Source: Spirochaetaceae bacterium
Lineage (GTDB): Bacteria > Spirochaetota > Spirochaetia > DSM-2461
NCBI GenBank assembly: GCA_029210985.1
Contig: JARGFR010000002.1
Coordinates: 1 to 56,424, forward strand
Length of the DNA: 56,424 nt
Direction: 5' to 3'
Shown here: positions 1 through 56,424 of the stretch, piece by piece
Numbering within the stretch: position 1 is the stretch's first letter
Layout of the letters: each line of letters opens with the position of its first letter
Program-made: the position numbers and the translations under genes
The notes under the pieces: model-generated
Told to the model about the DNA's origin: nothing
Seen by the model: the letters and a program-made list of their open reading frames with translations, nothing else
Database searches by the model: none

Positions 1-970
1 TGATGGCCGATAAATCGCGAAATCTGGCTTCTTTTTTGGCCGGATGAATGTTGAAATCCACCAAGGAGGGATCCACGTCGATGAAGAGGAAAGCCGGCGG
101 GAAAGCCCCGCCGGGCATCCACGCATCGTAGGCATAAGCCAGAGCCTGCACCAGCGAAAATTCCTCGATACGCCGCTTATTGGCAAAGATCTGAATATAC
201 TGTCTGTCTTTGCGGGAAACCTCGGGACGGGTATGAACAATGGTGAGTTCGAAACCGTCTCCGGACGCCGTTGTGCACCACCAGGAGCCGAGGGGAGCCA
301 GTCTGGGCCATGCGGCTTCGATACGTTCGGCGGGATCGGAAGCCGGTAGAAAGAGCTTGAGCACTCCGTCGATAAAGAGTCTGAATGTCAGTGTGGGGTG
401 AGCCGCCGCTTTTTCCAGAAAGGTCCGGCGGCACAATGTTGTTTCCGCTCTCTCGCTTTTCAGAAAACGCCGTCTGGCCGGCATGTTGAAGAACAGATCT
501 TTGACTGAAACGCTGGTTCCCGGTGCACCGGGATAAGGTTCCATGCCGAGTGATTTGCCGCCGTGAACCGATAGGCGCAGTGATTTCCCGGAACGGGCTG
601 TGGTGATTTCCAGTCGGGAACAGGCGGCCAGACTCGAGAGTGCTTCGCCGCGAAAGCCGAGAGTGGTGACCTTTTCCAAATCATCGACCGCGACGATTTT
701 ACTTGTGGCGTGGGGAAGCCAGCATGCTTCTAGGTCTTCGGGGGTCATTCCACAGCCGTCGTCGGTGACGCGAATCGACCGGATCCCACCGCCTTCAAGA
801 GCGGCCGTCACCTCTTTGGCGCCGGAGTCGATGGCGTTGTCCATCAGTTCCCGAAGTGCGGCAAAAGGCCTGTCAATCACTTCTCCCGCAGCAATCTTTC
901 GGGCAACATGTTCGGATAATACCCGAACCCGACGATCGGCCGGGTTCGGGATCTGATCTTGGGGTCTCAC
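1..970 (-). CDS. mutL: DNA mismatch repair protein MutL, N-terminal part (runs off the window)
   Basis: This is the first ~323 residues of MutL, the ATPase that links MutS mismatch recognition to strand removal. Visible GHKL ATPase motifs are the N box in RPFAALRELMDNAIDSGA, the DDGCGM box and TLGFRGEALSSL, followed by the second conserved domain ending in FNIHPAKKEARF, typical for the end of the MutL N-terminal half. I start it at a GTG (codon 968-970), which lies 2 bases after the stop of the upstream FecR-barrel gene; this suggests co-transcription and translational coupling. The C-terminal dimerisation domain lies outside the window, so endonuclease-type versus non-nuclease MutL cannot be decided. 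Housekeeping MutL at the tail of an outer-membrane-protein operon is unusual but clear. Confidence 0.95.
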   Translation of the reverse strand, partial: MRPQDQIPNPADRRVRVLSEHVARKIAAGEVIDRPFAALRELMDNAIDSGAKEVTAALEGGGIRSIRVTDDGCGMTPEDLEACWLPHATSKIVAVDDLEKVTTLGFRGEALSSLAACSRLEITTARSGKSLRLSVHGGKSLGMEPYPGAPGTSVSVKDLFFNMPARRRFLKSERAETTLCRRTFLEKAAAHPTLTFRLFIDGVLKLFLPASDPAERIEAAWPRLAPLGSWWCTTASGDGFELTIVHTRPEVSRKDRQYIQIFANKRRIEEFSLVQALAYAYDAWMPGGAFPPAFLFIDVDPSLVDFNIHPAKKEARFRDLSAI

Positions 971-972
971 AG

Positions 973-3144
973 CTAATAGTTTATACGAGTCTCGATATTT
1001 AGTACGGGTGTCACCTTTGGAATCGTTTCCTCGGCATTTGCCCAGACCACATCGCCGTTTTCGTCATACCGGGTGGCTGTGCCGCCGATGATGGCCAGGC
1101 TGAAGAGCGGATTCAGTGGGAAGACCACTTCTCCGGTGATGACGGTGTAGGCATCCATCCAGGAGTAGGTGTCCGGATGGGAAATGGTATCCCTCACTTT
1201 GTTTCTTTCCATCTTGAAACCGCCGTGGATTCCATAGGCCCGGATCAGTTTGGACCCGATGTTGAGCTCCAGTTTTAAATAGTCGTCGTTCTCCAGACCG
1301 ATGGTGCTGCCTGAAACCGTCCATGGCCAATGATAAGCTCCTCCGATGCTCAATCGATCATCATCAAGGATGTCCCAATAAAGTTCGCCGAAGATGCCCA
1401 TACTGTCCGCACCCACGAGTCCCGCATCCAGATATTCGGTGATTCCATCGACAATTTCCACCTTCTTGCGCCCATAGAGACTGTTGAACATCGACGGCTG
1501 GAAGACACCGTTCCAATACCGGTACTCGGCGCCGTATCGGATGGGCCCCAGGACTCCGCGCAGTCCGCCTCTCAGTCCGAAATTGGTGGGCCGTCCGTCT
1601 TTCCAGAGCATGTCCCAAGCCGGTCCGGCCGAAACATTCGGGAAATCCACCGAATCGGCATCGCTTCGATAAACCGGCGCCATAGCCGATCCATCCGCGA
1701 ATACCACCGCTTTGAAAAATCCGGAATTGATTTCAAACAGATCCACATCCAGGCTTCCGGCCAGGAACCATGGATCACCATAGTAACCGGGATCCGGCGC
1801 CTCTGCGGCAGGCCGCAAATCGGCCACACCGGATATGCCGAACTCAAATGCCTGATAGGACTGGAACGGGCTGGCCGACAGACGCAGTCCCACCAGATTG
1901 GGGCGGGTAAGATCGTCGGCAACGACCTCGATCCCCAATGTTTTTTCATATCCCATGTTGAATCCCACACGCCGGACCGCCGGGAAATCGAAATCGTTGG
2001 CAAATTGGTAAACCAGGGCGCCGTGTCCCAGGGACATGGTGTTCAGATTGCCCACCTTGAAATAAAAGGGGTCCCACTCGGCGTCGCCGTATTCGATGTA
2101 TCGGATTTTCAGCCAGAGGTCGGTCCACACATCCGTCATAATGTCCTGCCAGCCGCTCTGGTCGATGCCGAAGGACCACTCATTGTTGCCCCGGGGCTGA
2201 TACCAGGTACTTCCGTCGTACAGATCGACATAAATAATCGGAAGATAGAGGGCGGTGCGGAGCGAACCGGTTTCAAACACGGGTGAGAGGATCAGCTTGG
2301 AATATGTGTCGCCCTCGATGGTGGTGGTACCAATTTCTCCGCCCAGAGAATCGGCGATCCAGCGACCAAATGCTCCCCGTTCATCATAGGATTTGGGTTC
2401 ATATTCCCTTTCCCGGGCCACCGCTTCGGTCACCGGGCGCCCGATATCCCCGGAGGCGCTCCCGGTGGGTTCTCCCGCTCCGGCGGATGGTGCGCCGGGC
2501 ACCAGAGTAGGATCGGTGCCAAGGAAGGCGAACCCGGCGAACATCGATTCTATCTCCTTGATGGGTATGATGATGGGCCGGTAGTTCGCCGATCGGGTGT
2601 TGAGTCCCTGATTGGCCCCGAGGGTGATCCACCTGTCTCCGGCAATCGACTCTACGTACACCGACCCGTACCGGACGATGACGGCGGAACCGTTTTCACC
2701 GACTTCATTGATAAACTCGGTTCCCCTGACGGCGCAGATTGCCGAAGGAGTTTCAACGGTGTATTTTTCTCCTCGGCCGTGCCGAGCCGCCAGGGTGCGG
2801 AGTTTGCCTCTGATGAGGGAAAATACCGTTTCTTCGGCTCCTTCTTCATCTTGGATGGATTTGATTTGGAAATCCGTTCCCGAATCCAATTTCAAGATGG
2901 TGCCGTTGGGGACGAGGCGAAGTTCCAGAATCCCGCTGCCGGTATCGATTCGTGTTCCAACCGGCAGAACGACGCCGAAATCAGGCGTCATGGAACTTCC
3001 GTCGAGCTGTATCAGATTCATATCCCCGGCCGGATTTTCGAAATAGACGATTTCCGCCCCGATTTCGACGGCGACGACGGCGACGGCCGGCAGGATGGTC
3101 AATAAAATCAGTACAAATATTCGTTTTATCGTTTTCATTTTCAT
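973..3144 (-). CDS. FecR-domain protein fused to an outer-membrane beta-barrel-like domain
   Basis: 723 residues. A signal peptide (about 1-27) is followed by a FecR-type domain (about 35-190) with the hallmark core YTVETPSAICAVRGTEF. After a low-complexity Gly/Pro/Ala linker (about 205-235) comes a ~470-residue C-terminal region rich in alternating aromatic/polar strands. It ends in an aromatic residue (NIETRINY), like an outer-membrane barrel. FecR domains normally sense at the cell surface or periplasm and often act with ECF sigma factors; no sigma gene is adjacent here. The barrel region resembles the neighbouring 3149-4528 protein: IRYIEYGDAEWDPFYFKVGN here matches FEYVRYGTEVDPLYVHLGA there. 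The two genes are 4 bases apart and mutL follows 2 bases downstream. An AGGGG sequence supports this start. FecR call firm, barrel inferred, function unknown. Confidence 0.8.
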   Translation of the reverse strand: MKMKTIKRIFVLILLTILPAVAVVAVEIGAEIVYFENPAGDMNLIQLDGSSMTPDFGVVLPVGTRIDTGSGILELRLVPNGTILKLDSGTDFQIKSIQDEEGAEETVFSLIRGKLRTLAARHGRGEKYTVETPSAICAVRGTEFINEVGENGSAVIVRYGSVYVESIAGDRWITLGANQGLNTRSANYRPIIIPIKEIESMFAGFAFLGTDPTLVPGAPSAGAGEPTGSASGDIGRPVTEAVAREREYEPKSYDERGAFGRWIADSLGGEIGTTTIEGDTYSKLILSPVFETGSLRTALYLPIIYVDLYDGSTWYQPRGNNEWSFGIDQSGWQDIMTDVWTDLWLKIRYIEYGDAEWDPFYFKVGNLNTMSLGHGALVYQFANDFDFPAVRRVGFNMGYEKTLGIEVVADDLTRPNLVGLRLSASPFQSYQAFEFGISGVADLRPAAEAPDPGYYGDPWFLAGSLDVDLFEINSGFFKAVVFADGSAMAPVYRSDADSVDFPNVSAGPAWDMLWKDGRPTNFGLRGGLRGVLGPIRYGAEYRYWNGVFQPSMFNSLYGRKKVEIVDGITEYLDAGLVGADSMGIFGELYWDILDDDRLSIGGAYHWPWTVSGSTIGLENDDYLKLELNIGSKLIRAYGIHGGFKMERNKVRDTISHPDTYSWMDAYTVITGEVVFPLNPLFSLAIIGGTATRYDENGDVVWANAEETIPKVTPVLNIETRINY

Positions 3145-3148
3145 TCCC

Positions 3149-4528
3149 CTAAAAGCTCACACCGGCTTCGATCCTCGTGGAGACATTCCAAGGTTCATCC
3201 GGTGTCGCGGGGTTGTATTTCACATCGGTAATCCAGGAAATCACCGCGGACTGCAGTCGGAAATTGGCGATGCCGCCGATGAGTGCGTATTCCGGGGACA
3301 CCAGGGACGACCAGGAATCGATGCCCTTCTTTTCATACCAGAATCCGAAATCCACATAGGGCAGTACACCCTCGGCCAGGGCAAAACTCGCTTTCATATA
3401 GGGATACTGCATAGGAGCTTTATCAGCCGAGTCGGTGGGAGCTGCGAAAGGACCCTCCACCGAGGTGTAGAACACCAGACCGTTTTGAAGGAGGCTGAAG
3501 CCGAGAGACCCCAGATATCCGACTCCCGATGGTGAGTTTCGATCCCCTTGATATGTCTCGTAGCGTTCCACTTTCTGCAAATCGTAGGCCCGATCGAAAT
3601 AGGTGGGCTGGAAATTCTCGCCGCTGATACGGATTTGGGCACCGTAGGTGAGGAAGCTCACCAGCTTGCCTCCGAGCCCCACCATGCCGCCGTGACTCGG
3701 ATTGCCGGGATTCTGAATTACATAGTCGCCGAACAAAGCCAACGATGCGATCGGACCGGAGAGAATTGGTTCGATGATGTCGATACCGTATACCTGCACC
3801 GTGTCCGCCGAACTGCCGGTGATGTATTTCGAGATCCCGTCGTCTATCTGGATATCCCAAAAACCATCGGAATCCGCATCCATCGCATAGGCGAACACAT
3901 CGGTGTCATAGACTCCGGTGAACCCGATTTCGAGGCGGTTGATCAGATTGGATTGGGCGAACGCCGCCGGACGGCCGTAGAGCCTGATGCCGAAGAGATC
4001 CCATTTGGAAATATTGGAGGTGAACAGGTCGACTCCCAGATACGGAAAGTCCACCAGGGAACCATCAAAGAGCAGCTCGCCGCCGAAGAGTTTTCGTTCC
4101 GGCCTTAAATTCATGTTCGTATAGCCGCCGATGATGAATCCGGTCCCCAAATTCACCCCCGGAAGGGCTCCGAGGTGAACATAAAGAGGATCCACCTCAG
4201 TTCCGTATCGGACATATTCAAATTTGGTGAGGTAGAGGTTTAGATACTCGGAGAAACTCCCGCCGTCGGGGAAGTACCAGTCTTTTTCATACACACGGAA
4301 CTCGTTGTTCTGCATTGTAAAGCGAAAATCGAGATCCATGGCTAATCCGAAATCACCGAAGACGAACTCCGGCATCAGGCGAACTGAATTATAGACATCG
4401 CCTTCCAATGCAACGGCACCGAAGAACAGACCCATACCGAAGGTATCATCCGTCTGTGCCGACGCGCCTCCCGCCATCGCTATGATGAGGAGACTGGCCG
4501 CAATTATACGCGCGGAACGGTTCAACAT
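3149..4528 (-). CDS. Putative outer-membrane beta-barrel protein, paralogue of the FecR-fused barrel
   Basis: 459 residues from the ATG at 4526-4528, chosen because GGAGGTG sits 5-9 bases upstream and a normal signal peptide follows (LIIAMAGGASAQ, cleavage near residue 25). An upstream in-frame start would add 17 residues without helping. The mature protein is a run of amphipathic strands with many aromatic residues and ends in GVSF, an outer-membrane C-terminal signature. Blocks such as YLTKFEYVRYGTEVDPLYVH and GIRLYGRPAAFAQSNLINR match the barrel half of the downstream FecR protein, so the two look like duplicates, one of which carries a regulatory domain. No enzyme motif is visible. A structural, porin-like or adhesive role is possible, not shown. 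First gene of the operon ending in mutL. Confidence 0.7.
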   Translation of the reverse strand: MLNRSARIIAASLLIIAMAGGASAQTDDTFGMGLFFGAVALEGDVYNSVRLMPEFVFGDFGLAMDLDFRFTMQNNEFRVYEKDWYFPDGGSFSEYLNLYLTKFEYVRYGTEVDPLYVHLGALPGVNLGTGFIIGGYTNMNLRPERKLFGGELLFDGSLVDFPYLGVDLFTSNISKWDLFGIRLYGRPAAFAQSNLINRLEIGFTGVYDTDVFAYAMDADSDGFWDIQIDDGISKYITGSSADTVQVYGIDIIEPILSGPIASLALFGDYVIQNPGNPSHGGMVGLGGKLVSFLTYGAQIRISGENFQPTYFDRAYDLQKVERYETYQGDRNSPSGVGYLGSLGFSLLQNGLVFYTSVEGPFAAPTDSADKAPMQYPYMKASFALAEGVLPYVDFGFWYEKKGIDSWSSLVSPEYALIGGIANFRLQSAVISWITDVKYNPATPDEPWNVSTRIEAGVSF

Positions 4529-4546
4529 TCTCACACCTCCATGTCT

Positions 4547-4552
4547 ATTATA
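4547..4552 (-). promoter_or_regulatory. Perfect -10 hexamer upstream of the barrel gene
   Basis: TATAAT on the minus strand, followed by a ~18-base leader that holds the Shine-Dalgarno GGAGGTG and the start at 4528. No good -35 hexamer lies 16-18 bases upstream, so this may be an activator-dependent promoter or chance. Confidence 0.4.
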
Positions 4553-4706
4553 GCCCCCTTCGAACGAGGATTCCTTCAAAACCCTTGTTCATTGCTATTG
4601 TATCCGCATGTTTCATCAATGGACATTTGATAAATAAATATCTGGTCGGCCGCGGTTTGGGCTGTTACTCTATTGACCTAAATGTCAAAACCCATTGAGG
4701 TGGCTT

Positions 4707-6425
4707 ATGTCCTTGAAAATCAAGTTTATACTCCTGGTCTTTATAGCCCTTCTGCTATTTGCCGGCATCACACTGGTGTACGGTGCCCGGGCTTTTACCC
4801 GGGTAATTACAAATCTCTATGTCCAGGATTTTCGTGAAAGATTGGACAATATCGAGATTGAGTATACGGATGTGGATGCTGTTTCAGGCGCATCTGAGGA
4901 TGTCAATCAAGCCCGGCAGGAAGTGCTCGATCGACTGGAGCGCAAATATGTGGACCGGGACGATTCTCGGGCGCAGCCCTGGATTATTAACGGTGACGGT
5001 GAGACGATATTTAGCGTCGGTGACCCCCTCCCGAATGATACGATGACAGAGTTGATACTCGAAAAAGACGAAGTTTTCACTTTCGACGACGGTATGAACC
5101 GTTATTGGACGGTGTTCTCCTATTTTGAGCCGTGGGATTGGTACACCGGATATCGGGTGACCGAGTCGATGATGAAAATGGAAGTGACTGAGTTCGTGAA
5201 AAGAATGATCCTCATTCTCGCGGCCTCGACTGTGGCCCTTTCAATCCTTCTTTTTATTCTTGAATCCAGAACACTGGCCCCTCTAATTCGTGTCGGCCGC
5301 GTTGTGGAGAGTGCGGCGGAGGGCGATCTCACCGGAGATCCCGGGAAGACGAGCAAGGATGAAATCGGACGTCTGGCGGCGGGAACCCGCCGGATGATCG
5401 CCAATATCGCCGATCTGGTGAAAAATATCGGTTCCCAGGCGGCCCGGAGCAGTGAGGCCGAAGAAGAACTCTACGATCGATCGAACCTTCTCATCTCATC
5501 GGCCGAGGAAGCCGGCCGCGGTACCCGGGAAATCCGAACGCGAATGGAAGGACTTGAGGCGGGAATCGATCGGGGAAGGCAGGCGGCCGACACCATCGAT
5601 TCAGAAACCCAATCCTTGGCGGAAGCCATTACCCGTACCGACGGCACGGTCGCAAAAACAACCGGACGTATGGATTCCCTGGCCGAAGGTGTCCGAAGCA
5701 TCGGCGAAAGGGCGGCCGGCAGCCGTAATCTCACCGACTCACTGAGAACGGCGGTACGACGCGGTGTGGATGAAATGGCGAGAACGGAACAAGCTGTCGG
5801 CGGTATCCTCAGCCGCCTGGATCAGATACGGGAATTGGCATCCATGATCAGCGATTTGGGAGATCAGACGAATCTGCTGGCGATGAACGCATCCATCGAA
5901 GCCGCTCACGCCGGTGATGCCGGCCGTGGATTCGCCGTCGTGGCGGGTGAGATCCGAAAATTGGCTGAAGAAACCGGCCGGAGCGCGTCCGGAATTGATG
6001 AGGTGATACGAGGAGTCGGTCAAGCTATCTCCACGGCGGGGGAATTAAGCAAGGAAGCCGCCGGTGCCGTCGGACGCATCGATACGGTCGCGGATGAAAT
6101 GAACAGTTTTCTCGAAGAAGTGATAGGACGGGTTCAGGAGCTCGGTAGTGAATCCGATCGGGTTCAGAAAGATACGGTTTCTCTTCGGGAAGATTCCAGA
6201 CTTACCAGGGAAGGCTCCAAGCGGGTGGGAGAAGAAGCTCTTCGTCTGAAAGAAGCCGTATCGGAGGCGGCGTATACGGCGTCCGAAGTATCTCGTTTCG
6301 TCGAGCAAATTGAATCCCGAATGGCGGATAACGAAAGTGCTTTGGACGGTATGGAGCTTGTTATCGGAAAGCTGCACGAGAGTATGGCCGAACTCTCGGA
6401 CAGCATCAAAAAATTCAAAGTCTGA
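4707..6425 (+). CDS. Methyl-accepting chemotaxis protein
   Basis: 572 residues from ATG 4707, preceded by TGAGGTGG; a TTG 12 bases upstream overlaps that ribosome-binding site and is less likely. Order: TM1 (about 6-28), periplasmic domain (about 30-160) ending in PWDWYTGYRVTESMM, which looks like a single Cache-type fold, TM2 (about 167-190), HAMP, then a long coiled-coil signalling domain. The signalling tip QTNLLAMNASIEAAHAG followed by GRGFAVVAGEIRKLAEETG is diagnostic for CheA/CheW-interacting receptors. No C-terminal CheR/CheB-tethering pentapeptide is seen. It would report an unidentified small ligand to the chemotaxis core. It stands alone between the divergent barrel operon and the FMN-binding gene. 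I could not find a convincing promoter in the 178-base gap upstream. Confidence 0.95.
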   Translation: MSLKIKFILLVFIALLLFAGITLVYGARAFTRVITNLYVQDFRERLDNIEIEYTDVDAVSGASEDVNQARQEVLDRLERKYVDRDDSRAQPWIINGDGETIFSVGDPLPNDTMTELILEKDEVFTFDDGMNRYWTVFSYFEPWDWYTGYRVTESMMKMEVTEFVKRMILILAASTVALSILLFILESRTLAPLIRVGRVVESAAEGDLTGDPGKTSKDEIGRLAAGTRRMIANIADLVKNIGSQAARSSEAEEELYDRSNLLISSAEEAGRGTREIRTRMEGLEAGIDRGRQAADTIDSETQSLAEAITRTDGTVAKTTGRMDSLAEGVRSIGERAAGSRNLTDSLRTAVRRGVDEMARTEQAVGGILSRLDQIRELASMISDLGDQTNLLAMNASIEAAHAGDAGRGFAVVAGEIRKLAEETGRSASGIDEVIRGVGQAISTAGELSKEAAGAVGRIDTVADEMNSFLEEVIGRVQELGSESDRVQKDTVSLREDSRLTREGSKRVGEEALRLKEAVSEAAYTASEVSRFVEQIESRMADNESALDGMELVIGKLHESMAELSDSIKKFKV

Positions 6426-6460
6426 ACACCGATAACCCGCCCTTATTGTATAAATTAATA

Positions 6461-6489
6461 TTGATTCGATGATATCTTCATTGTAGTAT
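6461..6489 (+). promoter_or_regulatory. Sigma-70-like promoter of the FMN-binding protein gene
   Basis: TTGATT at 6461-6466, a 17-base spacer and TAGTAT at 6484-6489. Start site expected near 6496. A strong Shine-Dalgarno (GAAGGAG, 6521-6527) follows, so the secreted protein is probably well expressed. Confidence 0.65.
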
Positions 6490-6533
6490 ACACGTGTCGG
6501 GCCGATCCTCGGTGATGACAGAAGGAGTCATAC

Positions 6534-7337
6534 ATGAAAAAATTTATTGCAATTCTGGCGGCATTAACAGTGGCCGCATCGGCATTTGCCGGTTCATGGG
6601 CAGATGGTCAGTATTTTGCGCAGGAAGACGAGTTCGCCGGAAACGGTTGGAAGTACAACGTCACCCTCACGGTGGAAAACGGCCGTATCACAGAAGCAAA
6701 ATGGAACGGCACGAACGTGGCCGGCGGCCCTGACAAGAAGACCGTCTCCAAAGCCGGCAACTATCCCATGGTTGAACGGGGCGGCGCCCAGTCCGATTGG
6801 CATGTTCAGGCGGAAAAGGCCGAAGCCTATCTTCTGCGAACCCAGGATCCCACAAGAATTTCCTACAAGGATGACGAGGGGCATACCGACGCCATTTCCG
6901 GCGTATCCATCCACGTCATTGAGTTCTTCTCATTAGCTGAGAAAGCTCTGGAATCCGGCCCGGTGGCTCGGGGACGCTACCAGGACGGCTACTACCAGGC
7001 TGAAGAGTCTCAGTTTGCCGGCAGCGGCTGGAAGTATTTCGCTCAATACACCGTCGTCAACGGCACTGTGGTGCAGGTCAACTGGAACGGCATCAATAAA
7101 GACGGCGGAGATACCAAGAAAGTGGCCTCCAAAGCCGGCAACTACCCCATGGTTGAACGGGGCGGCGGTCAGTCCGATTGGCACGTACAGGCGGCCATCG
7201 TCGAAGACTATTTCCTGGCCAACCCCGGCAGGGCTCCCCGGTTCACCGATGACGGTCATACCGACGCCATCGCCGGAGCTTCAGTCTCTGTCGAATCTAT
7301 CTTTAAGTTGGCAGACGAAGCCCTGCGTCGTCGCTAG
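6534..7337 (+). CDS. Secreted protein with two tandem FMN-binding domains
   Basis: 267 residues: signal peptide (1-19, AASAFAG) and two copies of an FMN_bind-like domain (about 20-140 and 147-267). Each has a G-W-K-Y strand, a V-NG-I/V hairpin, the block KAGNYPMVERGG and a C-terminal D-A-I-S-G-V-S or D-A-I-A-G-A-S. In RnfG/NqrC-type proteins the equivalent D-x-x-(S/T)-G-A-T carries FMN on the last Thr through ApbE; here both positions are Ser, so covalent flavinylation is uncertain. Related domains occur in exported redox proteins and in spirochaete membrane immunogens. No ApbE, cytochrome or Rnf gene lies nearby. The two repeats are almost identical in DNA over 67 bases. Monocistronic, with its own promoter and terminator. 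Role in periplasmic or surface redox is inferred. Confidence 0.8.
   Translation: MKKFIAILAALTVAASAFAGSWADGQYFAQEDEFAGNGWKYNVTLTVENGRITEAKWNGTNVAGGPDKKTVSKAGNYPMVERGGAQSDWHVQAEKAEAYLLRTQDPTRISYKDDEGHTDAISGVSIHVIEFFSLAEKALESGPVARGRYQDGYYQAEESQFAGSGWKYFAQYTVVNGTVVQVNWNGINKDGGDTKKVASKAGNYPMVERGGGQSDWHVQAAIVEDYFLANPGRAPRFTDDGHTDAIAGASVSVESIFKLADEALRRR
6747..6813 (+). repeat. Internal direct repeat, copy A
   Basis: 67-base segment repeated at 7128-7194 (381 bases, 127 codons later). I count 62 of 67 identical bases. It encodes the KAGNYPMVERGG block of the first FMN-binding domain. Confidence 0.9.
7128..7194 (+). repeat. Internal direct repeat, copy B
   Basis: Second copy of the 67-base repeat, in the second FMN-binding domain. 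Three of the five differences are at third codon positions without changing the amino acid; the other two fall in one codon (Ala to Gly). Confidence 0.9.
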
Positions 7338-7351
7338 CACAGGTAGCTAAG

Positions 7352-7387
7352 AAAAAAAGGTCGACGCTTCTGGCGCCGGCCTTTTTT
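7352..7387. terminator. Bidirectional rho-independent terminator
   Basis: A-tract, then GGTCGACGC, loop TTCTG, then GCGCCGGCC, then a T6 tract. Nine pairs with one A-C mismatch and one G-U. It lies between the convergent FMN-binding gene and the 1590-residue gene and has T-runs on both strands. Confidence 0.8.
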
Positions 7388-7424
7388 CGCACATTTTTAG
7401 GCGATGTTCCTGAGAACAGCCGAC

Positions 7425-10400
7425 CTAGAACCGGAACTCGGCCTCCATTCCCAACTCCCATCCGTTGACAAACTCTCCATCCCGTCCGCCAAGACCCAGA
7501 GTGAGCCAGCCTTTGAAGTGCCCGGTATCCTGGAAAACCCACGAGGATTCGTGGTGCAAAAGGAACCCCAAGTCCGAAATGGTTTCCGCCGGAGCATCAG
7601 GCCACGGATAGAGCCCCCGGACGCCGATCCGTTCCGTGTTTTCCAGGTGATGCTGCTTGGGAATGGCACGATTCACCAGGGGCAGATGGAGCACATCTTT
7701 ACTCGGCGTCCTCCATCGATATTCCACACGTCCCTCCTGCATGGTTTGCCTCATGTCGGGGTCCCAGTGCCACGAGACGCGATGATCCAGTACCAATTTA
7801 CGATTCCTCGTACCCCCGAAGCTCCAATCCGCCTGCCATACCAGTTCTTCGGGATCCGGCACGCCGGTGCCGTTTTCATCCTGCAGGCTCACCTGCACCA
7901 GGCCGCTGATTTCTTCGGTGTTGTAGATGGGAATGACGGGATAGCGTCCGAAACGCCCGAAGAGATTCACCGCGCTGAAGCCCACCGAGCTTCGCCATTC
8001 ATTCTCCCAGCCGAACGTGTCGCCTTTGCGAAGATATCGCCGTTCCAGTGATGCATCCGCGTAGGAGGGTACGAACAGATCCATGATTCGTGACCCGCCG
8101 ACCCGGGTCATTTCCAGGGTAAGTTCGGTTTCGTAGTCGGCTTCATTGAAGCCATCGGTTTTCCCTCCGAATATCCTTCCGTCTTCCTTTCCGAAAATTT
8201 CCCTGAAAGGGGCATATGTGAAGAGTGGAAACTGACCTCCGAGGCCCTCAGCGTAGACTCCCCACGCATCGCTGTAGCTGCTGCTGTTCGCGGTGGAAAG
8301 ACCCGCCAGCTGTCGGAGATTCCGCCGGTACGAAGGCGTTACCGACCAGGACTCAAAAGTCAAAGGAAACGACAGGCGCCCGGCCCACCGGTTTTCCTGG
8401 TTCCATTCCGGAGCCCGCGCGGCCTTGATGCGGACTTCCGGATCCCATTCCACAGAAAAGACGCCCCAGCGGAAGGCTCCGAACGCCTCGTGGTGGGCTT
8501 CTCTGTTCGTGATGGTTTTTTTTGACGGCAGCAGATACGCGTAGTCCCCTATCCACGACGAGAAATAATCGCCGGCAAATTCAGGTTCCTCCGCGGTGTT
8601 CATCACATAGCGGATATCGAGTCTGGCATCCCAGTTCTCGCCGCCCCAGCCGGTCTCTCCGCCCCAGGCCTGCACAAGAGATTCGCCGTCATAAAGGGCT
8701 TCACCGAAGATTCGCGCTTTGCCGGGCCTGAAGACAAGATTCATGTCGTTCTGCCGGGAAAATGTAAAATCGTTCCCGGCGATCCCCATGGAATAGGAAT
8801 CCCCCACCCAGAAGACATTGTATCGGGCCGGTATCCTCAATGAGTGGCTCCCGGACCAGATTTCAGCCCCCTGACCCCAGGTGGTCCGCCAATCGGTCTC
8901 CACGCCGACACCCAGGACATCCGCGCCGGCGGAGAAGGTCCCCGTTACCGCGGTATTTCCCCGATCCAGACCGGACACCACCTTCCCCCCGGCGAATTCG
9001 GTCCCGCCTTCGAGACTGATGTTCCCCAAAATCGGGAACCTGCCCACGGCGGCGACATCCTCCGGATATCGCCAGTAGCCCCGGAATTCGGCTCCGCCGG
9101 TGATGGAGTAGGCCGGGTCGGTGAAGTGGATTTCATCGAGGTAGAGGGTGCCGGAATTGGCACTCGAACCGGCATCGTTGGTTTCATCGGCTCCGGAAAG
9201 AACAAACCGCGTAAGGGTTTCGGCATTCTTATCGATATTCAGGTAATCGATGGAGGCACCCCGAGCGGAACTCGCCGTTCCGCCGGCGATATCCACGGTT
9301 ATGCGGTCCCATCCGTCTGCAGCAGGGGTTGCCCAGGAAACGATGATGCCTTGATTGTTCTCATCGGTGATTCTGGCCGTGAGGGGCCCGAGACTTCCGG
9401 ATTTATTGCGGACATAAAACACCGCCGTCCGGTAGGCCTCCATGGGGACGCCCGAGAACCAGGAGACCGCTTCCCATCGGTCGTCGGTGGCTGAAGCTGT
9501 GCCCAGGTCGACACCGCCGGCGTCGGTTCCCCAGCGGAGCCGCATGGCCTGGTTGGATTCCCCGTTGGGGTGAAAGAGCTCAGCTACCTCGGGATAAGCG
9601 GATTTCAGACTGTTGTCTTCAATTTCATCACCGGCGACGTCTTGGGGCGTCACGAGGACGTCCGACGGATCACGGATTTCAGTACGAAAGGCGCTGCCTT
9701 CGAAACTCGGGGCCCCGGCGATAAGGCGGCCGGAGGCTGTACCGCCATCCGCAGCAAGGAGCAGACGCCAGGATCGGGCTTTCTCCAGTCGCGCCCGATC
9801 AGCGCCCGTCAGAGCAATCCGTGCCGTCGCCCAGGAGCCGCCCCAAGCTCCGTTCACACCGCCGCCTGTCCATTCAATGTCGGTATCTGTCGAGAGATTC
9901 CATTCCACAAACGAACCGGCATCCGCGCCGTTGATGGCCCCGTCATCCTGGTGGTCCGCCGATTCGCCGATTTCCCCGATTTGGAGAACTAGAGTCGGTT
10001 CCGTTCCGCCGGCATTCAGAAAACGGATCGGAATCTCCAACGCCGTGTATCCTGAGAGATCGATGGGCCCCTCCGCGTCGGTAAGGGCATCTCCGGCGCT
10101 CCACTGGGCGACTCCCAGGTTGAAGCGCAGTTCCATCACCCGGCCGTCGGTGGGATCGCCGTCCCGGTCCGCGGCCAGTCCCGGTCCGTCCACACCGGTG
10201 GAAGACGCTCCGGGCCATGTGTAGTCGTTCAGGATTTCCCGGCCGAAGGCGTCATACGAGATGTAGGAGTAGCGGTCCAGATCGATCCTGTCGGCCGGCG
10301 GCGTCGGCGGTATCGACTGCACATCCGCCGGTGAACTCACCAGATTGTCGTTGAAGAGAGCCAGTCCATAACCGCCCCCGTCCATGCCGAACAGGCGCAG

Positions 10401-12197
10401 ATTCCCGGAGGTGTCGGGGGTGGCCAGAGTTGTGTTCGCCGCCAGACTCGCACCAGCTGTTTCCGTGGCCCAATCCATCGTCGAGGCCACCGAGATTTCT
10501 CCGGAACTTTCCCCGAACTCGGTTGTGGATCTTTCGCGGTTGATGTTCCATCGCAGGCTTTCTGCCAGTTCCCACTTCAGATCGGGGGTGATTTGGAAAC
10601 GGTTTCCCTGGTAGATGAACAGGTCACCGCCATCCAGATCGAGGGTTTCTGTTCGATAGGATACCTCGATCCAGTCATCGAGATGGATGTAACGGGAAAA
10701 TTGGAGGCTTCCTCCATCGGTCACCCCGACGGTGGTGTCCAGTACGCCGTTGACTCTGACGGTGACCGATCCGGGTACCACGCCGCTGCCGAGGTTGTAT
10801 CCGGGATTCGACTCGCGAATTGTGAGGACCAGTACCCGGGATATCTTATCGGCATCCTTCTCCCGCCCCGGGCCGTAGGCCTCGGGATCGGCTGCGGCAA
10901 ACGGGTAGCGATTAGCTGGAGCTCGGGCGTCCGATCCGATCGCTCCGAATGCCGCCACCGTCTTCTCGGACGGATTGGAGATGAAATCGAACTCATCAGG
11001 AATCGCCGAAGGATACAATGCGCCGCGGTCTTTCAGCAGCGGCAGAACACGCCAGCTTTCCTCAGGCAGAGGACGGGCGGAGAGATAGACGTTCTGTCTC
11101 TCGAACGGGGTGAACCGGCCCGGATCGTAGAGGATGAGCGCCGGTCCGGGGGCTAGGCCGGTGATTTGAGAGGTTTGAGCGTAAGTTCTGCCCGCCGGAT
11201 CATACTCATCGGCCTGTGTCCAATCGAAGGGTCTGTAAACTATAGGTTCGGCAATATCAGGGCGGAGATTCGCATCGGCCGGCACAATGAAACCGTCCCC
11301 GGCAGTCACCGAGTTCACACCGACCGGTCCGTCCGACGTTTTGTAATACACCACCACCTGCCCGTCATGGGCCTCGCTCAGCTCCAGCAGTCCGGAACTC
11401 TCATCCACAAAGAACTCCACCGGCTCGGCCTTCCGGTACCGCCGGGTCGCACCGGTGCCGTCGGTTCCGGCAACGGTCCCGTTTCGATCCTCCAGATACA
11501 CCTCGACATTCGAGACGACTGTGTCCGGAAGGATGAAAAAACGGCCTTGGACAAAATCCGACAGGCCGATTTCCTGGGATGTGACTTCATACTGGCCCCG
11601 GAAGGTTTTGGTGAGGGACTCGGTGGGATCGTAGCGGACCAGAATCTCGTGATCGGATTTGGATGTGCCGAATTTTCCGACGATTCCCGGAGTGCTCTCC
11701 ACGGGGCGGGGAACGGCCAATCCCGCGTAGGTGGAGGCGTTGACTCCGGCGTTTCCCGCCACCACTTGCCTGACGAACTCATCATCCCGTCCCTGATATC
11801 CGGCGCGGTAGGTGTTTCGTTCGAATCCTTCCAGGAAGGTGGTTTCCAGAAACCATCGGTCTTCAATCCACAGAGAGAGTGTGAGATCGGGTTCCTGGTT
11901 GAAATTCACCCCTTGGGCCAGACCGGGGTAGGCGGTGTCGGCCGAACGGCGGCCGAAGCTGCCGCCGGCCAGGAGACTCATGCGCCAATAGCCGTCCCAG
12001 GTCAAATCAACGCCGACATCCCCGAGACTGAGGTCCAGCAAATAAGCCGAGGCTTCGGGAGATAACGCTTCCTCCCCTCCGTCCGAGCCCCCGGAGGCGG
12101 ATTCCGCCTCTTGGGCGCTCGTTTGGGGGGCCCAGACCGAAGTCATAAGCAGAGCGAGGCAAAGAGATATAAAAAAAAACCGTGCAAAGCGATGCAT
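7425..12197 (-). CDS. Very large secreted protein with C-terminal outer-membrane barrel
   Basis: 1590 residues. Signal peptide 1-28 (QTSAQ). Residues about 50-470 are beta-rich and include VSNVEVYLEDRNG and GQVVVYYKTSDGPVG. About 470-520 has PGSVTVRVNGVLDTTVGVTD. About 700-1020 holds two or three jelly-roll, carbohydrate-binding-like segments (for example RFVLSGADETNDAG then GTLYLDEIHFTDP). About 1030-1590 alternates Trp/Tyr-rich strands and ends GMEAEFRF, a classic outer-membrane C-terminus. The phrase order in the N-terminal half recalls SprA-like giant outer-membrane proteins of Bacteroidota, but this is impression, not alignment. No protease or glycosidase motif was recognised. The Shine-Dalgarno is weak. 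It stands alone, convergent with the FMN-binding gene. A surface scaffold or export channel is possible; function unknown. Confidence 0.7.
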   Translation of the reverse strand: MHRFARFFFISLCLALLMTSVWAPQTSAQEAESASGGSDGGEEALSPEASAYLLDLSLGDVGVDLTWDGYWRMSLLAGGSFGRRSADTAYPGLAQGVNFNQEPDLTLSLWIEDRWFLETTFLEGFERNTYRAGYQGRDDEFVRQVVAGNAGVNASTYAGLAVPRPVESTPGIVGKFGTSKSDHEILVRYDPTESLTKTFRGQYEVTSQEIGLSDFVQGRFFILPDTVVSNVEVYLEDRNGTVAGTDGTGATRRYRKAEPVEFFVDESSGLLELSEAHDGQVVVYYKTSDGPVGVNSVTAGDGFIVPADANLRPDIAEPIVYRPFDWTQADEYDPAGRTYAQTSQITGLAPGPALILYDPGRFTPFERQNVYLSARPLPEESWRVLPLLKDRGALYPSAIPDEFDFISNPSEKTVAAFGAIGSDARAPANRYPFAAADPEAYGPGREKDADKISRVLVLTIRESNPGYNLGSGVVPGSVTVRVNGVLDTTVGVTDGGSLQFSRYIHLDDWIEVSYRTETLDLDGGDLFIYQGNRFQITPDLKWELAESLRWNINRERSTTEFGESSGEISVASTMDWATETAGASLAANTTLATPDTSGNLRLFGMDGGGYGLALFNDNLVSSPADVQSIPPTPPADRIDLDRYSYISYDAFGREILNDYTWPGASSTGVDGPGLAADRDGDPTDGRVMELRFNLGVAQWSAGDALTDAEGPIDLSGYTALEIPIRFLNAGGTEPTLVLQIGEIGESADHQDDGAINGADAGSFVEWNLSTDTDIEWTGGGVNGAWGGSWATARIALTGADRARLEKARSWRLLLAADGGTASGRLIAGAPSFEGSAFRTEIRDPSDVLVTPQDVAGDEIEDNSLKSAYPEVAELFHPNGESNQAMRLRWGTDAGGVDLGTASATDDRWEAVSWFSGVPMEAYRTAVFYVRNKSGSLGPLTARITDENNQGIIVSWATPAADGWDRITVDIAGGTASSARGASIDYLNIDKNAETLTRFVLSGADETNDAGSSANSGTLYLDEIHFTDPAYSITGGAEFRGYWRYPEDVAAVGRFPILGNISLEGGTEFAGGKVVSGLDRGNTAVTGTFSAGADVLGVGVETDWRTTWGQGAEIWSGSHSLRIPARYNVFWVGDSYSMGIAGNDFTFSRQNDMNLVFRPGKARIFGEALYDGESLVQAWGGETGWGGENWDARLDIRYVMNTAEEPEFAGDYFSSWIGDYAYLLPSKKTITNREAHHEAFGAFRWGVFSVEWDPEVRIKAARAPEWNQENRWAGRLSFPLTFESWSVTPSYRRNLRQLAGLSTANSSSYSDAWGVYAEGLGGQFPLFTYAPFREIFGKEDGRIFGGKTDGFNEADYETELTLEMTRVGGSRIMDLFVPSYADASLERRYLRKGDTFGWENEWRSSVGFSAVNLFGRFGRYPVIPIYNTEEISGLVQVSLQDENGTGVPDPEELVWQADWSFGGTRNRKLVLDHRVSWHWDPDMRQTMQEGRVEYRWRTPSKDVLHLPLVNRAIPKQHHLENTERIGVRGLYPWPDAPAETISDLGFLLHHESSWVFQDTGHFKGWLTLGLGGRDGEFVNGWELGMEAEFRF

Positions 12198-12260
12198 CCG
12201 ACATTATCATGACACGTAATAGCAGATTACCAAATAAAAAGCGGTATAAAGCGAGTATTT

Positions 12261-13190
12261 ATGAGTGCCGAACAGCAAAAGGCCGCCGCTTTCGTCGGTC
12301 GGCTATGGAATAATCCTTCTCTGGCGGGTCTTTCTCCTTTGCAGAAAGAGGAACAGCTCCAGCAATTTCTTGAGGTGAACGGTCCCACCCTGCAGCCCAC
12401 ATTGACATCCCCTTCGTTCTTTCCGAACCTACCGTGGCCCCGGATACGGGAATTCCTGAACCTGGCTCTGGCGGTCTACGCTAATGAAGCCCTGGTGCCG
12501 TTGTACGAGGCCATTCTCGAGAAGAAAATGAATTTTTCCTATGTTCAGCATCTTTCACATCAAAGCGCCATGCCCTCATCCGTTCAGGCTCAGTTGGGTG
12601 AGTTCCTGAAGAAGATGTCGACGCATCCCACGGCCCGTAAGGAGCTCACCGGTCCGCTGATGGGGGTGGGAACCGGCCTGGTTGATTTGTATATCGAGCG
12701 GATATTCCAGCGGCAGAAATATGTCAGCTTCGAGATTCGGAAGGTACAGCGTTTGAAAATCACTCCGAATGAAGTCGCGGATCTGGTGAAAAGCACCATG
12801 CTGATCCGCCCCTCTATTCAGATGTTTTCATCGGCCGACCAGACACCCGCCGCCGGACGGAATCTATTGCTGATTTCCCCGGCTTTCGCTTCCAAAGTGA
12901 TAGAAGAGGCGAGAAAATCCCTTTCACTGATGCCCGAGGCCGTGGTGAAGTCCGGTGTCAACAGCGCCCTGTCATTCCAGGACAACCCGTATATGGAAAG
13001 CACGGCCAGACTGGCGGCCATTTTTTCTCATCGATGCCGCAATCTCAAGCCTGGCATGAAGGTGGACAGAGGGGCGGAATCCTCCGACAAGAGCTGGTTC
13101 AGTGTGGCTCGCAAGAACTATAAATTCTATGGATTCGATCTGGATATGCTGGTGGAACTCCATGGCATCGCCGCGGAAAATGGATGGTAA
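12261..13190 (+). CDS. Conserved-looking protein of unknown function
   Basis: 309 residues, soluble, mainly helical, no signal peptide, membrane segment or recognised motif. The start region reads MSAEQQKAAAFVGRLWNNPS and the C-terminus contains SWFSVARKNYKFYGFDLDML. No Shine-Dalgarno is seen; TATAAA sits 10 bases upstream of the ATG, so the leader is probably only a few bases long. It is followed after 4 bases by the voltage-sensor-like gene and then the small secreted protein, so the three probably form one transcript. The cytoplasmic prediction and helical content are all I can offer; I do not recognise the family. Confidence 0.75.
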   Translation: MSAEQQKAAAFVGRLWNNPSLAGLSPLQKEEQLQQFLEVNGPTLQPTLTSPSFFPNLPWPRIREFLNLALAVYANEALVPLYEAILEKKMNFSYVQHLSHQSAMPSSVQAQLGEFLKKMSTHPTARKELTGPLMGVGTGLVDLYIERIFQRQKYVSFEIRKVQRLKITPNEVADLVKSTMLIRPSIQMFSSADQTPAAGRNLLLISPAFASKVIEEARKSLSLMPEAVVKSGVNSALSFQDNPYMESTARLAAIFSHRCRNLKPGMKVDRGAESSDKSWFSVARKNYKFYGFDLDMLVELHGIAAENGW

Positions 13191-13194
13191 TGAT

Positions 13195-14313
13195 ATGAAG
13201 GGACGTTTCAGAAATCTGATCGAAGGGTTGGTGACCACAGCCATCATCCTTGTTCTCATCCAGACCATCGCCGAAGACGTGCTGGTGATGTCCGGCGCAT
13301 CGTGGATGGTCCGACGCATTTTCCTTTACACCGGATTTGCATTTGACTTATTTTTTACTGTTGAGTTTCTGATTCGAAGTTGGGATGCCATGACCCGTCG
13401 TTCTTATGGACGGTATATATTCAGGGAAAACGGATGGGTTGACTTTGTCGCTTCCGTGCCCTTGCTGATCTTCACCTCCGGGCCTGAAGTGCTCGCACTT
13501 TCCACCGGCGCCGTCTTTGCCGGATCCGGGGCCGTCCTGGGATTGCTGAAGGTGGTGAAAGCGGTTCGGATGGCCAGGGTGCTGCGCCTTCTGCGCCTTC
13601 TCAAAATCTTCCGGCGTATTCGATTCGCCGAGTCGGTGATGGTGCAGCGCCATACGGTGAGAATCGTGACGACGGCGGCGGCCACATTGATTTTTTCGGC
13701 GACGGTTATCGGTACGGTGTTTGCCGTGACCGATTATACGGGAACCGATGAAGCCTGGAGCAGCGAGCGGGAAGCGGCCGCAGAGTCGTTGGAAAAACGG
13801 CCCGACCTGGTCGCCGGGCCCGATGCCGCTCAACTCTGGGGGGAATCCAGGCCTTCTGTGCTCCTGGTGAAGGATGACGATTGGACTCTCTACGCCCGGA
13901 ACGACGATGCCGCCCTGGCCCGAGATTTCGGGCCGTCGGACTTTACGATCCGCAGCGCCGGTTCCTACTCCATCTGGTTCGATCTCCGGCCTGCGGCGGT
14001 GGCTCAGTCCAAACTCAATCTCACCATATTTCTCTCCACTCTGGCGGTGGTTCTGGTGATTATGGTCACCTACAGTCCGCATTTTGCCATGACGGTCAGC
14101 GATCCGATAAACGTCATGGCCCGAGGGTTTAGGGAAAAGAGCTACAACCTGGAAGTGAGTATACCGCCAGAATGCGCCGAAGACGGTGTGTTTCGTTTAG
14201 CGGCGGCGTACAACGACGAGTTTCTTCCGATGAAAGAACGCAGCACAACTGAAGAGCAGGGGAGTGCGTTGGACATTTCCCTGGACGACATCAGCGACCT
14301 GCTGAAAACATGA
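13195..14313 (+). CDS. Voltage-sensor-like membrane protein with an extracytoplasmic domain in place of a pore loop
   Basis: 372 residues from ATG 13195 (an in-frame ATG at 13180 would overlap the upstream gene). S1 about 10-32, S2 about 43-62 followed by RYIFRENGWVDFVASVP (the ion-channel S2-S3 signature), S3 about 78-95, and an S4 rich in spaced Arg/Lys (VRMARVLRLLRLLKIFRRIR, about 120-142). An S5-like helix (about 153-176) leads to ~100 hydrophilic residues and an S6-like helix (about 277-297). I find no selectivity-filter motif (no T-x-G-Y-G or T-x-E-x-W) between S5 and S6. The C-tail (about 300-372) is acidic and soluble. It may be a channel with an odd pore, or a voltage-sensing receptor without pore. 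Overlaps the next gene by 4 bases. Confidence 0.75.
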   Translation: MKGRFRNLIEGLVTTAIILVLIQTIAEDVLVMSGASWMVRRIFLYTGFAFDLFFTVEFLIRSWDAMTRRSYGRYIFRENGWVDFVASVPLLIFTSGPEVLALSTGAVFAGSGAVLGLLKVVKAVRMARVLRLLRLLKIFRRIRFAESVMVQRHTVRIVTTAAATLIFSATVIGTVFAVTDYTGTDEAWSSEREAAAESLEKRPDLVAGPDAAQLWGESRPSVLLVKDDDWTLYARNDDAALARDFGPSDFTIRSAGSYSIWFDLRPAAVAQSKLNLTIFLSTLAVVLVIMVTYSPHFAMTVSDPINVMARGFREKSYNLEVSIPPECAEDGVFRLAAAYNDEFLPMKERSTTEEQGSALDISLDDISDLLKT

Positions 14314-14810
14314 AAGCCGGTCTCACGGCGGCGCTGATTCTATGCGCCGTCATGTTGTCGGCCCAGAGTCCCCGGGAGGAGATGTGGCTGGGTTTCCTGG
14401 AATGGAATCCCGGTATGCCTCGGATTCCCGAAGATGAAACGATGGGATTACTGGCCGATCGCCGATCGCCCGATGCATCCTGGGCCGGAGCCTTGAGAGT
14501 GTGCGACGAGGTGTTCGCCGCGATCGCTGCGGGTCAGGTTCCCGATGATAAATTTCTTCCGACCACGAAGGTTTCTCTGGTAAAGGACTTTACCGCGCTG
14601 CTCGATTCTTCGCCCGTCTCAGCGTCCATCAGATATGGGAGGCCAGACAGGGAGGGATCGCGGGTTTCCGTGCCGATTCGAGCCTCGGCGGAAAGCGGAT
14701 TCTCCTACGGCCGGATTTATCTGGTGTTTCGGGATGGGGAATGGCTGATCGAACAATGGGCGCTGGATCTGTCGGAACTCTCCGGAGATACCGAATCTCA
14801 GGGCGGCTGA
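14310..14810 (+). CDS. Small secreted protein of unknown function
   Basis: 166 residues, starting in an ATGA overlap with the stop of the voltage-sensor-like gene. Residues 1-19 form a short signal peptide (ILCAVMLSAQ). The mature part ends in a beta hairpin with GRIYLVFRDGEWLIEQWALD, which looks like the ending of a small periplasmic SnoaL/NTF2-like or DUF4440-like fold, but this is weak. The coupling to the membrane gene suggests that the two products act together, perhaps on the extracytoplasmic domain of the latter. Confidence 0.7.
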   Translation: MKAGLTAALILCAVMLSAQSPREEMWLGFLEWNPGMPRIPEDETMGLLADRRSPDASWAGALRVCDEVFAAIAAGQVPDDKFLPTTKVSLVKDFTALLDSSPVSASIRYGRPDREGSRVSVPIRASAESGFSYGRIYLVFRDGEWLIEQWALDLSELSGDTESQGG

Positions 14811-14816
14811 AAAACT

Positions 14817-14870
14817 GCGGCCGAGAATCCGGAGGTCAATTACACCAACCAATTCTCCGGTGAAGGCCGC
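14817..14870. terminator. Long interrupted hairpin between convergent genes
   Basis: GCGGCC-GAGAAT (14817-14828) pairs with ATTCTC (14852-14857) and GGCCGC (14865-14870), with a 7-base bulge on the 3' arm. There is no clear U-tract. It sits exactly between convergent stop codons, so it is probably a two-way transcription stop or a 3'-end protecting stem. Confidence 0.55.
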
Positions 14871-14873
14871 TAA

Positions 14874-15419
14874 TCAGTCGAGTTCAATTCCCGGACGCTT
14901 TTTGGGAAATTTCTTGCCTACCGCGACGGTGCTGCCTTTGGAATTGAAAACGACTCCTTCATTCCAGTATTCAACCGCGGCGAACATCGCGTTGCCGCCG
15001 TCGTTTTCGTCACTCTTTTCCGTGCGATAGGAGACGTAGTCGGCGAGCTTGATGTAATCCTCTTTGGACAGACAGTCCTGCCGCTGTACATTGAACCGGT
15101 TCCATTCGTCGATGTTCCGAAATCCTTCGCCCTCATCTTCGACGATGAGTCTGGCTTCTTCGGTGGAAAAAGAGTACCAGACTTTGATTTTCTTATTCGG
15201 ATCAGATTTATTGCCGTGTTTGACGGCGTTTTTGATAATTTCGCTGATCTGCTGTTCCAGAAGGTTGATTTCCATTATCTCGGGAGGAGCTTTCTGGGCA
15301 ATCATCAATGTAAAATAGCGTATTTGACGATAATCGCTGGGAAATTCCTTGATGAACATGTCTTTTTTAGAAAAAAGATCGTGATGATCTTCTTGTAGTA
15401 TCTGCTTGACGTCGCTCAT
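14874..15419 (-). CDS. RsbW/SpoIIAB-like serine kinase (anti-sigma or partner-switching ATPase)
   Basis: 181 residues, cytoplasmic, HATPase_c fold: N box SEIIKNAVKHGNK (about 59-71) and G1 box VEDEGEGF (about 93-100). A less standard lid follows with GGNAMFAAVEYWNEGVVF. Family members phosphorylate a Ser in a STAS partner and release or bind a regulator. The STAS partner is encoded 9 bases upstream, which supports that pairing. AGGAGAAG precedes the ATG. No sigma-B-like gene is present in the cluster, so the final target is not known; in other bacteria such modules also control kinases, phosphatases or diguanylate cyclases. Last gene of the minus-strand signalling cluster. Confidence 0.85.
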   Translation of the reverse strand: MSDVKQILQEDHHDLFSKKDMFIKEFPSDYRQIRYFTLMIAQKAPPEIMEINLLEQQISEIIKNAVKHGNKSDPNKKIKVWYSFSTEEARLIVEDEGEGFRNIDEWNRFNVQRQDCLSKEDYIKLADYVSYRTEKSDENDGGNAMFAAVEYWNEGVVFNSKGSTVAVGKKFPKKRPGIELD

Positions 15420-15428
15420 GATCTTCTC

Positions 15429-15767
15429 CTAATCGGTCAGTTCTTTTACGCCTTCGATGACGTTGCCTGTGATGGGAAAGTAACCCATGAGCTTCGTGAG
15501 TTCGATCACTTTCTTGACCGAGCCTCTAACGTTGGCAATCAGGAGTTTCAAACTGAGTTTCTTAATCGTGGAACAGATATAGATGAGAGCACCGATTCCG
15601 CTGGAATCGATATATTCCACATTCTCCATGTTGATGATGAACTTCTGGATTTTCTTCTCCAGCATCTTCATCACTAACTCCTTGAGTTTGTAGGAGTTGT
15701 AGAGGTCCATCTCACCATTGACGTCAATGATGTAGATATCTGCGCTCTTTCGGATTTTCAGTTCCAA
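15429..15767 (-). CDS. STAS-domain anti-anti-sigma-type protein
   Basis: 112 residues, one STAS domain. The phospho-acceptor region is NVEYIDSSGIGALIYI (about 49-64); the second Ser of DSSG is the expected phosphorylation site. It starts with TTG (codon 15765-15767) after GAGGAG at good spacing. A clear promoter lies in the 97-base gap upstream and overlaps the end of the PilZ-like gene, so STAS and kinase can be made independently of the GHKL and PilZ-like genes. Function inferred: phosphorylation-dependent partner of the downstream kinase. Confidence 0.9.
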   Translation of the reverse strand: MELKIRKSADIYIIDVNGEMDLYNSYKLKELVMKMLEKKIQKFIINMENVEYIDSSGIGALIYICSTIKKLSLKLLIANVRGSVKKVIELTKLMGYFPITGNVIEGVKELTD

Positions 15768-15839
15768 TTTGTATTCTCCTCAGTCCAATCTAAGTCCAGT
15801 CTATAGATATACTTGGCGCTCCTGACCTCGGGCCTCTGC

Positions 15840-15868
15840 ACTATAGCATCGGTCTTATCAGCCGTCAA
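15840..15868 (-). promoter_or_regulatory. Sigma-70-like promoter for the STAS-kinase pair
   Basis: On the minus strand, TTGACG (15863-15868), a 17-base spacer and TATAGT (15840-15845). Start site expected near 15833. The -35 element overlaps the TGA stop of the PilZ-like gene. Confidence 0.75.
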
Positions 15869-16191
15869 GAACGACCGTATTGGGACACCAGCTTGCGGTA
15901 GATCGACATGTCCTGGTCAGATGCATAGGTTTCTATCTGGAATCCATAGATGAAGTATGGACCGTCCTTCTTTTCCCAACGCAGCTGCGCCGTCACGGTA
16001 ATGCGGTCCAACCCGCTCGTCTCGTCCGGGATAATCTGAAATGTCAGGGTCTCACCCACCCGATGGGGCAGGGCGCTGACGGTGACAATTTTACATCCCT
16101 CTTCGGTGAGGTTTCTCAGGTATCCGGGACGGGAGTCCAAGATCACCTTCGCATAACCCTGGTTTCGCGGTTCCATGCGGTGTTCAGACAT
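15865..16191 (-). CDS. PilZ-like domain protein
   Basis: 108 residues. Pattern R-x-x-P-R near the N-terminus, then LRNLTEEGCKI at about 26-36, which resembles the (D/N)-x-S-x-x-G c-di-GMP motif with Thr for Ser, then a six-strand barrel ending in FIYGFQIE. The arginine motif is irregular, so c-di-GMP binding is not assured. It overlaps the upstream GHKL gene by 8 bases, so translation is probably coupled. A stand-alone PilZ-fold adaptor fits the size. Confidence 0.7.
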   Translation of the reverse strand: MSEHRMEPRNQGYAKVILDSRPGYLRNLTEEGCKIVTVSALPHRVGETLTFQIIPDETSGLDRITVTAQLRWEKKDGPYFIYGFQIETYASDQDMSIYRKLVSQYGRS

Positions 16192-16708
16192 TGGCCCACC
16201 TTATCTTCATGTCAATTCGCGTGCCCGTCACCCCTCCGGGCCGGTAGGGAACATGCGAACCCGTTTCATCATAAAATATGATGTCGAACTCCCGAAAAAG
16301 GCGACGAGCGACAAGCAGACCCATTCCAAATCGTTTGTATTGATTCTCTTCCCGGTATTCCTGGAACTTACAGCTGTTGGTATCGATGTCGTCGACTTGA
16401 TCAGAAATGTTGTAGGGAAGCTTTGAAATATCAAATCCGCCTCCCTTATCAATGATCGAGATGGTCAGAACCTCATCCTTCACGTTCATTTCGGTCTTAA
16501 TCGTGTCTTTGATTCCGTTTTCCCGATGGGCCCTTATTGAATTGTTGATCAGCTCCAATACGGCATAGCGGGTGTGTTCATCGTCATGCGGGCTATCGGG
16601 TATAGTCAAACCGTTCACCTGTTTCAGGATCTCATGGAAGGGTGCATCTCCACTGATGTTCATGATGACGCGTTTGTACTTTCGGCCTTGGAAAACTATA
16701 TGACGCAT
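16184..16708 (-). CDS. GHKL ATPase-domain protein
   Basis: 174 residues. Motifs: N box YAVLELINNSIRAHRENG (about 49-66), G1 box IIDKGGGFDIS (about 85-95), G2-like RFGMGLLVARRLF (about 125-137) and GGVTGTRIDM near the C-terminus. There is no dimerisation or receiver domain, so it is an RsbW-type switch kinase or stand-alone ATPase rather than a full sensor kinase. Its start codon is 18 bases from a potential start of the divergent P-loop gene, and any promoter must lie inside that neighbour. It is translationally coupled to the PilZ-like gene. Target unknown. Confidence 0.8.
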   Translation of the reverse strand: MRHIVFQGRKYKRVIMNISGDAPFHEILKQVNGLTIPDSPHDDEHTRYAVLELINNSIRAHRENGIKDTIKTEMNVKDEVLTISIIDKGGGFDISKLPYNISDQVDDIDTNSCKFQEYREENQYKRFGMGLLVARRLFREFDIIFYDETGSHVPYRPGGVTGTRIDMKIRWANV

Positions 16709-16728
16709 GGATTCTTCTAGTTTACAAT
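16700..16728 (+). promoter_or_regulatory. Candidate promoter of the P-loop/helical-repeat gene
   Basis: ATGACG (16700-16705), 17-base spacer, TACAAT (16723-16728). The -10 overlaps a potential ATG at 16727, which argues that translation starts at ATG 16745 behind TCAGGA. Confidence 0.55.
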
Positions 16729-16744
16729 GAGTCAGGATTTATCA

Positions 16745-19681
16745 ATGCACTCGTACTCAATTTATACCGGCATATCTCATGTAAATCAATTAACAAAACT
16801 CCGTCCGGCCCTTATTGGGAAAATTCGGAGAGAATTGGACCATCTCGCCGCACAATTCGGCGGACGCAGGGTGGACGAGGATCTTTTCCATTTTCCGTCT
16901 TCCCTTGGAGAGACTGCACGCAAGACCGCGGAAGCCGCATCTGTGATGCACGGATATCTGATGGAGAACTCCCGGGAACTCTACGGCATCACGGTACTGG
17001 TGGCCGGCGGCGACGGTGATTCGGCGGCTATGGATATGATTGGAATCGAACCGCTGATCCTGGGCGTTTCCGACGAGAACGGACTTTGGGTTGTTCCGGA
17101 TATCCTGGATGATTTCAAGCCGTATCTCGAGGGCGGGACGGACGAGGGATTGTTCCGGATGAGCGGTCTCAAAGAAGCCGGCCCCAGACTGGAAGAACGT
17201 CTGCCGCGGCTGTTGGTCCGGCCGGATCGGCTGCGTGTCACGCGCCAGGCGCTGGAACGGCTTGAGCGGGAAGAGAACGACCGGACGATCCTGCTCATCA
17301 GAGGGCAAATCGGGTCCGGCAAACGGGCGACTCTCAAGGCCGCTCTTCACACATTGTATCCAGACGACGGCGGCGCTCCGCTGGTGATACCTTTCGCCGA
17401 GGACTCCGAGGATCCCATGGAACCCTTCCTGCGCTCCCTGGGAACCTTTCTGGCCGGGGTTCCCGAGTACCTTGATGACGAAGAACGCGGCTGGTGGGAA
17501 GCCGAGGGAGCCGACTTCCTGGAACGATGCCGCCTGGGCCGAATATGGGAAACCTCCAGGGATCAGGGACCTGTTGATCTCATCCAGGCTTTCACCTTGT
17601 ATGTGAAAGCTCATGTGGAACGCCGCCGAAGGGGAGGTCGTCCGGCATACCTTGTTGTGGATGCCTTCACACCGAACGCCGAGGCCGTTACCTGGCTGCG
17701 TTCCCTCCTGAATGAATTTCTCGGCCGGGAGTCCTTCCGTCTCATCATCATCCGTGATTCGGATGATTTTGATGAGGTGTTTCCCTTGCCGGGGAAGGGA
17801 CATGAAGTCACGTTCCGAGCACCCGGCAGTTCGGATTGGGAGAAAATCATCCGGGAGGCGGCGCTTTCCACTCCGCCGGGTGAAGCCGAATCGGCCGACA
17901 TGGCCGAACGGTGCGGCGCCGACTTGTACACACTGTTCCATTCTCTCCTGGCGCTGGAGAGGGGATACGACAAGACTCTGAATCCCGGCGAGGCCCTTGT
18001 CTCGTCTCTGGATCGGGATACCCGGCGGCTGCTCTTCCTCTGCCATGCCGCCTCAGGACTGGCCGACAGGTCTCTTCTGATTTCTCGGGTCGGTGACAAT
18101 GACGAGCTGATGCTCCAGGAGAGTGCCCGGTATGACGGTCTGGTGGACTACGGTCTGATAAGGGAGGATGTCGACGGGAGAGTGAGATTTCTTCCCGACG
18201 GACCGGAAAACGCCGTCCTGCAGGACTTGGAAAATATCCGGGAGGCCGAACGCTTCGGTTCATTCCTGTTCAGCCGCTTCAAGGCCGGGGATTCCATCGA
18301 TCTCTACCGCCTCTATCGCTATCTTGAACAGTGGGGACCCGCTTCCAACGCCGTTGCCGTACTGGACGGTTTGCTGGAGGCATTACTCACCAACCGGCGT
18401 CTAAGGGCGGCCGGACTGCTTCTGAACGGACCGCCCATGGCCCGGAGCGATCTGGACGGCCCCGACATGGAGGCGCTCCAGAATGTCGTAGGCGCCGCCC
18501 GGCTTCGATATGTGCTGCTTACCGGCGATGCCGAAAGCGCCCGCACCCTGGTCCGGGACGGCACAGTCTCCCTCATCAGTGCCAGAGGGGCCTATTCGGA
18601 TCGGTTCCGGCTCCACAATGCGCGCTTCTCCTATGCCATATCCCGCTGGGACGACGCGCTGACGGCCTCCAAAGAGGCTCTCTTCACATTCCAGAAATCC
18701 GGCGACCACAGCGGTGAAACCCACTCACATCTGGAGCTGGCTCTCTCTCTGCTGGCCGTCGGCAAATTGAGGGACGCACTGGAGCATTTCGGCATCGCTC
18801 GGCGCATCGGCACTCAGGTGAGCGCCTCCTGGGGGGTTCTGCGGTCCGCGGCCATGGAAGCGGTGGCCCAGTTCCTCTTCGGCAACCTTCCCCGTGCTTC
18901 CCGGGAATGCACCGAGTCACGGCAGGCCGCCCGCAGGGAAGGCCGCAGAGACCTCTGGCTGCTCCTCACCCTCACGGCCACCCGCATCGCCTGGGAACTG
19001 GGTCGGTATGATGAGGCCGCCTCTCTGGCCGAGGAGGGCCGGCGAACGGCCCGTTTCTACAGCTTGAACGATGAAGAATCGGTGATGAAGCTCTGGAAAG
19101 GCCGAAGTCAGTTGGCCGCCGGAAATCCCGGTGGACGACAGATCCTTGAAGAAGCCGACTCTTCCAGGGAAGCCCAGGCCTTCCTGGCCGAAGCCGCCTA
19201 TATGACGGGAGACGAGAGTGAAGCCCGTGAACGTATACGGACGGCCCTTTCCATGAAGCGTCAAAGCTGTCGTCTGCAGGGGGAGGCCGATGATTGGTCC
19301 GACGGGTATTTCCCCATCGAAGGCCGGCTGGCGGATTCCCGAGGCGCCCTGGACATTCTGGGCGAGCGAATTGAGGCCTTTGATGCCTTTCTGTCGGCCA
19401 GGGCCGGTGAAACAGGCGCCGTCGATCGCATCATTGCTCTGCTGGAAAAAGACGGACGGAGGATTCCCAGGCCGTTCAGCTATCAATATGCCCTTTGGGC
19501 GGCAATGGTGGTGAGTGAGAGAGAACGGGAAACCCGCACGAGATTCATGAGTCGAGGCTTCAACGATCTCCAGGTGAGGGCCGGCCGTTTCGATGATAAT
19601 CAGACGAAGCATTCATGGCTCACCGCCAATCCCTGGAATAAACTTCTCATGGAGGAAGCCCATCGCCTCAAGTTCCTTTAG
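16745..19681 (+). CDS. Large P-loop (STAND/AAA-like) ATPase with C-terminal helical repeats
   Basis: 978 residues from ATG 16745, chosen for TCAGGA seven bases upstream; an ATG at 16727 lies in the -10 element. The N-terminal ~165 residues contain a Gly-rich stretch and DIGIEP-like sequence of no known type. The P-loop GQIGSGKRATLKAAL lies near residue 187 and the Walker B strand PAYLVVDAF near 300. An arginine-rich helical region follows to ~540, then TPR-like helices (about 560-900, for example ETHSHLELALSLLAVGKLRDALEHF). This layout matches STAND regulators of the MalT type, but I see no LuxR or other DNA-binding domain, so output is probably protein-protein. Divergent from the GHKL/PilZ/STAS/kinase genes, so a shared pathway is plausible. 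Confidence 0.75.
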   Translation: MHSYSIYTGISHVNQLTKLRPALIGKIRRELDHLAAQFGGRRVDEDLFHFPSSLGETARKTAEAASVMHGYLMENSRELYGITVLVAGGDGDSAAMDMIGIEPLILGVSDENGLWVVPDILDDFKPYLEGGTDEGLFRMSGLKEAGPRLEERLPRLLVRPDRLRVTRQALERLEREENDRTILLIRGQIGSGKRATLKAALHTLYPDDGGAPLVIPFAEDSEDPMEPFLRSLGTFLAGVPEYLDDEERGWWEAEGADFLERCRLGRIWETSRDQGPVDLIQAFTLYVKAHVERRRRGGRPAYLVVDAFTPNAEAVTWLRSLLNEFLGRESFRLIIIRDSDDFDEVFPLPGKGHEVTFRAPGSSDWEKIIREAALSTPPGEAESADMAERCGADLYTLFHSLLALERGYDKTLNPGEALVSSLDRDTRRLLFLCHAASGLADRSLLISRVGDNDELMLQESARYDGLVDYGLIREDVDGRVRFLPDGPENAVLQDLENIREAERFGSFLFSRFKAGDSIDLYRLYRYLEQWGPASNAVAVLDGLLEALLTNRRLRAAGLLLNGPPMARSDLDGPDMEALQNVVGAARLRYVLLTGDAESARTLVRDGTVSLISARGAYSDRFRLHNARFSYAISRWDDALTASKEALFTFQKSGDHSGETHSHLELALSLLAVGKLRDALEHFGIARRIGTQVSASWGVLRSAAMEAVAQFLFGNLPRASRECTESRQAARREGRRDLWLLLTLTATRIAWELGRYDEAASLAEEGRRTARFYSLNDEESVMKLWKGRSQLAAGNPGGRQILEEADSSREAQAFLAEAAYMTGDESEARERIRTALSMKRQSCRLQGEADDWSDGYFPIEGRLADSRGALDILGERIEAFDAFLSARAGETGAVDRIIALLEKDGRRIPRPFSYQYALWAAMVVSERERETRTRFMSRGFNDLQVRAGRFDDNQTKHSWLTANPWNKLLMEEAHRLKFL

Positions 19682-19720
19682 GACACTCCTCAGCCGTTCG
19701 GGTTTTCTTCACCTTCAGAG

Positions 19721-19750
19721 TTGACACTCCCCGGCTCATCGCGGTACATT
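19721..19750 (+). promoter_or_regulatory. Promoter of the tRNA gene
   Basis: TTGACA (19721-19726), 18-base spacer, TACATT (19745-19750). The start site falls near 19757 in a GC-rich discriminator, as in stable-RNA promoters, leaving only about 7 bases of leader. Confidence 0.75.
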
Positions 19751-19763
19751 TGCGCTCGGTTTT

Positions 19764-19836
19764 GGTGGCGTAGCTCAGTTGGTAGAGCAATCGGCTCATA
19801 TCCGATCGGTCAGGGGTTCAAATCCCTTCGCCACTA
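19764..19836 (+). tRNA. tRNA-Met (anticodon CAT), elongator-like
   Basis: 73 bases folding into a standard cloverleaf. Acceptor GGTGGCG/CGCCACT has a terminal G1-U72 wobble and A73. The D arm is GCTC/GAGC. The anticodon stem ATCGG/CCGAT closes the loop CTCATAT, giving anticodon CAT. The T arm AGGGG/CCCTT has loop TTCAAAT. CCA is not encoded. The base pair at 1-72 rules out the usual initiator mismatch. A tRNA-Ile read through lysidine-modified CAT cannot be fully excluded, but the body resembles elongator Met. It has its own promoter and terminator. Confidence 0.95.
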
Positions 19837-19906
19837 TCGTCAGCGGTCCCCTCTCGGGGCTCGCGCGGTTACCCCCCGGTTTTCGGACCGAGGTTCTATA
19901 TAGAGA

Positions 19907-19941
19907 GGGTCGTTCCCGTTTTCGGGGTGCGGCCCTTTTTT
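19907..19941 (+). terminator. Rho-independent terminator after the tRNA
   Basis: GGGTCG-TTCCCG and CGGGGTGCGGCCC form an imperfect GC-rich stem with a TTTT loop, followed by T6. It ends 27 bases before the SET-gene start codon chosen here. Confidence 0.75.
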
Positions 19942-19968
19942 GCTTTATCCGGGAGGATGAGAATTCAA

Positions 19969-20592
19969 ATGACCTCCGGTGAGCTTCGCGCTCTGTTCGA
20001 CAGTCTCGGCATCGAATATCTCGCTTCCAATCGATACCGCCCCGCTTCTCTGGCGTTCCGGGACGTCACCCGTACCCGCTACTACCGCCGCAGCAGGGAA
20101 GAGTTCCGGCGCCTGGAAGAAGCCTACGGAGCTCAGCTGGCGTCTCAAGAATACCTCGCCGACGAGGATGAATCGGGTCTGGACGTTCGGCACATCGGCG
20201 GACTTCTCGGCTCCGGACTATTCGCCGCCCGGTCCTTCGCATCCGGAGACCTCATCGGGGAATACACAGGCTTTGTCCGGCCGGCCCGCCGGGGTCGACC
20301 GCTGCCCGGCGGAGGATACTCCACGGACTACGCCTGGGGATTTCCCAAAGTGCGCAATTTCGGGAGACCCTTGGAAATCGATGCCCGGGAGGCCGGCGGT
20401 CCGCTTCGCTTCGCCAACCACTCCGGAGAGGCTAATGCAGAACCGGATCATCTGGCGATCGAAGGCCGCTGGAGAGTTATTTTTATTGCCCGGCGGGACA
20501 TCGCGCCGGGGGAGGACATCACCGTGGACTACGGGCAGGCCTACTGGATCGGGGGAGAACGGGAACTGGTGATTTCTCCCGTCGCGTCCTAA
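19969..20592 (+). CDS. SET-domain protein, putative protein-lysine methyltransferase
   Basis: 207 residues from ATG 19969 (GGGAGG 12 bases upstream; ATG 19957 is in frame but abuts that site). An N-terminal ~70-residue segment precedes a SET domain. Visible are GSGLFAARSFASGDLIGEYTG-type entry (about 85-105, SAM-binding G-x-G), RFANHSGEANAEPDH (the R-x-x-N-H-S motif, about 152-166) and ITVDYGQAYW (the D-Y-G/W ending, about 185-194). These are the SAM-binding and catalytic-tyrosine motifs of active SET enzymes. No pre-SET zinc cluster is present. Bacterial SET proteins modify ribosomal, histone-like or host proteins; the substrate here is unknown. It directly follows the tRNA terminator, with no obvious promoter of its own. 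Confidence 0.85.
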   Translation: MTSGELRALFDSLGIEYLASNRYRPASLAFRDVTRTRYYRRSREEFRRLEEAYGAQLASQEYLADEDESGLDVRHIGGLLGSGLFAARSFASGDLIGEYTGFVRPARRGRPLPGGGYSTDYAWGFPKVRNFGRPLEIDAREAGGPLRFANHSGEANAEPDHLAIEGRWRVIFIARRDIAPGEDITVDYGQAYWIGGERELVISPVAS

Positions 20593-20595
20593 GCC

Positions 20596-23500
20596 CTATT
20601 CGTAGGCGCCGATGGACCAGGGATTGCTGCGGCCGGTGCCGCCTCGATCGGTGGAATACCCGTATGGCCGCGGTTCGCCGGACAAGTTGAGTCCGCCGGT
20701 CCGTGCCGGTCCGCTTCCGCCTCCCGAGAGACGCCAATTATCACTGAGGAAATCGGCTTCGGCGCCGGCGGCGGTGAAGTTGGCAAAATAGACGGCCGGG
20801 TCCTCGGCGAGGTTCATGAAATTGCCTGATGCGATGCCACCGCCAACGTTGACATAGTCCTCCAAGGAGGGAACATCGGGCCGCGCAGCGCCGCCGCCCC
20901 AGAAGCCGGTATCCGATGCCGGGATATCCAAACCGGTGATGAGATTGCTGATGAATCGCTTGGGAGGTTTTGTCGCATAGTCCGCGTAGCCGACGGCCGC
21001 CGGCCCGCTTGTTTCTCCGGGGATGATGATGTTGTTAATGACGTGAGGCTGTGCCGTGCCGTTCACGCGGATAGCTTCACTGGTATTGCCCTTGGTGATG
21101 CCGCCGTAGACCGTATTGCTGAACAGCCAAATCTGATCGTTTCCGGCGTTGAGGGTGATTCCCCGGGTGATATCCATTGCTCCCGATCCGGCATGGATGA
21201 GGTTGTTGATCAGGGCGACGTTCTGAGCATTGTTGAGTTGGACTCCTGTCGTATTCTGTCCCGTCTCGCCGCCGAAGATATCGTTGGAGTCGATTTCCAC
21301 AAAATCGCTGTCGACCACTTCCACGCCGGCGGTGTCCGGAGATTTTCCTCCGCGGATTCGGTTCCGGACAACACTGATTCCCGAGGACGTCGCAATGCTC
21401 ACACCCCGGGTTACCGATGTTCCGGCACCGGGTTCGAACTCGTTGTTTTCGATCCACGCCGAACTTTTGAACGCCGCCAGACCGATGGAGGAATAATGCA
21501 CCACTCCGACGTCCATGACGGTGTTGCCCGTGATTTCCGGCGAAACGGCGGTGTCAAGATAGAACCCGTAGGCATTACCCGCCGGCAGGGCATCCATGTT
21601 GATCGAGTTATCATGAATCCTCGGGGAGCTTCCCGATCCGATAGAGACCGCGTGCGAGGTATCGCTTGCCGCACCGAATATGGTGTTGCCCCGGATCTGT
21701 GGAGATCCGCCGGTGATGTTGAGAACCCGGGCGAGTCCGGCGCCGACCAGGCTCCGGAGGATGAATCCTTCGATGAGCGGGTCTCCGTCGGCAATGGTGA
21801 GTACGTCGGCAGAAGAACTCTGCAGTTCCGTGGGATAGGCGGATGGACTCCAACTCCATGTGGTCGGGTGGAAACCGCCGCGAATACTGAAGTTCCAAGC
21901 TTCTCCCATGCTGCCGATGATAGGCATGGGGAAGGTGGGGTCGTCCAGATCGTAGGTTCCCTGGGAAACCCGGATTTCCCCGACATCCCATCGGCTCATG
22001 GTGATCGATCCGATTCGTGCGGCATCATAGGCCCGTCCCAGTCCGCCGAAGGGATGACTCCGTGTGCCCAGAACGACGGTATTGTCCCCGTTTACCGACG
22101 GATCGCCCACGTAAATGACGGAGGGCATAGCCACCCCGTCGAACTCATACAGCCCAATGGACCAGCCGTACATGCCCAGATCGGGGCTCCTGGGCGTCCC
22201 ATCTCGGTCATGGTCCACCCCACCGGGATCGGTGCTGACAGCCGCGGCGTCCCGCCCGCCGTAGGCCAGATCCGGCGTGACGCCGGTGGTGATGCGGCCC
22301 TCACTGTCGAAGTTGAACGCGTCGACGAAATTGGCGGCGAGGATCGGATACGCGCTGATTGTTTGGGCTTGGTGGAGCGCTTCATCGGATCCGGTCGAGC
22401 CGGTCACTCGCATATCCACGGTTCCCAATGCGTCGTCGAAGGCATTTCCTTCGATCAGAGGACCCGAACCGGTGGAGATGTCGGTGTTGTCTGAGTTAAT
22501 TCCCACCAGAGTGCCGCCAGCGGATCGGAAAAGGTTGTTGAGAATCATCATCGGCGTGGTGGGATTCGAGATTTCGATACAAACTCCGGAGTCTCGGGTG
22601 CCGCCGCCGGTGGAGACGGCGTTGCCGATAATTTCGTAACCCGCCGCGCCGACATCGGTAATCCGGACTCCGGCGGTATCCGTCGAATTGGCGCTGTTGA
22701 TGATGTTGTGAACCACATAGGTCCGGGCGGATGGTGCTTCCAGGAGTACACCTGTGGAAACAGCGCCGCTGCCGGACCGAATCCGGTTGCCTCGAATCCA
22801 GGAGTCTCCCGTCATGGATACGGTGGAGATTCCAACTGAAGCCGACGAGGCGTTTCCGGCCTGCACTTCGTTGTACGACCAGTCTCCTTCGGCGAAGACA
22901 CTCCGGATGCCGTAGCTGCTTCCGGCACCGGTGTCCGCCCCCTGGACGTAATTTTCATTGATATTCGTCCAGGTCGTGCTGTTCAGCATGATACCGTAGG
23001 CGTTACCGGACGCGGTTCCCGATGATGCGGCGATGATGTTTCTCCGGATGTCCGGGGAGGGGCCGGTGGTCGAGATGATCGAGAGACCCGATACGTCCGC
23101 GCCGCCGTCGCCTCCGACCAGGGTGGAATTCTTCACCGTGGGCCCGGCGTTTCCGGTAATTTTCAGGGCCGCGGTCCAGTTCAACCCGGGAGGGCTGTCG
23201 ATAACCACGCCGTCCAGGATGGACGAGACGTCGATCGGCGCGAGGGATCCGTCATACGTGAGAACCGCTTCGGTGGTGATAACATCCAATCCTCCCGCGA
23301 GCCCCGGAGCGACGAAAAGAGTGGCATGGGAATTCCGAACGGAGGGATCCTCTATGTTCCATCGGCTTGAGAAATCCGATGTATATCCGCCGTAGATGGA
23401 GACCGGCGAGTCGATTACGGCTCCCGCGCCGCCTCCCAGGACATAGGTGCCCTCAGCCGCCTTGATATCCCAACGTCCGGTCGGGATTCCCACCAGAGCC

Positions 23501-24423
23501 AAGGCTTCGGTCAGAGTGGGTACGGGGTCCGATCTGTTGAGTCCCGATGCCCCGATACTGCCCCAGGGTGCCATGTAGATGGCGCCGGGATCCCAGATCA
23601 GATCCGCTGTGCCCCGGAGTCCTTGGTATCCGTCGGCATCCACAAAAAAATCGTCGGGGATGTAATCCAGGTAATCCGGCACCTCGATGTGGTGGGTTCC
23701 CGGTGATTTCGGCCAGGTCGGGGCCAGGGCGTGCTCCGGTTCGGTTGCCAGATCCCAGGCGCCGGTATCCACGGCAATTCTTTCCCAGTCCACTTGGAGA
23801 TCGTCCCCATTGGATACCGGATTCTGGGCGCCGGTCATCGGAATTTCCCGATCGAGCTCATCCACATAATACAGTCTGACGAAGGCGGGATTCATCGGCG
23901 GGCCGTTGGCGGCGAAATTCGGATTGTCGATGAGTTCCAGTTTCGGCCGGATGGACTTGCGTACCCGGACGAGAATAGCTTTAGAGGATATTTCGCCTGT
24001 ACTCGGGTCGGTTTTGGTAATGTTGAACCATCGGTCCCAAGGAGAACCGGCTTTGTGGAATTCCACAGGCATGCCCGAGGATATGGGGATTCCATCCACA
24101 TCGACTACAGCGTCCTTGGGGATGATGTCAAAGGTGACCGCCAAAGGCGTAGCCGCATCGGGCACCAGGGGAGTGACACCATCGTTCTGGTAATAGGGAA
24201 CGATGATGTCGATGATATCCGGGTTGCCTTTCACGGAAACCAGGGCATTCCGGTAGAGCAGTCCGGGCAGCTGATCGGAGACCAGAAATCCGATTTCCGA
24301 GAACTGGAGTGAATCGTCCACCGAACGCAGAAAATCCCCCCGTTTCAGGGCATTGCAACCCGTCCAAAGAACCAGGCTGGAGAGGAGCAGCATCATTGTC
24401 GTGAAACGCCGGTGGGATTTCAT
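20596..24423 (-). CDS. Large parallel beta-helix lipoprotein
   Basis: About 1275 residues from ATG 24421-24423, which gives a normal lipoprotein signal (SSLVLWTGC, lipid Cys near 24). An in-frame ATG at 24511-24513 has a better Shine-Dalgarno (GAGGTG) but would give a ~53-residue leader. After a beta-sandwich-like region (about 30-250) come two similar right-handed beta-helix segments (about 250-690 and 735-1160). They are made of 20-25-residue coils such as IRGNTIFGAASDTSHAVSI and VVRNRIRGGKSPDTAGVEV. Each half closes with a W-S-I-G-x-Y-E motif (GWSIGLYEF and the C-terminal PWSIGAYE). These are features of pectate-lyase-like or adhesin folds, but no catalytic signature was recognised. Probably a surface or periplasmic carbohydrate-binding or scaffold lipoprotein. 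Last gene of the cyclase operon. Confidence 0.75.
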   Translation of the reverse strand: MKSHRRFTTMMLLLSSLVLWTGCNALKRGDFLRSVDDSLQFSEIGFLVSDQLPGLLYRNALVSVKGNPDIIDIIVPYYQNDGVTPLVPDAATPLAVTFDIIPKDAVVDVDGIPISSGMPVEFHKAGSPWDRWFNITKTDPSTGEISSKAILVRVRKSIRPKLELIDNPNFAANGPPMNPAFVRLYYVDELDREIPMTGAQNPVSNGDDLQVDWERIAVDTGAWDLATEPEHALAPTWPKSPGTHHIEVPDYLDYIPDDFFVDADGYQGLRGTADLIWDPGAIYMAPWGSIGASGLNRSDPVPTLTEALALVGIPTGRWDIKAAEGTYVLGGGAGAVIDSPVSIYGGYTSDFSSRWNIEDPSVRNSHATLFVAPGLAGGLDVITTEAVLTYDGSLAPIDVSSILDGVVIDSPPGLNWTAALKITGNAGPTVKNSTLVGGDGGADVSGLSIISTTGPSPDIRRNIIAASSGTASGNAYGIMLNSTTWTNINENYVQGADTGAGSSYGIRSVFAEGDWSYNEVQAGNASSASVGISTVSMTGDSWIRGNRIRSGSGAVSTGVLLEAPSARTYVVHNIINSANSTDTAGVRITDVGAAGYEIIGNAVSTGGGTRDSGVCIEISNPTTPMMILNNLFRSAGGTLVGINSDNTDISTGSGPLIEGNAFDDALGTVDMRVTGSTGSDEALHQAQTISAYPILAANFVDAFNFDSEGRITTGVTPDLAYGGRDAAAVSTDPGGVDHDRDGTPRSPDLGMYGWSIGLYEFDGVAMPSVIYVGDPSVNGDNTVVLGTRSHPFGGLGRAYDAARIGSITMSRWDVGEIRVSQGTYDLDDPTFPMPIIGSMGEAWNFSIRGGFHPTTWSWSPSAYPTELQSSSADVLTIADGDPLIEGFILRSLVGAGLARVLNITGGSPQIRGNTIFGAASDTSHAVSIGSGSSPRIHDNSINMDALPAGNAYGFYLDTAVSPEITGNTVMDVGVVHYSSIGLAAFKSSAWIENNEFEPGAGTSVTRGVSIATSSGISVVRNRIRGGKSPDTAGVEVVDSDFVEIDSNDIFGGETGQNTTGVQLNNAQNVALINNLIHAGSGAMDITRGITLNAGNDQIWLFSNTVYGGITKGNTSEAIRVNGTAQPHVINNIIIPGETSGPAAVGYADYATKPPKRFISNLITGLDIPASDTGFWGGGAARPDVPSLEDYVNVGGGIASGNFMNLAEDPAVYFANFTAAGAEADFLSDNWRLSGGGSGPARTGGLNLSGEPRPYGYSTDRGGTGRSNPWSIGAYE

Positions 24424-24526
24424 CGTTCTCAATATACCCTTGGTGAATCGTAATTTCCGTCCGGCGTCGGTGCGTTGATGTGGATTGTTCATGGAATTTG
24501 GGTGAGCAATCATGATATTCGACACC

Positions 24527-25921
24527 TCACATTCGGAATCCCCGGCGGAACATCAGGGAAATCATCGGAATGGACCCATCTTCGTCGAATCCGCTGAGAT
24601 AAGTGATGCCGAAACGTGTCAGTCTGCTGTAGTCGGCGAAGTCCAGGGCGAATCCCAAACGGACAAAAAGAAGGTTCTCGATGCCGAACGCGGCGGCATA
24701 GTCCGACCACATGTTGCCGATGCCCAGAATCCATACCGGCGCGATTTTTCCCCTCACCAGGGGGCGCCAGTAGCCGGAAATATCCATGCTGCCGATGAAA
24801 TGAAAATCTCCGCCGTTGGGCGCCGAGAGCGGACCGGACACACCGGCAAATCCCCGTGCCTCGACACCCAATCCCCGAGCAAAGGGCGTCGTCCAACCGG
24901 AATGGACCGTCGCGGCGATTTCGAAAGCCGGAATCGCCGGCAGCGTGTCGTCGGAACCGGGGATGTTGATGACGGTGGGGGCCCAGCCCATTTGGAGCTC
25001 GAAGCGGGGCTGGGTTTTGGGTTTCTCCACCATCACCGGCTCGGCGACGGTGACGGCGGTCTCAAGTCTGCTCTCCATTCCGGCGGGATTGGTGAGGATG
25101 AGCTCGTAGACCCCGGGCTCGGCGCCCTCCAGGTCCAGAAAAGCCTTGGCCTCACGCCCGTCGGTCACTTCCAGGGCGGCCACGTTCAGGTATCCTCCCG
25201 GACCCTTGAACGACACCCTCATATCTTTATCGAAGGCGTCCCCGGATATGGTGACCGGCACCAATCCTTCGCCGGCCAGCTCGACGGTGTCGAGTTCAAC
25301 GATTTCCGGTGGGCGGGTCGGACGGACTTGGACGGCATCGGGGTGAACAAACACCTTCCCTGAAGGGTCCTTGGCTTCCAGATCCCATTCCCCGGGGGTC
25401 AGTTCGGCCACAGGCACCCTCACAAGGCGTTCTGTCTCGGAGGGTACGGTTTCCACCGGAAGTTTCCGATCCCCGCGAACAAGGAAGAACTCCACCTCAG
25501 GAGACAGAACGGAGGATTCAATCACTATTTCGATGTCCGGATCCCCCTCCCAGAGGGCCGAGGGGGCCTTCACCCGGAAATAAGGAACTCGGGCCCGTTC
25601 AACCCTGAGGGGAATCCAGCCCGAGTCGGAGACGGCACCGCCGAAAGGATTCAGGACGCCGATGCGGTATTCATAGGGTCCGGGAGCCAGATTCAGTTTG
25701 ATTTCGGTGTTTTCGGTTTCGGTTGATATGAAACTTTGTCCGTCCCGTCGTACCTCGATTCGGTAGGCCGCCGCGCCGCTGACGGCTTCCCATCTGATGG
25801 AGAGCGGACCGTCTTCGCCTCTCAGGCTGCCGGAGCTTTGGGCTCCCGCCGTGACGGCTGTCCAGGCCGACAAAGCCAGCAGAATGGCCAGGGCGTTCAG
25901 GAAGGGCTTTCGTCCTACCAT
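24527..25921 (-). CDS. Secreted fibronectin/IPT-like protein with C-terminal barrel (second copy)
   Basis: 464 residues from ATG 25919-25921 behind GGGAGG at 6 bases; an ATG two codons earlier overlaps that site. Signal peptide (SAWTAVTAGAQ, cleavage near 28), an FN3-like module (about 35-115, IRWEAVSGAAAYRIEVRRDG), two IPT/Ig-like modules (about 120-310), a linker, and a ~130-residue region with aromatic strands (about 325-464) ending FRRGFRM, suggesting an eight-strand outer-membrane barrel. The same order is found in the next upstream gene, so they are tandem duplicates that have diverged strongly. The start overlaps the upstream stop by 7 bases. A cell-surface receptor or scaffold role is inferred. 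Confidence 0.7.
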   Translation of the reverse strand: MVGRKPFLNALAILLALSAWTAVTAGAQSSGSLRGEDGPLSIRWEAVSGAAAYRIEVRRDGQSFISTETENTEIKLNLAPGPYEYRIGVLNPFGGAVSDSGWIPLRVERARVPYFRVKAPSALWEGDPDIEIVIESSVLSPEVEFFLVRGDRKLPVETVPSETERLVRVPVAELTPGEWDLEAKDPSGKVFVHPDAVQVRPTRPPEIVELDTVELAGEGLVPVTISGDAFDKDMRVSFKGPGGYLNVAALEVTDGREAKAFLDLEGAEPGVYELILTNPAGMESRLETAVTVAEPVMVEKPKTQPRFELQMGWAPTVINIPGSDDTLPAIPAFEIAATVHSGWTTPFARGLGVEARGFAGVSGPLSAPNGGDFHFIGSMDISGYWRPLVRGKIAPVWILGIGNMWSDYAAAFGIENLLFVRLGFALDFADYSRLTRFGITYLSGFDEDGSIPMISLMFRRGFRM

Positions 25922-27417
25922 CTCCATCCTCCCTCCAACCTGGGCTGGACGGACCAGGAGGTCCGGCTGAGATAGTGCACCGCACCGATATCGCATGTGG
26001 CGTCGATGAACCACCTCGGATTGATATCGATCCGGGCTCCCACGCCGTATCGGCTCACGAAATCCATCGAATCCAGATCCCTGAGAGGACCGCTGCCCAT
26101 ATCCTCATCACGATTGAGTTCCGGGGATTTGTATCGGGACAGGCCGATGCCCGTCGATGCCCGCAGGAGGAGATTTACGGGAAAATCGAAGGGTGTGGCG
26201 TAGCGGAAACCCAGCAGGATATCGGTCCGGACCAGGTTGATTTGGTAGAGGGGGTAATCGGTGGGATGCCGCGTGATTGCATAGGAGGCTTCCCAGCCCA
26301 GGCCGTCGAGTATCGGGATGCGGCGTACCAGGCTGTTATGGAATTCCTGGGAGTAGTTAAGGGTGAAACCCACCCAGCTCGGACGGTAATATTCGGCGGT
26401 CTCTCCGAGGACAAATGCGGTTTTCCATCCCCCGGAAACCGAATGGGGAAAGTCTCCCATCGGTCTGGGTTCCCGTTTATCTATGTCCAAGGCATTCATG
26501 GCCGCGATTTCTTCTTCGGTGAGCGGCCGGGGAGTCACTTCGAACAGTTTATCGTCTTCATCATTTCCCCCTGACGGGTTGGTGACTCTGACGCCGTACC
26601 AGCCGGGCTCGACGTCCCTCAGATTGAGGCTGTATTCCATTTGCCCTTCACCGTTTTTTGAAAGCAGTGCGGGCTTGATATTCGACGGGCCGAAGAACTC
26701 CACCAGAGCACGATCTTCCAGACCGGAAATTTCAAGAGCGGCCGGGTTATGAACCTCCCCTGCGGGAATCTCCCGGGGATTGAACTTGCGGATTCTGGGG
26801 CGCAGCCGTTCAAGAACCGTCACCGCGCTGTCCATTCGACTCACTCTACCGTCCGGATTGGTCATGGTCAGGTTCCAGGAGCCGGGCCCGGGCTCCCGGC
26901 GTCCGATTTCCAGGATGATTTCCCTCCATGGCGTGTCGTCATTCCCCTCCAGAGATCCGTCTCCAAGGGAATCTGCCGACAGCTCGATAACCTGGTCTTC
27001 CGGTCCGTCCAGCTGATACAGCGATCCTTCCCGGTGGCCGGTGACTCGCAATAAGAATGCGTCCGAGCTGCCTTCGTGGATTTCCCTGGGCTGGATATCG
27101 ATGAGGAAGGGAACCACCGGCGCCAGGATGCGCAGCGGGCTCCATTCACCGGTTGCGGCCACTTTCCCGAAGGTGTTGATGACATCAACCCGGAATTCGT
27201 AGTTTCCCGGAGGCAGGAAGAGGGGGAGGCCCGGCTCATCGCTCCGGGTTTCCAGAACCAGTTCTCCGTCCTGGACAATCTCGATACGGTAGTGGTCCGC
27301 TCCATCGACGGGTTCCCATTGGATGCGATCCTGGGCATGAATTAATCCGGCAGCGCCCCCGGAGGTCAGCAAAACCGCGAGAAAAATTCGTAATGGAGCG
27401 GAAAACCTACTCGGCAT
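25915..27417 (-). CDS. Secreted fibronectin/IPT-like protein with C-terminal barrel (first copy)
   Basis: 500 residues from ATG 27415-27417, chosen to give a normal signal peptide (LLTSGGAAGLIHAQ); there is no clear Shine-Dalgarno, which fits coupling to the upstream gene it overlaps by 11 bases. Order: FN3-like module (about 30-110, IQWEPVDGADHYRIEIVQDG), two Ig/IPT-like modules (about 115-310, the second opening RPRIRKFNPREIPAG), a charged linker, then a barrel-like C-terminus (about 345-500) ending LEGGWRW. The W-x-P-V-x-G-A-x-x-Y-R-I-E motif recurs in the upstream FecR protein, so the operon's proteins share modules. No enzyme motif seen. Confidence 0.7.
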   Translation of the reverse strand: MPSRFSAPLRIFLAVLLTSGGAAGLIHAQDRIQWEPVDGADHYRIEIVQDGELVLETRSDEPGLPLFLPPGNYEFRVDVINTFGKVAATGEWSPLRILAPVVPFLIDIQPREIHEGSSDAFLLRVTGHREGSLYQLDGPEDQVIELSADSLGDGSLEGNDDTPWREIILEIGRREPGPGSWNLTMTNPDGRVSRMDSAVTVLERLRPRIRKFNPREIPAGEVHNPAALEISGLEDRALVEFFGPSNIKPALLSKNGEGQMEYSLNLRDVEPGWYGVRVTNPSGGNDEDDKLFEVTPRPLTEEEIAAMNALDIDKREPRPMGDFPHSVSGGWKTAFVLGETAEYYRPSWVGFTLNYSQEFHNSLVRRIPILDGLGWEASYAITRHPTDYPLYQINLVRTDILLGFRYATPFDFPVNLLLRASTGIGLSRYKSPELNRDEDMGSGPLRDLDSMDFVSRYGVGARIDINPRWFIDATCDIGAVHYLSRTSWSVQPRLEGGWRW

Positions 27418-30175
27418 ACTGCAGCTCGTCGGTGAGGATGGTGGGCGCCTCATCGGCGATGTTCAATGTCAGAGTAAAGGGCACTCGAGTTTCAGGAGCA
27501 GTTCGTGTGATGCCCACATCCCGGTACTCGGAACGTGCCTGTATGCTGACGATGAAACTGCCGACATCGAGAATGCTCAGATTGCTCAACACGAACCTCC
27601 CGTCGGTCAGACCGTTCTCTTGGAGAAGCGGCGTCGACGAACCCTCACTATACAACGCCAGATCGTAGAAATCCGTATTCTCTGAGGTTTGCCATGTGAA
27701 CACCAGGTTTCGCCGGCCGGTCATATCGATAGTATCACCCGGGTTGGGCGAGAGGACAATCGGAGCAGGAGGATCGGGTACGCCGCCGACGGTGAACCGG
27801 GAAACGGTGCTCTCCGGCGCTTCCAACCCGAAGCTGTCCCGGGAGAGGACTTTCCAGGTGTAGGAGCCTGAGTCCAATCCCTCCAAATTGAGGCGCGGTT
27901 CGGTGGTTTGATAGAGTCTGGTGACCGATCCGTTGTCCAGTTCCACAGTCCAGCGGTTCAATAAGGGATCTTGACTCCAGGTCAGTGTGATGCCCTCCCT
28001 CAGTGCCTCCAGCCCTCCGATGAATCGGCCATTGGCCGGAGAGGAGGGTACGGCGGCGTTGTAGCGCACCAAATTGTCCACGTTGAAACGGTAGGTTGCG
28101 CTTTCGCTGAGGTTTGAGGCTCCGTCAGGCGGATTGTCCCGTATGGAGGTGAGCTCCACGCCGTAGGACCCCGGTCCGAGTCCCGGGGGCAGGGTGAATT
28201 CCCTGTCCAGGGCACTGACTCTGTCGTCCCGCCCGATGGCCGTGCCTTGGGAATCCCTAAGGATGACGCGGTATGCATCAGCGCCGGGGGCGGGATCCCA
28301 AGCCACTCTCAGGGTTGTGGTTCCTACCAGAGAAATCCCGGACCCCGGTCGGGGCAGGTTGAGGACAGGGGGACGGAATTCGCTGCGAAGTCGGAAGACC
28401 GCTTCTACGCTTTCGGCGAGCATCCGGCCCGAATCATCGAGAATCTGGACTTTCCAGACATAGGCTCCTTCCCCCGGCAGGGGCGCGGTGAAGGATTCGC
28501 CGCGGACAAGACTCTCGATGATTTTGGTCCGTTCGCCGCCGGCCGCATCGCCTTGACGCTGCAGGAGGAACCGGGATGTGCCCGGCACACCGCTGCGCCA
28601 GGTGAAATCGTAGGGCGAATAGGGCTCGAGTTCCTTGATGTCTCCCGGAGCGGGATCGATGAGTTCCACCCGGCCGGTGACCGGTCGGATGGTGAAGCTT
28701 CGTATATCCGAATCCGGTACGGGCTGACCGTCCGATGATGTGGCGCCCACTCTCCAGTAGTATGTACCCGGGGCCGGAGCGGTGAGGAGACGTCTCCAAT
28801 TTTCCGGCGCGTCCGAAGCGGCCACTGTGGAGTCGAAATTCTCGTCAACAGCCACTTCGATCCGATAGGAAACCAGCCCCGACTGACTCTGCCAGCGGAA
28901 GTCGACACCGTCTCGGACATCCAATGCGGAAATGGCCGCACCGTCCGGGGGATTCACCAGCACAAGGGCATCACGTCCGACTCGCCGTTCCAGGGTGAAG
29001 CGGCGCTCTTCGGGTACAATCGGGACATCGAGAATGCCTCGACGGTATCTGGGCGTCACTCTCCACCACCATGTGCCTTCATCCAGCTCATCAATCAACA
29101 CCGATGATCCGGTGATATTTCGATTGACATCGATTTGCGCAAACGATGCGGTTCTCGAGAGTTCGACATCATAGGAGTCGGCGAACCAGGAACGTTCCCA
29201 CTGTATCGATACCACCGGGGCTTCGCCGCGGAAGGGCAGGACAAGCTCCGGAGCCGGAGCGATGGGTCTGGCTCGACGTTCGATATCCACGGTGAACACA
29301 TTGATCGATCCCGCCGCACCGGTTGCGGCATCCACGACCCGCCAGTACCAGACACCCGGAGCCAATACCAATGCGGAGCCGGTTTCGCTCTTTATTCGGG
29401 TGACGGGAGATTCGGTTTCGTTGAAGTCCGCGTCGGCGGACACCTCCAGAGTCGGATTGGCCCAGTCGGCAAAGAGTTCCCAGGAAAAATCCACCCGGCG
29501 TTCATCTTCATAGGTAAGGAGGAGTGCGTTGGATTTCGGCCTGAGGGGATTTACGGCCACCTGTTCCCGTACCGACTCTCCGCTTCCTTCGTCTATCCTC
29601 AGGACCGATTCGACGTCCAATACTTGGGATTCTGAACCGGTTTGTACCCGAGCTTCACCCTCGGTGACGGTGATGCTGGTCTGAGAACCTTCCACCCTGC
29701 TCAGATTCACCGACCCTTTATCCAATGCCACGGCGGTTCCCTCGGCGGTGACGGTGAGACCCTCACCGCCGGTGGCCGATAAGTCACCGCCGACAAAATT
29801 AATGTTCCTGGTTTCTCCAAAGAGATCCAGAACAATATAGGTGTCGGGTCCCAGAGCGATTTCGTCCAATTGTTCCGTGCCGTCGAGGCCGACATTCTTG
29901 AGAACGATGACGGCACCCGATTCGGATGAGGTGCGGATGGCATCCAGATTGTAGACCGACTCAGCGCCTTTGAGGGTTCCCCACCGGGACTGCCTGTCGA
30001 ATCGACGCTGGGCCTGGCCTCTCACTTCAACCACTTCTCCGACGACAACGCCGCCGACATTTTCGACGGTTTTGTTCAACTCGGAGTAGAACAGCCAGCC
30101 GAAGAATCCCGCCGATCCGGTGAGGAGGAGGGTAACGAGGAGTTTACGAATCGAAGATTTCGTACTTGACTTCAT
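27407..30175 (-). CDS. Membrane-anchored FecR-domain protein with a series of fibronectin-like modules
   Basis: 922 residues. One N-terminal membrane helix (about 11-31, LLVTLLLTGSAGFFGWLFY) leaves the rest outside the cytoplasm. FecR-like domain about 42-200 (VVVGEVVEVRGQAQRRF start and an ITVTEGEARVQTGS end). Then six or seven FN3-like modules to about 900, recognised by recurring W-x(6-8)-Y-R/D-V/I-E/I strands (FRWQSQSGLVSYRIEVAVDE, VAWDPAPGADAYRVILRD) and by YYWRV/YTWKV endings. It lacks the classic C-terminal secretin/STN part of FecR. The start lies 32 bases inside the cyclase gene, in another frame. Next to a membrane cyclase, it is a good candidate for the periplasmic sensing partner. 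Confidence 0.8.
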   Translation of the reverse strand: MKSSTKSSIRKLLVTLLLTGSAGFFGWLFYSELNKTVENVGGVVVGEVVEVRGQAQRRFDRQSRWGTLKGAESVYNLDAIRTSSESGAVIVLKNVGLDGTEQLDEIALGPDTYIVLDLFGETRNINFVGGDLSATGGEGLTVTAEGTAVALDKGSVNLSRVEGSQTSITVTEGEARVQTGSESQVLDVESVLRIDEGSGESVREQVAVNPLRPKSNALLLTYEDERRVDFSWELFADWANPTLEVSADADFNETESPVTRIKSETGSALVLAPGVWYWRVVDAATGAAGSINVFTVDIERRARPIAPAPELVLPFRGEAPVVSIQWERSWFADSYDVELSRTASFAQIDVNRNITGSSVLIDELDEGTWWWRVTPRYRRGILDVPIVPEERRFTLERRVGRDALVLVNPPDGAAISALDVRDGVDFRWQSQSGLVSYRIEVAVDENFDSTVAASDAPENWRRLLTAPAPGTYYWRVGATSSDGQPVPDSDIRSFTIRPVTGRVELIDPAPGDIKELEPYSPYDFTWRSGVPGTSRFLLQRQGDAAGGERTKIIESLVRGESFTAPLPGEGAYVWKVQILDDSGRMLAESVEAVFRLRSEFRPPVLNLPRPGSGISLVGTTTLRVAWDPAPGADAYRVILRDSQGTAIGRDDRVSALDREFTLPPGLGPGSYGVELTSIRDNPPDGASNLSESATYRFNVDNLVRYNAAVPSSPANGRFIGGLEALREGITLTWSQDPLLNRWTVELDNGSVTRLYQTTEPRLNLEGLDSGSYTWKVLSRDSFGLEAPESTVSRFTVGGVPDPPAPIVLSPNPGDTIDMTGRRNLVFTWQTSENTDFYDLALYSEGSSTPLLQENGLTDGRFVLSNLSILDVGSFIVSIQARSEYRDVGITRTAPETRVPFTLTLNIADEAPTILTDELQYAE

Positions 30176-32969
30176 GCTCTTCCGTGTCGGCGACTTCTGA
30201 GAAGCTTCCGCTGATCCCTACCATAGCGCGCATTTCAGCCAGATTCCGGGGCCGCTCGTCATCGTCGAGCCGACCGAGAACGGCGTAGATCTGCTGAGGC
30301 CGGGATTTGCCCTTCACTTTGATTTTATTCATCGGAACCAATGAAAAGACTCCCTCCACCTTATCCGCGGTGGATTGGGAAATCAGGATATCCGTACCCA
30401 TCGGTTTATTCAGCTGTTCGATGCGGCTGGCCAGATTGACCGTATCTCCCATATGTGCCCATTCCATCTTTGTCGATTGATCGCCCATGATGCCCACCGT
30501 GGCCGGACCGCTGTTAAGGCCGCAGCCGATTTGGAAGAACGGTCTGTGGGCGGTTCCCCGCCCGACGTTGAAGGTGCGCAGCGCGGCTCTCATCATCAAT
30601 GCGCCGTTGATGGCGGCTTCGGCATTATTGGGGATGTCGGTCATGCTGCCCCAGACGGCCATCACGGCGTCCCCGATGAATTTGTCCACCGTACCTTGAG
30701 TTTCTTCAACGCAGGGTACCATCACCCGGAAGTATTCCGAAAGATTGTCCAGTACGAGCTGGGGATCGCCCATGGCTTCACTCATGGAAGTGAAACCCCG
30801 GACATCGGAGAAGAACACCGTGACGTCCTTGGTTTCGGCGTGATCCGGCAGGCTGTCGTTGTCAATCATTCGCGCCACTTGGCGGTTGACGAAGGCCTCT
30901 ATCTTCTCCATCAAACGTTCCCTGGATTTCAGTGCGGGAATCATGCCCATGAAGTTCCGGGTCAGCTGTCCGACTTCGTCCTTCGTTTTGGGCTCGATGG
31001 TAATTTCGTAGTTACCGGCTTTGATCTGCCGGGTGGCCAAGGCCAGTTCTTTCAACGGTTTGGACAGGCTCTGGGAGTAATAAAACACTCCCAGGATGGT
31101 GAGGGACAGAACCGCGCCCAGAAGAGTGAGATTGAGAATCTGTATGCGGTTGACGATGTCGAAGGCGTCCCGTTCCAACACGGTGGTTACCACCCCGAGA
31201 TTGGCCAGAGGAATCAGAGCGAAGGAACCGATGACTCTCACCGGTCCGTTGATGGTTTCCTCGGAGAATCGTATCTGCCCTTCCGGGAGACCCTGGGCGT
31301 ACATTTCATTGAACACCGGCGAATCCCGAATGGCTTCACCGCCGAATATCCGGGTGAAATCCGGATGAGCCAGTATTTCGCCGTCGGAATTGACGATGAC
31401 GGTTGTGGTGAGTCCTTCCTGGATACGGACGCTTTCGGCCAGGCCGGAACCGATATCCGCCAGTACAACCAATGCTTTCTGTTCGTTACCCAGGAGGAAC
31501 GGCGCGGCCATGGCCACCACCGGAGTCTCCAGATTGGGTATGAGAGGTGAAACGTTGATTACGACCGTTTCACCGCTTTGTGTTTTCTCCAGCTCTTCAG
31601 ACCTGGCGGCCAGGATGCCGCTGAGAACCGCCTGTTCATCGAATATCCGATTGGACCGAAACCAGTCGCGGTTGGAAAACTCGAATCCGCTACCCGGTAC
31701 ACCCACATAAACCAGCGATCGTGAATTGGCGAAGAAATCATCCACCAGGCCGGCCTGCCCTCCGGCGGCGGAGCCGACTTGGAAGAGAAGGTTCGCCGAG
31801 TCGAAGATCTGCACCAGCTCCTTTTCGGCCTGTTGGGCCACGATGCGGGAGAGCGAAATATTGGTATCTTCCACTCGGTTCTGGATTTCCGTCCTGAAAA
31901 AGAACAGTCCCACCACCGAAAGAGAGGACATGGCGGTAATGATGATGGCGGAAACAATGAGGATGAGTTTGGCGCCGACGGGAAATCGAATCTGGAGATC
32001 GCGATTGCGGATTTTCTCTCGCTTTCGCAGGGAGCGTCCTGCTCGTTTGCCGTCATGCTCAAGGCTGCTCAAAGAAGCCGGTTCCTGGGCGGGAGATGGG
32101 GTTCTCGGGGGAATATACGGAGGTGAATGAATCTCCCGGATGATGACTCGGGGTTCGTCCGAGATTTCGTCCTCGGGTTTCTTCAGATCTTTAACGGATC
32201 GGCCGCTCAATCTGTTTCCGTCAAGCCAGGAAGCTGTTTCAGGGACAGTGTCCAGAAGCAGGTAATAAGGCCGCTTCGCTTTGTAGCTCCGATAATTCTT
32301 CCAGGGAATAGCCAGCGGTCCGTGGAGCAGAATCTCGGCCTTCCCGGCGGCTTTTTCCAATGTCTCTATCAGTTCCTCAATCGATCCTTCCTGGTTTTCC
32401 AGATCGAGATACACCAGGGAAAGGTAGCGATTCGCTCGGTGACGTTTCTTGGCATAGGCGGGAACGGTGATGGCATGGCTGAAAGATTCATCCTGACCGA
32501 CCGACAGCTGTCGGACAGCCGAGACCACATTGACGTCGATCTGTCGGCGTCGGAACAGGGACATGAGATCGGCGGTGGGAACCGGCCGCTTCAGTTCGGT
32601 TCCCTGGAGAACCGCTTTCTGACTGTCGAGGAAAACACCGGATGAGGGCTCGATTTTCCGGGCGTCACAGAAATCGCGGGTTCTCAGGACGATCGTTTTC
32701 ACCGCCGAGGTGAGTTCCGGCGACCAACTGGAACGCTTGTCCTGGAGCTGTGCGATAAACGCCGCTCCGCCGGCGGCGATATCGGCAAAAGATGTCAGGC
32801 CCAGAAATGCGGTCGTCCAATGCATCCGTCTCAGCACGGGCACCATCTCGCCTAATGCCGTCAGCGATCGTGTTTTAATCGCTTTCTGGTAGATATTTTC
32901 CAGGCTCCGCTGCTTTTTTTTCAGCATCACCCATAAGGTGTTTTCATCTATCGTATCGTACTGGCTCAT
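30144..32969 (-). CDS. Membrane class III adenylate/guanylate cyclase with Cache-like and HAMP domains
   Basis: 941 residues. The first ~330 are cytoplasmic and unrecognised (start MSQYDTIDENTLWVMLKKKQ; includes SFSHAITVPAYAKKRHRANR). TM1 about 333-360, Cache-like periplasmic domain about 365-605, TM2 about 610-632, HAMP about 633-685, cyclase catalytic domain about 710-890. Catalytic signs: metal-binding Asp in VFFSDVRGFTSM and in DKFIGDAVMAVWGS, and the N-x-x-x-R transition-state pair in DTVNLASRIEQLN. The purine-selecting position reads E-W-A-H, so cAMP is more likely than cGMP but not proven. GAGGG precedes the ATG. First gene of the five-gene operon. The cyclic-nucleotide-binding protein at 43475 may be its receiver. 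Confidence 0.9.
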   Translation of the reverse strand: MSQYDTIDENTLWVMLKKKQRSLENIYQKAIKTRSLTALGEMVPVLRRMHWTTAFLGLTSFADIAAGGAAFIAQLQDKRSSWSPELTSAVKTIVLRTRDFCDARKIEPSSGVFLDSQKAVLQGTELKRPVPTADLMSLFRRRQIDVNVVSAVRQLSVGQDESFSHAITVPAYAKKRHRANRYLSLVYLDLENQEGSIEELIETLEKAAGKAEILLHGPLAIPWKNYRSYKAKRPYYLLLDTVPETASWLDGNRLSGRSVKDLKKPEDEISDEPRVIIREIHSPPYIPPRTPSPAQEPASLSSLEHDGKRAGRSLRKREKIRNRDLQIRFPVGAKLILIVSAIIITAMSSLSVVGLFFFRTEIQNRVEDTNISLSRIVAQQAEKELVQIFDSANLLFQVGSAAGGQAGLVDDFFANSRSLVYVGVPGSGFEFSNRDWFRSNRIFDEQAVLSGILAARSEELEKTQSGETVVINVSPLIPNLETPVVAMAAPFLLGNEQKALVVLADIGSGLAESVRIQEGLTTTVIVNSDGEILAHPDFTRIFGGEAIRDSPVFNEMYAQGLPEGQIRFSEETINGPVRVIGSFALIPLANLGVVTTVLERDAFDIVNRIQILNLTLLGAVLSLTILGVFYYSQSLSKPLKELALATRQIKAGNYEITIEPKTKDEVGQLTRNFMGMIPALKSRERLMEKIEAFVNRQVARMIDNDSLPDHAETKDVTVFFSDVRGFTSMSEAMGDPQLVLDNLSEYFRVMVPCVEETQGTVDKFIGDAVMAVWGSMTDIPNNAEAAINGALMMRAALRTFNVGRGTAHRPFFQIGCGLNSGPATVGIMGDQSTKMEWAHMGDTVNLASRIEQLNKPMGTDILISQSTADKVEGVFSLVPMNKIKVKGKSRPQQIYAVLGRLDDDERPRNLAEMRAMVGISGSFSEVADTEEHEVKYEIFDS

Positions 32970-32979
32970 GGGTACCCTC

Positions 32980-33002
32980 GGGCTGGGACTGGGACTGGGG
33001 GG
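32980..33002 (+). other. G-quadruplex-forming motif in the cyclase leader
   Basis: On the plus strand four G-runs in the pattern GGG-2-GGG-3-GGG-3-GGGGGG, with loops CT, ACT, ACT. It satisfies the usual G3+N1-7 rule. It lies in the template strand between the predicted cyclase promoter and its start codon, so the leader RNA is C-rich and repeats CCCAGT. Confidence 0.8.
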
Positions 33003-33031
33003 AGGATAGCGAACATTATGGCGTACCTCAA
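33003..33031 (-). promoter_or_regulatory. Candidate promoter of the cyclase operon
   Basis: Minus strand: TTGAGG (33026-33031), 17-base spacer, TATCCT (33003-33008), start expected near 32996. Both hexamers are 4/6 to consensus. Confidence 0.45.
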
Positions 33032-33082
33032 CCCTATCAATGATATCGGCGAAAACCTTGATTGACTCAAATCCTCTAATCG

Positions 33083-33111
33083 TTGAATACGGAATACCCC
33101 CCGTATATACT
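33083..33111 (+). promoter_or_regulatory. Promoter of the HDAC-family gene with internal dyad
   Basis: TTGAAT (33083-33088), 17-base spacer, TATACT (33106-33111). A perfect inverted repeat ATACGG-N8-CCGTAT (33087-33106) spans the spacer. The start site would fall at 33118-33119, the A of the ATG. Confidence 0.75.
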
Positions 33112-33118
33112 CGGCTCT

Positions 33119-34114
33119 ATGATTCTCTTCGACCCAAGCGCTCTTCTTGACTTCCCTCGTTACGGCATACAAATCCCGGCCCTGGACTCCCGAAAGATCC
33201 GTACGATCGAATTTCTTCGTTCTCACCCTCAGCTCTCCGGTCGTGAAAGGGAGTGGCTGCATGAAGGATTTGACGACACAACCGAACCGGAGCATTTATT
33301 CCGTGTTCACTCCCGGGATTACGCTCAGGGGTTTTTTGATGAACAGGCGGCCGACCGGTTAAAAGCGGCCTTTGAATTGGTGAATCCCGACGGAACCTAC
33401 AACCGCTGGAATCCGCAGTCGGCTGAGAATCCGTTGGAGGAATTAATTCCTTCACTGATGAAAATGGAAGCCGGAACTTGGCGAACGGGTAAAATCGCCC
33501 TTGATGAGGGCTTCTGCCACTACATGGGCGGCGGTGCCCACCATGGGCATAGAGATTTCGGACATGGATTCTGTCCGGTCAACGATGTCGCCGTCGCGAT
33601 TCGCAGGCTCCAGAATGAAGGAGCGGTGAACCGTGTTTGGATTATCGATGTGGACGCGCATAAGGGTGACGGCACAGCGGCCATTTTCCGAGATGACGAC
33701 TCGGTCCGGACGCTGAGCATTCATATGGCTTCCGGCTGGCCTCTGGATGGTTCACTTCCTCCCTCACACCCATCCTGGACTCCCAGTGATATCGATATAC
33801 CCGTCGAATCCGGGGAAGAGCAGTTTTATCTGAGTCGACTCTCCGAGGGGCTCGACCGACTTGCCGATTCTTCCGGACCGGATATGGCCTTTGTCCTCGC
33901 AGGGGTGGATCCGTGGGAAGGGGATATTCTGCCCTCCACGCATCTATTGAACCTCAGTATGGAGCAGATGATCGAACGGGATCGATTGGTGTATCAATTT
34001 CTGGAAGCTCAAAGCCTGCCATCGGCTTGGGTGACCGCCGGAGGCTACGGAGAGGATTCATGGCGCATTCATTCGGCGTTCCTGGAGTGGGTTCTCCTTC
34101 GGCGGCTCACATAG
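33119..34114 (+). CDS. Histone deacetylase / acetylpolyamine amidohydrolase family protein
   Basis: 331 residues. Zinc-dependent deacetylase signs in order: GGGAHHGHRDFGHGFC with the catalytic His pair (about 141-156), IDVDAHKGDGT with the Asp and His zinc ligands (about 180-190), GVDPWEGD with the second Asp ligand (about 263-270), and AGGYGED with the catalytic Tyr (about 308-314). Members remove acetyl groups from polyamines, acetoin-related compounds or proteins; the substrate cannot be told here. There is no Shine-Dalgarno, and the promoter position predicts a leaderless mRNA starting at this ATG. The 3' end overlaps the convergent glycosylase gene by 46 bases. Confidence 0.9.
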   Translation: MILFDPSALLDFPRYGIQIPALDSRKIRTIEFLRSHPQLSGREREWLHEGFDDTTEPEHLFRVHSRDYAQGFFDEQAADRLKAAFELVNPDGTYNRWNPQSAENPLEELIPSLMKMEAGTWRTGKIALDEGFCHYMGGGAHHGHRDFGHGFCPVNDVAVAIRRLQNEGAVNRVWIIDVDAHKGDGTAAIFRDDDSVRTLSIHMASGWPLDGSLPPSHPSWTPSDIDIPVESGEEQFYLSRLSEGLDRLADSSGPDMAFVLAGVDPWEGDILPSTHLLNLSMEQMIERDRLVYQFLEAQSLPSAWVTAGGYGEDSWRIHSAFLEWVLLRRLT

Positions 34115-34731
34115 GGGCTGTCGGCGACGAACCATCTCCATAGTTCTTTGTCACCTTTGCCCTCAGCCAGGCCGATGCGGGGGCTGATTTCTACCCGACT
34201 CTCGTCCATCGAGACATCGTGATAAATCACCAGAGACCCGGCGCATAAGTCCGCCCCGTCATGCTCGGTAACATTGATGCCCAGGGCCTTCGCGAGTTTC
34301 CCCGGACCGTTGGTGAGTCCTATCACCTGCAAATTTGGCTGGCTCATCAGACTCGCGTCATTCGGCCACGGTGTTCCATATCGGCGATTCCACATCATCT
34401 GTAGTCCTTCGAGGGGCTCCAGTGCTCGAATCAACACCGCTTCTCCGATCCCCTTGTGTCCGGTGACAACATTCAGGCATCGATGAATACCGTAGATTCG
34501 ATAAATGTAGGCATGCCCGCCCTCCAGGAACATTGAGGCATTTCGCTGTGCGGGACCCTTGTAGGAATGAGACGCCGGGTCGTCTGAGATGTAGGCTTCG
34601 GTTTCAACAATTCGTCCGGACACCTCAAAGTGGTCGGCCTTGAGGGTGCCGACGACGCAGCCCAGGAGATCACGGGCCACAATCCGGGCATCCCGACAAT
34701 AAAAGTCCCGGGGCAGCGGAGTCTTTATCAT
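34069..34731 (-). CDS. 3-methyladenine DNA glycosylase (AAG/MPG family)
   Basis: 220 residues, the usual size. It excises alkylated purines from DNA to start base excision repair. Motifs: RDLLGCVVGT near the N-terminus, the catalytic Glu in RIVETEAYISDDPASHS (about 40-56), the YIYRIYGIHRCLNVV strand that forms the intercalating hairpin (about 74-88), and LTNGPGKLAKALGI near 140. Its C-terminal coding region overlaps the HDAC-family gene on the other strand by 46 bases. No strong Shine-Dalgarno. It lies downstream of mgtE and a stable stem-loop. Confidence 0.93.
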   Translation of the reverse strand: MIKTPLPRDFYCRDARIVARDLLGCVVGTLKADHFEVSGRIVETEAYISDDPASHSYKGPAQRNASMFLEGGHAYIYRIYGIHRCLNVVTGHKGIGEAVLIRALEPLEGLQMMWNRRYGTPWPNDASLMSQPNLQVIGLTNGPGKLAKALGINVTEHDGADLCAGSLVIYHDVSMDESRVEISPRIGLAEGKGDKELWRWFVADSPYVSRRRRTHSRNAE

Positions 34732-34749
34732 AAATTGACCAAAATTAAA

Positions 34750-34809
34750 GCGTCCCCGGCAGGAGAGAAGACCATAAAGCGGTTTGTATACCTTGGTCGC
34801 CGGGGACGC
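34750..34809. terminator. Stable branched stem-loop between mgtE and the DNA glycosylase gene
   Basis: Perfect 11-base arms GCGTCCCCGGC (34750-34760) and GCCGGGGACGC (34799-34809). Inside, GACCA and TGGTC form a further 5-pair stem on the minus-strand reading. On the minus strand it is followed by TTTAATTTT, which suits a terminator after mgtE. The 38-base loop is long for a plain terminator, so a structured RNA is possible. Confidence 0.6.
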
Positions 34810-34863
34810 CCTGGTGCAATTTTAGTTCATGTACAGCCCAATTTTCCATAGAAAACGAGGAAT

Positions 34864-36210
34864 TCAAATCAACAGTACCCGGGCGACTTCAAAATAGACC
34901 GTCAGCCCGGTCACGTCGATCAGCGTGGACATGAGCGGGCCGGCCGCCACGGCCGGATCACCGCCGAATTTATCGATAAAAAAGGGAACCAGACAGCCCA
35001 GCAGAGTCGCGAAAAGAACGACCGTGCTGAGAGATACGGCCACGGTGACGGCTTCCAAAGTGCCGACTCCGGGTGGGAGCAGGATACTTCGCAGAAAAAT
35101 GATGATGCCTGTGGCGATGCCGATGGCCAGACCCGTACCCAATTCTTTCAGAAATGCCCGGCCAATCAAGCGGAAGTGGAGATGTCCGGTGGCCAAACCG
35201 CGTATCATCAGAGTGGAGGACTGTGTTCCCGAGTTGCCCCCGGTCTGGGTGATGACGGGTATGAAGAGAGCCAGGAAGGCAAAACGTGTTATCAGAGTCT
35301 CGTATCCGGCGAGCACATTCGTTGTGATGGTTCCTGTCAGCAGCAGGATGACCAGCCAGGGAAGTCGTCTCCAGATGAGCCGTGGAACGGAAGACTCCAG
35401 GTAATCTTCAGCCTCACCGCCGATGGCGCTCATTCGGTAGACATCTTCACTCTGTTCTTCCCGGATGACGTCGATCATGTCGTCGAAGGTGACGATACCC
35501 AACAGGCGGTTCCACCTGTCTACAACAGGCAGGGCTATCAGGTCATGATCTTCCAACACTTTGGCCGTTTCTTCCTGATCGGTATCATCTCGGACGCTCA
35601 CCACGTTACGCTCCATGATGTCGACGATTCGTCTGTTGTCCGGGGCGAACAGAATCTGCCTCAAGGAGACAACACCGCTCAACCTCTGCAGCTTGTCCAC
35701 AACGTAAACGTAGTAGATGGTTTCCAGTTCCTCGGGTGCCCGACGAAGGAAGGCCAGGGCCTGTGCGTTTGTCAGATCTTCTCTGATGGCCGCATAGCGG
35801 GTGGTCATCAAACCGGCGGCATCATCGTCATCGAAACGCAGCAGGAACTCGGCTTCCCTTCGGGCCTCGCCGCTCAAGTGGCCCAATACCTCGGAACGCA
35901 CCTCAGGGGAGACCGTCTGGATCAGGTCCACCAGGTCATCCGGGTCCATCACCTCTAGGAGGTCCCGGGTGGCCTCTTCCGACAATGCCGTCACCAATTC
36001 CTGCTGATCGGCGGTCGGAAGCTCGGAAATGAGTTCTCCGCGCTTGTCTTGATCCAATGCCAGAAAAATCTTCAGCGCCTCATCCGCATTCAGTTCGTAC
36101 CAGCCGTCGGACAACTCGGCCACGGTCATGTCGGAGAGAATCTGCTGCAGAGAATCGTCGTTCAGTTCCAAGAGACGTCTGAGGGAATCCCTCGTATCAC
36201 CGGCCGCCAT
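34864..36210 (-). CDS. mgtE: Magnesium transporter MgtE
   Basis: 448 residues with the full MgtE layout. N-terminal acidic helical domain (about 1-130, ELISELPTADQQELVTALSE), two CBS domains (about 135-255, VVSLRQILFAPDNRRIVDIM and LIALPVVDRWNRLLGIVTFD), connecting helix, and a five-helix pore domain (about 280-448) with GGNSGTQSSTLMIRGLA. It imports Mg2+ through the inner membrane, and the N/CBS domains close the channel when internal Mg2+ is high. GGGAGG six bases upstream supports the ATG. It overlaps the end of murB by 14 bases, so the two are one transcript. Confidence 0.96.
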   Translation of the reverse strand: MAAGDTRDSLRRLLELNDDSLQQILSDMTVAELSDGWYELNADEALKIFLALDQDKRGELISELPTADQQELVTALSEEATRDLLEVMDPDDLVDLIQTVSPEVRSEVLGHLSGEARREAEFLLRFDDDDAAGLMTTRYAAIREDLTNAQALAFLRRAPEELETIYYVYVVDKLQRLSGVVSLRQILFAPDNRRIVDIMERNVVSVRDDTDQEETAKVLEDHDLIALPVVDRWNRLLGIVTFDDMIDVIREEQSEDVYRMSAIGGEAEDYLESSVPRLIWRRLPWLVILLLTGTITTNVLAGYETLITRFAFLALFIPVITQTGGNSGTQSSTLMIRGLATGHLHFRLIGRAFLKELGTGLAIGIATGIIIFLRSILLPPGVGTLEAVTVAVSLSTVVLFATLLGCLVPFFIDKFGGDPAVAAGPLMSTLIDVTGLTVYFEVARVLLI

Positions 36211-37141
36211 CGTCTGCCTCCCAATCGCCTACGGCGAGGACTTCCTTCTCCATATGGAATCCGGTGGACCGCTCAACTTCCCGGGCCACTTCCTCCATCA
36301 GGGCCAGTATATCCCGAGCTTTGGCCCCTCGGTCGTTGATGAGTATGTTCCCGTGCCAATTTGACACTGCCGCACCGCCGCTGCGGCGGCCCTTGAGCCC
36401 GCAGCTGTCGATCAACACACCTGAGGGGGATCCGAAGTCCCGGTTGTTCTTGAAGGCACTCCCGGCACAGGGGGCCCGATAATGTCCCTTTTTTTCTCTG
36501 TCGTCCCGTCGTTCTTTCATCGCAGCGCGCAAAGACGCCGAGTCTCGGGATTCGATCCTGAATGCCGCCCGGAGAATAACCAGACTTCCTGATTGGAAGG
36601 GTGAGATTTTATAATCCCAGTCTTCTTTTTTCATGGGGATTCGCTCCACCTTGCCGTCAAAGTTCATCACTTCAACCCATGAGAGAATGTCGGCGATTTC
36701 TCCACCATAGCATCGGGCGTTCATCCAAACCGCACCGCCCACCGACCCGGGCATTCCGTAGAAGTAGTCCAGTCCGGCGTAACCTTGGGTACCCGACTCC
36801 CAAGCGACGTCGGATACCTCCAATCCCGCTCCGGACACCAACAGATCGCCTTCGAGACGATATTCGCTGAATCGGTGCATATCGATGACGACTCCGCGAA
36901 TGCCTTCATCCGCCACCAGTAAATTCGAGCCGTCGCCAAGGACGAAAACGGGGACATCCGCCGAGCGGGCGGAAGTGAGCAGGCGTCTCAAATCCTCTTC
37001 TCCTTTCGGTATGGCGAAATAGTCCGCCGGGCCTCCGACTCGGAATGTGGTATGGCGCCACATCGGCTCTGAGGTGAGCATTTGCCCCTGAATATTGAAT
37101 ATGTCCGACGATTCGGGTAGTTTCTTGTGCACGAAGAACAT
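36197..37141 (-). CDS. murB: UDP-N-acetylenolpyruvoylglucosamine reductase MurB
   Basis: 314 residues from ATG 37139-37141; a later ATG (37079-37081) with AGGGG just upstream is an alternative and would remove 20 residues. MurB reduces UDP-GlcNAc-enolpyruvate to UDP-MurNAc with NADPH and FAD. FAD-binding HTTFRVGGPADYF and LGDGSNLLVADEGIRGVVI are present. GSAFKNN carries the catalytic Ser, and SGVLIDSCGLKG with the C-terminal GFHMEKEV fits the type II enzyme. Divergent from cysS with only 40 bases between chosen starts; a GCGGCG-ACG-CGCCGC hairpin (37152-37166) lies there. Upstream of mgtE in the same direction. Confidence 0.95.
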   Translation of the reverse strand: MFFVHKKLPESSDIFNIQGQMLTSEPMWRHTTFRVGGPADYFAIPKGEEDLRRLLTSARSADVPVFVLGDGSNLLVADEGIRGVVIDMHRFSEYRLEGDLLVSGAGLEVSDVAWESGTQGYAGLDYFYGMPGSVGGAVWMNARCYGGEIADILSWVEVMNFDGKVERIPMKKEDWDYKISPFQSGSLVILRAAFRIESRDSASLRAAMKERRDDREKKGHYRAPCAGSAFKNNRDFGSPSGVLIDSCGLKGRRSGGAAVSNWHGNILINDRGAKARDILALMEEVAREVERSTGFHMEKEVLAVGDWEADDGGR

Positions 37142-37181
37142 CTTATTCTGCGCGGCGACGCGCCGCAACCGGAGCGCCGAA

Positions 37182-38606
37182 TTGAAACCCCTACGATTAT
37201 ATAATTCCGACGGACGGGAGATGCAGCCGTTTACACCTCTCAAGGAAGGGATGGTTGGTCTGTACTGCTGCGGTCCCACGGTTTACAACTACGCTCATAT
37301 CGGCAATCTTCGGGCCTACACCCATTGGGACATTCTCAGACGTACCTTGGAACGTTTCGGTTATGCGGTGAATCATGTCATGAACATCACGGATGTCGGT
37401 CACCTCACCGATGACGGGGATGAGGGTGAAGACAAAATGATTAAAGGTGCCCGGGAGCGGGGCATGACCGTTTGGGAAATCGCCCAGTTTTTCACTGACG
37501 CCTTTTTCCGCGACATCAGTCGTTTGAACATTAAGGAGCCGACGGTGAGCTGCAAAGCCACCGAACATATCGCCGACATGATTGGATTGGTGGAGCGTCT
37601 TGAAAAAAACGGCTTCTCCTACCTCAGCGGTGGAAACCTCTACTTCGATTCGACGAAATTGGCCGATTACGGGCGTTTGGCTTTACTGGACCGTCAGGAA
37701 CTTCAGCACGGCGCCAGGGTGGAGGTGGACGAAAACAAGAAGCATCCTCTGGACTTTGTTCTTTGGTTCACCCGGAGCAAATTTCAAAATCAGGCTATGA
37801 CATGGGATTCACCATGGGGCCGGGGATATCCCGGCTGGCATCTTGAGTGTTCGGCCATGAGTTCCAAGTACCTGGGAGAACATTTCGACATCCATACCGG
37901 AGGGGTCGATCACATCCCTGTTCACCACACCAATGAAATCGCTCAAAGCGAGGGTGCTTTCGGCCATAAATGGGTGAATTACTGGGTACATAATGAATTT
38001 CTCATCATGAAAAGCGGAAAGATGTCCAAGAGCAAGGGTGGTTTCCTCACTCTCCAGAGTCTGGTTGACGACGGGTACGATCCGCTGGATTACCGTTATT
38101 TCCTTCTCGGGGGGCATTATCGGTCCCAGTTGATCTTCAGTGTCGAATCCCTGGATGCGGCGCGTTCGGCCCGCAAATCGCTCATGGGCCGGCTGACGGC
38201 TTTCCGTCGGGACGTGGGAGACACCCCGATCCCGCAATCCTCCGATCTTGGGGACAGTGTCCGTGCGAGGCTGGATGCCTTTAACGAGGCCCTGGGAGAG
38301 GATCTGAATACACCCCGGGCTCTTGCCGAAGTCTGGGGGTTGGTGAAGGACGATGCACTGCCTCCTGCCGAACGTCTGGCGGCGCTCCTGGATATGGACG
38401 GTGTTCTCGGGCTGAAACTGGACGAAGCCGGTCAGGAGGATGCCGCAGGTTCGGTTGATGAAGAGCTTGCCGATCTCCTCAGACGGCGAGACGAGGCCAG
38501 GAATGCAAAGGATTGGGCGGCGGCCGATGAGATTCGCGACGAATTGGCATCCCTGGGATGGAAGGTGGTGGATACACCCGACGGCCCGAGACTGGAGAAG
38601 GCGTAA
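37182..38606 (+). CDS. cysS: Cysteinyl-tRNA synthetase
   Basis: 474 residues from a TTG at 37182, preceded seven bases upstream by GGAG; earlier in-frame starts overlap murB and add sequence unlike the family. Class I signatures are YAHIGN (HIGH box) near residue 38 and KMSKSKG near 288. The zinc ligands are in CCGPTVY, HLECSAM and [10 protein letters not shown]. The C-terminal helical domain ends [20 protein letters not shown], typical for CysS. It charges tRNA-Cys. The next gene, an ECF sigma factor, begins 72 bases downstream. Confidence 0.96.
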
Positions 38607-38678
38607 GAAGGATGACCGGAATGTTTTTTTCAGACAATGGCACGATACCGGTAACATCTGCGCTCGACGATTGTTATC

Positions 38679-39209
38679 ATGGGTGACAGGGACTTTCGGG
38701 ACGAAGCTTTCAAAGAACTGTTTGAGGGCTTTCACGACGACTTGTTGCGCGTCGCATGGCGAATTACCGGTCGGCAGGAAGTGGCCGAGGAATTGTGCCA
38801 GGAAGCCTTTCTCAGGTACTACGAGCGCCGAGATAAGTTGCCCGTCGGGGACGAGGCCCGATATTGGCTCATTCGAGTGGTCAAGAATCTGGCCTTCAAT
38901 CACGAGAAACGGCAGGGCCGGGAGCGTGAGGCCTACAGGACTTTTGCCCTTCAGCCCCGGAATGTTTCAGGGAACGAAGGGGAACGCAGCATCCTGGCCG
39001 AGGAATCCCGTGAGTCTGTTCGAAAGGCCTTACTCGCGGTGCCGTACAAGTTGAGGGTTGCTCTGATTTTGAAAGAATATTCCGGATATCCATATGTCGA
39101 CATCGCGAGAATCTTGAGAATATCCGAGGGAAATGTGAAAATTCGAGTCTTTCGGGCTCGTCAGCACCTCGCAAAAATTTTGCACAAGGGAGATCTCCAT
39201 GTGCCCTGA
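38679..39209 (+). CDS. ECF-type RNA polymerase sigma factor
   Basis: 176 residues with region 2 (about 14-75, AEELCQEAFLRYYERRDKL and YWLIRVVKNLAFNHEKR) and region 4 (about 118-168, KEYSGYPYVDIARILRISEG then VKIRVFRARQHLAKIL); no region 3, as in ECF sigmas. It would direct RNA polymerase to stress-type promoters, probably including its own. No Shine-Dalgarno precedes the ATG. It overlaps the downstream zinc-finger anti-sigma gene by 11 bases; the pair leads a four-gene operon ending with a transglutaminase-fold protein. The inducing signal is not evident. Confidence 0.93.
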   Translation: MGDRDFRDEAFKELFEGFHDDLLRVAWRITGRQEVAEELCQEAFLRYYERRDKLPVGDEARYWLIRVVKNLAFNHEKRQGREREAYRTFALQPRNVSGNEGERSILAEESRESVRKALLAVPYKLRVALILKEYSGYPYVDIARILRISEGNVKIRVFRARQHLAKILHKGDLHVP

Positions 39210-39747
39210 TTCAGCCACACTATCCGCTTTTTTCGATTCAGAACTCTCAGAGCCGCTTCGGATTGATATCGAAACTCATATTGACAGCTGTCCGGCTTGC
39301 CGAGCGACCCTGACGCTGTTTGAACAGCAGCGCGATATGCTGCTGGACATTGAACTGCCGATATCCTCCGAAACCCGCAGTCTGGATAAATTCTGGGAGT
39401 ATGTGGGCCACTCCAGGGTGGGCCGCATCCATGGCCCGCGACGAATATCTGTCCCTCTACCCCTGGCTGCAGCGGCCGTATTGGCCTTCATCGTCGTCTC
39501 ACTGCTGAATTTTCTGCCGTTGGGACAAAAGAAAATGCCTGAGTTCGTGGTTCTCGATTCCAGGCCTCAGCCGACAGTGGTTTCTCTCACCATCACACCG
39601 GGAGAGTTGGATGAGTTTATCGCCGCACTGGAAGGGAGGCCGTCGACGGACGGAGATGCCATTCAGGTTCTGCCTGCGGACTGGCAGGTCGGGCGGTTTG
39701 GCGAACCTGAGATATTGCGCCCCGCAAGCTTAGAGGGAGCACCTTGA
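39199..39747 (+). CDS. Zinc-finger anti-sigma factor, membrane-anchored
   Basis: 182 residues. The N-terminal ZAS domain has HIDSCPACR (H-x3-C-x2-C) near residue 27 and CPDS at the very start. A single membrane helix (about 88-108, LAAAAVLAFIVVSLLNFLPL) precedes a ~70-residue extracytoplasmic tail. This layout holds the upstream sigma factor inactive at the membrane until a signal outside triggers proteolysis or a structural change. AAGGGAG precedes the ATG. Coupled to both neighbours by short overlaps. Confidence 0.88.
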   Translation: MCPDSATLSAFFDSELSEPLRIDIETHIDSCPACRATLTLFEQQRDMLLDIELPISSETRSLDKFWEYVGHSRVGRIHGPRRISVPLPLAAAAVLAFIVVSLLNFLPLGQKKMPEFVVLDSRPQPTVVSLTITPGELDEFIAALEGRPSTDGDAIQVLPADWQVGRFGEPEILRPASLEGAP

Positions 39748-40313
39748 GTCCGACACTTCCGATGCGCCGACTGCTTTTTTTATCACTCATCCTCATCACT
39801 GCACTGACCCTTTCTCTGAGTGCACAGGATTCTCAAGAAGAATCGGCCGTCAGCGCAAAACGCCTCCTGGAAGACGCCCTGCTTATCATCGTCGACATCT
39901 CAGTGAACAATCCCGCAAAAAATACTGAACTCTGGAACAATACCGTGGAGAAAATTACCATCCCCGGCCGGGCGGTCAGCCTGACCCTCGAAGGAGAAGG
40001 TGCGCGTCTGAAAGTGATGCTCACACCTTATCCTGCGGATGATGATACGCTTTTTCTGGTGGCAAAAAGCGAAACCTGGGAGGGAGAGGAATACTCCAGC
40101 GCCCTTTCTTCCATCCCCATAGCGTACAGGGATGAAGTATATTACTATCCCTTGGGGCGAGCTGAGGAATCCCAAGACGAATCGATGGTGGAAGTACGTA
40201 TGTCCATCAATATCGTACCGTACCTCGAGACCCTGGATGAGGACGATCGAACCGCCCTGGAATCGGTCATTGATTCATCCGCTCAATTCAATCTTTCCGG
40301 AGAGGACAACTGA
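39744..40313 (+). CDS. Secreted protein of unknown function in the sigma-factor operon
   Basis: 189 residues from a TTG at 39744 (GAGGGAG 4 bases upstream, overlapping the anti-sigma stop); ATG 39762 is an alternative. Signal peptide to about residue 27 (LTLSLSAQ). The mature part is a compact beta-rich domain (VDISVNNPAKNTELWNN, AVSLTLEGEGARLKVML, VEVRMSINIVPYLETL). No known domain is recognised. Its place between a membrane anti-sigma factor and an extracytoplasmic transglutaminase-like protein suggests an envelope stress role, perhaps as signal input. Confidence 0.75.
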   Translation: MSPTLPMRRLLFLSLILITALTLSLSAQDSQEESAVSAKRLLEDALLIIVDISVNNPAKNTELWNNTVEKITIPGRAVSLTLEGEGARLKVMLTPYPADDDTLFLVAKSETWEGEEYSSALSSIPIAYRDEVYYYPLGRAEESQDESMVEVRMSINIVPYLETLDEDDRTALESVIDSSAQFNLSGEDN

Positions 40314-40317
40314 TTCG

Positions 40318-41973
40318 GTGAGCAATTCAAAAAAATCTCTTTTTCGCTGGGCTCCGGCGGCGCTTTTTGGTGTTGCCGTTGTTGTCTTTCTCATATTGTT
40401 CATTCGATATCAAAGAAAACCGGAGATTCTGGAAATTGACCGGCTTGTCGCCGGACCGGGGGATCGTATTGAAATTGTCGGCCGGTATTTCGGGGACGGA
40501 CTGGACGGATCAAAACTCCAAGTCGGCTCGGGTACACTCACCTCCGCCGGGATAATTGAATGGACGGACAACCGTATCGTTGCCAGAGTTCCTCGAAACG
40601 ACGGGGCCGTCCTTGTTAAAGTGAAAACCGGGTCCGGAATGTCCAATGGTGTCATCCTGGCGGATGAATCCCGTTTTCCAAGCGTGGACTACGGCCCCTG
40701 GCTGCCCGGGGCGCCATTTATCGAGTACGCCGAACCGCCGGCGGGGAGCGCCGGTACGCTGGTGACCCTTCACGGAAAAGGTTTCGGTGACAAGAGGGGA
40801 GGAGGGCAGATATGGGTAAACCATACCGACGCTTCCGCTCTGCTGGGAACGGAAGAACCTGATCTGGCCCGTTATATCGAAGCCGAATTCATCAATCTCT
40901 GGTCCGATGAAACGGTGAGTTTCTGGATCCCTCAAGGCGCCTCGTCAGGCAATATTTACCTGAAGAAGGGCGGAGCCTTCAGCAATCCTGTTTCGATGGA
41001 CATCAGATCCGCCGCGGGAACGGTTCAAGCCGGAACTGATATACAGTGGTCCCTTCGACAGGAACTAAGTGTGGATCGAATCGGAGCATTTCCGGGGAAC
41101 TCCCTCTATGTGTATCTGCCGGCGCCCCAAAGCGGACCCGGGCAAAAAAACTCGGCTGTGATGGAACCTGTCGACTCTTCCGGATATGTCAAGATGCGTA
41201 ACGAGGGACACCTCTCCCTATACAGACTCGATGAACTTGCACCGGGTGAGCGGCGCCTCATATCAAGACAAATCGTGGTAACAACATATCCGGTGCGATA
41301 CCGGGTCAGCCCCGGGGAGCTGGTCCCCTACGATCCGCGTCATCCGGAAATTGCCGCCTCCCTGGGCGGCGATGATAGAATCAATCCGGATCTGGTAGCC
41401 GGGAGCGCCGCCAGAGTAGCGGGCGGTGCAAGGGACGACTGGACGAAGAGCCGGGCTGTGTATGACGCCGTAATGAACTGGCTGGACTGGCAGGAAGACT
41501 TGTCTTTTGAATCCATCGAGGATGTTCTTGCCGCAAGTGCGGCCGACAGTGCCGGTTATGCCTATCTTTTCTGCTCACTGGCGCGAGCGGTTGATGTTCC
41601 CGCACGTCCCGTCGGCGGCATTGTCGTGACATCTGATCGGAAGACTCAAGAATGGTGGTGGGCGGAAATCTGGATACAGGGCCTGGGCTGGGTACCTGTG
41701 GATCCGGCGGCGGGGGACGGAGCGGGAAATTTCTCGACTGATTTCCGCGATGAGGATTCAGGCGATGCGTATTTCGGAGGATTGGACGGCCGTCATATCG
41801 CTTTTTCCCGGGGTCGTGCAGAATCCTCTCCTCTACAGCCCCATCCGGAACTCAGGATTCCCGACGATTTCTATTCCCTGCAGGATGTATGGGAAGAAGT
41901 TTCCGGCAATCTGGAAAGTTATGTCAGCAGGTGGAATGTTCCCAGGGTGACGGCGGTTTATCCATCCGATTGA
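40318..41973 (+). CDS. Membrane-anchored IPT/TIG protein with a degenerate transglutaminase-like domain
   Basis: 551 residues from GTG 40318, four bases after the previous stop. N-terminal membrane helix (about 12-32), two IPT/TIG-like modules (about 35-110 and 125-235), a beta-rich middle, and a transglutaminase-like core at about 370-480. Aligned by eye to the family, the core motif C-x-x-Y-A-x-L-F-x-x-L-x-R-A-x-G-(I/V)-P-A-R reads [20 protein letters not shown], so the catalytic Cys is Ser. The catalytic His of H-x-W-A-E is Trp (W-W-W-A-E). The Asp-Pro of GWVPVDPA remains. It is probably non-catalytic and used for binding. Last gene of the sigma operon; glyA follows with its own promoter. 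Confidence 0.8.
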
Positions 41974-41998
41974 TGTCGAAATGCAATGCCGACGGGCC

Positions 41999-42028
41999 TT
42001 GTCACCTCGGTTCCCTACGGGATATTCT
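41999..42028 (+). promoter_or_regulatory. Promoter of glyA
   Basis: TTGTCA (41999-42004), 18-base spacer, TATTCT (42023-42028), start near 42035. The spacer contains GTTCCCTACGG (42010-42020), also present in the promoter spacer before 43475. Confidence 0.6.
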
Positions 42029-42062
42029 GACTGCCCATAACGAACCGGAGGAACCTCCCGTC

Positions 42063-43382
42063 ATGATTGATAATCGCAGCATCGCAGAATTCGACCCGGA
42101 ACTCAGTTCCGCCGTCACCGACGAACTCTCCAGGCAGCGGGACCGACTCGAACTCATTGCCTCTGAGAACCTTGTCTCCAGAGCCGTACTCGAAGCGGCG
42201 GGATCGGTTCTGACAAACAAATATGCCGAGGGCTATCCCTCAAAGCGTTATTACGGCGGCTGCGAGTACGTCGATGTCGCCGAGGAACTGGCACTGAGCC
42301 GCGCCAAGGAACTCTTCGGAGCCGAGTACGCCAATGTCCAGCCTCATGCCGGCAGTCAGGCCAATATGGGGGCTTACAGAGCCGTCATGAAGACCGGCGA
42401 CACTCTGTTGGGAATGAACCTGGCCCATGGCGGGCATCTGACTCATGGTTCTCCGGTCAGTTTCTCAGGGAAAGACTATAACATCGTCAGTTACGGCGTT
42501 GATAAAGACAGCGAGACCATCGATTACGACGAACTGCGTCGCCTGGCCCTGGAGCACAAGCCTCGTGTCATCGTTGCCGGCGCGTCGGCTTATCCCCGTG
42601 TCCTGGATTTCCGAAAATTCCGGGATATTGCCGACGAAACCGGAGCGCTGCTTATCACCGACATGGCACACATTGCCGGCCTCGTGGCCGCGGGTGAACA
42701 TCCATCCCCCGTGCCTCTCTCCCACATCACCACAACCACCACCCATAAAACCCTCCGCGGACCCCGGGGCGGCATGATTCTGGCCGGTAAAGACTTTGAG
42801 AACGATATGGGCATCGTCGCGCCGAAATCCGGTCGAACGAAGAGAATCGGTGAAATTATCAACAGCGTTGTATTTCCCGGCATCCAGGGCGGACCTCTGA
42901 TGCACATCATCGCCGCCAAAGCCGTGGCGTTCAAAGAAGCCCTGGCGCCGGGATTCAAGGATTATCAGAAACGAGTCAAGGCGAATGCCCAGGCGCTGGC
43001 CTCGGCCCTGATTGACGGAGGCGTCCGACTGGTATCCGGCGGCACCGATAATCACCTGATGCTTCTCGATCTGGGTCCCTTGAGAATCACCGGTAAGGAC
43101 GCGGAAACCTGGCTGGATCTGGCCGGTATGACAGTGAATAAGAATGCCATTCCGTTCGATCCGAATCCGCCTCGGATCACCTCGGGTATCCGGGTCGGCA
43201 CTCCGGCCATCACCACACGGGGCCTGGAAGCAGAACATATGATTGAAGTGGCCGGCTACATGATCGAGGCCATGAAATCCGGCGGAGATGAGAAAACCTT
43301 GGCGTCGATTGCAGCGAAAGTGAAGGTTTTATGCGATCGATTCCCTGTTTATTCCGGTCTCCAAGAGCAATATGGCGCTTAG
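42063..43382 (+). CDS. glyA: Serine hydroxymethyltransferase
   Basis: 439 residues from ATG 42063. It interconverts serine and glycine with tetrahydrofolate, feeding one-carbon metabolism. Strong family signs: [40 protein letters not shown], the PLP lysine in [15 protein letters not shown], and [12 protein letters not shown]. It is somewhat longer than the usual ~415-420, partly from an insert near 265-285 ([20 protein letters not shown]). The GGAGG site lies 11 bases from the ATG and can pair with CTCC just downstream (GGAG-GAAC-CTCC), which might dampen translation. No glycine riboswitch is seen in the 89-base gap upstream. Confidence 0.96.
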
Positions 43383-43406
43383 GTTTACCCGGGAAAGCCT
43401 ATTCGC

Positions 43407-43436
43407 TTGACGGTCGTTCCCTACGGTCCTTAGAAT
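43407..43436 (+). promoter_or_regulatory. Promoter of the cyclic-nucleotide-binding protein gene
   Basis: TTGACG (43407-43412), 18-base spacer, TAGAAT (43431-43436). The spacer contains GTTCCCTACGG (43416-43426), shared with the glyA promoter. Shine-Dalgarno GGAG lies at 43466-43469. Confidence 0.7.
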
Positions 43437-43474
43437 AAGGACATCTTTGAGCACGGATCCTTAATGGAGTCGGT

Positions 43475-44698
43475 ATGGGCAACCCCCTACAACTGGGACT
43501 GGTAAGTTACAACAAGGGCGCTTATATCACCATCGAGGGTAAAAACGCCGATCAATTTTACATCATCCGTTCCGGTAGCGTTCGCATCGAAAAAGATTTG
43601 GAACTGCCGGAAGAGGATGACGATACCGTCCTCAGACCGGGAGATTTCTTCGGGGTCGTATCGACGATGTCGAATCATGCCCATATCGACACGGCTGTGG
43701 CACTGGAAGACGTGACGCTGATTACCGTCCGTCCGGACCAGTATTCCCTGCTCATCGAGCGCAACACCCCCGTGGCGATGAAAATCATCAATGGATTCTC
43801 CCGACAGGTTCGGCTGCTGGACCAGGCCCTGACCAGGCTGACGTTCAAGAGTTCGGTTGAAGCCGACGAACGGCATCTCTTCCAGGTGGGTGAGTACTAC
43901 GCCCGTCAGAATCAATTCAATCAGGCTTTTTACGCCTACTACAAATACTGTGTTTCCAATCCCAGCGGATCGAACGTTGAGGTGGCCAAACAACGAATGG
44001 CGAAGATCAGACCCTATGCGAAGACGGCCAATTTAAAGCCCAATACCGAATCCTTCATTCGCCAATATCCCAAAGATACCATGTTGTTTGCCGAAGGCGA
44101 GAGCGGTCCCGAGCTCTACATCATTCAGAAAGGCAGCATCCGCATCACCAAAATCGTGAACGACAACGAGGTACTGCTGGCACTGCTCAAGAGCGGCGAT
44201 ATCTTCGGTGAGATGGCGCTGCTGGAGAACAAACCCCGAAGTGCTTCGGCGATCGCAAACGAGGATTCGGTTCTCATGGCGGTGAATCGGGCGAACTTCA
44301 AAGGAATGGTTGTCGAGCAGCCTAAGGTGATCTCCAGGCTCACCTCTTCACTGGCCGAGCGTATCTGGAACCTCAATCGTCAGCTGCGTAATACCATGAT
44401 TGAGGATCCCGTCGGCCGGCTTTACGACAGCCTGGTGCTGGAACTCGAGAAAGAACGCATGGACCTGACCGCCCGGATATCCCACACCTTCGGCTTCGGT
44501 CCTGACGATCTGGTGAACATGGTGGGACTGGCCAAGGATACCGGCCGAGCGGCACTGAGCACTTTGCTGGAAGGCAAGGATCTCACGGTCGTGGACAACA
44601 AGCTCTATTCTGCCGACATCTCTCAGATTAAAAAGTCTGCAGAATATTACAAGAAGATGGAAATCCGCCGGGAATCCCGGCGGGAACGTTCGCGATAG
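43475..44698 (+). CDS. Protein with two cyclic-nucleotide-binding domains flanking a TPR-like segment
   Basis: 407 residues, cytoplasmic. First cNMP-binding fold about 1-115 (FYIIRSGSVRIEKD, GDFFGVVSTMSNHAHID): the phosphate-binding cassette lacks the canonical Glu and Arg, so it is probably non-binding. Short helical repeat about 125-170 (EYYARQNQFNQAFYAYYKYC). Second cNMP fold about 190-310, with an intact cassette GEMALLENKPRSASA, expected to bind cAMP or cGMP. The C-terminal ~90 residues are helical and could hold a divergent winged helix, but I cannot recognise one. It may act as receiver for the cyclase at 30144. Monocistronic, ending 9 bases from a convergent gene. Confidence 0.88.
   Translation: MGNPLQLGLVSYNKGAYITIEGKNADQFYIIRSGSVRIEKDLELPEEDDDTVLRPGDFFGVVSTMSNHAHIDTAVALEDVTLITVRPDQYSLLIERNTPVAMKIINGFSRQVRLLDQALTRLTFKSSVEADERHLFQVGEYYARQNQFNQAFYAYYKYCVSNPSGSNVEVAKQRMAKIRPYAKTANLKPNTESFIRQYPKDTMLFAEGESGPELYIIQKGSIRITKIVNDNEVLLALLKSGDIFGEMALLENKPRSASAIANEDSVLMAVNRANFKGMVVEQPKVISRLTSSLAERIWNLNRQLRNTMIEDPVGRLYDSLVLELEKERMDLTARISHTFGFGPDDLVNMVGLAKDTGRAALSTLLEGKDLTVVDNKLYSADISQIKKSAEYYKKMEIRRESRRERSR
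44665..44683. terminator. Strong GC hairpin at the convergent 3' ends
   Basis: CCGCCGGG-AAT-CCCGGCGG, eight perfect pairs, inside the last codons of the cyclic-nucleotide protein gene and 25 bases before the convergent stop. No T-tract. It may help stop or pause transcription in both directions. Confidence 0.45.
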
Positions 44699-44707
44699 TC
44701 CGGTCCG

Positions 44708-45676
44708 CTACAATCGATCCGGTGGATACATCACGATCAGAATCGCATTCTCCGCCCAGGGGTCGGTACCCGCCACCGGCCCGATGTCATAAAGGTATTC
44801 TGTGGGACCGCTGAAGCGGAATCCCAGAATCTCGCCTGCGAGACTGACGGTCAGGCCGCGGTCTATCGGTGAGTCCGGCAGACGCTCGGCCAGAGCCTCG
44901 TCGTAGTACTCCGGTGTATACGGCAGTTCGTTGGCCTTGATGTCAATCCAGAGATCCGCAGGCGGCAATACCTCTTCCCACACGTCGTTGTATGTGTCCC
45001 GGCAGATGGTCGCCACAATATGTCGGCCGTCGACAACGAACGATTCGGCATCTTCAATGCGGCCTGCCGCCAAATCCAGAAGTTCGGTTTCCGGGACGCC
45101 GGGAAAGCTTTTGTCCTGAGTCCATTGGAGAGTTCCGTTCCTGTCGAAGAGCAGTGCCCTGTTGCGAATTCCACCGTTGGGGCCGACGACAAGGGTGCTG
45201 CCGGCCAGCACGGCGTATCCTCGCTCGGCGGCAATTTCCGACCAGATACTCATCGTTTCCTCTTCGGCGGCCTTCAAGGCCCGGACAACCGTTGTCCGGT
45301 TCAATTGCCGGATCGCCGCCGGATCGTCGGCGAGGGCGGATTGTTTGTCGGAATCAAGATAGCTGAGGCCGAGAAAGGCGGAGGTGTACTCAGGAAACAC
45401 GGCCAGATCGATGCGACGGCCCGGCACTTCGGATTCGGCCTTTCTCTCCATTCTATCCAAGGAGGCATTTACCGCGGTTTCAAACTCTCGCGTGCCGGCA
45501 TAGATTTCTTCGGATACCGCGAATTGGACCGCCCCGACGACCAGGGCACCGTCGTTTTCCGAGGCGCCTCGGGCATGCAGGGCCGTGGTGGAAAACAGCA
45601 TGGTGACAACCACTGCCAGTAAGAAAACCCCCCTGGCCGAAATTACGGGTGTCGGGCGAAGAACTTGGGAGGTCAT
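44708..45676 (-). CDS. Exported carbon-nitrogen hydrolase (nitrilase family)
   Basis: 322 residues. Signal peptide of about 36 residues (LLAVVVTMLFSTTALHARGA), then a nitrilase fold. The catalytic triad is visible: Glu in LAVFPEYTSAF (about 94), Lys in WTQDKSFPGVPE (about 188), Cys in VATICRDTYNDVW (about 223). Such enzymes cleave amides or nitriles; secreted members include those acting on lipoprotein acyl groups (Lnt type) or small amides, but the substrate is open here. The gene begins 5 bases after the ABC-F gene, with a poor Shine-Dalgarno, so it is read from the same transcript. Confidence 0.85.
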   Translation of the reverse strand: MTSQVLRPTPVISARGVFLLAVVVTMLFSTTALHARGASENDGALVVGAVQFAVSEEIYAGTREFETAVNASLDRMERKAESEVPGRRIDLAVFPEYTSAFLGLSYLDSDKQSALADDPAAIRQLNRTTVVRALKAAEEETMSIWSEIAAERGYAVLAGSTLVVGPNGGIRNRALLFDRNGTLQWTQDKSFPGVPETELLDLAAGRIEDAESFVVDGRHIVATICRDTYNDVWEEVLPPADLWIDIKANELPYTPEYYDEALAERLPDSPIDRGLTVSLAGEILGFRFSGPTEYLYDIGPVAGTDPWAENAILIVMYPPDRL

Positions 45677-45681
45677 AACAA

Positions 45682-47358
45682 CTAATCCCTGGTGAGTTTG
45701 CGATATTTGAGACGCTTGGGAATGTCGGCTTCATGACCCAGGCGTTTATGGCGATCCTCGTCGTATTCGGACCAACCGCCGGGGTACCAGAAAGCCTTGC
45801 CGTCCCCCTCGAAGGCCAGAACGTGGGTGGCCACCCTGTCCAGAAACCAGCGGTCGTGGCTCACCACCACGGCGCAGCCCGGGAAAACCTCCAGGGCCTC
45901 CTCAAGACCCCGTATGGTGGCCACGTCCAGATCGTTGGTCGGTTCGTCCAATAGAAGAAGGTTTCCCTCCTCCTGAAGGACCAAAGCCAGATTGAGTCTG
46001 TTGCGCTCGCCTCCCGAGAGGTCTCCCACCTTCTTACCCTGGTCGTTTCCGGCAAAACCGAAGCGTCCGAGCCATGCCCTTGAGTTGATGTCCTTTCCGC
46101 CCAGGCTGATCATCTCCCGGCCGCCGGAAATCTGGTGCCATACCGACAGTGTTGGATCCAGCCCTTCACGGAGCTGGTCGGCCCAGGCGATTCGAACCGT
46201 ATCACCCACCTTGACGTCTCCCGAATCCGCTGTTTCAACTCCTGTGATGAGCCGGAACAGCGTGGTTTTACCGGCGCCGTTGGCGCCGACTACGCCGACG
46301 ATAGCGCCGGGGGGTATACTGACGGATAAGTCTTCGAAGAGAAGCTTGTCGCCAAAGCCCTTGGTGAGTCCATGGGTTTCCACCACCAGTTCGCCCAGAC
46401 GCGGACCGGGGGGAATCCACAGCTCGGCTTCCCGGGCCTCTTCCTGGGCGTCCCGTTCACGCAGGGCATCCAGCCCTTTCAGTCGGGCTTTGGAGCGAAG
46501 TCTTCGCTGGGGCGCCGCCTGGCGAACCCATTCCAGTTCCTTCTGCAGATTTTTCTGGCGCTGGGATTCGCTCTTGCCTTCCAGACGCAGGCGTTCTTCT
46601 TTCTGTGCGAGCCAGGAAGCATAATTGCCTTTCCAGGGAATACCCTTGCCTCGATCGAGCTCCAATATCCAGCCGGTGACATTATCCAGGAAGTAACGAT
46701 CGTGGGTGATGAGGATGACGGTGCCCGGGTAGTCGTGGAGATGATGTTCGAGCCATGCGACGGTTTCGGCATCCAGATGGTTGGTGGGCTCATCCAGCAG
46801 CAGCACATCCGGTTTGGACAGCAGAAGCCGGCACAGGGCCGTCCGTCGACGTTCACCCCCCGAGAGATGGTCCACCACCTGGTCGTCCGGCGGACAGCGC
46901 AGGGCTTCCATGGCCAGATCCAAGCGTGAATCCAAGTCCCAGCCATCCACCGCTTCGATGGCGTCCTGAACTTCTCCCTGCCGGGCGAGGAGTTTTTCCA
47001 TCTCCTCATCATCCATGGGTTCGGCGAATAGGGCGCTGATTTCATCATATTCGGTCAGGAGTGCCGTCGTCTCTCCCACGCCTTCGCTCACCACTTCCCG
47101 AACGGTTCGTCCCGGAGTGAAATCGGGTTCTTGGGGAAGATAGCCGACGCTCACCGCCGGCGACATCATCCGGTCTCCGTCGAAATCGGTTTCCAATCCC
47201 GCCATGATTTTCATTAGTGTGGTTTTACCCGATCCGTTGGCCCCGATGATGCCGATCTTCGCCCCGAGGAAGAAACTCAAGGTGATGTCGGAAAAAATGG
47301 TCTTTGTACCGTAGCGTTTGCCGGCACGAACCAGCGAAAAAATTATTGTTTCGTCCAT
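45682..47358 (-). CDS. ettA: ABC-F ATPase, EttA-like translation factor
   Basis: 558 residues from ATG 47356-47358, the length of EttA. Two ABC domains: Walker A GANGSGKTTL and GANGAGKTTL, signatures LSGGERRR and LSGGERNR, Walker B LLLDEPTNHLD and LLLDEPTNDLD. Between them is the ~80-residue P-site-interaction linker with QKNLQKELEWVRQAAPQRR. No membrane segment. ABC-F proteins of this type bind the ribosomal E site and tune translation to energy state. There is no Shine-Dalgarno; the -10 hexamer TATACT lies 7 bases before the ATG, pointing to a leaderless mRNA. The nitrilase-family gene follows. Confidence 0.93.
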   Translation of the reverse strand: MDETIIFSLVRAGKRYGTKTIFSDITLSFFLGAKIGIIGANGSGKTTLMKIMAGLETDFDGDRMMSPAVSVGYLPQEPDFTPGRTVREVVSEGVGETTALLTEYDEISALFAEPMDDEEMEKLLARQGEVQDAIEAVDGWDLDSRLDLAMEALRCPPDDQVVDHLSGGERRRTALCRLLLSKPDVLLLDEPTNHLDAETVAWLEHHLHDYPGTVILITHDRYFLDNVTGWILELDRGKGIPWKGNYASWLAQKEERLRLEGKSESQRQKNLQKELEWVRQAAPQRRLRSKARLKGLDALRERDAQEEAREAELWIPPGPRLGELVVETHGLTKGFGDKLLFEDLSVSIPPGAIVGVVGANGAGKTTLFRLITGVETADSGDVKVGDTVRIAWADQLREGLDPTLSVWHQISGGREMISLGGKDINSRAWLGRFGFAGNDQGKKVGDLSGGERNRLNLALVLQEEGNLLLLDEPTNDLDVATIRGLEEALEVFPGCAVVVSHDRWFLDRVATHVLAFEGDGKAFWYPGGWSEYDEDRHKRLGHEADIPKRLKYRKLTRD

Positions 47359-47365
47359 TGGGGTC

Positions 47366-47394
47366 AGTATAGAGCGCCTGAGCTCGTGTGGAAA
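47366..47394 (-). promoter_or_regulatory. Promoter of the ABC-F gene, leaderless arrangement
   Basis: Minus strand: TTTCCA (47389-47394), 17-base spacer, TATACT (47366-47371). Expected start at 47358-47359, on or one base before the ATG. Confidence 0.65.
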
Positions 47395-47444
47395 AGGCGT
47401 GAAACAATTCCGACAGGCTTCAAGGAAAAGAAATCCGTCTTTCG

Positions 47445-48047
47445 TCAAAAGCTGCTAAGCCTCGACTCAGGACCCTGCCGGCGGGCGATGATGAGGTACA
47501 GGGAATAGAACAGGACGACAGGTATCCCCTTATCCACCAGATTCAACAGGATACGGGCCAGAAAAGCTGAGGTGAAGATGCCCTGGCCTGTGAGCATCAG
47601 TGCGCTGACAAGGATGTCGGGTCGGGAACCCGTCAGTCCGCCGTAGACGATGATGACCACCAGAGATCCCAGCAGCGCATTGACAACCGTCAGCAGCAGA
47701 ATCAACAGAATCTGCCGAGGAAGAGTCCAGAACACCGCTTTATTTCGGGCCATCAGTCCTGCGCAGAGTCCCGTCGCCATATTCACGATGGCGAAGGGAT
47801 AGTAAATACCTTCAAAATTCTGGAACACCTCGATGAGAACATTACTCAGCAGACCCGTGATGATGCCGGGAAGCCATCCGAAGAAAATCCCGACTAAGAT
47901 GGTGAAAACCGAATCAAAGAAAAACGGCCATTTCAAGATATCGGCATTGAGCCATTGGAAAAAGGCATTGGCCAGCGATCCGAGGACAACGACGGTCATC
48001 GCACTGAGGATATAATGGGACTTGATTGCTGTTCGGATCGTTTTCAT
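47445..48047 (-). CDS. Small polytopic membrane protein, ECF-transporter S-component-like
   Basis: 200 residues with five or six hydrophobic helices. The motif FFDSVFTILVGIFFGWLPGI followed by GLLSNVLIEV is typical of ECF S-component-like and related sensor membrane domains. S-components bind a vitamin or metabolite and share an energising EcfA/T module; none is encoded here, so it may use a genome-wide module or act alone. There is no Shine-Dalgarno, and the predicted promoter places transcription start at the ATG. Upstream of the ABC-F gene on the same strand but separated by 86 bases containing that gene's promoter. Divergent from a histidine kinase gene. Confidence 0.7.
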   Translation of the reverse strand: MKTIRTAIKSHYILSAMTVVVLGSLANAFFQWLNADILKWPFFFDSVFTILVGIFFGWLPGIITGLLSNVLIEVFQNFEGIYYPFAIVNMATGLCAGLMARNKAVFWTLPRQILLILLLTVVNALLGSLVVIIVYGGLTGSRPDILVSALMLTGQGIFTSAFLARILLNLVDKGIPVVLFYSLYLIIARRQGPESRLSSF

Positions 48048-48053
48048 CTGTTT

Positions 48054-48083
48054 ATTATGAATTGATGTTTAACAATATGGCAA
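48054..48083 (-). promoter_or_regulatory. Promoter of the S-component-like gene, leaderless arrangement
   Basis: Minus strand: TTGCCA (48078-48083), 18-base spacer, CATAAT (48054-48059). Expected start at about 48047, the first base of the ATG. Confidence 0.6.
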
Positions 48084-48128
48084 TTCGTTTATCAATAGTT
48101 TCATGCTATCCTTTGAGGTCATGACATT

Positions 48129-49316
48129 ATGAAGCATCGATACACAGGACCAGGTAATCTGCCGGCGTTGATATTCATCATTCTCTTTTTATCGATGCTG
48201 ATTGTGATGAACGGACAGTTCCTTCGGGGGACTCACCGTCTCGATGATTTTATAGACGAAGTCGATTCTTCGTCTGGGAATTGGTCTCAGCTTCACTATG
48301 CCCTGCTGAACCGAGGTCTGACGGCCAAGATTATGTCGAATCGCATCCTCTTGCTTCAGGATTACACCCAAATCTGGTTACGGGCGTCCGAACTGAATTT
48401 CCTTGACGGCATGTTCGGTTTGGACGTGCCCTTTGAAAGGCTCAATAACGAGCTTTCGGCGCTGACAAACCCGGCCGATGAATCCTTTTCAACCCAGAGC
48501 CGGATCCAGTCAATAGAAATTGCTTTGAATGAATTGAAAACATCGATGACCGATTTCCGGCGACAGCTGAGTGACGGATATTCCTTTCTCGTCCTGGCCC
48601 AGGTTATCCTTATCATCCTCATGGCTGCACTCATCTACATCGCTATGGAAGACGGATCCCGTCAGAGGCAGGAGATCGCCGGATCGCGGCGCATACAGGA
48701 AGAAATTGTTCAGGCCCAGGAAGAGGAGCGTAATCGAATCGCCCTGGATCTCCACGACGATGTGGCCCAGGAACTCTCTTGGCTGAGATTGGATATATCC
48801 AATACGGAGTCATGGTCGGAGAAAATCCGTGTTCTCGACAGTCTTCTCTATAAAATCAGAGAGTTGTCTTCCGGCCTCAGGACGCCGGATTTCAACATCG
48901 AGTTTTTTGACGATGCCTTGCATGATATGATCGACCGAGTCGAAAACCGATCGTCGATCCGCGTCGTCTATCTGCCGGGAAAACGAACGCCGGATCAATC
49001 CCCGGATATTTACGGGCATCTGTATCGTATCTTGCAGGAATGCTTGAATAACGCGGTTCGGCATGCCGGATCGAGTCATGTATTTGTCGAGATTCAGGAA
49101 GAGAACGGTTCTGTCTATTTCGAGTACCGGGACGACGGCCGCGGATTTGATGTTGAGACGGCAATGAAAGAGGGCAGGCTCGGGCTTCGAGGCATTCGAA
49201 ACCGGGTATCGTTATGCGGCGGATCGTCGGAGATTGAATCGATTCCGGGTAAAGGGACTGTACTGCGATGCCGATTGCCGCTGAAAAAGAGCTCTGGCGG
49301 AGAAGACTTCGAATGA
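48129..49316 (+). CDS. Sensor histidine kinase, NarX/DegS type
   Basis: 395 residues. TM1 about 12-30, periplasmic helical segment about 31-150 resembling a four-helix-bundle sensor, TM2 about 152-172, then a HisKA_3 dimerisation domain with the phospho-acceptor His in EERNRIALDLHDDVAQELSW (about 199-218). The HATPase domain has N box QECLNNAVRHAGSS, DDGRGFD and GLRGIRNRV. It overlaps the response-regulator gene by 4 bases, forming a clear two-component pair. The sensed signal is not evident; no HAMP is recognised. GAGG lies about 10 bases before the ATG. Confidence 0.93.
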   Translation: MKHRYTGPGNLPALIFIILFLSMLIVMNGQFLRGTHRLDDFIDEVDSSSGNWSQLHYALLNRGLTAKIMSNRILLLQDYTQIWLRASELNFLDGMFGLDVPFERLNNELSALTNPADESFSTQSRIQSIEIALNELKTSMTDFRRQLSDGYSFLVLAQVILIILMAALIYIAMEDGSRQRQEIAGSRRIQEEIVQAQEEERNRIALDLHDDVAQELSWLRLDISNTESWSEKIRVLDSLLYKIRELSSGLRTPDFNIEFFDDALHDMIDRVENRSSIRVVYLPGKRTPDQSPDIYGHLYRILQECLNNAVRHAGSSHVFVEIQEENGSVYFEYRDDGRGFDVETAMKEGRLGLRGIRNRVSLCGGSSEIESIPGKGTVLRCRLPLKKSSGGEDFE

Positions 49317-49951
49317 ATGAGGTGAAACGCGTATTGCTGCTGGACGATCATCCGCTGTTCCGCACCGGCCTGAGGGCCACCTTGGAGGAGAGTTATCCGG
49401 AATTTCTCTTCATGGAAGCCGGGAGTCTCGCTGATGCCAGGCACCTGATCGAGACGGAACGTCCGGACATCGCAATTCTGGACATTACACTGCCCGACGG
49501 CGACGGCATTTCTTTTGCCGGTGAAGTTCTTGGTGCCTTTCCGAACAGCCGGATATTCATCCTCTCCATGCACCGCCGAAGCGGCATGCTCATCAGGGCG
49601 AAAAAAACAGGCTGCCGGGGCTATTTCCTCAAAGAAGACGCCGGGAATGAGCTGCTGAAGGCTTTGCGCATGGACGATTTGCATTTTCGTGTTTCCTGGG
49701 GCATGAAAGAATTGGCGGATATGGAAGGTTCCTCGGACGATCTGCCGGCGCTGTATGCCAAACTCACCCGGCGGGAGAAGGACATATTCCGGCTGTACGC
49801 CGAAGGTCTGGGATACAAGGAGATTGCCTGGAAGCTGAATATCAGCCCCAGGACCGCCTCGGTTCACCGTTACAACATCTTCAAGAAGCTGAACATCAGC
49901 AGCGAAGTGGAACTGGTGATGGCGGCCAGGGAAGTGGGGCTGGTGGAATAA
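49313..49951 (+). CDS. Response regulator with LuxR-type DNA-binding domain
   Basis: 212 residues from ATG 49313, in an ATGA overlap with the kinase stop; GGAGAAG precedes it. Receiver domain about 5-120: acidic pair LLLDDHPLF, phospho-acceptor Asp in IAILDITLPDG, Ser/Thr position in ILSMH, Lys in YFLKEDAG. LuxR helix-turn-helix about 148-205 (LTRREKDIFRLYAEGLGYKE, SPRTASVHRYNIFKKL). It is the NarL/FixJ-class partner of the upstream kinase. Its targets cannot be read from the window; the adjacent lipoprotein and membrane LuxR genes are candidates by position only. Confidence 0.94.
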   Translation: MNEVKRVLLLDDHPLFRTGLRATLEESYPEFLFMEAGSLADARHLIETERPDIAILDITLPDGDGISFAGEVLGAFPNSRIFILSMHRRSGMLIRAKKTGCRGYFLKEDAGNELLKALRMDDLHFRVSWGMKELADMEGSSDDLPALYAKLTRREKDIFRLYAEGLGYKEIAWKLNISPRTASVHRYNIFKKLNISSEVELVMAAREVGLVE

Positions 49952-49963
49952 TTTCCTCTTCCA

Positions 49964-50419
49964 CTATTCTCCCGTATCGAGATTTGCAAGAAAATTTTCG
50001 ACGGTTTTTTCCTTCACTTTGATCCGGGCGAGGTTTTCATATTTGCCGTCAATCACCTCATCGATTTCAAACTCCAGAACCAGGGAGAAAAACATTTCAT
50101 CGGAAACCATGGACTGGGCGGCCGCCCGATATCCGTAGAGTGTTGTGAGCAGACGATCGCAGGCCCATTCGGAGTAGCGGTCCGTCCCGGAGTCCGTCAG
50201 GCTAATGACGACATACAAGTCTTTTTTGTACAGATATATACCCGGTTCAGACAAATCGGCTTCATCCTCCGTGAGATGATCGGACTTGAAGCGCTCATAG
50301 GCCCTTATTCGGTTGTCGCTCCGAACGGTGGACTTGGAATCGGGTGCCCCGGCGCAGGATACCAGGAACAGAGCGGCCATCAGATACAAAGCGATGGATT
50401 TCCAGTGATGTTGGGTCAT
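49964..50419 (-). CDS. Small lipoprotein of unknown function
   Basis: 151 residues from ATG 50417-50419, chosen because GGAGG is six bases upstream (an ATG two codons earlier abuts it). Lipoprotein signal with lipobox ALFLVSC (Cys near 22). The mature ~130 residues contain YLYKKDLYVVISLTDSGTDR and an acidic C-terminal part; no family recognised. Convergent with the response-regulator gene (12-base gap) and divergent from the membrane LuxR gene, whose product might control it. Confidence 0.8.
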   Translation of the reverse strand: MTQHHWKSIALYLMAALFLVSCAGAPDSKSTVRSDNRIRAYERFKSDHLTEDEADLSEPGIYLYKKDLYVVISLTDSGTDRYSEWACDRLLTTLYGYRAAAQSMVSDEMFFSLVLEFEIDEVIDGKYENLARIKVKEKTVENFLANLDTGE

Positions 50420-50505
50420 ATTCATCCTCCACGTCCCAGCATAACGCGCTGCGGGTCAGTTTTCCCGGCTTGACGGTTTCTCCGCCTCCCGACAGACTGA
50501 GATTC

Positions 50506-51402
50506 GTGATCAACCTTCTCCTGCTCGCCGTTTATATCTTGGCTTATGGTGCCATGGGTTCCCTGATGGGACTCTCGGCGGCTCTTTGGTATCGCCGCAG
50601 GACGGTGAAGCTTTTCAAGATATTCCTTTTTTTGATTTATCTGTCGGTTCTTTTCTTCCTTTCAGGCCTCAGATTCGGTTTGGAGTTCTTCGTGGGATGG
50701 GGCGGTCCATCGATGTACACCGTTTTTGAAGTCCTTGAACGAATGGCCTTGGCATCGCTTATTTACTTCCTCTCGGCCACAATCAATTACATCCTGGGCC
50801 GGGGATGGACCCGGATCCGCCTTGCCCGGGTTCTGCTTGCCGTGACTGTCTATCTGGTTTCCGGTCTGATGAGCCTTTTCAGCGGTAATGCGATGATTCC
50901 GGGCAGTCTCGCGGTGCTGGCATTTCTGCTCATTGTGCTGTTCGTTCTGGTCGACGCCTCGCGAAGTCTCCCCATGGTGGGAGACGAAAGGACCCGGGTT
51001 TCTCTGTTTCTGCTCTTCGGGGTCACGTTCATCTACCTTCCCCTTGCTCAAGTTTTACCCCTGATCGCTCCGGGACAGGAGCGGGTCCTGTTCTTCGCCG
51101 GTTCCGTGTACTATCTCACGCTCGGTGTTATGGCGGCCTTGTACTATATCTCCGCCTTGTCTGAGACTCGGGAAGCCGGACCTGTCGGGGAAAACCAATT
51201 TACGGATTCCTGTCGTCAGGCGGGACTGACACCCAGAGAGAGCCAAATCGCCGGCCTCATCGCCCAAGGTTTGACGTATAAGGAAATAGCGGCGGTTCTG
51301 GATATATCACCGAATACAGTGAGCAACCACGTCGTCACCATTTACAGGAAGACCGGAACACGGTCCAAAGTCGAGATGGTGAACGCTTTGAGAAAATTCT
51401 GA
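50506..51402 (+). CDS. Seven-helix membrane protein with C-terminal LuxR-type DNA-binding domain
   Basis: 298 residues from GTG 50506 (a TTG at 50470 is an alternative; neither has a strong Shine-Dalgarno). Seven hydrophobic helices: about 1-25, 36-57, 68-95, 107-126, 137-156, 166-190 and 196-218. After a ~20-residue linker comes a LuxR helix-turn-helix (about 235-297): LTPRESQIAGLIAQGLTYKE and SPNTVSNHVVTIYRKTG. This is a one-component regulator with its DNA-binding part tethered to the membrane; no receiver domain. Ligand and targets unknown. It is the reverse neighbour of the lipoprotein gene. Confidence 0.85.
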   Translation: MINLLLLAVYILAYGAMGSLMGLSAALWYRRRTVKLFKIFLFLIYLSVLFFLSGLRFGLEFFVGWGGPSMYTVFEVLERMALASLIYFLSATINYILGRGWTRIRLARVLLAVTVYLVSGLMSLFSGNAMIPGSLAVLAFLLIVLFVLVDASRSLPMVGDERTRVSLFLLFGVTFIYLPLAQVLPLIAPGQERVLFFAGSVYYLTLGVMAALYYISALSETREAGPVGENQFTDSCRQAGLTPRESQIAGLIAQGLTYKEIAAVLDISPNTVSNHVVTIYRKTGTRSKVEMVNALRKF

Positions 51403-51515
51403 TCTGTTCTGATCAACCGGTATGAATACACCAGTGGCTATTCACTATTGAAATGAGTTCATAATGGTCCAAAGTGCTGATGGCGGGCCTCCGGGATTGG
51501 ACGGTATAGTCACTT

Positions 51516-52304
51516 ATGGCAAGAGAAACACAACCCTTTCGCTATCGGGTTACCGCCGGATACTCGGCATCCTTCAACGGACGGACCGTACAGCCGAAGG
51601 CTTTGATGGCCTATTTGGAAGAGGCGGCGGCGGAGCACTGCAGAGCCATCGGCCGCGATGTCTTCACATTACTCGAATCCGGGCAGGGATGGGTGCTCAC
51701 CGGCGGTTCCTTGAAAATATTCCGATATCCCGCTTACGGTCAGGATCTCATTATCGAGACATGGATATCCAATTGGCGATCCTTCTCCGGAATACGTGAA
51801 TACCGCATCATTGAGCCCGGCGGAGAACTTGTCGCCGAAGCCGGAGGACGCTGGGTGTACTGGAACATGAATACCCGGCGGCCCATGCCCATACCAGCGG
51901 TATTCCGGGACCTTTGGTTCCGGCAGGACGACAGCCCGTACCGGAGAATGTTCCCGAAATCACATACACCGACTTTCCCCATCGCCGCTCCCGGAACGGA
52001 GGGAATGGAGAGTCTCAACTTGGATGTGCGCCGGGGTGATGTGGATTTGTACGGTCATCTTCACAATACCACGTACATGGATTGGCTCATGGAGGCCGTC
52101 CCCGATGACGTGTATCGCGATTCCGTACCCCGGGAGATGGGTCTTCGATTCTTCGGAGAAGCACGGTTGGGAGACAAAGTGTCTTTCTCGACATGCCGGG
52201 CCGCCGACGGATGGCTTCATGAAGTCCGCCGCCCGACGGATGATAAGCTGCTGGCCCGGGGTTTTTCCTCATGGAGCACCCGAAGTCGGCTGAACTGTGC
52301 CTAG
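51516..52304 (+). CDS. Acyl-ACP thioesterase (FatA/B-like)
   Basis: 262 residues with two hot-dog domains. The first begins FRYRVTAGYSASFNGRTVQP and contains EEAAAEHCRAIGRDV; the second contains DVRRGDVDLYGHLHNTTYMD, the conserved D-x-N/G-H-x-N-N-x-x-Y-x-x-W catalytic segment. It releases free fatty acid from acyl-carrier protein, which in anaerobes may supply or adjust membrane lipids. A TATAGT hexamer lies six bases before the ATG and no Shine-Dalgarno is present, so it could be another leaderless transcript, but no -35 is visible. Convergent with the ArfB-like gene. Confidence 0.9.
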   Translation: MARETQPFRYRVTAGYSASFNGRTVQPKALMAYLEEAAAEHCRAIGRDVFTLLESGQGWVLTGGSLKIFRYPAYGQDLIIETWISNWRSFSGIREYRIIEPGGELVAEAGGRWVYWNMNTRRPMPIPAVFRDLWFRQDDSPYRRMFPKSHTPTFPIAAPGTEGMESLNLDVRRGDVDLYGHLHNTTYMDWLMEAVPDDVYRDSVPREMGLRFFGEARLGDKVSFSTCRAADGWLHEVRRPTDDKLLARGFSSWSTRSRLNCA

Positions 52305-52346
52305 GTAATTATCGGACTTGTTTCTCCCGCTGCCGTGTTGACGAAA

Positions 52347-52772
52347 TTAATCGTCGCTCCGGGAGGGGCTTTGCCGTCGGCTCTTTATCAAACCGCGTCT
52401 TTTTTTTGAATCCAGCCTGCGCTGCTTCGCCCCTCGAGAGGGACGGGAGGGGCGTCGGGGTTTTTGAACCGATTCCAGGGCGTCCAGGATGAGCCGGGTG
52501 ATGCGCAGCAGCGCCAGTTCCCGATTCCGTCCCTGTGTCCGCTCTTCATCGGCCTGCAATACGAGAGTACCTTCCGAGTTGACACGGGCGGCCAGCTTGC
52601 GAAAAATACGGTCCCGGCCGGCTTCGTCGATGTTTTGCAGATCGCTCACCGGCAATTTCGCCGTCACCTTCGTATCCCGTTTGTTGACATTCTGACCGCC
52701 GGGCCCGCCTGCGCGGCTGAAGGAGAGTTCGGTTTTTTCCCTGATTTCGACGATGAGCGCTTCGCGGTCCAC
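52347..52772 (-). CDS. arfB: Ribosome-rescue peptidyl-tRNA hydrolase ArfB-like
   Basis: 141 residues from a GTG (52770-52772) behind GGAGG at six bases; an upstream ATG would add 17 residues without a Shine-Dalgarno. The GGQ catalytic loop of class I release factors is present (SFSRAGGPGGQNVNK, about 19-33), with no codon-recognition domain. A basic C-terminal tail (about 105-141, many Arg/Lys) fits the mRNA-channel-binding tail of ArfB/ICT1. It frees ribosomes stalled on mRNAs without a stop codon. Lies 70 bases downstream of the beta-glucosidase gene. Confidence 0.92.
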   Translation of the reverse strand: MDREALIVEIREKTELSFSRAGGPGGQNVNKRDTKVTAKLPVSDLQNIDEAGRDRIFRKLAARVNSEGTLVLQADEERTQGRNRELALLRITRLILDALESVQKPRRPSRPSRGAKQRRLDSKKRRGLIKSRRQSPSRSDD

Positions 52773-52842
52773 AACGAGCCTCCGGTGTCCGTACAATAGC
52801 AAGGACAGCCCGGCATACGCCATAGGGAACCTGCCATTCCGC

Positions 52843-54183
52843 CTACAGTACCCGATTGGCCCTGATCACCTCGGCATAATATCGCCCGCTGGCTTTGATG
52901 GTGCGCTCCTGGGTGCGGAAATTGACCCAGGTCAGTCCGAATCGTTTGGAATAGCCGTCCGCCCACTCGAAATTATCCATCAGCGACCAAGCGAAATACC
53001 CTGTGAGCGGAGCACCTTCATCAATGGCTCGGGAGCACATTTCCAGGTGGCTCCGGTAATATTCGATCCGACCGATATCCATCACCGATCCGTCCCGTTC
53101 CTGAACGTCGGCGGCCGCCTGACCGTTCTCCGTGATGATGATGGGGAGTTCGGGAAATTCCTCAGACGAAAACCTCAGGGTCCAATACAAGCCTTTGGGC
53201 GTGATACCCCAGCCCATATCGGTTTTCGGGTAGTCGGCCGGTAAGTCCAGGATCTTGTACCCTTTGTCGCCCGATGATGCGACAACCGGCGGCGCATTAT
53301 AAAAGTTATACGCGATGAGGTCGGCCTTGGTGCCGATCACCTCCATGTCCCCCTCGTCAATGTTGGGCATTTCACCGTATTCTGAGCGGTATGCCTCTTC
53401 GTCGTATTGTCCGGTCAATGCCGGATACAGACGCTGAGAGTTGCGTCGACGGAACGCCTTCCGGGCGGCTTCGACATGTTCATCGGTTTCGTACAAGGGC
53501 CATGTCGCCGCCAGGTTTTCCACTAATCCGACCCGACAGTCCGGGACCGATTCCTTCAGCGCTCTGAGGGCATATCCATGTCCCAGAAGAGCATGATGGA
53601 CTGTTTGATTCACTTCTTTTTCGGTCAGTCTTCCGCCGGGTGCAAATCGATCCTCGGCATGGGGGATAATCGTGAAGCACATAATCTCGTTGATGGTGAA
53701 CCAGTTTTTCACCCTGTCGCCGAAGCGTTCCCCGCAGAACGCCGCATAGTCGGCAAAGCGTTTCACCGTCTCTCGACTGCGCCAGCCGCCGAACCGATCC
53801 TGCAGCGACTGGGGGAGGTCCCAGTGAAAAAGAGTAATGTAAGGATCTATTCCCGCTTCCAGGAGCCCATCGATCAGTTTGTCGTAGAACGAAACACCTT
53901 CGGGATTGGGAGCACCATCCCCGGCCGGAAATATTCTCGGCCAGGCCAGTGAAAACCGGTATGCGGCAAGGTTCAATTCCCGCATCACATCGATATCGTC
54001 CCGCCACCGATTGTAGTGGTCGCATGCGCCGGCTCCCGAATCGCCATTGCTGACCACTCCGGGGCGCTCGCAAAAGACATCCCAAGTGCTCAAGCCCCGG
54101 CCGCCCGCGTTCACCGCTCCCTCGATCTGGTAGGACGAAGTGGCCGCCCCCCAAGTGAATTGTTCCGGAAAATTGTATTTCAT
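52843..54183 (-). CDS. GH1 family beta-glucosidase
   Basis: 446 residues, full length for glycoside hydrolase family 1, no signal peptide. N-terminal signature FTWGAATSSYQIEGA; acid/base Glu in NWFTINEIMCF (about 164; the usual T-x-N-E-P has Ile for Pro here); nucleophile Glu in PIIITENGQAA (about 354); substrate-binding WSLMDNFEWADGYSKRFG near 400. It would hydrolyse beta-glucosides or related disaccharides in the cytoplasm. Divergent from an AraC-family gene that is the likely regulator. GGAG lies a little far (about 11 bases) from the ATG. Confidence 0.95.
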   Translation of the reverse strand: MKYNFPEQFTWGAATSSYQIEGAVNAGGRGLSTWDVFCERPGVVSNGDSGAGACDHYNRWRDDIDVMRELNLAAYRFSLAWPRIFPAGDGAPNPEGVSFYDKLIDGLLEAGIDPYITLFHWDLPQSLQDRFGGWRSRETVKRFADYAAFCGERFGDRVKNWFTINEIMCFTIIPHAEDRFAPGGRLTEKEVNQTVHHALLGHGYALRALKESVPDCRVGLVENLAATWPLYETDEHVEAARKAFRRRNSQRLYPALTGQYDEEAYRSEYGEMPNIDEGDMEVIGTKADLIAYNFYNAPPVVASSGDKGYKILDLPADYPKTDMGWGITPKGLYWTLRFSSEEFPELPIIITENGQAAADVQERDGSVMDIGRIEYYRSHLEMCSRAIDEGAPLTGYFAWSLMDNFEWADGYSKRFGLTWVNFRTQERTIKASGRYYAEVIRANRVL

Positions 54184-54258
54184 CAGTCTGTTGACTCCGT
54201 CTTTTTTATTCTGCGGCGTTCATCATAACTCCGGAATTGATTCGGGTCTTAGCCTCTG

Positions 54259-54287
54259 GTGACTTTTTATTGATATTATGTGATATT
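54259..54287 (+). promoter_or_regulatory. Candidate promoter of the AraC-family gene
   Basis: GTGACT (54259-54264), 17-base spacer, extended -10 TGT-GATATT with hexamer at 54282-54287. Start expected near the ATG at 54293. It overlaps a TGATATT direct repeat. Confidence 0.4.
54271..54287 (+). repeat. TGATATT direct repeat, candidate AraC-family operator
   Basis: TGATATT at 54271-54277 and again at 54281-54287, 10 bases apart (one helical turn), in the gap between the divergent beta-glucosidase and AraC-family genes. Tandem half-sites one or two turns apart are usual for AraC proteins. Confidence 0.5.
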
Positions 54288-54292
54288 TCGCT

Positions 54293-55213
54293 ATGGCCAC
54301 AAAACTGAAAACCGTCATTGAACGTTTTGCTGAGGACCGGGAAATACGTGCCGAAGATTTTGCGCCGTGGTCGTATAATCTCCATTTTTTGACGACAAAT
54401 GAGCCATGGACGTACCGAAATCATCGACATGACGGGTGTTTTGAGATCGTTTATGTCCTGAACGGCTGTGTGGAACACCAACTGGAAGGTCAGTGGCATT
54501 CCTTCTCTCAGGGTGACCTCCTGGCGATCGGAGAGGAAGAATACCACTCCATTCGGGGAGAAAACTTTTCCTTTGCCAACCTCATCATTCCGGTGGATTT
54601 CTGGAGTTCCTGGGTCGATGCATTGAATCTTGAGGATCCGGTCGGTTCTCCGAAACGATGCCGCGGGTTTTCCATCGGGATTGCGCCGCCGCAGGTGGGT
54701 GAAATTGAACTCATCCTGGATCGGATGTTTCGGCACCAGCAGACATTCGAAGGGGAACGGCAGCTGCGGCGACTCCTGGCGATTCTGTTTTTTCAGGTTT
54801 TCTGGAGTGAAGTACCGGAACAACCCCAATCGGCCCCGGGGAAGGAGACCACCCTTTGGTGGGCCGAATTGGTTAGAAGGGTGGAGGCGGCTCAAGTGCT
54901 GCCGGGAAGTCCCCGAGAACTGGCCGAGATTGCCGGCATGAGCCGGGAACACGTTGCCAGAAGCTGCCGCTTATATCTGGACTGCAGTCCTTCCACCTGG
55001 CTCAATCGGCTCCGGCTGGAAAGAGCGGCATTATTGCTTCGAAAAACCAATCGGTCGATTCCCGATATCGTATTCTCGTTGGACTACTCCGGTCTCCCCC
55101 ATTTCTACCGGCTATTCAAAGAACGATTTGGACTGCCCCCGGGGGAATTCCGGCGTGTCTTTGGTGATGTTCCGGGTACCGATGCCGTGTTGGGTGAGTC
55201 TTCGGTCCGTTGA
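54293..55213 (+). CDS. AraC-family transcriptional regulator with cupin sensor domain
   Basis: 306 residues. N-terminal cupin-like domain about 35-130 (YRNHRHDGCFEIVYVLNG with the His pair, GDLLAIGEEEYHSI); C-terminal double helix-turn-helix about 205-295 (SPRELAEIAGMSREHVARSC and IPDIVFSLDYSGLPHFYRLF, FKERFGLPPGEFR). This is the layout of sugar-responsive activators such as those of beta-glucoside or melibiose genes. The divergent beta-glucosidase gene is the obvious target. There is no Shine-Dalgarno before the ATG. The stop codon overlaps the -35 of the valS promoter. Confidence 0.92.
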   Translation: MATKLKTVIERFAEDREIRAEDFAPWSYNLHFLTTNEPWTYRNHRHDGCFEIVYVLNGCVEHQLEGQWHSFSQGDLLAIGEEEYHSIRGENFSFANLIIPVDFWSSWVDALNLEDPVGSPKRCRGFSIGIAPPQVGEIELILDRMFRHQQTFEGERQLRRLLAILFFQVFWSEVPEQPQSAPGKETTLWWAELVRRVEAAQVLPGSPRELAEIAGMSREHVARSCRLYLDCSPSTWLNRLRLERAALLLRKTNRSIPDIVFSLDYSGLPHFYRLFKERFGLPPGEFRRVFGDVPGTDAVLGESSVR

Positions 55214-55238
55214 ATACCGCCTTCCCCTCCGGTATGAT
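55210..55238 (+). promoter_or_regulatory. Promoter of valS with internal dyad
   Basis: TTGAAT (55210-55215), 17-base spacer, TATGAT (55233-55238), start near 55245. A perfect inverted repeat ATACCG-N10-CGGTAT (55214-55235) spans the spacer. No T-box-like leader is seen. Confidence 0.75.
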
Positions 55239-55280
55239 GGCATCCACATAGAACCACACCAAAAAATGAGGATGAGACAC

Positions 55281-56424
55281 GTGAAGGCAATTGAGCTTCC
55301 CAAAGCCTACGACCCTAAAGATTTCGAAGACCGCATCTATGCGATGTGGAAAGACGGCGGGCACTTCAAGCCTGTGGACGACGGATCCGGGAAGGAACCC
55401 TTCGTCATCGTCATTCCTCCTCCGAATGTCACCGGTGTGCTTCATATGGGTCATGGACTGAACAACAGTCTCCAGGATGTCCTGATCCGCTACTGGCGAA
55501 TGAAGGGACGGCCCACTCTCTGGGTACCGGGGACCGATCATGCCGGTATTGCCACCCAGAATGTTGTGGAACGCCGCCTTAAGGAAAAAGGTCAGGGCCG
55601 TCACGATCTGGGCCGGGACAAATTCCTGGAAGAAACCTGGAAGGTGAAGGATGAGCATCACCGTGTCATCACCAAACAGCTGGAGAAGATCGGTGCATCC
55701 TGTGATTGGAGCCGGGAACGTTTCACCATGGACGAAGGGCTTTCCAGCGCAGTCCGGGAAGTGTTCGTCACCCTCTACGAGAGGGATCTGATCTATAAAG
55801 GCGAGTATCTGGTGAATTGGTGTCCGTCCTGCGGAACCGCCCTGGCCGACGATGAGGTGGATCACGAAGAGAAGCAGGGGGGCCTTTGGGAACTCCGCTA
55901 TCCCCTCACCGACGGAAGCGGCCATTTGACCGTGGCCACAACCCGGCCGGAGACTATGTTCGGTGATACCGCCGTAGCGGTACATCCCGATGACGATCGT
56001 TATAAGGCGTATGTCGGGAAAAGCGTGAAACTGCCCATCATCGGCCGGGAAATCCCGGTGATCGCCGATGTCTATGTGGATAGAGAATTCGGAACCGGAT
56101 GCCTGAAGATTACACCCGCCCACGATCCGAATGACTTTGAAATCGGTAATCGCCACGGACTGGAACGAATCAATGTCATGAACGGCGACGGAACCATGAG
56201 TGTCGAAGCGCCTGAGTTTATCCGGGGATTGCCGGCCAAGGACGCACGCAGGCTCACCGTTGAACGCCTCGAGGCCGACGATGCTCTCGGGGGCTATAAG
56301 GATCACATCCACCAAGTGGGTCACTGCTACCGCTGTTCAACGGTGGTGGAACCCTACCTTTCGGATCAGTGGTTTGTCCGGATGAAGCCCCTTGCGGACA
56401 AAGCTCTGGCTGCCTGGAGAAATG
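55281..56424 (+). CDS. valS: Valyl-tRNA synthetase, N-terminal part (runs off the window)
   Basis: The first ~381 residues of ValS. I start it at GTG 55281, nine bases after GAGG; in-frame ATGs at 55266 and 55272 overlap that site. HIGH-type box HMGHG in PPPNVTGVLHMGHGLNN (about 50-66), the WVPGTDHAGIATQ segment, the zinc-binding-like WCPSCG and the editing-domain start VATTRPETMFGDTAVAVHP identify the enzyme. It charges tRNA-Val and edits threonine. The KMSKS motif and C-terminal coiled coil lie beyond the window. It has its own promoter overlapping the AraC-family stop codon. Confidence 0.96.
   Translation, partial: MKAIELPKAYDPKDFEDRIYAMWKDGGHFKPVDDGSGKEPFVIVIPPPNVTGVLHMGHGLNNSLQDVLIRYWRMKGRPTLWVPGTDHAGIATQNVVERRLKEKGQGRHDLGRDKFLEETWKVKDEHHRVITKQLEKIGASCDWSRERFTMDEGLSSAVREVFVTLYERDLIYKGEYLVNWCPSCGTALADDEVDHEEKQGGLWELRYPLTDGSGHLTVATTRPETMFGDTAVAVHPDDDRYKAYVGKSVKLPIIGREIPVIADVYVDREFGTGCLKITPAHDPNDFEIGNRHGLERINVMNGDGTMSVEAPEFIRGLPAKDARRLTVERLEADDALGGYKDHIHQVGHCYRCSTVVEPYLSDQWFVRMKPLADKALAAWRN

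Follow-up and report, generated by a model that had tools for sequence, protein, structure and literature searches.

A conserved cyclase, FecR and barrel gene order in Spirochaetota: a candidate trans-envelope receptor cyclase

Why would a bacterium place the gene for a membrane-bound nucleotide cyclase at the head of an operon that otherwise encodes envelope proteins? The question is raised by a locus in a 56,424-nucleotide stretch of contig JARGFR010000002.1 from a Spirochaetaceae bacterium, the whole of which was analysed and is called here the window. Five ORFs lie head to tail on its minus strand, at the positions given in the original prediction, and the overlaps of 32, 11 and 7 bases proposed for the first three junctions were found again with start codons placed ahead of the signal sequences: the cyclase and FecR genes share 30144-30175, the FecR gene and the first barrel gene (FN3A) share 27407-27417, and FN3A and the second barrel gene (FN3B) share 25915-25921, or 13 bases if the ATG at 25927 is used. 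The last junction, between FN3B and a lipoprotein gene, measures 1 base at the ORF level and becomes a gap of about 103 bases when counted from the likely lipoprotein start, the ATG at 24423. The answer that we favour, with a probability of roughly 60%, is that these genes code for a trans-envelope receptor cyclase, in which the barrel would sense at the surface, the FecR rod would span the periplasm and the Cache-HAMP cyclase would make cAMP. The operon is flanked by a divergent histone-deacetylase-like gene (33083-34114, plus strand) and a convergent SET-domain gene (19927-20592, plus strand), and a SET-like gene holds the same convergent position in the sister genome G203 (L148). Promoter and terminator scans scored fewer matches than shuffled sequences, and the strand that carries the operon showed no sigma-70-like promoter.

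The first gene (30144-32969, minus strand) encodes a class III nucleotide cyclase of 941 aa, as judged from the ORF list, domain models and an alignment of relatives. Its cytosolic N-terminal region (aa 1-330) is followed by a transmembrane segment (335-353), a Cache-like periplasmic part, a second transmembrane segment (611-629), a HAMP domain (632-673) and the catalytic domain (712-895; 30285-30836, minus strand), which was placed by its PF00211 match and by alignment. The cyclase and HAMP domains expected at this locus both score above their cut-offs (PF00211, 5.2e-22; HAMP, 1.9e-9); the Cache-like part that had been proposed with them is a weak match (dCache_1, 1.3e-4, below the Pfam cut-off). 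The two metal aspartates (D722 and D767) and the transition-state asparagine and arginine (N845 and R849) that mark a class III cyclase are present and, together with K763, invariant among 53 aligned relatives. At the purine site, the lysine is kept in 50 of 50 cyclases and the threonine is replaced by alanine in the window cyclase and its close relatives of the same genus. Seven cyclases of this close group carry the motif WAHMGD (in the window at 30450-30461, cyclase aa 837-840) in place of the usual YTVIGD or similar, a change that, judging from the residues, may alter the preference between ATP and GTP. The Ala of this genus, where relatives carry Thr at this purine-specificity site, speaks against a firm assignment of the product nucleotide; cAMP rather than cGMP is the most likely one. 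The N-terminal 330 aa (31985-32969, minus strand) matched no Pfam family; cytosolic extensions of a similar kind occur in several other clades and are absent from the Treponema-like cyclases. The genome has 17 matches to cNMP-binding domains, two of them within one window protein (43475-44698, plus strand, two PF00027 domains), which is a candidate effector.

The second gene (27407-30175, minus strand, 922 aa) encodes the FecR-type periplasmic rod, identified from PF04773 matches in its family and from its predicted structure. An N-terminal transmembrane anchor (aa 12-30) precedes a FecR-like beta domain (44-212; 29540-30046, minus strand), seven FN3-like domains (217-903) and a conserved C-terminal tail of low model confidence that ends in QYAE. 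The model (pLDDT 85.4) shows the N-terminal helix, the FecR-like beta domain and the seven FN3-like domains, and Foldseek retrieved with it only generic Ig/FN3 arrays. For the membrane-anchored FecR and fibronectin-like protein of the original prediction, the anchor and the FN3 domains were recovered directly; the protein itself gave no match to PF04773 in the Pfam search, and its membership of the FecR family is established through 15 of 20 aligned family members that match PF04773 (best, 1e-12) and through the model. The FN3-type motif W...Y-R-I-E, said to recur in three of the products, is indeed found in FN3A (IQWEPVDGADHYRIEI), FN3B (IRWEAVSGAAAYRIEV) and the FecR protein (FRWQSQSGLVSYRIEV). 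A second FecR-domain protein is encoded in the window (973-3144, minus strand, 723 aa, PF04773 6.7e-10); it has no adjoining cyclase, and a 476-aa gene (3149-4579) lies directly upstream of it on the same strand.

FecR proteins normally pair with FecI-type sigma factors, and such a pair has been described in Leptospira (LIC_12757-LIC_12756). This habit of the family speaks for a classical anti-sigma/sigma regulator with an indirect link to the cyclase, but the operon holds no sigma factor gene and only about 11 residues precede the transmembrane segment of the rod, too few for an anti-sigma domain. With neither a sigma gene in the operon nor a cytosolic segment on FecR, sigma-factor regulation was rejected and we regard it as very improbable. 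The tail of the rod was also considered as a docking motif. It follows the pattern P-x-x-[ILQ]-Y-x-E, with Y or F at position -3 in 45 of 77 sequences; in 34 of these 45 the codon overlaps what could be the start of the following gene, and where this overlap is missing Y or F is found at -3 in 11 of 43, versus a background of 7.5% (p 2e-4, among relatives that are not independent). A clean docking motif was rejected, since the tail is partly forced by its overlap with the next start codon and is only suggestive.

The two fibronectin/IPT/barrel proteins that had been proposed were both recovered, FN3A through its domains and predicted fold and FN3B through its alignment with FN3A along the whole length. 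FN3A (25915-27417, minus strand, 500 aa; domain matches, alignment and predicted structure) comprises a signal sequence, an FN3 domain, two IPT/Ig-like domains and a predicted 8-strand beta-barrel (25921-26445, minus strand), and ends in GWRW. The best structural matches of the barrel, in a model with a pLDDT of 87.4, include Ail, OmpA, OmpX and NspA, and the signal sequence, the eight strands and the C-terminal aromatic residue are those of a small outer-membrane beta-barrel, an assignment by predicted fold that claims no sequence homology. As in outer-membrane barrels, the last residue of the aligned relatives is mostly aromatic or hydrophobic. FN3B (24527-25927, minus strand, 466 aa) was assigned by family match and by this alignment, and ends in GFRM. 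Both proteins match the LIC11435 family (NF047756), at 2.5e-11 for FN3A and 1.3e-21 for FN3B, and FN3B is a relative of this family as well as of FN3A; the two scores, the higher of 76.8 and the lower of 43.1 bits, lie far below the equivalog cut-off of 380 bits. In other members of the phylum, too, FecR genes are followed by relatives of the LIC11435 family.

Would these genes be scattered in related genomes, as chance neighbours should be? A search with the single FecR sequence gave matches in 96 of 198 spirochaete genomes, and a profile search of genome contigs with a three-sequence FecR alignment found six loci. In a sample of 59 loci chosen by the FecR match alone (L061-L079, L081-L100 and L121-L140), the cyclase lies directly upstream of FecR in 58, one fused ORF included, and a barrel relative lies directly downstream in about 44 by our own count; the loci are related and cannot be counted as independent, fragmented assemblies are common among the genomes and the genes of the relatives are simple longest-ORF calls. 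Within the sample of weaker matches the cyclase is directly upstream in 20 of 20 loci, and plasmid pTS2 of Treponema saccharophilum is annotated with a cyclase, a FecR family protein and a hypothetical protein in the same order as here. Far from being scattered, the genes keep the order class III cyclase, FecR rod and outer-membrane barrel across Spirochaetota, and this is the conserved core; a gene order held throughout a phylum is far from what chance would produce. Not every locus has the three parts: the cyclase is missing from one of the 59 FecR loci (L077, in genome G063, which has FecR and barrel) and the downstream barrel from about a quarter. In some genera of the window's family, a full-length match to the cyclase was absent. 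Behind the cyclase at three loci (L083-L085), the FecR relatives are longer (1000-1064 aa) and are not followed directly by a barrel gene; one aligned member matches PQQ beta-propeller models.

The link between cyclase and FecR is also visible in their divergence. The distances of the two proteins correlate with a Mantel r of 0.74, reached by 0 of 1000 permutations; when FecR partners were swapped between paralogous loci of one genome the correlation fell, and 53 of 2000 swaps reached the observed value, in a modest test whose distances are simple identities. At one locus (L072, 6201-10991, in genome G146) cyclase and FecR form a single, topologically compatible ORF of 1596 aa on a 2.8-Mb contig, which is either a natural fusion or a frameshift.

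The genes behind the core have a narrower distribution. A second, often smaller, barrel-like gene following the first barrel is seen in the window's family. The fifth gene (20596-24423, minus strand, with its ORF opening at 24525) encodes a protein of about 1275 aa from the ATG at 24423, and its description as a beta-helix lipoprotein stands as far as the gene goes: the beta-helix is suggested by sequence repeats and by a NosD-type similarity of 7.9e-5, far below the cut-off, and the lipoprotein by a lipobox-like WTGC. This gene lies behind the barrels in the window, in G202, in G203 and, on a short contig, in G201, all of one genus; outside this genus only weak partial matches were found. The idea of five genes forming a general unit was consequently rejected: three genes make up the conserved core, the second barrel is an addition at the level of the family and the beta-helix gene is tied to the operon only in the window's genus, where it is probably a surface accessory with a ligand-binding or adhesive role.

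One of the loci probably brings the core into the syphilis bacterium. It encodes, in the same order as the window, a 614-aa cyclase, a 671-aa FecR protein (PF04773, 1e-12) and an FN3/barrel ORF (L076), and an internal ATG in the last gives a product of 374 aa, the length of Tp0483. On protein length, gene order and the layout of that genome, this trio appears to be TP0485-TP0484-TP0483 of Treponema pallidum. Directly behind its barrel there is neither a second barrel nor a beta-helix gene, whereas the window has both. TP0483 has been studied only as a fibronectin- and laminin-binding protein, with binding to both reported in vitro and contradictory reports on its surface location, whereas we read the barrel of the window as part of a receptor. 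Somewhat tentatively, at a little under even chances, we propose that the core is a phylum-wide, unnamed, three-part receptor cyclase, in which a separate barrel would act on the FecR/FN3 rod and the rod, whose C-terminal tail would dock it, on the Cache-HAMP cyclase; TP0483 would then be a subunit of the receptor and not, in the first place, an adhesin.

The reported binding by TP0483 would suit an envelope scaffold or adhesion structure, in which barrel, rod and lipoprotein tie together outer membrane, periplasm and surface and are merely co-regulated with a cyclase that senses through its own Cache domain. The cyclase does have a Cache-like periplasmic part of its own, the FecR rod and barrel resemble structural linkers, and G063 has both of them without a cyclase. 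Yet nothing in the arrangement is as constant as the pairing of cyclase and FecR (58 of 59, with one fused ORF known) and the barrel is absent more often than the cyclase, whose tight linkage a pure scaffold does not need; we judge the scaffold unlikely, though it is the strongest competitor of the receptor cyclase.

How would a receptor cyclase of this kind work? What the sequences show is the gene order with its conservation, the domains, the catalytic residues, the predicted folds and the joint inheritance; contacts between the proteins, the direction of signalling, the ligand and cAMP as product are what we infer in the following scheme. The barrels of FN3A and FN3B would face outside, with their FN3/Ig-like domains hanging into the periplasm. 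The rod, with its FecR domain at the inner membrane, its seven FN3 domains and its conserved tail at the far end, would bridge both membranes and contact the barrel at one end and the cyclase at the other. Events at the surface (a ligand, a contact or strain) would be passed to the Cache-HAMP region and switch the class III cyclase, whose product, most likely cAMP, would serve the cell's many cNMP-binding proteins.

Part of this scheme has precedents, and Sinorhizobium meliloti lends it the strongest outside support. There an external protein signal is transduced via CyaK and CyaD1/D2, cyclases of the inner membrane, and this transduction needs the outer-membrane barrel NsrA. Plasmids searched with the catalytic domain of the window cyclase pointed to pSymB, on which a FecR-TPR-barrel-like ORF of 1219 aa (PF04773, 2.3e-15) abuts a CHASE2 cyclase (positions 2184-7792 of locus L151, from NC_003078.1; the ORF is unannotated in PLSDB). 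From its length and the published barrel position (aa 600-1200), this ORF, with its barrel-like C-terminus, is probably NsrA, and the adjoining cyclase CyaK. This system resembles the window in combining an outer-membrane barrel, a FecR domain and an inner-membrane class III cyclase, but FecR, TPR and the predicted barrel form one chain there and the cyclase has a CHASE2 sensor, whereas the window has rod and barrel as separate genes, FN3/Ig in place of TPR, a small 8-strand barrel and a cyclase with Cache-like and HAMP domains; neither a single-chain receptor nor a CHASE2 sensor is found in the window. In Campylobacterota, a cluster of CHASE2 adenylate cyclase, phosphodiesterase, FecR outer-membrane protein and TPR protein has been proposed to form one pathway (PMC9239204); like the window it groups a cyclase gene with a FecR-domain envelope protein, and unlike it has CHASE2, a TPR protein and a phosphodiesterase, with no separate FN3/Ig barrel described. 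Finally, in the mtxA operon of Magnetospirillum a CHASE2 cyclase gene follows that of MtxA, a magnetosome-associated protein of the envelope in which TPR and Ig-like domains are combined; FN3B weakly matches the MtxA Ig-like model, and the cited text reports no FecR gene in that operon, whereas the window has one.

These three arrangements indicate that the functions of cyclase, FecR and barrel recur with different sensor and linker domains, and the combination is already known in kind. The original prediction knew of no system with this exact composition, and for the spirochaete triplet a search confined to the open-access literature yielded no description. The outer-membrane-to-cAMP chain that the prediction suggested gains from the gene order kept across the phylum, and has to be trimmed to three genes in a pairing that is not without parallel. 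What is new is the division over three genes, a FecR protein built as an FN3 rod, a small barrel that bears Ig domains, a cyclase of the Cache-HAMP type, the presence throughout Spirochaetota and the implication for TP0483.

The precedents bear also on direction, which sequence does not fix. Within the operon the genes for surface proteins follow that of the sensor, an order compatible with inside-out control, in which FecR would relay the state of the cyclase or of the inner membrane to the barrel and the lipoprotein and so gate or assemble them. Against this, the catalytic domain lies in the cytosol and shows full conservation, and NsrA, the only related system with experiments found here, signals from outside to the cyclase; we consider inside-out control improbable, clearly more so than the scaffold.

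Signalling from the outer membrane to a cyclase has experimental proof only in S. meliloti, as far as the literature found here extends. If the spirochaete operon is a receptor cyclase, its split and conserved version would make envelope sensing of this kind a general one, would offer the disputed TP0483 an alternative role and would provide the cyclic-nucleotide signalling of spirochaetes with an identified input.
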